From NCBI GenBank assembly GCA_949317995.1, contig OX439044.1, positions 50,672,166 to 50,736,165 on the forward strand: a stretch of 64,000 bases of DNA. Reading direction: 5' to 3'. Position numbers and translations under genes: made by a program. Below are positions 1 to 64,000 of this stretch, piece by piece (the first letter of the stretch is position 1; each line of letters starts with the position of its first letter). Below the pieces are notes generated by a model. It saw nothing but the letters and a program-made list of their open reading frames with translations. It ran no database searches and had not been told where the DNA came from. This DNA comes from Acholoe squamosa. Taxonomy: Eukaryota > Annelida > Polychaeta > Phyllodocida > Polynoidae.

Positions 1-760
1 GCATTACAGAATGTGCACTTAGAATTGACAGGTTTCTTTCCTCTATATCTTCTTGACAGGCTGTCAGTTGTACAGTTATTGTCAGTCCGGAGTTTAGCAA
101 TAATGGTTCTAATTTTAGGTGATTCTGTATGCGTTAGGTATTCACGCTCTTCATAAATGTCATTGAGATCCTATACGCGCAACGCGTCTTCTACGCGGGA
201 GATTGCGGTAATACAAACACTTAGAAATAAGAAAATTTTGGATCACAGCTTAAATGGAAAAAAAGATTTGTTGCATGGCCTCAGGAAATTTTTTAATTTT
301 GGAGGACATTTGATATATTTTCCTGGATCTGGGATCTATAGTGACGTGTAATTTCCCAGCAACTGCTTACATGGATAAACCTTAATATTACATGGTTTCA
401 ACCTTAGACATTAACCCATTCATATCAAAAAGTATTCTTGGGAATGTGATAAATATTGTGGCCAATATCCCGAGGAAATTTTGAAATTCTCATTGACATT
501 GTCAAACCATGCATTCAGGTGACTTCTGCAAGTTCTCGGAGTTAAGGCTATAAATGTTGGATGTCGAGGGTTTCACCTGTGCTTGGCCTTGGCATCAAAT
601 TGAAAATTGGGTCGAGCTTGGAAGCGGCCTCAAAGTCGCACAGCCTATAGTATAGATACATGTTTTACATCAATGTCACTGCATAAGTATACACAAGTTA
701 TACACCATTCTGTCGACAAAATGTTGTGCTATCAGTTCACATGTGTTATACGCGTAAATT
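1..760. other. non-coding, no recognisable feature
   Basis: I see no gene, RNA or repeat that can be supported here. The short open frames lack homology-like composition, splice context or conserved motifs. The stretch precedes the SPT2 promoter. Confidence 0.5.
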
Positions 761-819
761 AGGAACAGGGCACCGAATGAATGCAAATTTACCTCTTTCC
801 AGAGTAAGGGGCTCCACGG

Positions 820-1047
820 TGGTCGCCATTTTGGTTGATCTAGGATTCTTATTGGCTCAGAGCGTAATCACATGACCGGATGTTGCAAAGTATTCCGGTT
901 CATTTCACTTCCGGTTTAGAAAAATCTGCCGTGGCAGGAGGGCAGAGAAACTTGGAAAATGACGAGGGATCACTGAAATATTTTACAGAACTAGCCGATT
1001 CAGGAGGTTTTAGGACGTTGTTGAAGTGCAGCAACACAGCCTTCATC
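820..1047 (+). promoter_or_regulatory. TATA-less promoter / 5' leader of the SPT2 gene
   Basis: Upstream of the SPT2 start codon there is no TATA box but a cluster of motifs typical of housekeeping promoters. They are a YY1-like GCCATTTT at 825-832, an inverted CCAAT box (ATTGG) at 851-855, a CACATG E-box at about 869-874, and two ETS-type TTCCGG sites at 893-898 and 909-914, the second being CACTTCCGG. The motif matches are seen directly; promoter activity and the start site are inferred. Confidence 0.5.
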
Positions 1048-4000
1048 ATGGATTTCATGGCACTGTTGGCGGTTGCCAACAAAAACAACCAGATGAATGA
1101 GAAACTGGTAAGGGTTGGACGCAGAAATTGAGAAAATGCCAGAAAAGAACACACATCACGTCTATGATCTATAATAGTATTAGTCACAGCACTGAGACTC
1201 TAAGGCCACTCCGTTTTAGAACACTAGTATCTGAGTTGGGAGGCCCAACTTTAATAGTATAAGCCTACCTAAACAGTCAGCGTGTTTGACCAGCCCTGCA
1301 GGCTAAAGGAATCGTTGGGATGTGTATTGGCCATTCTTAGGGAGTGGTCATTTATTATCAACAGGGGGGGGGGGGGTGGTGGGTTTGAGGGGGGGGCGTA
1401 AAAAATTCTGACCCCTCTCGAGGGGGGGTGCTAAAAAAATTTTGACCCCTCTTGAGGGGGGGGCTAAAAAAATTTACCCTCTTTTTAGCAAAAAAGCCCG
1501 CGCGCTACTATAGATCAAAGAGGGGGCGCGAAAACTCTCCGCGCCTCCGGTGCGGGGGGCGCAAATTTTTTTTACTGCCGTCGAGGGGGGCATACAAAAT
1601 TTTCGCGCATCCGCGCGAAAACCCACCAGCCCCCCTGTTGATAAATAATGACCACTCCCTTATAATGTAGTGGACATTATTTATCAACACTTGGTGGTGG
1701 GTTTCAGGTGGGGGGGGGGGGCTGAACAAATTCAGACCCCTGCTGAGGCTGAGGTAGGCACTTACCTAGTTTTTCAAGACTTTATCCAATTAAACTTATC
1801 TAATGGGCAAAGGATAGATCTTGAGAAAAGAAGTGGATTTGCTTTTTAAATGAAGCCTCTATGTCAATTTAAAGTGGAATTATGACCGGTCAAAGGTACC
1901 AAATCAGATCAAGAATTCTGCCATAGTTAAGGGTTTAATTTGGATCCAACTTTGTGATCAAGCAAGATGAATCCAATGTAGACTAGATCACTAAAATGAT
2001 CATTTTGGGCAATTTTCTTTTCAGATAAGCAAGATATACCCTCAAGAATGTAAATAATTATACATTTTATCATAATCAAACAATGTAAAAGTAAATTTTT
2101 GATGTCATCTTTTCCCTTGAACTGCACGCTGTGACAGAACCATGGCAGAATATTGTCTTTGACTGAGGATGTTTGAATGATCATAACTTCCATACTAATT
2201 GTCATAAAAACTTCATTTAAAAAGCAAAACCCCTTATTTTTATCACATCTATCAATTTCTCATCATATAAGCTGCATAGAATAAAGTCTTGGTTGATAGG
2301 TAAGTGCCCAACATGGGGGAGGTGGGGGGCAAGTGTTCAAGATATTCTCGAGGAAAAGTTTGCAGGGTCTGTCAAACATACTGCAGCCCCTTAGAAAAAG
2401 GAAAAGCTAGACATTTTCTAGATCATTGAACAGGTGGGAACCATTTATTTTTAGGTGCTCAGTGATCTTCTCATCATAAAATGGTTCTAAACTTTTGGTT
2501 GAACTTTGATGGGGTCAAAGGCAAAATTCCCTACATTCAACCTTGTACAAAAAATATTCATTTTAAAGGTCTAGCCAAGCCTGTTAAAATGAGCCCTTGT
2601 TTGTAAAGATCCTCCAATAAATAGCTTCAGAATAAGCTTGCAAAGAAAGGAGAGTTTAACACTACCCAGTTTCAGCTTTATCACAGTTTCACACCTCTAC
2701 TGCAGCAGACTCACACACTGGAGGTATTTCAGTGCCTACCTGAGGGGAGGGGCGTAAAACATTTTGACCCTTTTTGAGAGGGTGGGCATAAAAAATTACC
2801 CTCTTTGATCTACAGTGCTACTGTAGATCAAAGTGGGGTGTTTTCCACGCCTCCGGTGTGTGGGGGGGACCAAAAATTTTGATTGATTGATTGATTGATT
2901 TGTGTTTTACAGCACTTTAGCGGCACTAAGTGGCTATCCCGTGCTTCACAGGTTGATCTACAGTGCTACTGTAGATCAAAGTGGGGTGTTTTCCACGCCT
3001 CCGGTGTGTGGGGGGGACCAAAAATTTTGATTGATTGATTTGTGTTTTACAGCACTTTAGCGGCACTAAGTGGCTATCCCGTGCTTCACAGGTTGATAAT
3101 TTAACAGAGGAATGTGTCAGTGCCCGCGCATATGTGCACCACACACATCCTGAGGGGATAGGAAAGAGGAGATATAGACCCTTTTAAGTGGGCTAGGGAA
3201 GCCCGCCAAAAATTTTGACTGCCTGCCATTGAGCCTTGAGGGGGGGGAGGCTTAAAAGATTTCCACACATCCACATGAAAACCCACCCACCCACCCCACT
3301 TGATAAATATTGACCTCAGTGTGCCACTTGTGGTTTATTCTATGTCACAATATCTAAGGGAGTGATAATTTTTTAAAGGCGCTCTGAATCGAGAACCTAC
3401 GTCCGCCGAAGTTAGCACTGTGGTGGTCGTAGCTGATTCAGAGCTCCTTAACAACAGAGCTGAGGGGGGGTTTGTGGATTTGCGTGCAGACATGCGAAAA
3501 AAAAATTTCGACCCCCCTCTCGAAGGGGTAACATTTTTTTGGCCCTCCCCCGTAATGGCCGAAAATCACGCGCGAACATGCCCTTTTAACCTATATTAAC
3601 ACGCAGGGTTTTCCACTGAAAACAGGTGAAATTATTTTGACCCCCCCTATCAGAGGGGTTGAAAAAATTCTGACCCCCCTGGTGAAGGGGTCGAAAAAAT
3701 TCTGAACCCCCCCTCAAACCCACCAGGCCCCCCTGTTGTTAAAAAATGATCACTCCCTAAACTGCTGAGAACATGGGGGTCATCCATAAATGATGTCATG
3801 CAAAATTTGGCCACTTTTCACCCCCCCCTCCCCCCTTGTCACGTTTTTTGCTAAATGTGCAACACTGAAGGTATATGGAAAATTAATTCTGCCACACCCA
3901 GCCTGACCTCCCCCCTCCAGCGTGACGTCATTTGTGGATGGCCCCATGTACCATGTAATATCATATGATAAAACAAACATGCAGCACTGACGTCAACAGG

Positions 4001-7000
4001 ACTGCATTAGACTAGTCTACAGTGTCTTTAATATATCCAAAGCAAATTATTTTAGGATTGTTTTTTTTTTGTGTAATTGTTTTGGACCTGCGTTATAATG
4101 TTATGCTTAATTAAGCTTTGGTTAACGGACAAATACTAAATAATTTATAATTAAATTAATGAAAGTGGGAGTTAAGGGATTAAGCATTAAGATTTATAAG
4201 CTTGATTTATACCGGGTATTTGTAAATTCAGATGCATAATATAAATACTTTGTGTATATATTAATGACTGTTACGGTAGAATGTGTTTCTTGTCTACATG
4301 AGTTTCGGTAATAAACAATGTTTAAAAGATATAAATTCATGTTCCATCATTTCTTTTCCAGGCTGAAAAGAACAAGTCAGGATTCACTACAAACCTTGCA
4401 CCAGCAAAACGTCAATTGACTGCCAAACCAAAGGGTGTTCAGTCTGAGAGTGTGAGAGCATTTCTACAGAAAAAGGAACAGGAAGAGAAAGCCAAAGGTA
4501 TTGTCATTTGTCTTGAATTATCCCTTCTGATTACACTCTTGTATGAAGAACAATCACTTCACAAAATAAACATTTTGATTTTATTGAAGAGATAATAAGT
4601 AACAGTGTAATTAGAGTTCGAACGTTTAGCTTTAGCCCAAAAAAAAGAGTTTCTTCTTTAAATTCCAAACTAAAATGATATATTAGGTGGCAATAATGGT
4701 AAATATTTCCATAATTTCTACAATACCACACAAAACAATGAAAGCCATACAGTGGAAACTAATACATAATTGATGAATCCTTATTTTGTGTTCCTATTTA
4801 AAAAAAAATCTTTTTTACCCTGTGAGTAAAATATATTTTTGGTTTGTTGCATGTTTTCCTAATCTTGTAAATTCTTGATTATGTGTTGTATTGTTGAACC
4901 ATTAAACTGATTAGTTATGTCCAACGAAATCATATCAACAAATATTTCTTTTCTCTCAGTCTCATACGGGTAGTGGATCATTGGTTTGATTCATTATTTG
5001 ACACCCATGATTCTAAAAAGAAAAAGAAAAAAAGAAAACCTCAAAATGTTATCTTCACTACGTAATGCTACCTTGTGCCATAGTACCTCCCATTTGACAA
5101 CTCCTTGTTTAGGAAGCACACCCGAAGTTGATGCCACTTGACATACCACATCAGGAATCCTGAACTGCCACGTTACCAGTTTTTAGTGCTTTCTATTCAG
5201 TACAATAGACATATTCATGAATATCCTTTAAAGGCTTTTTAAATTGTACATTGTGTTAGTTTGATGAATGAGCCCCGAATTAGACATCTGAAGAGGCATT
5301 ACGGTAGAGACCATACGCTCCTACCTTGTCCTACATAAATGCGGCGAACCAGGGGCGTATTATAGCTTATAAGAGACTTCCAGAGTGAGGATGAGGGTAT
5401 TCTCGGGAGAAGAACTCTGGTTGCCAAGTACCTGGCAAAGGGTCAAATTATATAGGCAATGTACTAGAAAAAGTAACCTGTTTGCCATTTTCTTTTCTAC
5501 TATTGTGATTAGAAAATATTGCATCAAGGATATGATGCAAATTTTTAATATCTTTCAGACTTTGTCGTGCATCTTGCTGTACGATGGCTTGATCTTTTCT
5601 GACACCTTTTCCCAGTACATTTTCTATTTAATATAACCCTTCATGAGGACTCTTTATTTTTGGGGATATAGGCCTGATAAGGGCTGCGCTGGTTGCTATG
5701 ACGTCACTGCTGCGCCCAAGAATCTTAAAGTTTGGCACAGTACTAAACTGCCATTTCCACAGTGTATTACTCATAACTCATACAAGGGTGCAGCTTTCTA
5801 TTGTGTCTTATACCTTTTAGTGAGATCATCATTGCATTCATTAGTAGTGTTTGAGTACAAATGACCACCCTCATAGTTGGTGACATTCAGCATTCCTATT
5901 GCCATAACTGTGTATCAGTTTCTATGTTATTGCAGTTTCTGTAAACTACGTGCAGTTTTCTAATCAGTATCGATATAGCATGTTGTCACTGCAATTAAGT
6001 GGTACTCTACTGGTCTAAGCTCGCATCATATTGGGATGTTTCAAGTCATGTTTTAAGGGAGTGTGTGTCTAGATTTCAAGTGAGGGGATCCAAAAATTGT
6101 AATAATGAAATGGGATCACATTATTTTTAAAGTAAATGCAGTCTCATAAATTCCCAGTCTCACTTAAGCAGTCAGATTTATCAGTGTATTGGTCAAAAGG
6201 TAGAAGGAAGAAGAACATATCAAATGACCTTTCTCATCTCAGTCAGTAGTCAACTCTTACTGATGACTTTTCAGTCATTAGAATTTAGTAATGTTTAATC
6301 TTTTCGTAAGGTATGTTGTATCAGTATGCAATTTTATATCTACTTTTTTTCAGAACTTGAAGCGAAAAAGAAGAAAGAAGCCTTGTTACAAATAAGGAAA
6401 GATGTCAAGCACACAAGGAAAGCTAACGCTATGGCGAAAAGGACCAAAGATAACATCCACAAAATGGAGGACTCACAAGACGAAGAAGCGATCCGTGAGA
6501 AAGAGAGACAAGAGAGATTAAAGTTAGAGGAAAAGCGGCTAGCCATGATCGAAAAACTCAAGGAGTCTGAACAAGGGGGTGGACGCAAGAGCCGGAGTGT
6601 TTCGGTTGTTACCTCCCCATCGGAACCTGTATCTGATAAGCAGAGACGAGCAGATAAAAAACTAATGGCCAAGTATGACCAGGATTTAGCTGACGAGGAG
6701 AGTGCTGATGTTAAACTAGAAGTTATTATATCAGACAAACAGATTCTTGATAGGGAAGGTTATCGGGCTAGGGAGGAACAAAGGAGAAAGGAACTACAAG
6801 AACAGTATAAAGGGAAAGGAACTCCGACAGATTTGAAAGCAGAAAAACGCCGTTTAGAGAAACTTAAAACACTTAAAGGAGAGAAAAAAGATAGGCATAA
6901 AGAGAAGCACAAAGAGAGTAAAGACAAACATAAAGAACACAAAAGTAAGCATAAACATAAGCACAAAGATAAGCATAAAGATAAGGAAAAGGACAAGCAG

Positions 7001-10000
7001 AAAGAACAGAAGCCTGTGGCTCATGTCCCCCGAATGCTTCCCAAACCGAAGTTTGTTCGCCCCAACAACACAAAACACGTTCTTAGCTTCCAGGACCTCC
7101 TTAAAATAGCAAATCAAAAACATGAGACTGTACTCAAACCTAATGAGCCTGTGAAGAAAGCAGCCCCCATTCCAAAGAAAATAGACAAAAAGAAAGACGA
7201 AAGACCGATGACCCAGGAGGAGAAAGATAGAATTGCTAGAAAACAGACTAAAGAATACAAAGAGTGGTACAAAAAAGGTGGTCAACTAAAAATAGACAAG
7301 TCAGTCCATGCAGTATCCTCATCTGATGATGATTCTGATGATGCTACTGATGAACCTGAACAATCTAAACCTTCTAGTAACCAAAAATTAAAGAATGGTT
7401 ACAGTCAGGAATCAGAAACTCGTAGTAAAATTCCTCCGTCCAGAGATTCTAGTCGTAGTGAGGAGGTTACTAACTATAAAGACAGACCACGGCCTGATAC
7501 AAAACGGCCGGGACTAAGCGCATTACCATCTAGACCACATAAGAGTATTCGGCCTGCACCCGGGCCCGCACCATCCCGGCCATCGGCGGGAAGTACAGCA
7601 GGTAAACCACAGGCTTCTGTGAAGTCCACCAGTATAGCTGGAGCGAAACGCGATGTGGGTGGTGCACCTAAAAAGCCTGCAGAGGCGCAGTCAGCATACA
7701 GTAATCCATTTGACAGGATCATGGGCCAAATTAAAAAGAACAACCCCAAACCAGGTGAGGTTTGCAATCAAAAGAAATTCAAAAGAAATATCATTAATTG
7801 TTATTTTTTGGTCCGATTCATTCATGAAGATAAAATGATTTTTCATCTTTATTTGCATGATAAACCTATGTGATCCAACAGTTTATGTCATATACAAGAC
7901 ATCTGTTTCTTTTTATTGAGTCCACCTCTGATCTCTAGTACACGACACTAAGGCGGTTCCACAAATGGAAACAATTCAAATTACCATATAAATACCATAC
8001 TAAGGGACTAATAATAGGATTACCAAAGGTGGGCCAAATGCCCATCGGTCGGTATTTTAGGGGTTTTCAGGCATTTCTTGTTCCCTTTTTTTCTAAGAGT
8101 CTATTGCCAAAATATTTTGCTTGCGGCCACATTCTATGGTAACCATTTTGAAGAGGAAGTTGAGGGCTTTTCAAAATGTAAATATCATTTTTCTATCATA
8201 AGGGGAACCCTTTTGGAATTTTAGCTGAATTTACCTTGATTATAAAACTGCTATATAATCTATAGTTAATGGGGGATCCCAGTATTCCTTCATTATGTAT
8301 TAGAAAAATCCTACTTGCCTTCACTTTACATTGGTTTTGATGCCATTTCTGTAAATTACACACCCAGGTACCCATAAATGCTCATTTCGTATAAATGTGC
8401 ACCTAAAAGCAAAGATTTTATATGTCATTTTGCATGATAAATGCTAAATTTGTGACTCGTACATAAATACATAAATTCTCTTGTATAAGCCACACCCTGA
8501 CGTGAGGAGAGAGCTATAAGCTGCATGTTAGGCTTGATAATTGGTAGTTTAGTACTATTGTATAGTGGCAAATACCCTTGTATAAGCCACACCCTGGCTT
8601 TAGAAACCTCATATAAGCCTCCATTTCATTTGGATTCTGGTACAAGCCGCGGCTTATACGAGGGAATTTACGGTAATAAAGATACAGCCTAGGTAAAATG
8701 GTTTTGAAATCCCCATGACCAAATGGAGCTTATAGAATGATAAAGCTTGCAGTTTATTCAATATAGAACTTGATTATCGTAATGTCACTAATAACAAATA
8801 TATAATCAGAAAAAAAAACAGTTTTAGATTATTAAACCTTCGTTTCACACAGAGAAAAAGCCTCGTCGTATTGAGAGTGATGAAGACAGTGAATATGATG
8901 AGGAAATGGACGACTTTATTGCCAGCGATGAAGACGACATGGATGGCTTTATCGACGACAGTGAAGCTCCGGACTACTCCTCTGCCATTAGAGATATATT
9001 TGGTTATGACAAGCGAAAGTAAGTTGTAGCTGTGGTTGATTAATCTTTCAACGGTTTGTGATGTTGAGGTCTGTGTTAAAAAAAACCCACAAAAAAAACA
9101 ACAAAACTCTATGAGACACGGGACAGTGATATGTATTTTCAATACCGATATACCATTATTAAGGGTAATCATATACGGTATTGCCAAAATGACAGCGACA
9201 CATCAGCTTTCAAAGAAGTCTGTTTTATATTTACTGCTGAAAATTGATATAACATGGCCTGTGTGGAAGGAAACTGGCCTATCTACGATCAAAGAACACA
9301 TTAGCCTGTGCTCATAAAAAGGTTTCGGCAACACTTATGTATCAGGTTAATCCTGCCCTCACGCTCCCATAAAAATGCACTTATGATCATACATGGTTGT
9401 GTTTATACTAAGAAGTGGTACCTATGTACCGTAATCTCCCGCGTATAAGGCGCAGCCCGCGTATAAGGCGCACCTAGAGTTTTGGAAAATTCTCAAAAAA
9501 ATGAAAAATTCATAACTTTGGTTCTACTGAGTGAATTTTCAAAATTCAAAAACCAATGGGTAGCTTGGGCCACCTTGGGCCCTCCTGGGCCCCCCTGGGC
9601 CCCATTTTGTCCTATTTTGACCAAGGGGGGATGTAAGATATCAAAAGAAAGGTCTTGGTGTCCCCCTTGTGGATCCAATGAGAACTAAAACCCCCCGTAT
9701 AAGACGCGCCTTATACGCGGGAGATTACGGTATGAGGCGGTCCTATGTATAAGGTGCACCCTGAGCTCATCCGAGGCCCAAAAGAAGTAACTGCGAGTTC
9801 ATTTTGAACAGTTTTATTAAGATTTCATGTATGGTAATTTACTCTGCCTATCAATCGGACCCTGGCTTTGGGGTTGTACAAGGCAAAGAAGGTCCTACTT
9901 TCTCGTGCTTTATATGCGAGTTTATGAACTGAAATCTTAATTTGACATCGTATCAATTACATGTACCATAGTACCTCGCATATAAAAGGTATACCACAAC

Positions 10001-10708
10001 TCAGGCAATCATATAAGGAGTTCATGGGACGATTTTGATGAGTTCAGTGTTAATTCAGTGTAATTCACGTATAAAATAAGTATTTTACGCAGAGTACTAA
10101 CAGCTAGTCTGTATTGCCTGTCGGCAAGAACAGATCTCAATCTTATACTAATTCAGTGACCTCTGGTTTACAGATATAAGGACGAGGATGAAGCTGATCT
10201 TAGAAACATGGATGTCGGCTTTGCTGTCACTATGAAGGAAGAAGCTCGGAGGTAGGTAGAAGTAAAAAAGAAGTCATTTCATTGATATTCATGTTTTAGT
10301 TGTAGCAGTAAAAAAAAAAATCGATACCCTCATTTGGGCAAGACAAAAAGTACAAAATCAATTGATAGATATTGCAGTAAAATCACTGAAACCCAAAGTG
10401 AGAAAAAAAAAGCCAGTATCGTTAATGTTACAGGCCCTAGTTCTGTAAGCCCTCAGAAGGTGGCCCTAGTTGTCATTTATAACTGGTTTGATTGTGTCCA
10501 CCTGTCTAGAATTGAAAAATTCTAAAATTCATGATTTGTCTTTACTATAATACTTCTAATACTAAAGAAATGGTTCAACTTTGATATCTCCTTTAGTGCC
10601 AAGATTGGGCGTATGGAGGACCTTGAAGATATGAGGATGGAAGCAGAGGAGAACAAGAGGAAAGCATTACTCAAAAAGAAGATGAAATTGAAAATGAAAG
10701 GAAGATAA
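1048..10708 (+). CDS. SPTY2D1: SPT2 homolog, histone H3-H4 chaperone (six exons)
   Basis: Exons: 1048-1107, 4362-4497, 6354-7754, 8853-9018, 10174-10251, 10597-10708. All junctions are GT-AG and phases join without a break, giving 650 aa. Exon 1 encodes MDFMALLAVANKNNQ, the family's conserved N-terminus. Exon 2 carries the KGVQSESVRAFLQKK motif. Exon 3 begins with a charged helix containing ANAMAKRTKDN, then has a Lys/His repeat (about residues 240-286), a short conserved FQDLLKIA motif and a disordered Ser/Pro stretch. Exons 4-6 (residues 533-650) form the SPT2 C-terminal domain: acidic EYDEEMDDFI, IRDIFGYDKRKYKDE, then a basic helical tail ending MKLKMKGR. In this family the C-terminal domain binds H3-H4 tetramers and acts with transcription in the nucleus. 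Length is close to vertebrate SPTY2D1. Intron 1 (3.25 kb) is full of MITEs. Confidence 0.95.
1340..1659. mobile_element. Harbinger-like foldback MITE, copy 1
   Basis: Inverted termini GGGAGTGGTCAT...ATGACCACTCCC enclose 320 bp, with TTA on both sides (1337-1339, 1660-1662). The interior is almost palindromic, with runs of G on the left and C on the right. A TTA/TAA target duplication with a terminus beginning GGG is typical of PIF/Harbinger MITEs. It lies in SPT2 intron 1. A broken relative follows at about 1668-1745. Confidence 0.8.
2735..3315. mobile_element. degenerate Harbinger-like MITE copy with internal duplication
   Basis: The same internal blocks as the neighbouring copies appear here: the GTAGATCAAAG block, the CACGCCTCCGGTG block, and ACTTGATAAATATTGACC at the right. 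Clean termini are missing. A segment of about 138 bp is duplicated inside it. Confidence 0.5.
2814..3095. repeat. tandem duplication of ~138 bp
   Basis: Two near-identical units (about 2814-2952 and 2953-3095) each run from TGCTACTGTAGATCAAAG through a GATT microsatellite to GTGCTTCACAGGTTGAT. The first has four GATT repeats and the second two, so slippage followed duplication. Confidence 0.85.
3358..3757. mobile_element. Harbinger-like foldback MITE, copy 2
   Basis: Termini GGGAGTGATAATTTTTTAA...TTAAAAAATGATCACTCCC are flanked by TAA on both sides (3355-3357, 3758-3760). The interior has C-rich blocks separated by AAAAAATTTCGACC-like sequence, as in the copies at 1340 and 48987. It lies in SPT2 intron 1. 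Confidence 0.75.
3773..3947. repeat. foldback (inverted-repeat) element
   Basis: The left arm CATGGGGGTCATCCATAAAT and right arm ending TTTGTGGATGGCCCCATG are near-perfect inverted repeats, including a shared TGATGTCA/TGACGTCA. The whole unit is 175 bp and adjoins the preceding MITE within SPT2 intron 1. No target duplication is clear. Confidence 0.6.
8473..8675. mobile_element. foldback MITE (TACCGTAA family), SPT2 intron 3-4 interval
   Basis: The left arm has AAATTCTCTTGTATAAGCC and the right arm GGCTTATACGAGGGAATTTACGGTA, as inverted repeats. The same terminal theme (accgtaa with ataagg or ataagc) recurs at 9427, 12242, 13100 and 16203. It sits in the intron between exons 3 and 4 of SPT2. 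Confidence 0.55.
9427..9732. mobile_element. foldback MITE (TACCGTAATCTCCCGCG family)
   Basis: Inverted termini TACCGTAATCTCCCGCGTAT...ATACGCGGGAGATTACGGTA enclose 306 bp in the intron between SPT2 exons 4 and 5. The interior includes a block rich in GGGCC runs that reappears in reverse orientation in the copy at 13100-13393. The ends suggest TA as the target duplication. Confidence 0.8.
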
Positions 10709-12241
10709 TCAATTTCTATTGAACTAAAAGGGGTAGAATTACAACATATATATGGCATCAAACCCTGTTTTACACAACTGCTGGTACCACATTATGTCTT
10801 AATCTACCTGACCAGGTAGTAAGGTCCTATGCATAGATAATGAGGAAATCTATTTATAAACACTACCTATTCACATCTCCTATTCAGCATTGGTATTGAA
10901 ATATACACAGTAAAGGGAAATGTGGGTAAATAATTTTTTGAGGTAATTATACTGGAGGAGAAAGGTACTATCGCATTTGGCATCTGCTATGAGCAGTCAG
11001 GTGTTGCAACTAAATTATTCCATAGGCGTACAGTTGTAGGTGGCTATGAGTTGTAACCTGTCTATGATGTGGAATTTTTTTTTCTTAGGGCTATCCCTGA
11101 AGTTTCCATGTTAAGCCATAATTTTATGCAGGACATTGTCCAAACAACTTTATCATTACAAGCAGGATCCACTCTCCTTAAAAGAGTGGGAAATCAGGAA
11201 TAGAAAAGAACTGCCAACCAGGAGCCACAATTCTGGATATACTGGGCTATTATCTGTTTACTTCAAGTCCATGGTGATGCCACATTTGGTCAAGAATGCC
11301 AAAGTAGATCAGGTGTGTGTGACTTGTCTAACTGAGCCACCTAGTGAACAATTATTCAACCAAGTTATTTGGTTCTCAACCCGATGCCAGAGCTATGCTC
11401 ATCTGCCTTGAAGTGTAAGATTGGTATTTGTTAATGCAGATAGCAGGTGTGTGCTCAATATATGAAACTGGAGATTGGTATTTGTGGCAAGTATGAGCGA
11501 TGTAATGGTCAGTGCTCAGAGTTGGCATAAAAAGAACAGTCTGTGATTTCTTTGTGATCATGCAACCAGTCAGTCTGACCTACTTGTATTATTTATTTAT
11601 AATTCTACTAACAGCACACCCCAGTTTCTGCTTTTGGTTTTTGTGGGTTAAAAACCATAGCTGTCAGTAACACAAAGCAAAATGTAAGCACATGTTATGT
11701 TTATATAGTACAGTAACATCAGTACAGTAGTTTCCTAGTTTACTAATGTCCAGGAATGATTTAATCAGACTTAAGATACTTGTTCACATTGATTCAATGC
11801 ACAAAACTGTCCAACAGCATGGATTCTGAATTTAATAATGATAAATCGAAACATTCAGTATCCACTCTCTAACTTTATGCTTGACAATTGAAAATCCAGT
11901 CTGGTCTCAAGACGATGTGCATAATTCATAATTTACAACTGTGTTTTATAATTAATATATGTTTTTTCGTGCAGTTTTGCATATGTTAGATTATTTAAAT
12001 TTAAAGTGCAATTGTCATTTTACATATACCTGATACTTGTTAGTCTTAAATTGCAGAACAATCTATGGCACAGTCATTTGTCTTGAATTCAAGACTACCA
12101 CTTTGATGAACGGAACATTCCTTGATAAGGCCAGCTGTTAAATGAAAAGAGAAAGATATCCACTATGATTTACCCAAATGAAGTTCTTCTGTCAAAGCCA
12201 GAGCCACTTTTTGGACACATGTTAAAACATTTAAAAACGTA
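10709..12241. other. SPT2 3' UTR and intergenic sequence
   Basis: No further gene is supported. The SPT2 stop is at 10706-10708. I see no close AATAAA signal downstream within this stretch, so the polyadenylation site is not placed. Confidence 0.4.
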
Positions 12242-12893
12242 TACTGTATTACCCTGCGCATAAGGTGACCCTGAATATAGGATGCAGCTGTAGTTTCGAA
12301 ATGGGGACCCCTTTGCTGCTGTAGGGATTACATTTTATTTCATGTTGAGAACGACAGTTCCTATAATAGTAAAGCATAGGCAAAGCCATTTCCCGTCAGG
12401 GTGTGCATAAATTGAAGCTTCTTCTGCACAGCCCATTTCCGCACTGTGACGCCATCAAAATAGCCTCAAACCAAGTGATTTTTGACGGCTCTTTTACCCA
12501 GCAAACATGAAATAAATACAGTTTCACTGTAAAGTGTCTCCAGTCCCAGTTTCTTCACTTGTGGGTGTCAGGCTGTTCCAAACTTGGCCTCCATCCTCGT
12601 TTGGAATAGCCTGACACCAACGCATGAAGAAACTGGTTGTGTCGACACTTTACCGTGCAACTCTGTCTATATATCAAATGAAAGGTTTTATCGTTCATGT
12701 ATCCCTCTTTTGGATCCAGAGTAAAGTAAATCTTCGTAGTTTTCAGAATTTTGTCTAATTTCAGTATTTAGAGTTCCATATGCCCATAGATTTAGTCAAA
12801 TTTCCTCTCTTCATTCAAAGTTTTTGAGTTCATACATCGTGTCTTACATCCCTGTATGTATATACTGCGCCTTATACACAGAGTATTACAGTA
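12242..12893. mobile_element. foldback element with a nested hairpin
   Basis: The left end TACTGTATTACCCTGCGCAT and right end ATACACAGAGTATTACAGTA are imperfect inverted repeats of the same family as 9427-9732. A separate long hairpin lies inside (12527-12647): TGTCAGGCTGTTCCAAAC pairs with GTTTGGAATAGCCTGACA, and the arms extend through the AAGTGTC/GACACTT sides. Confidence 0.55.
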
Positions 12894-13099
12894 TTGATCG
12901 ATGTATTGACTGCATACTATATAACTACCACATACTGCTATATTTTTTGTCAAATTATTGTGAATTATGCAATGACATAACTGGTATCTTGAAAATCAAT
13001 CTCTTAATACAAAGTCATAGTTTGAATGAAATGAAAGAATTAAGTTAAGCTGTTAGCACCATAAAAACCTTGCATGTATGGCGCACCTCACATTTTAAT

Positions 13100-13393
13100 T
13101 ACTGTAATCTCCCGCGTATAAGGTGCGCCTTATATGCAGGGTTTTAGTTATCCCCAAATCCGCAAGGGGGACACCAAGACCTTTCTTTTGATATGTTACA
13201 CTTCCCCTAAGTCCTAATAGGACATTATGTGGGCCAGAGGGGTCTGGGGGACCCTAGGTGCACGTAGCTTTTTGAATTTTTAAAATCCATTCAGTAGAAC
13301 AAAAGATATGAATCTTTTTTTTTTTGGCAATATTTTCAAACTCTAGGTGTGCCTTATACGCGGGCTGCATCTTATATGCTGGAGATTACGGTA
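13100..13393. mobile_element. foldback MITE (TACCGTAATCTCCCGCG family), reverse copy
   Basis: Termini TACTGTAATCTCCCGCGTAT and GGAGATTACGGTA enclose 294 bp. The interior is the reverse complement of that in the 9427-9732 copy (the AAGGGGGACACCAAGACC block), so the two copies lie in opposite orientation. Confidence 0.75.
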
Positions 13394-15168
13394 GCTGTTC
13401 CCCCGTCTTATTGCTTTGCTATGAGATTAATTAGACTTGGATGTCTGGGATTTTGCAACTCTGTAGTATATATGAAACGCTCTGTTTATGATCTACGGTA
13501 CATACTTGGCCTCAGTCAATACGAAAACCTGCTTGATACCGACCATGGCCGGAAAATGTCTACGGGGCCGGCAGAAATTGTCAGACTTTAAAACCAAATG
13601 GTGTCTGTCTGTGATTGCAAGACCTTATCCTACATGCCAGTTATTACGGCTTGCAAATCAGACCCATAGACCTTTATTAAGGTTTTACAGCTTTAAAAGG
13701 GCATCACTATTTTGTTAGTGTTTACTCAAAGCTTTAGATATCTTAAGGAGTTAAATGATTAAGATTAGAAAGTTAATTCTTGTTGTTTTTTTGTTGTCGT
13801 TTTTATTTTTCAATTATAAATACCGGTATTGTCGTTTCTCTCTTAACAAAATAATGTCAAGCGGTTTTTGGACCTGCAAAAATCAATCTTGGCACAATAA
13901 TGATAACAATAAACAGAAAAATGGCTTGCATGGTTAAAAACATTTTGTATAGACTGCAAACTACCAGCATCTCGAATTCAATTGAATGGGATTTTCCATA
14001 ATCGCCAGCTGCTGTGTGTGTGTTACATTCTGACTTTGTACAGGTCATACAAGCCTCACAGACCGTATGATATAAGCTGAAACTTGTATGCAAGGTTTAG
14101 TGGTGATATGGCAGGGGTGCTAATGTGTTTTTCAGGATACTGATTGAACAGTCCATGGACTTGACTAGTCGAATTCAAAGTGCTTTAAATAATTGATGTA
14201 TCAAAATACGGTTTGATTGGGAACAGCAAGGAAACACAAAAAAAGGGATGTGAATTAAATGTTGCTGTCTGTGCCCTTTTGGTTTGTCGGTATCGCTGTT
14301 ATCCAAAGAAACTAACAAATGTAGATTGATGATGCCATATATGCACATGGCAAAATCTGTAATTTAATCAAATGATTTAAGGGCGGAACAGTGCTCTTTG
14401 TATTGGAATGATTTATAAACAGCCCCGACAAGTACGATGGCTTTGTATTGGTAATAACCGAAATGGTCCCAATGTATGAGGTGCACCCTGACTTTGCCGT
14501 ACCTGGGAGTTGTTTTCAACCATTTTAACTCAGACTGAATGAAATCATAATAGTTCCAGGCTGAACCTACAGATTATAGTAAAAAATACCTAAATCCCCA
14601 CACTTTCTCGGCTGCTCTGCCACTTCTCGGTCATATCCACCTATAAGGCACACAATAAAAGACATAGGCAAATGTCCACGACCATGGAATATTTTTGGCT
14701 TCATGAAATACGCCAGTCCCACCTTGGGGAATACGATCCAAAAATATGCAATGGAAGTGGACATTTGCATTTATGTCATGGCTCCATAGGTTTGAAAGCT
14801 TTTAAGTAGAGAAATTCAACAAAATTTAGCTGTGTTCATTGCAGCAGGTCACATGATAGTCAGCCATTGAATACGGCCACATTGTATTCCATCCCCCCCA
14901 TTGAATACAACATGTCCAGTACTGTTTTTAAAGTAATGCTCGTATCTACCATGACATAAATACTTAGGTTCACTGATAAGCTGTGACTTACACACGAGGG
15001 GAAAATGACTGCACAAAGTCCTATAAGAATTCATTGTTATGCCTCTTTCATCACAGATACTTCGCTTCATCTCTGTATATAAGTTCGATGATACAGCTCT
15101 TCGAAGAATTTCAGTCCTTTGTTGCTTATATGAGACGCATGTCAGTTGATAGCGACAGCCAGTGATAG
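13394..15168. other. intergenic, no supported gene
   Basis: Several short frames exist but none has splice context, motif or conserved composition. A fragment of the ATAAGGCGC repeat theme occurs near 14480. Confidence 0.4.
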
Positions 15169-15174
15169 GGTATG

Positions 15175-15317
15175 CAGGGATGAAAGTCTTCACGGAATTC
15201 CCTGATTTCATGGATTTTGAAGTTCCCGGGCCCTGTACATTCATATATAAACCCAGGTTTTTGGGGCGAATATTGGACAATTTCAGGGATTTTCGTGCTC
15301 TATGACTTTCATCCCTG
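15175..15317. mobile_element. hAT-like MITE, short copy
   Basis: Termini CAGGGATGAAAGTC...GACTTTCATCCCTG enclose 143 bp, flanked by GGTATG on both sides (15169-15174 and 15318-15323). CAGGG termini with a 6-8 bp duplication fit the hAT superfamily. A longer copy with the same ends lies at 54857-55630. Confidence 0.75.
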
Positions 15318-16202
15318 GGTATGACACATGATGCTTTGTATATTGCAAGTGGAATATACGAAAGCTGCCTCTGTGAACACAAGTGGAATGATAAATACAT
15401 GGGATTATATTTATATGTTACATGTATATGGATGCAGCGATTGACATATATATGTATTTGGAGGAACGGATGTACGGTCATGCATATGCAAGTATATTTA
15501 GATAAGGCAAATGTCTATTTTGTTAAAATATAGTTGAAGAGTCGATTAAGCAGACAAAAATGACCTGACACGAACATAAAAGAGGCGCTTGTGTGTCATT
15601 ACATGACATCAAATCAGTTTCAAAGGCATTGTGTATCATAATGTTATATAGATCTCTGCATACGGTCGTATCTGACAAGTTGGTGTTAATCGATACTTAA
15701 CTTGGATACACGTACGGCGCTGATGTGCATTATATTACAACTATCTGTGAATATCATCTGATGACAATTACCGAACAAATGTACAATCTTTATATTGATT
15801 ATCAAAACCATTTGTCAACTACATGTCAAAACATGTGTATATGATAACTTTGAAATGCCGTCTGATTTGTTCTCTTTTCCATATTCATTATCATTTTCAA
15901 TTGGAATTTTTCTTTATTACATTTACTTTGTTCAACACCATGTACATAATGGAAGAAGTATTGGAATTATTCATGTACAAAGTACTGCCATTTGAAATGT
16001 TGCTACAACATACAAACAATGCAAACTGGCTCCGTCATGAGAAAACTATAACTTTAACGAGTGATGTGATATGACAGTGAAGGAAACATATAGCACCAAA
16101 CTCGATAAAACTGTCCACTCGTCTCTAAATAGGAAATGGCCACACAAATGCTGTTAAAAGGACTATGTATTATTTTCTTTTTGTGTATGCAACCTCCTCA
16201 TA

Positions 16203-16443
16203 TACCGTAAATCCCCGGTCATAAGCCGGATTTTTTTTTCTATTTTGGGCCCAAACCAGCTTCTAAATTTTTCCCAAAGTTCCCCCCGGCTTATGACCGG
16301 GTTTTTTTTACTATAGAATAAAGAGAAAATGGGAAAAATTTGACACCAAAACCGGCTTATAGGATTTCCCTGAACTCAACCCCCGGCTTATGACCGGGGC
16401 CGGCTTATGACCGGGGCCGGCTTATGACCGGGGATTTACGGTA
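16203..16443. mobile_element. foldback MITE (TACCGTAAATCCCCGG family)
   Basis: Inverted termini TACCGTAAATCCCCGGTCAT and ATGACCGGGGATTTACGGTA enclose 241 bp. The right arm carries three tandem copies of CCGGCTTATGACCGGGG. The end sequence resembles that of the 8473 and 9427 elements. Confidence 0.8.
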
Positions 16444-16906
16444 CAAAGAAGTATCATATTACCAAGCGTATAAGGCGGACCTCACGTATATATATATGAC
16501 ACACATCAAACGTGAGGGCATCTTATCGGGTGCAGCTGTGCTCGATTTGGATCAGTTTAGTACAAATCTAATGTAAAATAATTCTGCCTATAAGGCGCAC
16601 CGCTGACTTTGGCTGCTTCCAAGGTGCACTAGGGGGCTGTCCTCGCCTTATACATAGGGTATAATGTGATGAGAGTGCATTGACAAAAATTATCTTTTAA
16701 AACAACCCCCATTCCCTTACCATTAAGGAGTGGGCTACTCATAAACCAACCTTTTTTTTTTGAGTGTGAGCTATGAAATGTTGTGGTGAGTGGTTAGAGA
16801 GACTGGCAGTTTTGTCAGAGATGGTCTGCTCTGTTCTGTGTTACTTATACCTCCTGTGTTTCTGGTATGTGTTTGTGGTGTTATGTTTGTCATTATGAAT
16901 GGATAT

Positions 16907-16926
16907 ATATATATATATATATATAT
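16907..16926. repeat. (TA)n microsatellite, left flank of element
   Basis: A pure TA run directly adjoins the left end of the inverted-repeat element at 16927. The matching TA run on the other side (18684-18725) suggests insertion into a TA array. Confidence 0.85.
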
Positions 16927-18681
16927 GGGTGGGGCTCCAGAAAATGTCCATTAAGCAAATTTGTCATGTTTTCTTTAATAACTCTGTAATAAGATCATTT
17001 CAGGTGATATGAACAGCATGGTTACAAAGATCTCAATGAGTACTTATGTAATAACTAAGGAATAAATTATATTTTTCCTGTTATTTTCTGAATTTACCCA
17101 TATTTTGCTTGAAAAATACCAAAAAATCCATGTCCCCTGAGAAAAAATGATTTTCATTCAATTTTTTTCTCTATTCACATTGTATTAACCCATTTTGCAA
17201 TTAATACAACATATTTTAGAGACCCTTCTGTACATCACCGTGAATTTTCAAGAAAATTTTCAAATTTTTTCATTATCTGATGAAAATCTTTAAAAATGGA
17301 GTTTTTCTCATAAAATCATGTTTTTATTTAAAAAATGTGTTATCTATATGAATAGAATGCGTTTGAGGTAGTTTTTTGACAGTATGTAAAAGTCTGACAC
17401 CCACATATTGGAGCAGATATGCAAAAATCTGAATATTTTACTGTTTTCTCTCCATAAATGAGGCCCAAAGAGGGGTAGAAAAATGACCCTTTTAAGGCTA
17501 TTTTCTTTGGGGAAAAATTTATTATATAAATATAAGGCATATAAAGATGAAATTCAGTTGACACTGTGTGGTGGGGGCCTGGAAAGGATCTTGCCATTTG
17601 ATTCCGGAAATTCCACTTCAAAGTATGATAAAAGACAGAAAATTGAAAATGTTACGTTCATCAGATTTATGTTACGTTCATCGGATTGACATGGATGATT
17701 TACCTCTAATTTGCCTAATTCTTCAATAATAGTTAAAACAAATATCAATAGGGTACCCAAGTAGTGAACTGCACCAGCTAGTGTAAGAATTTTTTCAATG
17801 TAGATTATTGTTTTGCTGTAATAGGAATGCAATCATAAATGTTACGTTCATCAGATTTATGTTACGTTCATCGGATTTATGTTACGTTCATCAGATTTTT
17901 GGTGTTACGTTCATCAGACTGTTACGTTCATCGGATAAACTGATGATAGCATATGTATGGCATAAATCATCCATGAAGAAAATTTTAAACAACCAGTAAA
18001 CCTGAGAAAATCAACCTAATCAGCATGGGATATGAATTTTCCAGATAGATATATTCTTTAAGGAGATATTTCATGATTTTCCCCAAAAATGTTACGTTCA
18101 TCGGATTCAGGCTAATGACTTATCAAAGATAAAATCCTTTATAATGCATAAGTAGATCAAAGAAATATCTTTAGGTATAGCTAATAAAAGTGAATACAAT
18201 CATTTCCAATTGTCAGTTAGTGGAACATTGTTCAATTTTATATTTTTTTTTGTTGTTTACAAGAATTTTTAAATGAACTTAGAGCAAATCCATCATTTTC
18301 TCAATTTACCTGATATTTTAAGCATGACACAAGATATGTGGAAACGAAGGAAAAATTTATATATGATATTCTGTGCATAGAAGAGATACATCTCTACCAG
18401 GTTCCAGTGAATATATATCATGGTATATTGTTTGAAAATCATTTTTCCACAATTTTATCTCATTTAATCAAATCTGATGAACGTAACACCCCTCTTAATG
18501 CTTAAAATATATGCATTTTGAGCTAAAAAATAGAAAATGATGGAAAAATCCCAACTTCACAATATTTACCATTCTCATGGCTTATCACCTCCTCCACAGA
18601 CATGTAAAACTATAGAAGTCTAAGGGTATTTAAAAAATTTGATCATTTTTTCTCAAAATTGGACATTTTCTGGAGCCCCAC

Positions 18682-18683
<2 letters not shown>
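16927..18683. mobile_element. 1.76-kb terminal-inverted-repeat element with internal 16-base motif array
   Basis: Ends GGGTGGGGCTCCAGAAAATG and CATTTTCTGGAGCCCCACCC are perfect inverted repeats, extended to ~24 bases, inside a TA microsatellite. No coding capacity is visible. The interior carries the motif GTTACGTTCATCRGAT eight times on + (17651, 17671, 17841, 17861, 17881, 17904, 17921, 18091) and once inverted (18472-18487). The fixed ends and TA context suggest a non-autonomous cut-and-paste transposon. The superfamily is not resolved. Confidence 0.75.
17651..18106 (+). repeat. GTTACGTTCATCRGAT motif cluster
   Basis: Eight direct copies, some spaced exactly 20 bases, with A/G variation at one position. 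A ninth inverted copy is at 18472-18487. The clustering and strand bias resemble protein-binding sites within a transposon. The role is inferred only. Confidence 0.85.

Positions 18684-18725
<42 letters not shown>
18684..18725. repeat. (TA)n microsatellite, right flank of element
   Basis: An uninterrupted TA run immediately follows the right inverted terminus of the element ending at 18683. Confidence 0.9.
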
Positions 18726-18729
<4 letters not shown>

Positions 18730-19984
18730 AAGTGATAATTTAAGCAGACATCAGCTGTTTTCATCTCGTTTTTCTTATAAAGTGAATGGCACTTTATGTA
18801 ATTTCTCCGATGACATTCTACAACTGTTGCAATTTCATTCTATTCTGGCCCCAACATGAGCCCTTGTGTAAAATAAGTGTGCACCAAACAAGGATATTTT
18901 TATTCCCCATAAAACCCACTTCAGTCCATGCATGTTCTAATGGGGAATTGCAAAATTTGTGTATACATATATTATGGCTCATTTACTCGCATATCATCCA
19001 GGTATGTTATTTCTCAGAAATTTGTCTGATTTCAAATTTCCTTTTTCTCAGATCGACATGGCTAGAAACTCAAAAAAAGAAGAAAGAATTCACTATTACA
19101 CAGTATTAGAGAGGGGGTCCTGCCTTCTATCAAAATTTCAAGATATCTAAATGTTTGAAAAGGTAATATCAAAAAGAGATTCTTTTTCATCTGATATGAT
19201 GGCAGCATGTATTTCCCTGGCGTGTCTATAATTGGATATTTCTTCTTTTTTCGAATTTGCTCAAAAGACGGACACTTTTTTCCCTGTCCCTACCCCTCTC
19301 AGGAGGTACTCATCTTTTTCCTTCTCATTCTCGTATACCCACTGGGGTAATATTAAAAGGCCTCGCGAAATCTTTGCCCATACCATAGTAAAACATGAAT
19401 ATATGTATCTAGGGCTCTGACACCCTTCACTACATCGCCGTCCTGGATATTGAACCCGGCTGTTGAACTTTGCCCCACTTTACCTCTCATATGTTCACCA
19501 CCCCGTGTGTGTACACACACTGAGTAGGCCAGTGTATAACAGTATGTTGTATAGCCGCACCTCCAGCCAGCACTGTGGTCCGACAGTCACACACTGAAGA
19601 CTACCACTCTCTTTGAGACTTCCCACATCAGAAGCCCAGGTTCATACATATATACCACAGGTGTAGACAAATTATAAAACAGAACTTTCTCCTCCAGTAC
19701 CCATTGCCACTACCCGTAGCCGTCAACCACCATTTCAAGTCAGAGGTTAGGGTTTTGCTCCAGCCTCTAGGCGTTATACTATTGGGTGTCAGGTTATCAG
19801 CAAGGTAAGAGTTTGCTATTCTCATGCAATGACTTAGATACTAAAACTATAGATAATATACTAATAGTCCTATGATAAAACAGCACTATTGATTGCTAAT
19901 GACTAACTCCACTAGCAGTGTAGCTCTGTAGCAGATAGGGCAGAGAGCGCCCAGAGTAGGGGCCCTTGATGGGGGGTCCCCAAT
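18726..19984. other. intergenic, no supported gene
   Basis: Short open frames only; no recognisable domains, RNAs or clear repeats. Confidence 0.4.
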
Positions 19985-20115
19985 GTCCCATGTCGATTTT
20001 AAGAAATGATCATGTCACTGTGTCGATTTTAAGATATGTCCATGTCACTGTGTTGATTTAAAGAAAAGCTCATGTCCCCATGTCGATTTTAAGAAAGTGC
20101 CAATGTCCCTTGTCA
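19985..20115. repeat. minisatellite, CATGTCGATTTTAAGAAA theme
   Basis: About four imperfect tandem units of ~32 bp carry TGTCGATTTTAAGAAA preceded by CATGTC. The same theme appears in reverse orientation at 21000-21150. Confidence 0.7.
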
Positions 20116-20998
20116 CTAAGCTCAAAAATTTCCAATGGCGCCATGTTGATTTTAGGGGTCTAGGGCCCTAGAGTATTTAAAGACCAGTATACAGGGCAAA
20201 TGCAATAATCTATAATGGCTGTAAAAGTTTAATTGCAAGGAGCAATCTATTCTATGTGCACTGATTCATGATAGGTCTAGATTATTTGGATCCACACTGC
20301 ACTATCACGAAAGGTTTAAGTTCTGTCAATTTTGAGGATAGAGGTGGGTGATGCTATTAATAACACTTTCAAAAAGTATCCCAAAGTATAAATGCTATAT
20401 GGGTCACTGCCCCTGGGTCAGTGCTCCAGATGCATCTGGGTGTCTTCTGGGGATTTCTACCTGGCCGAAAGTAGAATGACGTCACACTGGAGACAAAAAT
20501 TCACGCTGCCTCTGTTCCTTAGGGACATGGTGGGATCATGCTGTCACACACTTCCGACTGTTTTCAGATGAGATCTCATCTGAATAATAATCTTCCATTT
20601 AAGTTTCCATAAGTTTCAGATGATCTCATCTGAATCTAATTCAAATTCAGATGAGATCTGGCATATATCCTTGATCGGGGGCTCTGCCCCCGAACCCCCG
20701 TTTGGCCGGGCACCCCGGGAACCGCCGCGGCATCAACATTCGTCTTTCGGAGGGCCAGGCAATTTCTCCAAGCATAGCCCCCTTTGCACTCCGGAGAGAC
20801 CAACAAAAACGTACCTGCAGTACTGGTAGGCCTATACTGAATCTACCACAACCTGGCAAGGCCCCTAACTGTGAGGTCGTATCTAATATGTCCAACCGTA
20901 GTGGAATGCATTAAAGCATCAATTGTCATATTTACACAATTCTGACACCCCAAGATCATTATCATGGGAGTGGACCACAAAAATCGAAATGGCAACAT

Positions 20999-21150
20999 GG
21001 GCTATTTTAGGCTTATTGACATGGGACATGAACAATTTCTTAAATTGACATGGTGACATGAACAATTTCTTAAAAATCGACATGGTGACATGACCATTTC
21101 TTAAATTCGACATGATGACATGACCATTTCTTAAAATTGACATGGGGACA
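20999..21150. repeat. inverted partner minisatellite
   Basis: About four units of TTTCTTAAAATCGACATGGT-like sequence are the reverse complement of the 19985-20115 array. The two arrays could form the arms of a 1.2-kb foldback unit, with no coding sequence visible between them. Confidence 0.65.
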
Positions 21151-22353
21151 TGTAATTGTAATTTTATTTGGCATTTCAGTCAAGGACATGATGTTCAATG
21201 GCAAATCAATTTATTTATATAACAGTGATAACAGGCCACTGGAGAATTGACCATCATGGGGTAATTTCTACCAGTGGTTTAGTGACATGGTTTGGTAATT
21301 GTGCACGTTCTAACAAAAGAGCTGCATTACAGCTGTTCAACTACCTACAAGTTATGAAATTGACCCATTTTAGTGGCCTCTTCATACAGGTGTCTATTAG
21401 TATATACTTGGTATATCATATAGCTGAAGGTTTAAGCATAGGGCTCCTTGCAGTGAACTCATTATTTCGGCCTTTGTCTCGCCAGGATGCAGTAGATAGA
21501 GTATACATATCATGTATATTATTTTTTCCTGGCAGCTTTGCTTGCCCTGGTTAATGGTCCAACGCCTGGTCATTTAGTCTTTACGGGCAACATAATGATG
21601 GATGTACACCACTTAAGGAAAATCAAAATTAGGCATTTCTGAAAAAAAAGAGAAATAGCATTAATATATTCTTTTAATGTATATTTTTTTGAAATTTTCC
21701 CCAGAACTCTACATACCTTAATTGATTAGACAATTAAAGTAAAATGTACAATCCATTTTCTATTGTTTTAAACAAAGAATGTTCTTCCTGCTCTAGGTAT
21801 CAAGTCTGTTTCTGTTCTGCAAAAAAAAAACGGGCCTGCGCAATAAAGAACTTGCTCGCCAGTTTCTGATGCCTGGCAAATACCATTTCTATAGTCTAAG
21901 CTATAGGGCTGAAGGTGAATGTCGTAATGCCCTTGAGATTTTAGTCTACGTTATCTCACATTTATTTATTTTTTTGCTGATGCAGCTCATTAGGACCTGA
22001 TATCTACGCATAGTGGGCTCATCGCGGACGTCGCATGTATGAAAAACTGCAATATAATCCGAAAGTTATCATTAATATTTCGAAAGTTTTAGGATATCTA
22101 TTATTGATAGTCAGCTGCATTCCCTGGACCATAAGCTTTCATTTGATACCAAACTTGACCACTTTTCATATATTTTTCTAAAATTCAAAAAAAAAAGAAA
22201 AAAAAAGAAGAATTCAAATGACGATTTTTCTGACGAGGGGGTGATGAGAAACAAGACATTTTTTGGAGTGGCCCAAAAGTGTTGTTTTTTTTTCACCATG
22301 CAGGCCATTTATTTTTTTTACAGCCAAGGATAGATTGTAGTAATGAATTTTAA
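21151..22353. other. intergenic, no supported gene
   Basis: A 118-codon frame at 21198-21554 shows no motif or splice context and is not called. A-rich tracts occur around 22180-22215. Confidence 0.4.
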
Positions 22354-22589
22354 GGCAAAAAAAAAATTGTTTCAGGTAACCCCAACCTACCTATCAAAAC
22401 AGGAAAACACAGGTTTCTGGCCAAGTTTTCAGTCAATTTAATCATGCCTGAGTTGCTATGACTCACCCCAGAGTCACCACGGGTCTCTGAAGCAGTTAAA
22501 CAAATTTTACAAAAAAGAAAAAAAAATCTGACCTACCCTACTAATCTTTTTTCAGCATGTTACCTGAAACACACAACATTTTTTTGGCC
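22354..22589. mobile_element. foldback MITE with TAA flanks
   Basis: The left end GGCAAAAAAAAAATTG plus TTTCAGGTAAC and the right end GTTACCTGAAAC plus CATTTTTTTGGCC are inverted repeats around 236 bp. TAA flanks both sides (22351-22353, 22590-22592). Confidence 0.65.
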
Positions 22590-22942
22590 TAACTGTCATG
22601 TTTTGAAGTTCTGGCCATGCTCACACAATTCATATGTTCACCTAGTTCACTCTGTCATTACATTGAAAAACAGGCTTTTGATTCGAAGGTAACTTCATAC
22701 TTTCCCTCAAGTATGAAAATCACAGTTGATGTTTGAAAAGGTATCGCTCTCATTTTTGCCAAATTCCCCGCCGTTTACTAAGTATTGGAAAAGTCAATTT
22801 TCTATCTTACAACTTCTTTAATAAAACTGTTAGAGGAGGGGTGTAAGGTTTTGTTTTGGTGGTGTGGTATACAAATAATGTTACCTTTCATTTGATATAG
22901 CACTTGCATATAAGTCGTACATGTAATTGCCGTCGAGGGAGG

Positions 22943-23841
22943 TGTTAAGGTCCCTTATTAAGCTAGATAGGTGAATTAGTATATCATACAAGGATAAAAG
23001 GTAACTATAATTGTGTATGGGTAGAGACTAAAGAACACTAAGGTTGGAGAGTGCTCTGAGGTCAAATGGTAATTAAGGAGAGAGCTTGGGTCACATGAAC
23101 AGGCATGAACTATGGGTCAGTGATGGACTGGTGACTCAAAGCCTATGTTGAACTATGTGCTTGGGATGAACTTATGACTCGAGGCCTGTATGAACCCATG
23201 TACTGGTGATGAACTCAGTGTGACTCACGGAGGCCTGTGAACTGTAAACCAGGGACTGGGCCATGACATGACATGGGGTGGTGAACTCACACAAGCTGAA
23301 CCTAATTCAACCCTGAACTCAAATCTATGACATAGATGGGGTCATGACCTCTTGGACTATATTAGATCGGTCAGACTGCCAATCTAGAGGGGGAAATTAA
23401 GTGAACATATTGCTGGTGAAGACGAAGAGCAATTGGACTTGGGATTGCTAACTGTTGCTGAAATCAGGGTGAATTACTGTGTGTGAGACTACCCATGGAT
23501 AGTGCTGCCACTCAGTAGGACAGTAAGGACCTATAGATATCCATGGCCCATGAAACTGGATATTGGAGCATTCTCTGACTTGGACATTTTACCACTATTC
23601 TGATCATTGTGATGTTGTGCATACCAGTTGTGAATATCAGCAATAAAGTGCAAAAGCTTATTATCTCTCACGAGTGCTCTGTGGCTAATACAGATGAGCG
23701 CGTATTGGTCAATTACATACAAGTATTAGCTTATCATTCTGGGGACATTACTGCTAACTACATCAGTTGTGCTGGAGACAAGGTAAGCAGATAAGACCTT
23801 AATATATGTGCATTCATCCCAGAACCCAGACACGCTCAACA
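22943..23841 (+). repeat. 5' LTR
   Basis: 899 bp, TG...CA termini, with degenerate internal repetition of GAACT/CATGAAC phrases around 23080-23290. The short open frames inside it recur exactly in the other LTR and are not genes. Confidence 0.9.
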
Positions 23842-24148
23842 TATGGTGGAGAACCCGGGTAATTTTGGAAAATCTTTACAATTACTATAGAATTACTACC
23901 AGAAACAAGGTAATGAAGGAACCCAAACATGACTAAAAAAGCTGAAAGTCAAAAAGTCATGTAAGGGAAGTTGTAAAAAAGCAAATTCTAAAAGGTATGA
24001 AACACATATAAGTAGATGAAACAGAAGTATCAAAGTAATCGAAAGCAAGCATCATTATAATGCATATATACACATACAGGTTAATCAATGTAATAAGGTA
24101 AAGTAGAAGAATGAAGATGGTACTCATTCTCTAAAACATCGGGGGCTG

Positions 24149-25047
24149 TGTTAAGGTCCCTTATTAAGCTAGATAGGTGAATTAGTATATCATACAAGGA
24201 TAAAAGGTAACTATAATTGTGTATGGGTAGAGACTAAAGAACACTAAGGTTGGAGAGTGCTCTGAGGTCAAATGGTAATTAAGGAGAGAGCTTGGGTCAC
24301 ATGAACAGGCATGAACTATGGGTCAGTGATGGACTGGTGACTCAAAGCCTATGTTGAACTATGTGCTTGGGATGAACTTATGACTCGAGGCCTGTATGAA
24401 CCCATGTACTGGTGATGAACTCAGTGTGACTCACGGAGGCCTGTGAACTGTAAACCAGGGACTGGGCCATGACATGACATGGGGTGGTGAACTCACACAA
24501 GCTGAACCTAATTCAACCCTGAACTCAAATCTATGACATAGATGGGGTCATGACCTCTTGGACTATATTAGATCGGTCAGACTGCCAATCTGGAGGGGGA
24601 AATTAAGTGAACATATTGCTGGTGAAGACGAAGAGCAATTGGACTTGGGATTGCTAACTGTTGCTGAAATCAGGGTGAATTACTGTGTGTGAGACTACCC
24701 ATGGATAGTGCTGCCACTCAGTAGGACAGTAAGGACCTATAGATATCCATGGCCCATGAAACTGGATATTGGAGCATTCTCTGACTTGGACATTTTACCA
24801 CTATTCTGATCATTGTGATGTTGTGCATACCAGTTGTGAATATCAGCAATAAAGTGCAAAAGCTTATTATCTCTCACGAGTGCTCTGTGGCTAATACAGA
24901 TGAGCGCGTATTGGTCAATTACATACAAGTATTAGCTTATCATTCTGGGGACATTACTGCTAACTACATCAGTTGTGCTGGAGACAAGGTAAGCAGATAA
25001 GACCTTAATATATGTGCATTCATCCCAGAACCCAGACACGCTCAACA
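24149..25047 (+). repeat. 3' LTR
   Basis: 899 bp, offset exactly 1206 bases from the 5' LTR. It is preceded by a weak purine tract (CGGGGGCTG). Confidence 0.9.
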
Positions 25048-25129
25048 GAGGGAGATATGTCTCCCAGATAGCTGCATTGATCGGGTTTGGTGTATAGAGG
25101 ATAAAATTAATGGATAGATTGGTGCTGCA

Positions 25130-25560
25130 TGGTTAATACTTTAAGGACAGCATGATGTCTAAATTATTGAATAAGAATAGTGTAACATGCCTACATGTTT
25201 AACCCTTCAAGGAGTTATCTGACAAGTTTACTCCTTCAAGAAAAAAACAAAAACACGATGTACACCCATAGGAGTAATCATTCAAGGACAGCCTGATTCG
25301 CACATGTATGTTAACAGTTTGCACGGCATGATGTACCTTTATAAATATCTGACACACACCTATATCATGTTTTATCCTTCATCTGGTGAGCACCTACAGG
25401 TTTAACCCTCCAAGGACAGCACAATGCACATCTACATTAGCCCTTTAAGGGTAGCATAATGCACAACTTCTGGATCAAACCTTTATTGCAACAGGATGCA
25501 CTTACATTGGGCAGGTTTGATTTCTTCAGGACAGCTTGATGAACATAAGGAGATCATCCT
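25130..25560. repeat. degenerate repeats, CAAGGACAGC(A)TGATG theme
   Basis: About six diverged copies of a 55-80 bp unit carry AAGGACAGCATGATG-like and TTTAACCCTTCAAGG-like phrases. Spacing is irregular. No coding potential is seen. Confidence 0.5.
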
Positions 25561-26088
25561 TTAAATTTGGTACTGGATGGAAGTGTTGTATGGTACTACT
25601 GGCAATGGATCCACCAACACTAGTATTACGGTCGTTGGTCTGATAAAAGTGACACTATCACAAATGATGCCCCATAACAGTACCCCCAAAATGGTACTGG
25701 ATGATGGCCGATCATAGCACCACCTTCAATCGCACCTCCAATCGATACTTTCATTTGTAACCTGATGATAATTTCACTTTTGGAATGACCATAGCAACCG
25801 CCTCCCATCTAAATGCACCTATGCACATCTTACATAGCATAGGCCTCTAGGCCATTGGCGTTAGGTGGTAGAGCATTGTTCTATGCAGCTAAATGGTGGA
25901 TGTTCAGTACCCTGTCAGAACCACAGCGCTCAAAGATTATCAGAGAGTAGTATATTTGCCACCTACTTCTTCCTGCAGCGCATGATATCCTCTATGTGTG
26001 TTTTTCAATTCAAGCCGCATACCCACAACACAATGTATTGGTGCCAACAGTAATCTACCGCCTGCTCATTTTCAGATCTGTTGTCACT

Positions 26089-27606
26089 ATGCTGTTTGAA
26101 ATTTTCCTCACCCTGGTTATTGGCTGTTTATTCCTGCTTGCCAAACTACTCCGCAAACCTCCAAGGTTATGGAAAGAGGATGACATGGGTGTATACGGAC
26201 CTGGTTCTAGGAAATTAGGATCACTAGAGTCAATGATGGGTCATGTTGGGGAGGACGGACTGTTTATACTCTCCAATGTCATCATCATCCGCTCCAAATG
26301 TCAACTTACCCAAGCCATCATTCAGAAATCCCTGATGGCATTGTCTCAGAGACATCCACTGCTACGAATGAGACTTGGCAAGGAAAATGGACGATTTACC
26401 TACATGAAGGAGATTGAAGACTTTGAGGTGGACTTGGAGGAATGCAACACCCAGGACTGGCAGAAGATAATGGAAGATCAAATCCCAAAACTATTCAATG
26501 CAGAAAAGGGACCTTTATGGAGAGTGAAATTCCTCCCTGAGACCTCATATAATGATGGAGAACAGGATGGTTATCCCTACCAGGCTGCTTGTGTCTTTGC
26601 CTTTCACCATGTCATCACTGATGGACCATCTTACAGCCGCCTCTTTGGTGAATTCCTGACCAGACTACATGAAATTCTTGAGGGCAATGCACCAAGTGTT
26701 GAACCAAAATCCCTCCTGCCGCCATTAGATGCATACATTGACTCTGCTGATCATATTTATAAACCGATGTTCAATTTTCTTTTAAATAGCTTTGGTTTGA
26801 TCACATCAGTTCCAGCATTTCTTAAGTTTATGGCAAAGAGCTTTGGAAAATCTCCATTATTTGTAACTAATCTTGGTGTGGAGACTGACAGAAATCCAAA
26901 AGCTTTGAAGAAAACATGCATCATTCCAATGGAGCTGACCAAGGAGCAGACCTCTCAACTTCTGGCAGCATGTAAGAAACACAAAAGTACTGTGCATTGT
27001 GCAATTCAGACTGCCGCCTGTGTAGCCTACTGCACTTTGGCTAATGGAGGAAGGCTGACTCAGAACCACAAGATAAAATCAGGCCCAACATGCAATCTTA
27101 GGCCTTACCTTGGTGCAGTGGAACTCAGTGACTATCATGGGCCCTACTATGGAGTTACCATACTGGACACAGAAGTTGGGCCTGAAATGCCATTCTGGGA
27201 CATGGTTACTCAGGTTAATACAGATCTTGCAAATAAAATGAAATCATATGGACCAATTCTATTATTCGGTATCATGTCACATCTTGCTGAATCAACCACA
27301 TTCTGGAAAACTCTAAACCATACAAATCAAAATCTCCCAGGTGGAAGGAACCGTGACCTTGTCTTCACCAACCTTGGCCACTTGAAATTCTTGAACAGAG
27401 ATGAAACCAGCAAGGTCAAGCTGTCAGCACGCTTTGGGTGTTCAGCTGAGCAGAATGAAGGGGCAACATTTGCCAACAACTTAGCCACTTTCGATGGCAA
27501 GCTTTTCTGGACATTTGTTTACTACTCTCATGTCACCAGCAAGGAACAAGCACAGAAGTATGCAGACTTGACCATTGAAACTTTGATGAGGGAAATAAAA
27601 GAATAG
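26089..27606 (+). CDS. acyltransferase-like protein, HHxxxDG (condensation / alcohol acetyltransferase) superfamily, copy 1
   Basis: A single exon of 505 aa. The start is the ATG aligned with the paralog at 39971; an earlier in-frame ATG (25996) has no counterpart there and probably lies before an intron, because an acceptor-like CTCATTTTCAG ends about 13 bases before the chosen ATG. Residues 2-21 form a hydrophobic, probably membrane-anchoring helix. HHVITDG at 173-179 is the catalytic HHxxxDG motif of CoA-dependent acyltransferases and condensation domains. CNLRPYLG and a C-terminal LFWTFVYYSHVTSKEQA strand-helix fit the second half-domain of that fold. It probably transfers an acyl group from a thioester to an alcohol or amine; the substrate is unknown. 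An AATAAA signal lies at 27866-27871. Paralogs are at 34022 (decayed) and 39971. Confidence 0.88.
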   Translation: MLFEIFLTLVIGCLFLLAKLLRKPPRLWKEDDMGVYGPGSRKLGSLESMMGHVGEDGLFILSNVIIIRSKCQLTQAIIQKSLMALSQRHPLLRMRLGKENGRFTYMKEIEDFEVDLEECNTQDWQKIMEDQIPKLFNAEKGPLWRVKFLPETSYNDGEQDGYPYQAACVFAFHHVITDGPSYSRLFGEFLTRLHEILEGNAPSVEPKSLLPPLDAYIDSADHIYKPMFNFLLNSFGLITSVPAFLKFMAKSFGKSPLFVTNLGVETDRNPKALKKTCIIPMELTKEQTSQLLAACKKHKSTVHCAIQTAACVAYCTLANGGRLTQNHKIKSGPTCNLRPYLGAVELSDYHGPYYGVTILDTEVGPEMPFWDMVTQVNTDLANKMKSYGPILLFGIMSHLAESTTFWKTLNHTNQNLPGGRNRDLVFTNLGHLKFLNRDETSKVKLSARFGCSAEQNEGATFANNLATFDGKLFWTFVYYSHVTSKEQAQKYADLTIETLMREIKE

Positions 27607-30567
27607 ATAGTTTGTAGCGAATGATACTAGGCTTGGAAGGTTAGTTTCATGATACATTCTGATAATTACTGTTCATTGTTAAAGGCCAGAGTGTTAGACT
27701 TACTGTCAGGCTTTCAAATTACTTTCTTAAACAAGCAACATTTGATAGCTTGGTTGTGGTCATTTGCGGTTACATTGTAACAAAATGGGTACAATCAGGC
27801 TCAATCAAACACTGTTCTCATTGAGATCTCCATTGAGGCTAGCCCTCTCATATTTTAGAGGACTGAATAAACTTCCACATATATCAGCCAGCAACTTCTC
27901 ATCTTTAGCCACTTTTGCAATTAGCATTGTTACATAGTCTTTCATGCTTGTATCTCACAATACGTAGTGAGACTTAAATATCATGTCCTGTCTGGGGATC
28001 ACAATGTTTAATCATATCTTCCTGAGATAGGTGTACTTTGATTTGATTTCAGGGATTGTTTTTATAACAATAATGATCTATTGTTTTATTTTGACAAGAA
28101 TGGGACTAATAGTTATGCAAATGATAAAGGGATTGCATTCCCAAAGCGCATCCCCAGCAATACAAAATTCACGCTAAGATCAGCTGGAGGGGTGAAGGTG
28201 GTGTACCACTTTCTCTCACCCAGTCGCTAATTACAGGAACTTGTATTGGTAGAGATCCCACCACTCAGCTTAATAAATGGTTATAGTATAAATAATGCCA
28301 ATGTGATCTCTCCAAGTGTAGAAACTCAACACTCTGCTAGCAAATATTCTTGATGGACCTGTGAAGATGGTGATTCTATTAAATTCTTCTTCCTAATAAA
28401 CATGACATGTTTGTCAGACATGCACACTATACCTTAACAAGTTCACATTGATGACTGGGACCGTGCACTGTTTTTTTTCTACTTCCCGTTTGCCTACTTG
28501 AAGAGGCTACATTGAATCGAATGTGTATCCCCAATCAAATCAAGACTGAAGTGAATTTGAGTGAAGTTTTAAGTTTAAACGAGTTTACTGGCCAGCAAAA
28601 ATCGTAAGATTTAGGTGCTTTAATAAATATAAGCCACGATGAAATATTCACTATCATTATATTCACATATCATTCGCAATAATCCCGGTTAACATTAAAG
28701 GTATATAACACTATTCTGTTAATCCTAAACTACCAGCAGTTTTTCAAAATCTATTGGGATTATATTAGTTTTATGTATTATGAGATGGATAAAGCAATAA
28801 AAACCATGGTTAATTGTGCTAGTTTCAGATTTATTGACATCTAAAGATGTGGAATCATTAATTATTGCTTCTTATGGGAGAAACCCCCATTTTCCGATAT
28901 TTTCTTTAATATTGAAAAATTGACCAGTGATATCTTAATCAAACTTTTTATAGTTTGAGAAGACATCATCTGTAACATGACCAAGCAATAAAAACAGGTA
29001 GTCATTCAACAAACAAAAGAGTCATGAATAATTCAAAGAAAAATAATATATGAGTAAATGAAAAGTATTGTAATTCCTTACATTTCTCACTATAGGAAAG
29101 AAGCTGTCCGGAATTTGTTAACCAGACTTTGTAGGGATTAAGATCCAATCATTATGAACATTTTATGAGCAAGGAATTGAAAGGTTACTGGCAGAGTCTA
29201 GAAGCTACAGATTTATGAATTAAACTTATTTTTCCTCAACTACAGAAATCTATGAAGTTGGCCAGTAGTGAATTTTAGTGATATGGTAGGAAAAATGCAA
29301 AAGTCTATCATTCAACAGCTTGACAATGATGAGTTATGGCATAAAGAAAAGGGAAAAAAGGATATATCATAAGTTTAGGCAATTTTTGGCCACCAGGTGG
29401 CAATGGAACAGATGGTGGAATATACCTTTCAGTGTGTCAGACAAGCGGTTTCCGTGAACCAATCTTTTGCTTTATCTCATGTATCAATGTATTCCATAGC
29501 TATATCTCATATACTTCACATATAATATTTTAAGACTGGACTCAAAAGTGTACTTGGACTCCTTGCATTGAACGTTTGGTGGTAGTAGGCCGAAATACCT
29601 GCCTGCTCACAGGCAGGATCCAAGATGTATACAAGCCTATAGTGGCACAAACACATGGCTAGTCTGAACTAAGTACTCACTGTCAGTTCCTGGAAATTGT
29701 CCCTCCTATTCACAAACATGTAGTTTCCATGTACATCAGCTTATATCGACTGAAACATGAGATATATCCAATAAATCTGACATGTTTATCTTGAGCTTAG
29801 ATATCACTACCTCAATGGCCTCCATTGTCAACATGCTGGGGATGCCACCTGGTGTTAGCCTCCTTTTGAAACATAGGGCTAACCAACCAAGAATAGTGTA
29901 GTCTTTTTGGCACTAGGTGGCTACACCTGGCTTCAAGATGGCCGACAATGATTTGGAGTTAGGGAGGGAGATTTGAAAATCACCTGGATTATTAATTATT
30001 ACAAGTATTTCAAGTGTTTTGTGTATTGTGAATCTTTGGATATACATTGAGGGAAGTGTTGGTGGAAGCATTGGACCTGACAGTAAGTACTTCTGTGAGA
30101 ACTGGGCACTCAGCCAATCTGGCTGACCAAACAGACTACAACAGACACACTTGGTCTCTGAGGTTCCCTCAGAGCGTCTACGGAGTAGGTGGTGGGGTAT
30201 CTCATATAATACTGCCTCTGTATAGGGGGACTACGTCTATATACCTCAAGTTGCGGTCTGCCTACTTTTAGTTTACACTTATTATTACCTCACAGTACCC
30301 TTCTTGGTGCTACACTGGTTCTATATCAGCTGTTCTTGGGCTGTTCCACCGTGTTACTCTAATCAGGGTGTACTTATTTTGTTTTTCTTTTTCTTTTAAA
30401 TCTCTTTATTGCCAATAGGGTATGTTATCGGTACAAATTCAATGTTAACATCTTAGATAATGGTCTCGTACATTCCATTCATACAGTAGTTGCTGGTAAT
30501 CATTTTCAAGGTACATATGCTTAGTACATCATTTCACATAATTCGTACTTTGCTTTAGGAGATATAC

Positions 30568-30571
<4 letters not shown>
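27607..30571. other. 3' UTR of copy 1 and intergenic sequence
   Basis: Beyond the AATAAA at 27866 I see no supported gene. CCACCTGGTG/CACCAGGTGG phrases occur in opposite orientation near 29393 and 29847, too weak to call an element. Confidence 0.4.

Positions 30572-30648
<77 letters not shown>
30572..30648. repeat. (TA)n microsatellite
   Basis: A long, nearly pure TA run with one AAATA interruption. It could be the 3' tail of the minus-strand LINE that follows; this is not proven. Confidence 0.9.
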
Positions 30649-30650
<2 letters not shown>

Positions 30651-31149
30651 ATATCCAAACACACACAAGGAGGAAGCCTCATCAGGTCTTCCACCCTTAA
30701 GTCTTAGGATATATAGTTTCGGTTTTATAACCACTCATTTAGTACATTCAATTAGGAATAACTCCATATATACATAGTAGCAAATCATCATCTTGAGGCA
30801 GAAGCAGTCAGTCTGATATTCCGCTCTAAATTTATGGGATATCCAGCATCGATCAAAGGTATTAAGGAATACAGAGAAAACAGTGAAAATTTGTACTAGG
30901 TACTTATTAACTGTATATTTTTCATGTGGCAAAAGAAGGCTATGGACCTCATCCCCACTAGATTAGTGTTATGGGTTGATCCTTCTGGTCCTAGCTTATT
31001 TAAACATTTAATAAAGTAAGAAACTAGACACTAGAAAATAAAGAATATATTTGAATTTGACAGGGTATGAGGAGAGGATCTGATAATGTATGTAAAAATG
31101 TAAGGTACATTAATTTAGTACAGGTTGAGTGTAGGGTAGAAGGGATTTA

Positions 31150-31878
31150 AGATATTTTCTTGTGTCATTTTAAAATATTTCTAGGGTTTCAGCGTTTCTT
31201 CTACCACATGTTAAAGCATTCCATGTTATGGCACCATGAAACTCCACACTTCTGATATAAGAGAGACAGTTTGGAGTAATTGTTTTACATAAAGGGGCAT
31301 CATGTTGTCTGGTTTGTAATCTATTTACAATCATATAATCCAAGGATCTCGAGCGACTATACATATAGTTTATAGTGTGAGCAAATCTTCTATCTATTAA
31401 TTTATTACAACCAGTAATATTGTGTATGAAGTTTGTATTTGTAATATGAGGTACTTTCAGGCATATTTTTAAGCATCTATTTTGAGCATATTGTAGTGGA
31501 TCCAGATATTTTCCATAAGTTGTTGAAAAGCAGATGTCCGCATAATCCATATAAGGAAGTATAGTAGTTTTATAAATCTTCACTAACTTAACATCTAGAT
31601 ATCTCCTTAATAAACACAGTTTATATGTTTTAAACGCAATAGTCTTAATCTGGTTTTTTAAGTGGTATTTGTAAGAGAGATAAGGGTTAAGGGTCACACC
31701 GAGATATTTATAACTAGGGACGATTTGCAATATTTGATTATTCAACGTAATACTAAGGTTTTTAATTTTTGATTTGATGATGTAAATAACATAATTTTTG
31801 TTTTAGTGATGTTAATAGACAGTTTGTTCTGAATACACCAGGTATAGTAATATTTTAGGTCACCTTGTAATTCCATCT
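31150..31878 (-). mobile_element. non-LTR retrotransposon (LINE), C-terminal RT part, older element
   Basis: On the minus strand, a frame at 31745-31170 encodes YKYLGVTLNPYL, IYKTTILPYMDYAD and YAQNRCLKI, the typical thumb/connection region of jockey- or CR1-like LINE polymerases. Upstream, 31874-31770 continues as ELQGDL...WCIQNKLSINITKTK, but in a shifted frame. The polymerase core resumes at 33212-33531, beyond an inserted second LINE. It is broken by a frameshift and is not functional. Confidence 0.85.
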
Positions 31879-33206
31879 CCCTCCTCCTAGGAAGACTTAT
31901 GAATTTGCATTTATCTCTACAGTGTGTATCCTGGTTTAATTCTTATCTTAAGGACAGAAAGCAATATGCTACTGCCAATGGGCGTGTATCTGCTGAAGAG
32001 GCTGTAACGTGTGGCGTCCCGCAAGGGTCCGTGTTAGGTCCGTTATTATTTATAATATATATTGATAGTATAGTATCGGTTATAAAATCCTGCAAATTCT
32101 GTTTGTACGCCGATGATCTCGCTATCTATGTCAACGATACCGACCCCAATCATGTACTAAGGAAATTACAGTCTGATCTGGATAGTATCAGTAAATGGTG
32201 TAAATTGTTCAAGCTTACTATCAATAATGAAAAAACAAAGTTGTTATGGTGTGCAAGTGATTTACTTAATACCAGACACAATTTGAGTATAATGAGTGCT
32301 GAACTGGATGGTAAGCGCCTTGAAGTGGTTGATGAATTCAATTACCTTGGTGTTATCATTGATCGTGGTCTTAATTTTCGGAGAAACAACGAAAAAATAA
32401 TTTCTAGTTTCCGCCACAAGATGTACCAATTAAGACAGTTAAGGAAATTTGTCGATAATAAGCTGTGTCTGACCTTATACAAACAAATGGTTCTACCTGT
32501 GCTGGAACATGCAAGTTTTCTACATGAAAGTGGTCCAAAATCCAGTGTTGGCCGCTTACAACTTATGCAGAATCATTGCCTATGGTTATGTCTTCGAATC
32601 TTTAATACTCGGGATATATCTATATACGATCTCCATGTTAGAACTTACATGAAAATGCTAAAGGTTAGACGTGATAAGAACTTATTATCTATGATGTATG
32701 ATGTTTCTTGTGATCCAAACTGTGTCAAACTCCCTGCCAGGAACTTGCGCGGCAATGTTAAAAAACAGTTAAAGGTATCCAGATCTAGGTGTTTGACGTA
32801 TGATAAGTCACCACTGTACAGGGGATGTGTCCTTTGGGACAAATTGGATGCAAATACTCAGCAGATAGGCAGTAAGAAAGAATTCATGAACAAAATCTGA
32901 ATGTATTTGGTGTATAACCGTCACTTGATAGACTACGTAATTATTTTTGAAAGATGTAATATACATGCTGCCTGCAGATAATCGACTTGTGCAAATCATG
33001 GTGATACATACAGCCCCTAAGAGGCTTTAGTTATGTCTTTAGTAATATCGTAATGATCTACACCCAAAATGATGCCTGCCTGATGTAACTTTGTACAACC
33101 TGATTGAGCGCTACACTATTTCTTTCCTGTTGCCGTGTTTTGGCCGATCTGAAAAACGTACATGTATGATTTCTGCCAATAAACTTGTTAAAACTCAAAC
33201 TCAACT
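31879..33206 (+). mobile_element. 5'-truncated LINE inserted inside the older LINE
   Basis: A 333-codon frame (31899-32900) carries GVPQGSVLGPLLF, the catalytic YADD box (CLYADDLAIYV) and YLGVIIDRGLNF of non-LTR reverse transcriptases. The endonuclease and N-terminal RT are missing, as usual for 5' truncation. The 3' end is a short AACTC-type tail. CATCT flanks both sides (31874-31878, 33207-33211). Removing the element and one CATCT rejoins the minus-strand RT in frame (GCT AAG ATG GAA), which confirms insertion into the older LINE. Confidence 0.92.
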
Positions 33207-33211
33207 CATCT

Positions 33212-33531
33212 TAGCTTGCTTAAAACTGTTGTGTGATGAGTATATTACTGTATCATCAGCGTATAGTCTAATATTACAAGTTTTGGTACACTTAATTACA
33301 TCATTTACATATATTAAAAAAGTAAAGGACCCAAGATAGATCCTTGGGGTACACCACAAGTTACTTTTTCCAGATCAGAGCTTAATCCATTCGCATATAC
33401 TAATTGTTGCCTGTTGGAAAGATAGTTTTTAAACCAATGGTAGTTGTCAGAGTGGATTCCATAGTGGTGCAATTTAATTAGAAGGACAGAGTGGTCTACT
33501 GTATCAAAAGCCTTCCTGAGATTATTACATG
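33212..33531 (-). mobile_element. older LINE, RT palm region
   Basis: Minus-strand frame with [24 protein letters not shown] and [13 protein letters not shown], continuing (shifted) to LYADDTVIYSS at about 33235-33265. It is the upstream half of the element at 31150-31878. It is cut at its own 5' side by the foldback element at 33532-33792. YKAITQAI-like codons at about 33794-33850 suggest the LINE continues beyond it. Confidence 0.85.
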
Positions 33532-33792
33532 GAGGCCGTTTCACCGCATTTAATACAATAAACATAGACGTCCATATTTTAAATATGGTCGTCCGTGTAT
33601 CAGATTTATGTCAATATTTGAAAACCTACTGCCCCCTCCCCCCTCCGCATTTACAATATGAAGTATATTTCAAATGCGGAGGGGGGAGGGGGCAGTAGGT
33701 GTTCAAATATGGACAGAAATTTGAAACACGGATGTCCGAATTTCAAATACGGACTTCCGTATTTATTGTAATAAATGCGGTGAAACGGCCTC
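33532..33792. mobile_element. foldback MITE inserted in the LINE
   Basis: Arms GAGGCCGTTTCACCGCATTT and AAATGCGGTGAAACGGCCTC are perfect inverted repeats. The inner arms (CTACTGCCCCCTCCCCCCTC and its complement) make almost the whole 261 bp one hairpin. ATG flanks both sides (33529-33531, 33793-33795). Confidence 0.85.
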
Positions 33793-34021
33793 ATGGGTAT
33801 AGCTTGAGTAATGGCCTTATAGAGCAAACTGCACATTGAATAAAGGAGAACCATGTTCTACCATTGAAAGATATGTACAAGAAAAATTCAAATAAAGATA
33901 GATTGATACTTTCAAGATAAAATGTCAAGTCATCGAACATTACTTGCCTATTTAAGTAGTTTGGCCATCACCTGTCAAGTCAACAGTAAACCACTTCTTC
34001 CTCAATGTCAGATTTGTCACA

Positions 34022-35485
34022 ATGCTGTTTGAGATTTTCATCACCCTGCTTATTGGTTGGCTGTTCCTGCTTGCCAAACTCCTCCAGAGACCTCAACAGC
34101 TATGAAAAGAGGACGGCATGGGTGAATATGGTCCAGGTTCAAGGAAATTGGGATTTTTAGAGTCAGTAACAGGTCGTCTTGGAGAGGAAGGAGGCCTTAT
34201 TCTATCCAATGTCATCATCATCCACTCCAAATGTCAACTTACCTAAGACATTATTCGGAAGGCCCTGATGGCATTGTCTCAGAGACACCCATTGCTAAGA
34301 ATGAGACTTGGCAAAGAAAATGGACGATTTACCTATATGAAGGAGATTGAAGACTTTGAGGCGGACTTGGAAGAATGTGACACCAATGCAGAGAAGGGAC
34401 CTTTATGGAGAGTGAAATTCCTCCCTGAGACCTCATATAATGGTGGGCATGATGCTCTTTAGCCCTACCAATCTGCTTGTGTCTTTGCCTTTCACCATAT
34501 TATCACTGATGGACCATCCTACAGCCGCCTCTTTGGTGAATTCCTGAACAGACTGCATGAGATTCTTAAAGGTAATGAGCCAATTATTGAACTAAAATCC
34601 CTCCTGCCACCATTAGATGCATACATTGACTCTGCTGATATCTACAAACATAAGTTCAATTTCCTTGGTTTGGTGTCATCAGTTCCAGCCATAGTTAAAT
34701 TCATGGTAAAGAGCTCTGGGAAACCTGCATTATTTGTAACTAATCTTGGTGTGTAGACTGATAGAAATCCAAAAGCTTTGAAGAAGACCTGCATCATCCC
34801 AGTTGAACTGACCAAGGAACAGACCTCTCAACTCCTGGCAGCATGTAAGAAACACAAAACTACTGTGCAATTCAGACTCCTGCATTTGTAGCCTACTGCA
34901 CTATGGCGGTCGGTGGAAGGGGGACTCAGAACCACAAAATAAAATCAGGCCCATCATGCAATCTCTATCCTTACCTTGGTGCAGATGAACTCAGTGATTA
35001 CTATGGGCCTTACTTTGGATTTATCATGCTTGACACTAAAGTTGGACCTGAAATGTCATTCTGGCACAAGGTTACTCAGGTGAATATGGATCTTACAAAT
35101 AGAATAAACTCCCATGGACCAGTTCTATTATGCTGTATGACATCATATCTTGCTGAATCCACCACATTTTGGGGAACTGTAAAGCACACCAATGAAAGTC
35201 TTCCAGGTGGAAGAAATCGCGACCTCGTCTTCACCAACCTTGGCCACTTGAAATTCTTGAACAGAGATAAAGCAAAGATTAAGCAAAGTCAAGCTGTCAG
35301 CACGTTTTGGATGTTCAGCAGAACAGAATGAAGGGGAAAAATTTGCCCACAACTTGGCTACCTTCAATGGCAAGCTTTTCTGGACATTTGTCTACTACTC
35401 TCATGTCACCAGCAAGGAACAAGCACAGAAGTATGCAGACCTGACCATTAACACCTTGCTCAGAGAAAGAATAGAAAATTCTTAG
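34022..35485 (+). pseudogene. decayed HHxxxDG acyltransferase paralog, copy 2
   Basis: It aligns end to end with copies 1 and 3, from the MLFEIF start to the final ADLTINTLLRE. It is broken by in-frame stops at 34103 (TGA replacing Trp), 34244 (TAA), 34460 (TAG) and 34754 (TAG), a 45-base deletion of the QDWQKIMEDQIPKLF segment near 34384, a short deletion near 34868 that shifts frame, and an insertion near 35275. The catalytic motif survives as HHIITDG. The acceptor-like CTCAATGTCAG about ten bases before the ATG is conserved with both other copies. It is a duplicated, not processed, pseudogene, because the flanks are shared with copy 3. Confidence 0.92.
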
Positions 35486-36245
35486 TATAAAATACAGTAG
35501 ACTTGCAGGGTTTATTTAGAAAAACAATTATAAATATTGCTTGTTTTTTAAGTCTTCACATATGCATTGTTGGGAGCTATGAAACCTGATGTTTCTGCAC
35601 TTCTGTCCACCAGGATATATTATGGCATCATTTCCTATTCACAGAAGGATATATGTTAAATGAATTCACCCACTGTGCTACACCCGTGGATAATATCCAT
35701 GGTCCAGGTTGAAATACAGAGACAAAACAAACCCTGCCGAACAGGAGACTTTTGACAAATCATTTATGACTAATTCATCCTAGAAGATGACTATGTGGGC
35801 TCATTAAATCACACTGTGATCTGTACTTACTGGTACAAGACCTTTTTGGCCCAAAAACTAAGTCCTACTACCCTATGTTTTGCACAAAGTTCCCACATAT
35901 CATGGAAAGTCATGGAATAAAAGGTTGTCAGGGAAAGTTTTGGAATGTCATGTAATTCCAGGATATTGAGGAAGTCATGGTAAAATGTATATTTTCTACC
36001 AAAATTCTTTGGACATTTACCAACCTCCATCCCTAAACTAAAGAATTTTCCATAGCAGATTTGCTAACTCAGGTCCAAAAAAAAGAATACGACAGCATTT
36101 GGCAATGCAAGTGACTCGAAAGGGCACTTAATCTCTTCTTTTAGGCCCCTTCTGATACTAACCTCATGTTTTCTACGAGCATTATCACTGTCAATGGTTA
36201 AGCCTATGGAGAATGCATCCATTATCACTCGTATGTTTCATTGGC
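35486..36245. other. 3' flank of the pseudogene
   Basis: No gene. A phrase, TCATGGAA(T)A...GTCATG, recurs around 35900-35960 and 37100-37125. Confidence 0.4.
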
Positions 36246-36570
36246 GAATAACTCCTCTCTTGGCAAGTTAAGCATTGCAAAAGAGCAGCAGGTCTTGAAT
36301 AATGATTCATATTAACCAAACAAACGCATGAGACAGTGTAATTCTCCTCCATTTTGTTATAATCCAGCAGTTTCGATGGCACTGTGAGTCGATCGTCTCG
36401 CTGTCTGCCATTTTGGATTTTGATTTTCTGTGCACATGCACGACCCCTCCTTGCCGGTGTAGCATTTTCGATGGAGAAATGATATATTCTATCGATTTAA
36501 CTTGAAATTAATGGCTTTTTAAATATAATCCATGCATCTTTGGCAATATCAATCAAATTGAATTGAATAT
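36246..36570. repeat. segmental duplicate, copy A (matches 41881-42610)
   Basis: TTGGCAAGTTAAGCATTGC, GCAGGTCTTGAATAA, CATATTAACCA, AGCAGTTTCGATGGCAC and GCCATTTTGGATTTTG occur in the same order as at 41891-42510. Part of it (AGTCGATCATCTTGC...GCCATTTTGGATTTTGG) repeats again at 36600-36640. It lies downstream of the pseudogene, as copy B lies downstream of the intact gene. Confidence 0.8.
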
Positions 36571-36640
36571 ATCCTATCTTTTTACTGTTATAGCCCCACA
36601 AGTCGATCATCTTGCTGTCCGCCATTTTGGATTTTGGTTC

Positions 36641-39282
36641 TATCTGCGCATGCCCGACCCAATTTCCATGGGGATTTGGGTCAATTTGCACCACCACGGC
36701 TTTGTGATGCGAGTCAACGACAGGGCGAACACGTAATTTTTTATCTTTTTAATAAAACATATCGATTCAAATCATATCCTTTTGCCATTCTTTATCATAT
36801 TTCTATATTATAATTGACAAAAAATCGATATCCGCCATGTTTGTGCAGAAATTACGACATTGGAGACGCGAGGATGGATCAGATGATGGCAAATTCATCA
36901 ACATTCATCAATTATTTGCACCACTCCAGACCAGAAACGTGGAAAAGTTTTAACATAGGGCTAAAAACGTCTTACTTTTTTCTCACTGTTAACCTACTGT
37001 TTAGTAGGCACTGAATGGGTGTCATTTTTACCCGACTCTTATAACTCGTCTTTCGAGTTAAAAATTATGTCAGGGAGAATTTTGATTCTTCTCATAGAAA
37101 TTCATGGAAATATCATGGAATATCAGTCTGAGAATTCTATGGGAACCCTGTTTGCAGTACAGCTATGGCATGCAACCAATACTGCTATATAGCCTTCTTC
37201 TATGGCAGTTGGTACTTAAATACATGGTGGATTCAACAATACGCTACAAAATGACTTCAAAATAACTGGTAATAGGTTTACACAAAATCTAATTGCTACT
37301 CTAGTATGTGCCATATTTAAATTTTGTAGAGACCTGATGGAATGAATGCCTATAGTTTTACATTTCAATACCACTAAGTCTGGTGCTTATGTAATATGGA
37401 TGTTTGCTTGAGATATACATTTGGTGCTTTGCCTTTATCTTTTACAGGCCAATGAGGTACATAAAAAGCCATCATTTTGCACATTATTAGCCATGGCTTT
37501 GTGTAATTAAGGATCTTCACAATATCCGGAATGTAGCCAAATTGTAGGCCTTATGTGTTTTGTCAAGAATTTATAGATGAATAAACATTTCATGTCTGCT
37601 CCTATTGTTCGGCTGATTTTTTCATCTCTACCCAATTCAGATTCAGATCACAATAATTTTTTTTTCCGTTTTATTTTTAGAGTCAGTTTATTTATACTGG
37701 AGGCTCAAGGTAGGCATATCTGTCCTACGGTCCTATTTTCACTTGGCTCCAGATCGGGCCTTTGTTTGACAATATTTCAAAGTTTAAGTGAGAGAAGCAT
37801 GATGCTTATTCAACTTTTCAGTTTGAATATTTGGTGTCTACAAATCATTAGATTTACAATTTTGTAGAGCAAGCATGTCAATGTAGATGAAGACTTATTA
37901 TACCCTTAGAACTGACACAATCATGGGGCTAGCAGACAGGCAACTGCATCGAAGCTGTAGGGTCCCCACATGTCATAATGCTGAGCACTTTGATGCCATC
38001 GGGAGATAAGGGTTTGGCTACCAAAAATGCGATTAAAGTCTGTAATGGGTCCAAATGAAGGAAGCACTATGATGTTCACGAGAGATGCAGTTTTTTTTTG
38101 TCAAAACTATCAATGGAAATACAATACTATAAAAACCTCCCTCAGAAGACCAGAATTTTGCATTTAAAGCCAAATGCAGCTTCTGGCAATTGTTCAAAGT
38201 TCGGATAGAAGTTAGCATGAGTGGGAATTTTGATCAAGTGAATCGAGCACGATGATATGATATAATTATGTGAAAAGGTTATGTCAGGGAGAATTCCCTT
38301 CATTTCTCCCTGGGAGGGTTTGCTACTGAGATTGTCTGACCAGGGTCAACAGGCATGTCTTGCTTTAAGGGCATTACTGTAGATTGATGGTAGTGAACAA
38401 ACATTGTGGCGTGTCCGTCAGGCACAGGAAACATGACCACATATATTACTGGTTAGAACTGTGAGTAATTTCTTTTATACAAGTCTGTGTGTCTTATAAA
38501 TTGCTTGCTTGTCCTGGTTCACTTTTCAGGCCAGTTTGACCTGTTTTCTTAGGTTTAAACGTGAGAGGCCTAAGGTTTCATCCAAGTGATTTAGTATCCC
38601 ACCCTCTCCTACCAAAAGGAAAAAGAGTTCCAACTCTTTCATGCTTATCCTGGTTCACCTTTCAGGTCAGTTGGGCCTGTTTTCTTAGGTTTAAAAGTGA
38701 GATGCATAAGGCTTTCCCTTTCAGAGTACATGCAATTGATTTCAGCACCCTACCCCTCCCCTCGCAAAATTAGAGATTCTCTTTAGTTATCAGCAATGTA
38801 GATTGCTTTGACCTAGTTTAATGATGCTTGCACTGATTACTACGCCAGGAAGTCTAAAGGTGCGTTTAAAACATGTCTATCCAGCATGAACCTTCAACAA
38901 CATGTAGAAATTACCATATTTACTTCCATAGTAGAAACCTGTATACTTTACCCATGTTTCTAATAACACCTGACAACGGCTCACACCCCTTAGCATTTGA
39001 AACCCCTGCTATCCCACTATGCAATAGTGGGTTGCTTTAAGACTACTCGTAATAATTTGTCCAAATGTACAGTCATAAAGGTTTAAGAAACACATTGTTT
39101 GAAGGTATATTTAGTCCAGTACTATGACGCTAATAACCTTAACAGCTTTATATTCTTTTGGGCCATAGGTCCTTTAATTTAAGGATAACAACTAATGTTT
39201 ATTTTTTGAGTACAGCTTGAGTGATGGCCATGAATATTTAGGGACATGGCAATATAGAAAGAGGAAGCAGGTTTAAAAAATT
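36641..39282. other. intergenic, no supported gene
   Basis: Only short frames. The one clear structure is the tandem duplication at 38511-38711. Confidence 0.4.
38511..38782. repeat. diverged tandem duplication, period ~136 bp
   Basis: Units starting at about 38511 and 38647 share TCCTGGTTCAC, TTTCAGG, CTGTTTTCTTAGGTTTAAA, then a common CACCCT(C/A)(T/C)CC stretch. Confidence 0.7.
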
Positions 39283-39352
39283 GTGGATCAACATGGTAAA
39301 AGGTATACCCGCGAGGGGGTGCGCGGGCATACCTTTTACCGTGTTGATCCAC
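39283..39352. repeat. near-perfect 70-bp hairpin
   Basis: GTGGATCAACATGGTAAAAG pairs with CTTTTACCGTGTTGATCCAC; the inner part GGTATACCCGCG pairs with CGCGGGCATACC around a GAGGGGGTG loop. No poly-T terminator or coding context. Confidence 0.85.
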
Positions 39353-39456
39353 AAATGTTCATCAAGGAATATGTATATTGCCAAGATGTCTATGTACATG
39401 TATATTCTGATGAGTCATATTTTCTTCATATCCTCCTTATCGTGTATGTACACTCA

Positions 39457-39759
39457 CACTGCAAAAAAGGTGTTTAAAGATACACACCAAATTTTCCCAA
39501 CACCAATATTTAAACATCTAAACACTTGAAGTGTTTAGGTGTTTAGCTTTTAAACACTTATTCTCAAACACCTAAACACTGAAGTGTTTAAGTGTTTAGC
39601 ATTTAAACACTTGGTTAAACACTTCCTAGTTAAACGCGTTTAAAATTAAACGCGTTTAACACTTAAGAAGTGTTGAGAAAAGTGGGACAAATAAGTGTTT
39701 AACCAAGTGTTTAACTTCTAAACACTGGTGTTTAATCCCTAAACACTGTTTTTACAGTG
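39457..39759. mobile_element. MITE with CACTGCAAAAA ends and AAACACTT palindrome array
   Basis: The left end CACTGCAAAAAAGGTGTTTA and right end TAAACACTGTTTTTACAGTG are inverted repeats. Between them, AAGTGTTTA and TAAACACTT alternate about a dozen times, so the 303 bp could fold in many registers. CACTG-type ends recall hAT-like MITEs, but no target duplication is seen. Confidence 0.7.
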
Positions 39760-39970
39760 CAGTTGTATACAGCAAATTGCATATTAAGTGAAGTGATGCT
39801 ATAAACTGTAATTGAATGAAACGTACTAGATGACTTAAATCAAAATTAATTGATATTATGAAGTTGGAATATCAGTCAACTCATCAAAATCTGTTTGCCA
39901 ATTCAAGTCTCCTGTAACCAGTTTCAGGCTAACAATAACTCACTACTTTCTCAATTTCAGATTTGCCACG

Positions 39971-41485
39971 ATGCTGTTGGAGATTTTCCTCACCCTGCTT
40001 ATTGGCTGCCTGCTCCTACTTGCCAAACTTCTTCAGAAACCTCCGAGATTATGGAAAGAGGATGGCATGGATATACATGGTCCAGGCTCAAGGAGATTAG
40101 GAATGCTAGAATCAGTGATGGGTCAAATTGGAGAGAAAGGAGGCCTTATTCTATCTAATGTCATCTTCATCCGCTCCAAATGTCAACTTACCCATGCCAT
40201 CATTAGGAAAGCCCTGATGGCTTTATCTCAGAGACATCCACTGCTACGAATGAGACTTGGCAAGGAAAATGGACATTTCACCTACATGAAGGAGATTGAA
40301 AACTTTGAGGTGGACTTAGAAGAATGTGGCACCACGGATTGGCAGAAGATAATGGAAGATCAAATCCCAAAACTATTCAATGCAGAAAAGGGACCTTTAT
40401 GGAGAGTGAAATTCCTCCCTGAGACCTCATATAATGATGGACAGCAAGATGGTTATCCCTACCAGGCTGCTTGTGTCTTTGCCTTTCACCATGTTATCAC
40501 TGATGGACCATCCTACAGCCGACTCTTTGGCGAGTTCCTGACCAGACTGCATGAGATTCTTGATGGCATTGAGTCAAGTGTTGAACCAAAATCCCTCCTC
40601 CCTCCGTTAGATGCATACATCGACTCTGCTGATATCTACAAACCTAAGTTGAATTTCTTGATAAACTTCTTTGGTTTGGTGACCTCAGTTCCAGTATTAG
40701 TTAAGTTCATGGCAAATGTGTTTGGAAATTCTTCATTATTTGTAACTAATCTTGGTGTGGAGACTGACAGAAATCCAAAAGCTTTGCAGAAGACCTGCAT
40801 CATCCCAGTTGAACTGACCAAGGAACAGACCTCTCAACTCCTGGTGGCATGTAAGAAACACAAAAGTACTGTGCATTGTGCAATTCAGACTGCTGCATGT
40901 GTAGCCTACTGCACTATGGCGGACGGTGGAAAGCTGACTCAGAAACACAAGATTAACTCAGGCCCAACATGCAATCTTAGGCCCTACCTTGGTGCAGATG
41001 AACTTAATGACTATCATGGGTCATACTTTTCAGCTGTCATGATTGACACTGAAGTTGGTCCAGAATTGCCATTCTGGGATGCTGTTTCTGCGGTGAATGC
41101 CAACCTTAAAAGTCAGATGAAATCGCATGGCCCATTCCTATTCATGGGCTTGATGTCAAGTCTCACAAAATCAGATACCTTCTGGGAGACAACAAAGAAA
41201 GCCACTGAAAGTCTGCCAGGTGGAAGAAACCGTGACCTTGTCTTCACCAACCTTGGCCACTTGAAATTCTTGAACAGAGATGAAACCAGCAAAGTCAAGC
41301 TGTCAGCCCGTTTTGGGTGTTCAGCTGAGCAGAATGAAGGGGCAACGTTTGCCAATAATTTGGCTACCTTCAATGGCAAGCTTTTCTGGACATTTGTGTA
41401 CTACTCTCATGTCACCAGCAAGCAACAGGCCCAGGAATATGCAGACCTGACCATTGAAACTTTGCTCAGAGAAATAAAAGAATAG
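39971..41485 (+). CDS. acyltransferase-like protein, HHxxxDG (condensation / alcohol acetyltransferase) superfamily, copy 3
   Basis: A single exon of 504 aa. The start ATG follows an acceptor-like CTCAATTTCAG by ten bases, pointing to an intron in the 5' leader. Residues 2-21 (LLEIFLTLLIGCLLLLAKLL) are a probable membrane anchor. HHVITDG at 173-179 supplies the catalytic His and structural Asp of the superfamily; CNLRPYLG and the C-terminal LFWTFVYYSHVTSK are as in copy 1. Identity to copy 1 is very high in the N-terminal half and from GGRNRDLVF onwards, but clearly lower at about residues 225-265 and 375-420, which may line the acceptor pocket. The protein probably works at a membrane on an unknown acceptor. 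It lies 4.5 kb after the pseudogene, with which it shares 3' flanking sequence. Confidence 0.9.
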   Translation: MLLEIFLTLLIGCLLLLAKLLQKPPRLWKEDGMDIHGPGSRRLGMLESVMGQIGEKGGLILSNVIFIRSKCQLTHAIIRKALMALSQRHPLLRMRLGKENGHFTYMKEIENFEVDLEECGTTDWQKIMEDQIPKLFNAEKGPLWRVKFLPETSYNDGQQDGYPYQAACVFAFHHVITDGPSYSRLFGEFLTRLHEILDGIESSVEPKSLLPPLDAYIDSADIYKPKLNFLINFFGLVTSVPVLVKFMANVFGNSSLFVTNLGVETDRNPKALQKTCIIPVELTKEQTSQLLVACKKHKSTVHCAIQTAACVAYCTMADGGKLTQKHKINSGPTCNLRPYLGADELNDYHGSYFSAVMIDTEVGPELPFWDAVSAVNANLKSQMKSHGPFLFMGLMSSLTKSDTFWETTKKATESLPGGRNRDLVFTNLGHLKFLNRDETSKVKLSARFGCSAEQNEGATFANNLATFNGKLFWTFVYYSHVTSKQQAQEYADLTIETLLREIKE

Positions 41486-41880
41486 AAACTGCAGTGATAT
41501 TTGATGGATGGATTCGAAACCAGTCTCTTCAACCATTATACATCTAAAAGGTATCGGGTCCAAAAGGGCCAGGTCCACAGTGTTTAAGTGGCAACCACTT
41601 TTTCAGGGCTGGCTGGCGGTACAATATTTTCATAGGAACAGAGAAAGGTGGTGGTGATGGGGGGGGGGGGGGTCATACGCCAAGTTGTAGTTCTTACTGT
41701 AAACCCTAGGTGTGCAATTATAGCATGCACCCATGTAGCGCATAGAGAAATTCATAAATCCTATAATATCAATACAAAGTGAGTTTAAAAAAAGGGAGTA
41801 AGTATAGTGGATGGAAAAAGATGTACGATCTGAAAGATTGAACGTGTGCAATGCACAACTGGCCCAGGTCTTCCACTACT

Positions 41881-42610
41881 TACTCCTCTCCTGGCAAGTT
41901 AAGCATTGCTCAATATCAGCAGGTCTTGAATAAGGATCCATATTAACCATAAAAAGGCATGAGACTGTAGGCTGCAGGACACTAATTATTTTCTCACTGT
42001 TGGCTTATATAGCATATGGGCGAAAATAAAATATTTGTGCGAATTTCTGGGCTTAGCCACTGTTATTTTCATGTAGGCACACATTTTTCCCATTAATTTA
42101 GGGCCATGAGATGTGGTACAATGTAATTAACATTTCTGCTATCGGCCGTAGAGTGCGGACATACCCAAATTTGGGGGTTTTGCAGTGAATGATTACAATA
42201 AATTCTGTAATTGAAAAGAGTGCAACCCCCTCAACTTACCCTCAAATATCAGCCTAAATAACACTCAAATCGATTAATATACATCCTAAGGATTAATTTG
42301 ATGCCTGGTTTGCCTACCCACTGTCAGATTTTAGACCAATAATCATTGTACAACACCCTTTAGTGCGGAGCTACAAAGTGTCTCCTGCTGCCACCTCCCG
42401 CCAATTGGTGTTCTGCAACCTGTAATTCTCCATTTTGTCATAATCAAGCAGTTTCGATGGCACCGTAAGTCGATCATCTCGCTGTTTGCCATTTTGGATT
42501 TTGAAGTTCTGTGTAGCATTTTTGACGAAGAAATGATAGATTCTATCGATTTAACTTGAAATTAATGGCTTTTTGAATATAATCCATGCATCTTTGGTAA
42601 TATCAATCGA
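41881..42610. repeat. segmental duplicate, copy B (matches 36246-36570)
   Basis: The same ordered blocks as copy A, with an extra ~410-bp segment (41975-42420) between the CATGAGAC and CTCCATTTTGTCATAAT blocks. The 3' part (TCTATCGATTTAACTTGAAA, AATGGCTTTTT) also matches 36490-36560. Confidence 0.8.
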
Positions 42611-43736
42611 ATTGAATCAAATACACCTCCTTAATTTACTATTAAACAAAAAATAAAATCTGACTGCGCGCATGCGTCAAGTCTCCGGGCCGGAAGTGTG
42701 GCGGTCAACATAACAAAAATATGGTGGTCCGATTTACACAATAATCTATAAACTGTCTTAACATCTTACCTGCTGAAAAAAGCATCTTAATTGCCCTACT
42801 CCCATAGGAGTCAATGTGTTATATCGACCCCCTGTTGACTGCCAAAATGGACTGCGCAATGCTATCCTATCGGAGCCTCGTTTTCGTGAAAAAGTAGGTT
42901 AAATATCAGGTTTTTCATAGGTAAAAAAATTTCTTTTTCAGGAATTGAGCATGTGCAATGAAAGACTAGATCCTAAAGAACATGTTTCCATGATTTTTTT
43001 GTTTAATTATCCCCCAATTTCGATGAGCAATACCCAACTAAAATTCCAATCCCAATCTTCAGTTTTTGGCTGAAAACGCGCCACCAATAGCCCAGGTAGA
43101 CCTGGGCCAAAAGGCTTTATGGTCTGAGTGACTGTCATCATTCATTCATGAGAGGATTGCTTTTATGTTTGGTTCTTAATCTTCAATCATAGTTACATGT
43201 ATCTAAAGACATTTATCCTCAGCATTTTGTCTCATGATGTACCAATATAAGTATTGACCTTCATGAGGGGTCTTCACCTGCACCAATGACAGCTGGAGGA
43301 GCAATGTTCTTTGCCATTTTCTCTCAAGGCCTAAAAAAATTGGTTGTAGAATAAAGCTCAATAGATAAATGTATTTTACAGCACCTACTGCACTGATTAT
43401 GCAAATTCCAAATGGGTTGTATTGGTATGTGGATATCTTCAATTCCATGCAGTAAACTCAAACATTAGTATTCCATTATTTAATTTGGACGACCAGACCT
43501 GTACAGTATGATGTATATCAAAATATGACTATTACATGCTTGTATTCATAAATAACCGATACTTGATATTTCTCACTCATCCTCAATTTCAAGGTTGAAT
43601 ACAATAATGAACAATTATGAAGTACATTCACATGATGTATATACTTATACTCTGAGGTAATAAATACTCACTCACATGATATTATGTTCATCGTTATTTC
43701 TAGGGTCTTCAGTCTCTATGCAATGCATAATAATGA
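42611..43736. other. intergenic, no supported gene
   Basis: No feature can be supported beyond scattered low-complexity sequence. Confidence 0.4.
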
Positions 43737-43739
43737 TTA

Positions 43740-44602
43740 AGGTTGGTCACTACCATTGGATTTGAGCCTACTGGGCAGGTTCCTGCGCATATGGGTTATC
43801 TTCATCAGAATGAGATCATTTTTGGTAGGCATACCTATGTACGACCTAATTGTCTCCAAAAAACTTTGGGGGATTCTCATAAAAAAATGTTCATTTTATG
43901 ACAATTTTAAATTTTGGCATATTTACATCTGAATTTTTTTTTCATTCTCTGACATTCTTTTGGACCTTACAATTATACCCCTCATATTACCTAAACAATG
44001 CTTGAAACATGATATGCTGCCAGGGATGTACATATTTTACCCATTATACAGTGCTTTGAATATGGATTATTGTCAGTTTTTCCAATACTTTTTTATTTCA
44101 AATGTCCAACACTCCAAAATTATGTGTGGGAGCCCATATCAAAATTACTTTTATTTAAAGGCAAATTATCTGAACAATATTTTTAAAAAGTTTAAGAACA
44201 ATCTAGTGGTTGAAAAAAGGAATTCTGATTGTCTTTGCTGTAAAATCTTAAGAAATTTATCCCACTCTTTACCGAAATGTGAGAAATTTTCCTAGAATGC
44301 AATGTAATGGCGGTAAAAACAAAAATTCTTAGTAAATACAGATATTAGTTCATTCATCCTGTGAGGTTTCATGTCTCTGTGTTTGATGATTGTTACAGAA
44401 AAGAATTCTCAAACTTGAGGCATTTTTTTTTCTAATTATTTGGTCAAAATAAAAAACTTTTATTTTTGATAATTCAATATTAAAATAAGTACCATGGGAC
44501 CCCTACTTTTCTTTTCAAAATCGTTTTCTAGATGATATACAGTACATCTGACAAAAAAATGGGGGAAATCTAGGGACTTGGATTCAATGGTAGCGACCCA
44601 CC
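43740..44602. mobile_element. 863-bp TIR element with TTA flanks
   Basis: The left end AGGTTGGTCACTACCATTGG and right end CAATGGTAGCGACCCACCT are inverted repeats, with TTA on both sides (43737-43739, 44603-44605). A 111-codon frame inside (43960-44295) is Lys/Asn/Phe-rich without motifs and probably not coding. The flanks fit a Harbinger- or similar-type non-autonomous element. Confidence 0.7.
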
Positions 44603-44948
44603 TTAAGGAATTTGACAAAATAAAAACGCAGCATGACACATGATGTACTGGCGTAAACCTTGATATAAATACCAGTAATACACAAACATATTGTGATGAA
44701 ATAAACTATGGATATGGGGTAACGAGTGACGGGTATACTCAGATATACCAACGAGCACGCAGCGCATCAAAATATCGAACACGCAGTAGACTAAAGGAAT
44801 TAATGAATATCTGATTGGCTTTTAAAGCTACATATATGATAAGGTTTACTATGTAAACACTGTACTGTTGAGGGTCTCTCACAATAATTTTGGAATTTTG
44901 GGAAACTTCCCATAGGGTACTGGAGGGAAGTTGAAGTAAAACTTCTTA

Positions 44949-47462
44949 TTTTACCGAGGGAATACGGGGTATTTCCGGAACAGATGAGATCCGACCGAAG
45001 CTGGTCACGTGATGACAGTTTGGACCGAGCGTCCGTGTTTGGCAGACGTTGCAAACTTCCAGGTGAGTTTTTGTCCTTTTTTCTGCCCTTTTTTGGGCAG
45101 TTTTTGCCCTTTTTAAGGGATTATGTTCTTGTTTTAATTCTAGCCAAGGATACGCCGCCGGGGTACCTTTTTAGCGCTAGAAAATAAAAATTTTTCTCTC
45201 AAGACAGTTGTCTTGTCGGCGGGCTGTGAGAGATTTTACATTTTTACAATCTCTGGAGGAATTCCGCTGGAATTCTCTCGTTACAGGGATCTTACAGGGG
45301 TTTTTGAGGATTCCCTGATGTAATGACACCTTTTGGCTTCAATTTGCCTGTTTTTCGGGCAGTTTTTGTCGATATCGATCGAAAAATTGTCCGTTGGGGC
45401 TCGCCAGGCACCAGCATCGTTGTACCTGCGTACCTAAAGTAGGACATGCACCAGAGATACCTAGAGATTTTATGGTGAATTGGGGTTCCTTGGAGTATGT
45501 CAACTTAAAATTGTTAAAATGTATCCTTATTTTGTTTTTTTACTAAGATTGGGGCTGTATTTTGGTTAATTTTGGTGAGTTTTCGCCGTAATGTGGTTGT
45601 CGGCATGTCCGAAGACCTAGAGTTATCGCTAAGCCAGTCTACTCCAGGTCCATCATGTGTCCTACTTTAGGTACCGCTAGTGTCATATCGCTAGTGTCTA
45701 ATGCATTCTTTCTGGTCTGTTTCCAGGATGGCAAGTACATCACAGTCCAGTCCCACTTCTGTGGAGAAGGGAAAGAAGTCACACAAGAACTCTAGTTCAG
45801 GGAGTTCCAGCTGTGCTAGATCTTCATAGATCTAGGCATTCTAAAGAGAATAAGGGTTCTGAGAAAGAGACTGTGAGTTCTGTTAACCTTGACAGGGAAC
45901 CTGAAGTTCAATTTACTGAGACTTCCAGTGCACCAGTGGTGTTGATCCAGTAGCCACTCCAAAGGTGGGTTCCTCCTATGCCCTACTACCAACAGGGTTA
46001 TGAATATTATCAGGAACCTTATCAGCCAATGAATTATGCCTATGGTATGGATCACATGGCCTACCAGTGTGAACCAGTAGAGGAGGAAGGTCAGTGATAT
46101 GTGGTGCTAGGCCCACATGGACAGGCACATGCTATGTCGGTGGTCGATGATGAGGAGGAAGTGGCTTCTGTGCAGGGTGACTTTGAGGCACAGTCGTGAA
46201 AGGCTAAGCCACCTCCAATTGACCTTCTCAAGGGGCTAACTGGAAGCCTAGCTGAGAGTATTCAGTCCTACAGACCGGAAAAATCAGAACTAACCAAGGA
46301 AGCCCCCACCATACATGAAGCCCTCTCGGATGCCATCAATTCCTATTTTGAAGAGACTTACGTTGCCCATGACTTAGAGAAAGCGACTAAAGAATTTCCT
46401 AGGCCCTCAAATGTGCAGAGACTGGTAGCGCCTAAACTAGAGGAAGCGATATTCAACTCTGAGGCACTTTCCAAGAATGTGGCAGTGCGTATGCTGGACG
46501 TATCTCTTCAGACCCTGCAGAAGGGGGTAGTCTCGGCCATTGCAGCCATGGCACCGTTAGGCTCAATGATGTTGGAGAAAGGGCCCGAGGACCAACAACT
46601 GGATGCCTTTGGAAAGGATTTCAATGAAGCAACCAGATTACTGGTCAATGTGTGCAATGGGCTCTTGGTAAAGAGGAGGGACTTGCTAAAACCTTTCCTT
46701 GCTAAACCCTATGCTAAAGCGCTCACCAAGACCAACATTGACGGAGACCCGCAATGGCTTTTTGGGGGCAACCTGGATGCTCGTATTAAGCAAGCTGAGG
46801 AGGACAAGAAGATCTCGGACAAGGTCCTAGTGTCTAAACACCCAGGGTCTCAGGATTCTCATTCCCAGTCTAAGAGGCAGAAGGTCATGGCCACAGCACC
46901 TGCTCAGGCCTGGGGCCCTAGGCACCCTTATGGACAAAACCACTATGATGTCCAGGGTACTAGGGTCCGCTATCCACGCTCAGCCAAGATTTCAAGTTGC
47001 TCATGGCTACCGGCAGACTTACTCTCAGAATTACCAGACACAAGGCCAGGGCTGCCGCTTCAAAGCACCTCGTCCTCAAGGTCAGCAGCAGCAGACCCAG
47101 CAGGGTTTTTCCAAGAAGGGGCCCCAAGTAGGGCAGGTGAGTCCCTTTCCACTACATAACACTGTCCAATCCTTTCAAGGGCGTAATATTCTGAAGTGTA
47201 CTGATGCTTGGTTTAAACTCACCAAGGACCCTTGGATCTTAGCCATGGCTCAGGGTGTCACCATTGACTTTAATGCCTTACCATCTCAGGACTGGGTGCC
47301 TCAAAAAAGGGCAGAAAAAAAGGTGAAAAAAGGACAAAAACTCACCTGGAAGTTTGCAACCGTCTGCCAAACACGGACGCTCGATCCAAACTGTCGTCAC
47401 GTGACCAGCTTCGGTCGGATCTCATCTGTTCCGGAAATACCCGAAGTATTCCCGAGGTAAAA
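44949..47462 (+). mobile_element. DIRS-like Gag-bearing element with inverted termini
   Basis: The terminal ~150 bp at each end are inverted repeats (44949-45105 and about 47308-47462): TTTTACCGAGGGAATACGGG against TTTTACCTCGGGAATACTTC, continuing through TTTCCGGAACAGATGAGATC. A 5-bp TCTTA lies on both outer sides (44944-44948, 47463-47467). The interior encodes a Gag-like protein but no reverse transcriptase, RNase H or tyrosine recombinase. Inverted terminal repeats plus this Gag type resemble DIRS-group retrotransposons, although that group normally leaves no target duplication. The left terminus contains a splice donor (CCAG|GTGAGT, about 45062). Confidence 0.75.
45728..47160 (+). pseudogene. 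degenerate DIRS-like Gag open frame
   Basis: Starts at ATG 45728, one base after an acceptor-like GTTTCCAG. Reading continues through Ser-rich, then Tyr/Gln/Pro-rich sequence (PYYQQGYEYYQEPYQPMNYA) with frameshifts and stops (near 45828, 46098 and 46197). An intact stretch follows, including EFPRPSNVQRLVAPKLEEAI and LLKPFLAKPYAKAL, then LFGGNLDARIKQAEEDKK. The order of a 'RP-N...L..PK' helix, a long helical domain and an LFGxxL motif is what I recognise from Gag of DIRS-like elements; no database check was possible. A second frame (46930-47460) runs into the right terminal repeat. Confidence 0.65.
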
Positions 47463-48630
47463 TCTTACATAAAATGGTTCAAGTTAGGAAGTGAACCTGA
47501 GCCTATGCTTTACTGGATCTGATAAATGGCATTGTGGGCTTATTGTGAATATCAAGTAGAAATTGGTCAGATAACAGATTGGGAGCAGTCTGGAAAATAT
47601 GTGATTATTCGTTTTGTATTCAAAGTACCCCGGTACATTATTGCGTTATTCACAATCTGATCTACTCTCTTCCACTCAGCAATTTGGCTGGACGAATTCC
47701 TCAAGTCATATTAACATCAGAGAATATTACATTGAAAGATAGGTTAATCTAACAACAATTATGATACTGATACCGATGGTGACATACTAATATGTCATTC
47801 AGCTCACGTCAAGTAGCCGTACTAATAGTAAAGGTTTTGTCTTCATTCAAGGCTTATCTTTAAAGAAATAATGAAGTTCTAGCATTGCAATGACCTTCCA
47901 TTGACTTTTTGAAAAATAATCTCGATGTTATTATCCATTGTATATATGGAAATATAGAAATTAGTTAAATAATTACCATGCCAATACCATCAATGCATAG
48001 TAAAAGTGTACCTCTGTCTTGATTACCCAAGGCAAGGTCAAAATTAACGCTAAATCTATATTTGTCCTCAATGGCATGGGAAGCGGGGGGGGGGGGGGCG
48101 ATCACGCCGATAGAGGTCAAAGACCCCGAAACTCCCTTGATCCCCTGCCCCCCCCCCTCCATCTGTCCTAAAGTGACAGCTGTACCCTACCACTGCTTTG
48201 CTTTGCAACACTTTTAAACACTAGGGGTAGACACTAATACAAGGCATGGCATGACACTCTTCCCTGCCATAGTAATATCTGACAAAGTATCCAGACATAT
48301 GCACTGAGGTACTTGCTTTAATAACTCAGATTGACTTTTAAACCCTCAGAACTACAATTATTTTCGTCTGATAGCACCACCCTGAAATATCTTGATAGAG
48401 CAATTTTCAGTCAACACTATATAACTTTCACTTCCTCATACATTTGATTTCGACATTATCCTTTCCACATGACAATAGTACATCATAAATTACTGACAAT
48501 ATATCAACAACTTATTACGATATACAACATACAACTTTCTCCCTGTTTTTGCACTGCATGGAGACGCCCTCCCCCCACATTCCCCTATTACACAGCCTAT
48601 AGTCACCTTAATCAGCCTAGACACATTGTG
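47463..48630. other. intergenic, 3' side of the canopy gene
   Basis: Contains G/C homopolymer runs near 48085 and 48150. The 3' UTR of the minus-strand canopy gene must begin at 48630 going down, but its end is not evident. Confidence 0.4.
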
Positions 48631-51600
48631 CTACAACTCATCCTTAGCCTGATCTACACTGGCTTCTTGTACTAGTTTGTCTGTGATATCCTCCCCCAGC
48701 TCCTCCTCCTCCTCTTGTGCCATGTTATCTGTAGGGGTCTCAGCCCCAGCTGAGTTTCTCGCCGCCTCTGCTGCCAGCTCAGCATCCAGCTCCTCCTGAG
48801 CTTGGCTCTCCTTCAGTCGCTCATCTGCCTTTTCCTGCAGCAACAGAGGGCATTGCAGCAGTATGAATTGAATGGTATCATCATAATACCCTACACATCA
48901 GGTACACCCTGCATATAAGGCACACCCCCACCTTGAGGGCTTCCTATGGGGTGCACCTGGTACTCATTTTTTTAGTACTCATTTAAGGGAGTTGTCATTA
49001 TTTATCAACAGGGGAGGGGGGTGGGTTATCTCACGGATGGGCAAAATTTTTTTACGCCCTCGGCGACAGTCAAAATTTTTTGCGCCCCCCACCAGAGGCG
49101 CGGAGAATTTTGGTGCCCCTCTTTGTTCTATAGTAGCGTACGAGCTTTTTTGCCAAAAAGAGGGTAATTTTTTTTGGCCCCCCCCTCAAGAGGGGTCCAA
49201 AATTTTTTAGCCCCCCCTCGGGAGGGGTCTGAATTTTTTACGCCCCCCCCCCTCAAACCTACCATCCCCCCCCTGTTGATAAATAATGACCACTCCCTAA
49301 TGTGTTTATAATATAATATCCTTAACTATAAGGTACACCCCTATCTTTGGCTGCTTTGGCACCAGGGATCTATCCTCACGTATTAAGCCATGCCTTCTGC
49401 ACAAGTATAACGGTTATCTCCTTAATATTGATGTGTATTAGACTCTCTGTGGGTAAGTGTTTCTTTTTTAAAAGATCTGGATATAGCTATTCAATCTTTT
49501 TTTTCTTCATTATTTCATTGTTGTGAGCGACTTGTCCCAGTCTTTGTTTCAGTCATAGAAAAATATTTGTGTGGTAAATGTTTGTGTCCTTGACATAGGC
49601 TGTAAATGGTACATTATTCTATGAATGACTTGAATCAAAGACAATATAATAAGATTACGCAGTCCTTACCTGTATGCCTGCTGTGACTGCACTAGCCATG
49701 GCCCACATCCGGGTGGTCACATCATCCTCTGTACACAAACCTGCACAAAAAAATAAGCAGAGGGCATGTCTTGTATCAGTTGATACAACATTCTTCTAAT
49801 CACCAAAATATGGCAGTGTTTTGACAATGTCATTGAGCCAATATGCTAACAAGCATTGTCGATCTATCCTGTTATCTGATACGCCATCCTGGTAGACATA
49901 ATTATTTATCATTCACATACTTTTTTCTCTAGGGATTTTGTGAATAGAAACTAGCAAATTCATATATTACTTAAGGCCTAACAGTATGGGTGATTCTTCT
50001 GAAACCTCCCACTTTCTGGTTTTTGGGGTCTTTTGGTTTTGTGTGGCTGTGGAATAAAAAATATTTAACCATTCTTCTTATTATTGTTTTTATTTGAAAG
50101 AAAACACTTGGGCCTTCAGAAAAAGGGCCAATTTTCATACATCGGACCAATATATAGAGATATGATGATCCAAAGTTAAAAAATGGCCTTTTTTTCAATT
50201 TTCACTCCATTCCAGGCCTTATATTATCAATCCAATGAGTTAGAGACCATCATAATTTCATCTAATCCTTAGGAGGGGGGTCCTATCTTACATTTCCATG
50301 TGGTTCTGAGGTGATATGTCTCATAGATCTTTTACCCTTATGGTAAGCTCATATTAAACTCAAGAACTGTTTGATGAACAGTGCACACTGGGATATCATT
50401 GATCAGAGCCAGTGGCGTCAGACAATGCTCCAGCTGAGCACCTAGAAATACCAGATTGCTCGTTGCTGGAGTGACTTTAATCATTTGAGGACTACACAAT
50501 GCTCGAAATCTTATCTTTGCTCATGTTGTAATTACAGATCCCAGGTAAGCAACAGATACATCAGTTCCACCCTTTTATAGTGTATCAACCCTGTAGGATT
50601 AGGTAAATACACTGATGAAGCCCTGTCAGGTCCTGCAAGGGCTTCAATCATTTATTTTATGTCAATAACTTCTTCCCATAGGTTTAACGTTTTTAGAGGG
50701 TTTATCAGAGCAACCAAAGGGAGCAGCTCATTTTCAACACACAACTCTTATGATGTGGAACATTATAAAAGGGCCAACTGCTACTTGCTAGACTAACATC
50801 TTTAGGTTTGTTTGGGGCTGGGGCACCTGATCTGTTGTTATATTGTTCAACATGAACATCTCAAGCATGGTTAACAACTACAACATGTTAAGCAATTCTA
50901 CACATTATGGACATAATGTGACCTGTTTGATAGAAGACACACTTTTCCTGGTATTTACACTATGGGACTTTCTTGACAAACTCCTGGTCTTGGTTACCAA
51001 TGGTGGCACCATCATCATCATATACATGCACAGGTATGAAATGCTAGAGATCCCAAGTAATATTTTCATTGGTTGCCTTACCATGGCAGATCTAGCATCA
51101 GTGATATCTTTACCCTTCAGGACTGCCTCGGCGTATTTGTCTCATACATGGACCTGGAATCTCAGCCGTTTTCTTACAATATATACAGCCTATACCACAT
51201 CAATGATCAACACAGTCACTCTGTGTGCAATTGCTGTAGACCGCCTGATCTATGTTGTGTACCCACTAAAGTACAATAATAGAATGCCAGTGAATAGAGC
51301 CTCTTTCATATGCATAACCATCTGGGTCTTCTGTAGTCTGTACAGTCTGCTTGGAATAGGCCTCGGATACACAGATACCTATGACATGGGTGTCATTGTG
51401 CGTCCTTGCAGGAGTGAAATGTCTGTACAAGGTATCCCACTAGTTCTGATCTGGGTTCCCTTCCTAATCTTTGTCCCCGTTACCATTGGATGCTACGTCA
51501 AAGTAGGATTGGTGGCCCTAAAGCAAAGGAATGCGATCGCTGCAGCTGGAGGTAACCAAGCACAACCAGCAGCAATTGACTTTAAGATTACAAAAGTCAT

Positions 51601-53478
51601 GTTTAATGTACTTTCTGTTTTCATCATTTGTACCCTTATTGTGGTCATCACTCCATCTATTCAGATCTACAGACAGAATGACACCTGTGGGATAATATTA
51701 AGGAAAATAGCATACATCTGGCGGATTAATACTTGGATGAATCCTATCATATATGCATGGAGGAGTCAGAAATTTAGGAGTTATGTGAGGGAAATAATTG
51801 ACTGGAATATGGTGCATGACTCTAAGTCAGGGCTCATATAAATGTCCTTTTCATATTTCATCCTTTCTATGCGAGAGAGTTCACTTTTATTGATGTTCAA
51901 GTTGCCAGGCTAGATTGACGTTGGTAAATCAGGCTTAATCTTTGATCCATAATTCTATCTAATAACTTTGTAGGAAATTAACTTGACAGACAGGTGGCTT
52001 TATCTGAATTGTGCCATATCAATAATAAAAGTGTTGCATACCAAAACCAGTATTTAGTTACCCTTACAGATAGTGGACTGCTTGCGGTAAAATTGACTGA
52101 GACCATCTCCATCTTATACATATCATTTGTTAAAATAAAATTTAGAGATCCTTTGACTCTTACACTGACCCAAGACTAGAAAGGTTGTGATCCACCAGTC
52201 CACATTTTTAACCTTAAAATGGTCAAAATGGTCTACAATGGTCCCAATGCAATCCTGTGATATCATTTTTCTTTCATCAAGGTTCACTGGGAGAACCTTG
52301 CAGTGACCATCCACTTCCATAGATTAAAGTCATGTGCAAATTGGCTCTGGTTGTTGCAAGGGGACTGCATTATACGATTCGATCTATGCAATTCTTTCAT
52401 GTTAGAACTCCCAAGAATCATATTTTCATTGTACATATATGCATTTCACACAGTGGCAGCCCCATAGCTTTATCATAGGTTTTTTTTTACACTGTATTTA
52501 CAATCATGGAACAAAATCGTACAAACTCGGACAATAGCAAAAGTGCCATGGTGATCTAAGGGATCTGCAGGGGGGTTCCCCTTTTACAGGACAGGCACCT
52601 AATCTAGGTCTATCCTAATGCTTAAGAGTCATTTCCGGGAGTCATTTCAACACCACCTTAACTTCAGTGTTAATTTGAGACCTGTACTTGCTCAAAATAT
52701 CAGATATAAACTATTTAAAGGGAATAAGAATAAAAGATCAGTACAGAAAAGAAAGAATTGTTTACGAGATATCATGAACTTTGATTCCTATGCCTTAACC
52801 ATTGAATGTACTCATTTTAACTCACCAGTCAGGTTGACACATATTTCGGCTTCTATATTGGATTTCTTCTCATTGTAAGTCTTAAGTGCTGCGATAATCT
52901 CATCCTCATTGTCTTCTATAATGGTGTTACACTACAACAACAAGAATCACAATAAGTCATCATAATGCAGCACATATTACAGTAATCACAAACATGTTAT
53001 AAAAGTTAAAAGATATTGAGATTTATCAAGCAGTTGAGCAATTTGTTGATATTTGATGATCAATGTCATATCTGAGAGGCAAACCCCAGTTTTTAAGATA
53101 CTGGATGTAAAAAACATACTTCATTCTAAATTGTACATAAATATGGCCTAAGAATATTGGCCACTTACAGCGTATATGAGAGACCGCGTGAGCTCATCAC
53201 TCGTGTGTACATTCTTCATGGAGATGGAGGACCCGTCATAGGAAGACTTCCTAATGATGACTTTGGCACTTGACTTCTCGGTCGTCGTCTCTACATATTG
53301 ATACATGGCATTACATATACGCTCCAGTTGCTCTGTCAGGAACAGCTCTGAGGTCACATAGGGCACCTGAAATGTGTAACACAGAATAAGTAACTAACAT
53401 GAGGAAGGTGATGTGTGACAGAATATGCCAGGGACAATTGAAAGGAGGCATGAGGAATATTTCTTAAGATTTTTCATG

Positions 53479-53549
<71 letters not shown>

Positions 53550-53985
53550 CAATACAGATGTCAAACACAATATGTTTGATATGGCCCCTTTTCATATTTC
53601 AAACAAGGCAGAATAAAAACAAAGTTCTTCCAACAACTACACCAGTATTTCCAAAAATCAGTATCTGATATTAGATTTCACCATATCAAAAGTTTTGAGA
53701 GCGTTTCATTCTTCCACCACTACAAAAAAAAATCCTTTTATCCATTTCTGACTAAATCACGATCACTTCACCGGGCATCTTTGACAGGATAGGATATAGG
53801 TATTTTACTGGTGTGCGGCAATTGAACATTTGCGCAGTTTATATTTGGTTAGCTGCAAACCTAGCTCACCTCCTTCATTTGCTGCGTGCCATCTGGTAGG
53901 ATTCTGAAGCTTCCTACTTGTAACGTCTCCGTCTTATCTGCTGCTCCTATCTGTATCTTCATGTCCTCCATCATGGCGATACATG
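48631..53985 (-). CDS. canopy-family ER protein (CNPY2-like), 5' exon not placed
   Basis: Minus-strand exons: 53985-53870, 53366-53169, 52931-52826, 49740-49670, 48834-48631. All have GT-AG borders and consistent phases, giving 231 codons plus an unplaced N-terminus. The order of conserved elements matches canopy proteins: CIAMMEDMKIQI, TLQVGSFRILPDG, VPYVTSELFLTEQLERICNA, SLIYA|CNTIIEDNEDEI, then EICVNLTGLC with the family's C-x6-C spacing. The saposin-like fold is held by these cysteines. The last exon is an Ala/Glu-rich acidic tail ending AKDEL, an ER-retrieval signal, whereas CNPY2 ends in HDEL. Family members act in the ER lumen on folding or maturation of receptors. The signal-peptide exon with the first cysteine lies upstream; a weak candidate is 58118-58037. 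The 3.1-kb intron 49741-52825 contains a GPCR gene on the other strand. Confidence 0.88.
48987..49297. mobile_element. Harbinger-like foldback MITE, copy 3
   Basis: Termini GGGAGTTGTCATTATTTATC and GATAAATAATGACCACTCCC are flanked by TAA (48984-48986, 49298-49300). Its interior matches the copy at 1340-1659 in the same orientation of G-rich and C-rich arms. It lies in the last intron of the canopy gene. Confidence 0.8.
50852..51841 (+). CDS. class A (rhodopsin-like) GPCR, intronless, nested in a canopy intron
   Basis: 329 aa from the first ATG; the frame extends three codons upstream without another ATG. Seven hydrophobic segments are visible. The N-terminus has three N-glycosylation sequons (N2, N15, N22). 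TM2 has LTMAD (D80, position 2.50), the TM3 end has DRL (R131, 3.50) in place of DRY, and TM7 has NPIIY (297-301) followed by AWRSQKFR, starting helix 8. TM6 has a Pro but not the usual CWxP. No Cys occurs at TM3 position 3.25 (residue 106 is Arg), so the conserved disulfide is absent, as in melanocortin, lysophospholipid and cannabinoid receptors. The TM7 end resembles that group, but the ligand is unknown. AATAAA signals lie at 52024 and 52135. Confidence 0.9.
   Translation: MNISSMVNNYNMLSNSTHYGHNVTCLIEDTLFLVFTLWDFLDKLLVLVTNGGTIIIIYMHRYEMLEIPSNIFIGCLTMADLASVISLPFRTASAYLSHTWTWNLSRFLTIYTAYTTSMINTVTLCAIAVDRLIYVVYPLKYNNRMPVNRASFICITIWVFCSLYSLLGIGLGYTDTYDMGVIVRPCRSEMSVQGIPLVLIWVPFLIFVPVTIGCYVKVGLVALKQRNAIAAAGGNQAQPAAIDFKITKVMFNVLSVFIICTLIVVITPSIQIYRQNDTCGIILRKIAYIWRINTWMNPIIYAWRSQKFRSYVREIIDWNMVHDSKSGLI
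53481..53549. repeat. (GA)n microsatellite
   Basis: A pure GA run of about 69 bases in the intron between the two most 5' placed canopy exons. Confidence 0.95.
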
Positions 53986-54856
53986 CTGAAATGCGAAATA
54001 GTGATATCTGAAGGTTGAATCATCATAGCAACATAGACTGAAACATGTAAACAGAGGATAGTTACAATAAGAACATTTTCTAAAACAGACAGTAAAATGT
54101 AGAATGAGCTAGAAAACCTAGAGTAGGGGGGCAACCGTCAAGAAAAGTACCTCCCATAAGAATTTTAGAATAATGATAGTTTCTCAGGTTAAATCTTTTG
54201 CTATAACTTTTTTTTGAGTAGTTGCAAAGTAGTGTCGAGGTGTGGATGATTTTAACTTCGTCCTCCGAGATCTTTTGCTATGACCAACAGTTGCCTAGCA
54301 ACAGGCTATTTCAGTTATTATTTCCATAGCAGAAGTACCAATTACAGTTGCACTATATAGTGAGCTTAAATATGGGTTTTGCATTGTGCTAAGGTGTGCT
54401 ACCTTGCTACTACTAAAAAGAAAAAAGGTTATAGCAAAAGATAAATAACCCCACCAGATTCCCTGTATTAGCTTTAGTACTGTCATATTGGAAATGTCCC
54501 CATCCATTTAGAGGATAAAGGCTCAGGAAGTCAGGAAGGTATGATTAGTGCAATTTACTTAATTAGCCTTAAAATAGGTCCAAATCTAAAAATAAAAATT
54601 GAAGCGGTATCTTATCCTTTTCAGCATCCTTCAAACTATAGATTCCTAATGTATTATCAATATTATCAAAGTTATACATAGTACTGGTAGATAAAAAAAA
54701 AGGGGGGGGGGTTCTTAAATTACATCTCATCAAGGCATCCCAACCCCTACTGCTACACAGCTACTTCAAACATGTAAGATGAGGCTTATACATGAAGTTT
54801 TACAATAGAATTACACCAAAATCTCCCTTGGTAGGTCCTAACTTAAACCACCTAGT

Positions 54857-55630
54857 CAGGGATGAAAGTCAACAATGACAAAAAACCTTGAAAAAGGAAA
54901 CAACTTTAAATGCACTGTATATGCCCTCCAGTCCCATCCATAAGTGTGTTACAAGGTTTGTGTGGTTGGGGAGGGGGTGCAGTAGGGGTTGTATAAGGAT
55001 GTAGTTTGTCCTCAAATAACAGGAAAAGCTGTTTTTCAAGATGTTGTTCGGATACTATACCCAAAATGTGCACATTATGGCCCTTTTGCAGAGTATGACC
55101 TAGGTTCCCTTCAGAATGCTACTGTATAGCTGTTTTCTAAGGTCTTGTTCGGATAGCATACCCAAAATATGCACCACCTGGTAGTGGTGCTTTTGCACAA
55201 CACAACCTATGGTCCAAGTACAATGTTAAATGTATGCAGATAGGTCAAATGGTGCAGGGGATATATGACCAATATAGTTACATGGTGAAAGCATAACATG
55301 CAGAAAAGGGGTATACTATCCGACACTCTTCTAGCATAGGAACTATAGCTTGCTGCTAAGACTACACTGAAGAGTGGAACAAACACCAATATAGAGGGGA
55401 ACGTTTTCAAGGAAAAACTTGAGAATCCTTGAAAACCTTGAACTAAATACTGGCATGCTGCCACTGTATGCAGCGTTATGGGACCTGACTGTGTGCCTGT
55501 ATGCAACCTCTGGAGGTAATTTGTGACTCCTTTATCCTGTTTTCAGAGGATTTTCAAGAAAACTTATTTTTCTTAAGTGAGTGAAAAAAAACCTTGAAAT
55601 CAAGGAAAACCTTGAACTCTTTCATCCCTG
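54857..55630. mobile_element. hAT-like non-autonomous element, long copy
   Basis: Termini CAGGGATGAAAGTC and CTTTCATCCCTG enclose 774 bp, with ACCTAGT on both sides (54850-54856, 55631-55637). The subterminal CCTTGAAA/AAACCTTGA phrases repeat at both ends. Same family as 15175-15317. Confidence 0.8.
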
Positions 55631-56162
55631 ACCTAGTGAGTGGGGTTTTATGGTACATTAGGCTATACATTGATTTGAATTTAGATGATAGCACAATTTC
55701 ATTGTCAGTTGACGTAGCTCATAATTTTCAATACAGAAATGAACAACACAGCCTAACCTTGTTGCTAAACCGACTCCCTCTTGATGTAAGTCTATTTGAA
55801 AACTAATTTACAATAAAAGATAGACACCCAAACCTAGTTAAAAATCTATAGATTTGCTAATACTTTACAGCAACATGTTAGGTTACAGAACTCACAGGAA
55901 AATGTAACCCTGTCGAAAGGCCCTTTGTTCAATGATTTCACTTGCATTAAGTAAGTCAATGTGACCGGGGTGTGCGGTTCGGTTACACAAACAGTTTGTT
56001 TTATTCACAACTGGTTTTGTAGTTCTGAGACCAAACAGCACGCAGGTTGAGTATTGACTTAGATTTGTAGAAAGACGCCTTGCGGAAGGTAGCGACACTT
56101 AAGAGGTGTTGACGTTTGATAGAGTCTGAGTACTTTGACTCCACAGTGAACCTAAGCTACTC

Positions 56163-56400
56163 AAGGGCCGCTAATACATGATTGCATCATGCCCATTGGT
56201 CTTCATGATGCATGAATGCAGCCATGGCGAGTTACTCGCCAAGGCTACACTCATATATCACATCAACCCTACAAGGATGATAGATGCCTGGAGGGTCAGC
56301 ATGATGCTCCAGTGAAGTGCTGGCGAGCAGATTTGCCAGCACTTCATTGCTGCATCATGATGACCGATGGGCATGATGCATTAATGCATTAGCGGCCCTT
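56163..56400. mobile_element. foldback MITE, 238 bp
   Basis: AAGGGCCGCTAATACATGAT pairs with ATTAATGCATTAGCGGCCCTT-type right arm, and GCATCATGCCCATTGGTC pairs with GACCGATGGGCATGATGC. An inner pair (CATGATGCATGAATGCAGC against GCTGCATCATGATG) extends the hairpin. No clear target duplication. Confidence 0.7.
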
Positions 56401-56748
56401 AAAGGGTTAATGTGTGTGTGTTTAGGATGGGGTGGTGGGGGTGGGATTCCTGATTCATGCACCTTACCTATGTAAACGCCTCTAATCTAACCACTGTTAT
56501 ATACCATATCAAGATTTAATCAAATATTTCAAGGGAAAGGGTTTACTATATCATTGGCTTAAATATTTTTTTCTCACACCTGCACCCCCCCGCCACCCCA
56601 CGGGATAAGCTTTTATTGTTTTTTCCAGCTTGTGAGTGGGTGGGGTGGGGGGGTTCTGAACCTAATTTTTGTTCTCTAACCCTTCCTCCGGCAATATGGT
56701 AAATTTGTTAACCAGAAAAATTATTTTACTTCAGTTTTACAAAACACT

Positions 56749-56750
<2 letters not shown>

Positions 56751-56799
<49 letters not shown>
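56751..56799. repeat. (CT)n microsatellite
   Basis: A pure CT run of about 49 bases; on the opposite strand it is the same dinucleotide as the GA run at 53481. Confidence 0.95.
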
Positions 56800-56800
<1 letters not shown>

Positions 56801-57294
56801 AATGGGTCCCCATGCACTAAATTTATTTGTAGTACAAAATACCTACAACTCCCTGGGATAGAGCAGGTGAATAAACCATGTTTGTATTTGTGAGTCCTTA
56901 TAGTGAACACTAATCTGGTGATTACAGAGCAGACAATACAAGTAGGCTTAACCACTAATGACTCAAGGCTTCATGTACATTTATCATCCTAATCCTGAGT
57001 AAATTCCTGGAACAAACAAATCTGAAAATGGCTACTCTACACATAGACATCCTGACATTTTTGTTCATCTGGATAAAACAGGTTTAACCAAGGAATGCCA
57101 ATCCCCCCCCCCCCCAATCTGGAATGACATGTCACCCCTGCGCACATGAATTTTCTGATGCTAAATTAAAAGATTGATTAACGGGGAAAAAACAGATGAA
57201 TCGATGTGAAATTATTACTCTTTCGTACACCTCGATCTATTTATGTCGATGTGTGGAGTATGCAATACTACACTTCAAATGTCTAATTCTAATA

Positions 57295-57346
57295 CAAAAA
57301 AAAAAGAAAAAAAAAAGAAAGAAAAAAAAAGAAAGAAAAAAAAAGA
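57295..57346. repeat. A-rich (A)nG tract
   Basis: A low-complexity run of A with regularly spaced G (AAAAAAGAAAG units). No coding sense. Confidence 0.85.
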
Positions 57347-58036
57347 AGAAGTACAGGACCCTTTCATGAATTCACATAATTCCCATATAAGGTCCCTTAG
57401 TACCCACTATACATATCTTCTTCCCTGACGCCTATACTTCAATACTGAATGCCGAGTCGAGACCGTATGGTATAAACCCTCGCTACTGCTTCACTTGTCA
57501 ATCTAGTAAACTGACGTCAAAGGTTAATCCCGATTTCCCTGATCCTTAAGATGACTGTATAAAGTAGAGACCAGCAAAACACACAATCATGTGTTGGGTA
57601 AACAACCTGCAGCGGCCAGGGCCTCCAGCCAAAGCCTCTAGCCCTGGCCTACAGGTATTTTCTTACGAACCACTAAAGGCAGGATTTTCTCACCAACTGT
57701 CGTCATTTGGCTATTTCCTATTTTACTTTGCAAGGATATTAATGTGCAGATTAAATGTATTATATTGGTTCCACAGTTCTATCAGGTCGGACTCATACAG
57801 GGCTAGATATACGCCTGCTTATTTGCAAAAAAAAATCATTCGTAAAGTCTTTTTATTTTTATAAAAGATTCCCTCAAGTTGTATAAGAAAAATATAAGAA
57901 ACACATGGAAATCTCAGTTTGAAATCTCAAAATCAGATGAGAATACAAATGACAAAGTTTACAATAATAAACTCAAATCCCTTGGATATAGAGATTTTTA
58001 ATCTTATCAGTAAAGCAAAGCCCAATCCACACCTAC

Positions 58037-58118
58037 CACAAAAAAGGACAAATATTTCTAACAATATTTTCCAGCTGAAAATATTAAAATTCACCGTGAT
58101 CCCAGTAAGGCGTGCCAT
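58037..58118 (-). CDS. weak candidate first exon of the canopy gene
   Basis: On the minus strand, ATG at 58118 opens 27 codons with a hydrophobic stretch (ILLEIFVLFC) and ends at a GTAGGT donor in the phase needed to join the exon at 53985, giving ...LFC-A-C-IAMM. Canopy proteins normally have CxxC here rather than CxC, and the hydrophobic part contains a Glu, so it is a poor signal peptide. It is listed only because the phase and position fit. Confidence 0.15.
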
Positions 58119-58685
58119 CTGAATGACAGTGTGGTAGAATGATGACACATAATATAGAAAAAGAATTTGCATATACTACATGATGTCAAATCTCTCCTCC
58201 AAACATTTAAACTAAATACAATAACAAATACATACTTGTATCTTTAGAATTAGAATTATTACCACAGGCAAACTTATGAACAGATGACGACAGTTGGTGA
58301 GAATGATCCTGTCACATTTGTGATCTAACAACACACAACCTTTTTATTCATAGTGTAGAACTCAAAAATGATGAAAATATGATAGCAAGAGTATATCCAC
58401 TTTTATCTGAAAATAGATACATCAACACTGAACTATTTTTTTCACTCAAAGTATCGAGCTTTAGAAGATCATTGTCACTGTGTGTTAGCTAGGGGAAAGG
58501 GAGGGGGTAAGGATCATGACCATGGTGTGTGTGTGGGGGGGGGGGGTTAAGGGAAAGGGTGGTGCTGTGTTGGGAGGTGGTGGTGGTTGTAGCTGTGGGC
58601 AGTGGACGGCGACTTAGCAGGATCACACCATATGGAAAACACCACAGGGGGTAGATCACCAGTTGATCCACCCTGACAGCATAAC

Positions 58686-61600
58686 ATGTCTACCTGCAAC
58701 TCACCCCCCACTGTCACTCCTGCCTTAAGTCACCTTCTCAGTCAGGCACTACAGGACCTCAGCATAATCTCTCAGCAGTCTGAAGGAAGGCTGAGCCTAT
58801 CACCCACCTCCACTACCCCACTTGCTGGTACCATCAAGAGGACCCCACCGGTAGGTACCATTGAGAGGACCTCTGCCATAGGTATTGTCAAGAGGGCCCT
58901 GTCTGATGGTCCCAACAACAGATCAGCCCCTTCCACCCTGTCACCGAGCCTGGGAGGACAGTCTCCAAGCAGTACCTCTCCTACAGCCTGTCCTACCTCT
59001 CAGTCACCTAGGGCTTCCTGCAGCCTTCACAGACAGAGTCTGCTAAGTGACAGAAAGAAACAGGTGACAGACAGACAAAGATTGCTGACTGAAAGACACA
59101 GGCAGCTAACAGACAGGCACAGACAGCTGACTGACAAAAAGACTCTGCTTACAGACAGACATAGACAGTTAACTGACAAATACACATCTCTGACTGACAG
59201 ACAGGCTCAGTTAACAGAGAGCCACACACCGGTGACAGACATACACTGTCAGCAGACTGACAGAAAGCCTCTGCTAACAGACAGACATAGGCGTGTATCT
59301 GACTTCCAAACTCTGCTAAGAGGCGGACAGGCAGCAGGCAGACAGAAACAGGTAACTGACAGAAAGGCTCTGCTGACAGATAGACACAGAGAGTTCACAG
59401 ACAGACAGCTAAGAGACATACAGAGACAGCTGGCTGACAGACAAACTCTGCTGAAAAGTAGACAAAAACCATTGACAGACAGACATAGACTTTGGACAGA
59501 CAGCCACAATGAACTGCCTGTGATTCCAGTGGAGGTACACGGGAAAAGGCTTGGCAGGATAGATCTTAGAATCAGGGACCTATCACAGGATGTTCACTCT
59601 CTGACTTCATCTTTCAACAATTACTACTGGCCTACTCTGACGCCACCATGGGATTCTGGCATTACAGAGCAGCGGCTTGTGCATCAGCATCTTGGAGACT
59701 TATCAAGATGTGGAAGTGACTATGGGTACTACTACATCCCACCCTCTTTCAGGCTCCCTTCTGCCTATGTGAGATCAAGTGTGTCAGCAGATTGTGGTAC
59801 TGATAGTGCTGGTCACCCCTTAGACTTTAAGTTGACACACAGACCGAAGATGGGTAACTCATGCATGGCCCGCATGAGGTCGCGGTCGCGTAAAGCTGCC
59901 AGTCAGAGATCTGTGCCTGACCGTGCCCAGTGCTACCAGGTGAACATGACAGGCGAAGAGTGGATGGAAACCTTCATGGCAGCAAGCGGTGAGCGGCCGG
60001 CCTCCCTCAAACCCAGCAAGATCTCCGGTCAAAGAACACACCATCCCACTCAACAACGAAATGGCCACAAGAAAAAGAAGCATCGACAAAGGCTCATCAA
60101 CAAAAGCGTTGAATCATCTAGGTCTGATTTAACTTATGACAATCTGGCTTTGGATGTTTCCACAGATAACCAGGTGAGTCAGGAGGACATCCATCTCTAC
60201 ACATATGACACTGCTGCCACCCAGTCAGCCAAAAAGCAGATGGTGAGGGGCCAATCACAAGGTGCAGGTAGGCACATTGATGTACAACAGACATATGGAG
60301 TACCACTTGCTGCTGAGGGACCTGAGCTATCTGAACCTGAACCTCATTACCTGGATCTTGCAATAACTAATGGATACATACACAAGGGCACTGGTTTGAA
60401 CAGTGGATATGACATAAAGCACAAGAAACTGTTAGCACAGGGAGACCTATACTCAGCACCAAAGGCATTACAGGGTGCAGATTGTGAGGATTCCTATAAT
60501 GAGGGGCAGCATAAGGGTAAGGATGCGTCCTGGAAGGAGGGTAACACATCTGGACATCTAGATTCTGTGACAGAGATCTACCTGGATGATTCAAGGTTTA
60601 CACACAATAAGCTGGCAGAGACCATGAAGTTACACAGCACGCCCGAACCGATGACCATGGATATGTTCAGACTGCCCAACCTACCACAGGATTCACCAAT
60701 TTTCCATACACCAGATGACTCTACTCAGGACACACTCAACATTTGGACGGTTCACTCTCAGGATCTGCTCAGTTCTGGCTCTACTACTATAAGTCCACCA
60801 ATGACCTATGAGGAACTAACCATAGATACAGTGGACACACATCCCTTCCAGGAGAACCCTGATTACCATGAAACCAACAAGAATATCCATGTGAATGGTA
60901 AGGATGAGTCAGCTATAAATGATCCCAGAAGTGATGAACCAAACATGGAAGACACTTATGAGAATCATATAAATGTGAAAAGGGAAAATGCAATCAAAAG
61001 TGTACACAGTAGTGAGTCTGCAAAGTGTGAAGACAAGCAATACAAGTTAAACACATTGAATACTAACTACAAGTCAGAGATCACAGCTGAGCAAGTTCAT
61101 GAACACAAAGTCAATAATGGCCTACAGAATTCACTCAGTGATTATAGCAGTTCAAGCAGCAGTTCACTGTTATCGCTTGATTCACTGCCATGTAAGGGAA
61201 CTATGTCCTACACATGTAACCCTATAGAGGACCGGCTTTATGGCGCGCTGCCCCCTCGCTCTCCTGCAGTGGGACTGAAGGCGGTCAGTAAGACATGGTG
61301 GAGTTCCCCCTCAGCCACAGACATTGCCTGGCCTGATGGCAAGTGTACAAGTAACAGGCATGTACAGAGAGAAGGGGACAATGTCACTACATGTAGCAGG
61401 AAGGGACAAGGTTCCATACTACCAGAATCAAGTGCAGTACACAAAACAGAAAAGAGGTCTCCTGTCATTGAAAATCATATTACAGAGATGAAGCGTCCAG
61501 AGATTAAGTCCACTGTCAGGCGAGAATTAGAACACAATGTGATGAAATTTCAGCGAACTGTTCGCAATCCCCAAATAGGTCCAAGAAAATCTGTAGGGCC

Positions 61601-63137
61601 CAAAAGGATAAACAAAGCTAATAGAAGTGTGACTAAAACTGGACGACAATTGCCAAAGATACCAGTCAAAGCTAAGGCTGGTCAAAATCGTCTACCTAAG
61701 GGCATCTTGAAGGTTGAGGCGGCTGTAGATGTTAAAGCAAACCATGGTGAGTTGTGTTGAGTTTGAAAAAGTCCAAATCGTCGCCTTAGTGCATGAAGGT
61801 TGTATCTGCATTTTTCAAGTTTTGCAGGAGAGGCAAAAGAAGCATCCCACTTACTATCCCACAAAGTGGAAATAGCAATATTACCCTGAGGACTGTAGGC
61901 ACAAATATTATAGAGAGAGCTGAAATTCTTTCACCGTAGCTAGATAAAGGTCAATGAATGTAAAAACTGAAGAAAACTCTTTTTTTTTTTTCCAAAATGT
62001 CAGTTACAAGCTTCTTGCACTAAGGCGAAGAAATGTGAGTAAATCATTCCTTAAAATGGGACATATTGCTGGTCTTGTACACTGATTTGTCAGATCTTAC
62101 CTGCTATACCAGATAATATGGCATTTTTATGGATTATTTGTGTCAGGACAAAGTTTTGGACCATTTGACCAACGTTCCAATGTATAAGCCATATACGATT
62201 ATTTTCAAGTATAACTGCTTAATGATATTCAAATTACATCAGTACAATAGATTCTTATATACAAGTTCTGACTTGGAGGATAATCTCAGTCAGATGTGAA
62301 GTATTCCACTCATTGAACCGACTGCATGTATTAGCCATAGTAAAAACCAAGGTACAGGCGTTATTTGAAAAAAAAGACGGCATCCATACATACTGCCAGT
62401 ATTTTTAAACCAAGGTAGATTGCTGCAAAGCGGGGTTCAATTAGCTATTCATTTCAAAATCCCTTCACTCTGAAATACTTTAATATACGTTTTATAATAC
62501 TTTAGGTGAGGACTGCAGAGATCCTCAGTTGCACAAAGCACAACTGTCTAACCATGTCACCTGGATCAATGACTATCTCCCTGTATCTCAGTCTGAGGTA
62601 CCTGTATGGACAAAGCCAGGAGGCAGAGGAGACAGCTTCAGACATAGGACATCACCCCACACAAGTACCTCACAAGACCACCTCTCAACAAACCTACGAC
62701 CATACTCAGCATGGTCGTTGGCCATGTATCCAAGCCTTGGTCTGGATATCTGGGGGGACTTAAAACATGCTAAGTATGAAGCACCTTCTGGTGGTAAGCA
62801 GCAAGCTGCGACAAACAATAACTACTGTAAGCTGAAAGTAGATAATCTAAGTGACAAGCAGGATGTTGGCTATCAGAGAGAAGTAACTAGTTGTTCCAGT
62901 ACCTCTGATGAGGCACTGAGTTCCTCCTACAGCTCCCTGGATGACAGCCTCTCTGGGCTGTCGCTGGAGTCTGTGGATATCTCAGAGGATTCTACCGAGC
63001 TGTGGGACAATGTTAGTGGCGAGGAGCTCGGTGTGGACACCCCCAATTCAGGACTTCAATTAGATGACAGTTCTACCTCTGACAGTCAATCACCCTACTC
63101 CTCACAGTCCTCCATAGACTGGGGGCTGAGCCTGTAG
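58686..63137 (+). CDS. unrecognised 1230-aa Ser/Thr-rich protein with TDR repeats (two exons)
   Basis: Exons 58686-61746 and 62506-63137 join at GT-AG borders (CATG|GTGAGT, CTTTAG|GTGAGG) in phase 1, giving 1230 aa. The ATG has an in-frame stop four codons before it. Residues about 115-280 are a repeat block of 10-14-residue units of the type LLTDRHRQLTDR, very rich in Thr, Asp, Arg and Gln. Then come a Tyr-rich patch (SDYGYYYIPPSFRLP, ~350), a basic stretch (MARMRSRSRKAASQRS), a KKKKHRQR nuclear-signal-like cluster (~462), long acidic/Ser-rich disordered sequence, a basic stretch near 960-1010, and a Ser/Asp-rich tail. No enzymatic domain or membrane segment is seen. The C-terminus ends SSIDWGLSL, and the DNA for these residues starts the downstream minisatellite. 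I do not recognise the family; a scaffold or nuclear protein is possible. Confidence 0.75.
59040..59520 (+). repeat. coding repeat block (ACAGACAGACA theme)
   Basis: About 12-15 diverged units of roughly 30-42 bp, each containing (T/A)GAC(A/T)GACAGACA, encode the Leu-Thr-Asp-Arg repeats of the 1230-aa protein. All remain in frame, so selection or recent in-frame expansion has kept the reading frame. Confidence 0.8.
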
Positions 63138-63970
63138 CAGCAGGTACAGTCACCCAGTCCTCCATGGACTGGGGGCTGAGCCTGTAGCAGCAGGTACAGT
63201 CACCCAGTCCTCCATGGACTGGGGGCTGAGCCTGTAGCAGCAGGTACAGTCACCCAGTTATCCATAGACTGGGGGCTGAGCCTGTAGCAGCAGGTACAGT
63301 CACCCAGTCCTCCATGGACTGGGGGCTGAGCCTGTAGCAGCAGGTACAGTCACCCAGTCCTCCATGGACTGGGGGCTGAGCCTGTAGCAGCAGGTACAGT
63401 CACCCAGTCCTCCATGGACTGGGGGCTGAGCCTGTAGCAGCAGGTACAGTCACCCAGTTATCCATGGACTGGGGGCTGAGCCTGTAGCAGCAGGTACAGT
63501 CACCCAGTCCTCCATGGACTGGGGGCTGAGCCTGTAGCAGCAGGTACAGTCACCCAGTCCTCCATGGACTGGGGACTGAGCCTGTAGCAGCAGGTACAGT
63601 CACCCAGTCCTCCATGGACTGGGGGCTGAGCCTGTAGCAGCAGGTACAGTCACCCAGTCCTCCATAGACTGGGGGCTGAGCCTGTAGCAGCAGGTACAGT
63701 CACCCAGTCCTCCATAGACTGGGGGCTGAGCCTGTAGCAGCAGGTACAGTCACCCAGTCCTCCATAGACTGGGGGCTGAGCCTATAGCAGCAGGTACAGT
63801 CACCCTGAGCCTATAGCGGGAGGTAGTCCCCCAGTCCTTCATGAACTGGGGCGCTGCTATGGGGGCTGAGCCTTTAGCAGCTGTTACAGTCACCCAGTCC
63901 TCCATGGACTAGGGGCTGAACCTGTAGCAGCAGGAACAGTCACCCAGTCCTCCATGGACTGGGAACTGGC
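63108..63970 (+). repeat. 50-bp minisatellite grown from the last codons of the upstream gene
   Basis: Fourteen near-identical 50-bp units start at 63108, 63158, and so on to 63758. Each contains CCATGGACTGGGGGCTGAGC followed by CTGTAGCAGCAGGTACAGTC. Degenerate units follow to about 63970. The first unit encodes SSIDWGLSL and the stop codon (63135-63137), so every later unit carries a copy of the same TAG. The unit is not a multiple of three. It probably lies in the 3' UTR. Confidence 0.95.
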
Positions 63971-64000
63971 TGTGTCAATTGGTAATTCTCAGTGTGTATA

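Follow-up and report, generated by a model that had tools for sequence, protein, structure and literature searches.

A small nuclear family of stand-alone condensation-fold proteins, probably acyltransferases, in an annelid genome

The window analysed here, a stretch of 64,000 nucleotides, occupies 50.67-50.74 Mb of contig C10, which is 81.4 Mb long in a genome totalling 1.48 Gb, and contains two intact genes, A and B, together with a decayed copy (Table 1). A preliminary description of this DNA had recognised two intact genes of about 505 amino acids and one pseudogene, and both counts hold: the two genes are open over 505 and 504 amino acids, and the pseudogene carries four in-frame stops within the part that matches residues 1-303, along with in-frame deletions and two frame changes. 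The motifs that it had named are likewise present, HHVITDG in A and B and HHIITDG in the pseudogene, with NLRP in the two genes and CNLYPYLG in the pseudogene. In the products of A and B, residues 3-21 form a strongly hydrophobic segment (Kyte-Doolittle means of 2.32 and 2.40), which would be fit to serve as the N-terminal anchor that had been proposed. The two proteins are 82% identical and their DNA 85%; the DNA likeness runs from 24 (A) and 21 (B) bases 5' of the start codon to about the stop codon, and the NG86 method gives a dN of 0.102 and a dS of 0.419, a ratio of 0.242.

Table 1. Genes, pseudogene and candidate acceptor sites in the window
Feature	Position	Strand	Description
Gene A	26089-27606	+	single-exon coding region, intact, 505 aa; HHVITDG at 173-179; NLRP at 336
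Gene B	39971-41485	+	single-exon coding region, intact, 504 aa; HHVITDG at 173-179; NLRP at 335
Pseudogene	34022-35476	+	decayed copy; HHIITDG and CNLYPYLG
Acceptor-like site before gene A	26058-26075	+	ends 13 bases 5' of ATG; putative 3' end of leader intron
Acceptor-like site before gene B	39943-39960	+	ends 10 bases 5' of ATG; putative 3' end of leader intron
Acceptor-like site before pseudogene	33994-34011	+	ends 10 bases 5' of ATG

The pseudogene shares flanking DNA with gene B (33863-35476 against 39811-41482, 79% identity, about 160 bases upstream included), and downstream patches within 36251-36569 match patches within 41882-42623 at 80-87%. Because of this common flank the pseudogene looks like a DNA duplicate and not a retrocopy, and retroposition was rejected as its origin. 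A piece of a reverse transcriptase lies between gene A and the pseudogene (31170-32900; RVT_1, E 1.3e-20 for 31899-32897), and a frame on the opposite strand to the RVT_1 piece (31170-31745) may be another retroelement piece.

A protein search of the genome with B reported 19 matching stretches. Two further intact members, C and D, form a tandem pair on contig C7 and are 54% and 49% identical to B, so that there are four intact members in all and two clusters that hold them, one being that of the window. Decayed copies number four (the window pseudogene and those on C14, C12 and C10), and there is in addition one fragment on C7; the contigs that bear copies are C7, C10, C12 and C14, each of 69-84 Mb. 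The family is thus stand-alone and multi-copy, as had been stated. The further claim that it is expanding agrees with the four intact members but, in view of the decayed copies and the fragment, holds only in part, the picture being one of gain and loss. A diverged paralogue (L030:4348-5868, near 50.218 Mb of C14) is a single-exon frame of 507 amino acids with a hydrophobic N-terminus and was found in the search with the single protein B at E 2.6e-6; hhalign aligns most of this protein with the family profile (probability 96.8, 20% identity), a Pfam scan listed no family for it up to E 1, and it carries HPAILDQ in place of HHxxxDG, so that it is possibly a non-catalytic member. On C7, two related proteins (L024:5200-5811 and L026:4443-5057, both on the minus strand), which share 48% identity and have a hydrophobic stretch and, by eye, PPxY-like motifs, alternate with genes C and D as though a two-gene unit had been duplicated; they gave no tblastn match within the window, and Pfam listed nothing for them up to E 1.

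The genes had been called intronless, which stands for the coding region, a single exon, but probably fails for the whole gene. Acceptor-like sites, defined as [CT]AG behind an AG-free tract with pyrimidines counted per 15 bases, lie 3-14 bases before the start codon in seven of the eight copies examined and are absent from the decayed C14 copy, and they point to an intron in the 5' leader. The pyrimidine counts are 12 for A, B and the window pseudogene, 13 for D, 10 for the decayed C10 copy, 9 for the decayed C12 copy and 8 for C. As background, 143 of the 2900 ATGs in the window (4.9%, both strands) reach 11 of 15 pyrimidines and 21% reach 8, so that the sites of C and of the two decayed copies are weak when taken alone; moreover, the seven acceptor-bearing copies are relatives and hence not independent observations. 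The diverged paralogue has an acceptor-like site by eye but none by the scoring rule. The presence of such sites would also make retroposition of the other family copies less likely.

Elsewhere in the window, a direct repeat of 909 bases (22933-23841 and 24139-25047, 99.6% identity, about 0.3 kb apart) either arose by duplication very recently or is an effect of the assembly. A single-exon frame at 50843-51841 encodes a rhodopsin-type GPCR (7tm_1, E 3e-26), and the frame at 6299-7870, whose match to the SPT2 N-terminal domain falls just short of the cut-off (23.6 against 26 bits), probably represents a single exon of an SPT2-like gene. A frame of 1024 amino acids at 58686-61757, with internal repeats of 21-78 bases near its start, has no Pfam match over the cut-off, and a 50-base tandem repeat in 17.4 copies fills 63105-63963. 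The window yielded no tRNA, and neither did the initial 3 kb of mitochondrial contig C63 when scanned with bacterial settings.

That the host is an animal, as first supposed, is borne out both by the copies on large nuclear contigs of a 1.48-Gb genome and by the mitochondrial genome assembled alongside. Among the 20 of 63 contigs sampled, lengths fall from 127.1 Mb (C1) to 53.9 Mb (C18), with C19 and later ones below 0.2 Mb, which suggests about 18 chromosomes. Contig C63 (L052; 15,641 bases) is the mitochondrial genome, and in its COX1 the codons AAA, ATA, AGA and TGA fall at positions expected to hold Lys, Met, Ser and Trp, respectively; this is the invertebrate code, which argues against echinoderms, cnidarians and vertebrates. 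The long frames, named by eye, share one strand and follow one another as ND4L, ND4, ND1, ND3, ND2, COX1, COX2, COX3, ND6, CYTB, ATP6, ND5 (neither the rRNA genes nor ATP8 could be placed), an order that matches the annelid ground plan and so points to an annelid host. A long run of TA dinucleotides occupies about 4417-4867 of the same contig.

The condensation/PapA fold is textbook material for the natural products of bacteria and fungi. The profile search and structure prediction that the preliminary description had proposed were carried out, and both agree with the fold that it had assigned. Against Pfam Condensation (PF00668, curated cut-off 30.6 bits) A scores 48.5 and B 46.5 bits, and against AATase (PF07247, cut-off 22) they score, more weakly, 28.1 and 26.4 bits; because these values exceed the curated cut-offs, chance is excluded. 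C and D pass both families and also PF16911 (PapA_C). The wax ester synthase/DGAT family (PF03007) gave C and D scores below the cut-off (14.9 and 13.6 against 23.6 bits) and did not list A or B, BAHD (PF02458) was not listed for any of the four up to E 1, and the Pfam scan added no other domain. The structure model of B has the condensation fold. When the genome was searched with the Condensation profile, six candidates were scored and the four matches reported were A, B, C and D, the same profile matching 4 of 14 control genomes, all prokaryotes; with the AATase profile, C and D were reported out of three candidates and none of the 14 controls matched. These genome-wide counts, made exon by exon, are lower bounds.

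All four proteins carry HHxxxDG, and H173, H174, D178, G179 and R337 are invariant in all 14 aligned sequences, ten of them cyanobacterial. In PMC10619693, the CoA-dependent members of the fold are described as sharing HXXXD and the non-ribosomal peptide synthetase (NRPS) domains as retaining HHXXXDX14Y; the same paper states that the His deprotonates the acceptor and that its replacement by Ala in MAC2 lowers activity more than 1,000-fold. In A-D the HHxxxDx14Y signature is lacking, as Leu stands at D+15 in all four. This Leu at the Tyr position, together with the finding that no other Condensation domain was reported in the genome, makes a CoA-dependent reaction the best guess. The reading that we favour, with a probability of roughly two in three, is that A and B are members of a small annelid family of nuclear genes for stand-alone condensation/alcohol-acetyltransferase/PapA enzymes, for which ER anchoring and CoA-dependent acyl transfer are proposed.

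The best 19-residue hydropathy of the N-terminal segment is 2.0-2.4 in A-D and 2.9 in the diverged paralogue, and the segment is preceded by an acidic residue and followed by a basic, proline-containing KPPRLWK or KPRPLW. Since basic residues and prolines after such a segment are found in ER-anchored enzymes that face the cytosol, it would anchor the protein in the membrane of the endoplasmic reticulum; the acidic and basic flanks would leave the catalytic part in the cytosol. The second His of HHxxxDG would then deprotonate the hydroxyl or amine group of an acceptor that is small and probably hydrophobic. Inside the tunnel that runs between the lobes, this acceptor would attack the thioester of an acyl-CoA to give an ester or an amide. 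The enzymes of the family probably attach acyl groups to small molecules, and acylated metabolites, as first suggested, are plausible products.

Comparison with known systems bears both on this mechanism and on its alternatives. Fungal AATases of the Atf1 type define a Pfam family whose cut-off all four proteins exceed, and Atf1 is membrane-associated. PapA5 of Mycobacterium tuberculosis (PDB 1q9j) matches model residues 36-504, the anchor excluded, at 15% identity, and the fungal acyltransferases MAC2 (8jos) and TRI3 (3fot) are 11% identical each, MAC2 having HxxxG where A-D have HxxxD. The match to AzeD of Pseudomonas aeruginosa (PDB 8s6l) begins at model residue 37, so that the anchor again falls outside it. 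AzeD is titled a dehydratase, and for this reason the use of the fold for another reaction, such as the dehydration annotated for AzeD, is the rival with most weight, though an unlikely one: the PHIIADG of AzeD, aligned with the HHVITDG of A and B, is without the first His that A-D retain, and the families AATase and PapA_C, whose cut-offs C and D pass, are named for acyl transfer.

It is improbable, too, that these proteins act in trans on substrates bound to carrier proteins, in the manner of stray condensation domains from a non-ribosomal pathway. A-D are the only four Condensation matches reported in the genome, the Tyr of the NRPS signature is replaced, and among the ten window proteins scanned there was no adenylation domain, carrier domain or polyketide synthase, so that the polyketide synthase partner of PapA5 has no counterpart among them either. 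The four decayed copies, the fragment and the loss of the motif in the diverged paralogue could suggest that the family is a fading relic of little function, but there is little to commend this reading when four frames are full-length and keep their motifs, and when six NG86 comparisons among A-D give dN/dS ratios of 0.165-0.317 (dS exceeds 1 in four, which are rough). The four genes are under selection that keeps the proteins, and they constitute a real animal gene family, small in size, whose enzyme fold is a known one.

Stand-alone condensation-like proteins also occur in cyanobacteria (e.g. the Calothrix plasmid protein BAZ64960.1), where they resemble B over most of its length at 19-26% identity. 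The motif residues invariant in A-D are invariant there as well, whereas D+15 is Cys in nine of ten, and seven of the ten proteins in alignment A4, with script-chosen starts, begin near B residue 37 and have no counterpart of the anchor. Plasmid records gave two matches at 23-24% identity, and in a genome collection 65 pattern stretches reduced to 13 loci, all cyanobacterial, at 21-26%; this list is biased, since the search patterns were built from an alignment containing cyanobacterial rows. The fold alignment (A3) includes 11 of the 13 loci, without L010 and L014, and A4, from which L009 is missing as well, includes 10; L006 and L001 stand for one and the same record. In the plasmid and genome-collection searches the identity of prokaryotic matches did not exceed 26%, and with prokaryotic relatives only 19-26% identical a recent transfer is unlikely, which would leave either an old transfer or an ancient animal family. 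A viral or phage origin was rejected: B had no match in phage records at E 0.01, none of 34 pattern stretches in viral contigs was a relative, and a PHROGs scan of B and D gave a best E of 0.2. Recent acquisition of a bacterial gene or assembly contamination, to which the single-exon coding regions and cyanobacterial relatives might point, was rejected as very improbable given the spread of copies over four large contigs, the acceptor-like sites ahead of the start codon, decayed relatives in the genome, the low identity to bacteria, and NG86 dS values near saturation (1.8 for A/C, 2.3 for B/C).

Among the papers listed, titles and the opening lines of abstracts disclosed no such animal family, although one may have been published; the main text of PMC10531068, which deals with animal NRPSs, lacks the terms 'standalone' and 'single domain'. 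A bolder version of the acyltransferase reading, which we regard as doubtful, is that the HHxxxDG acyltransferases of annelids, ER-anchored and dependent on CoA, form a line of their own that is ancient in animals. They would finish a lipid-like secondary metabolite by acylating it, without an NRPS or polyketide line and with the motif-less paralogue as a non-catalytic partner.

The presence of acylated metabolites in animals is a question often answered by invoking symbionts. A selected animal gene family that has the complete active-site motif and probably a membrane anchor offers a concrete enzyme with which to test whether such metabolites may be made by the animal itself.
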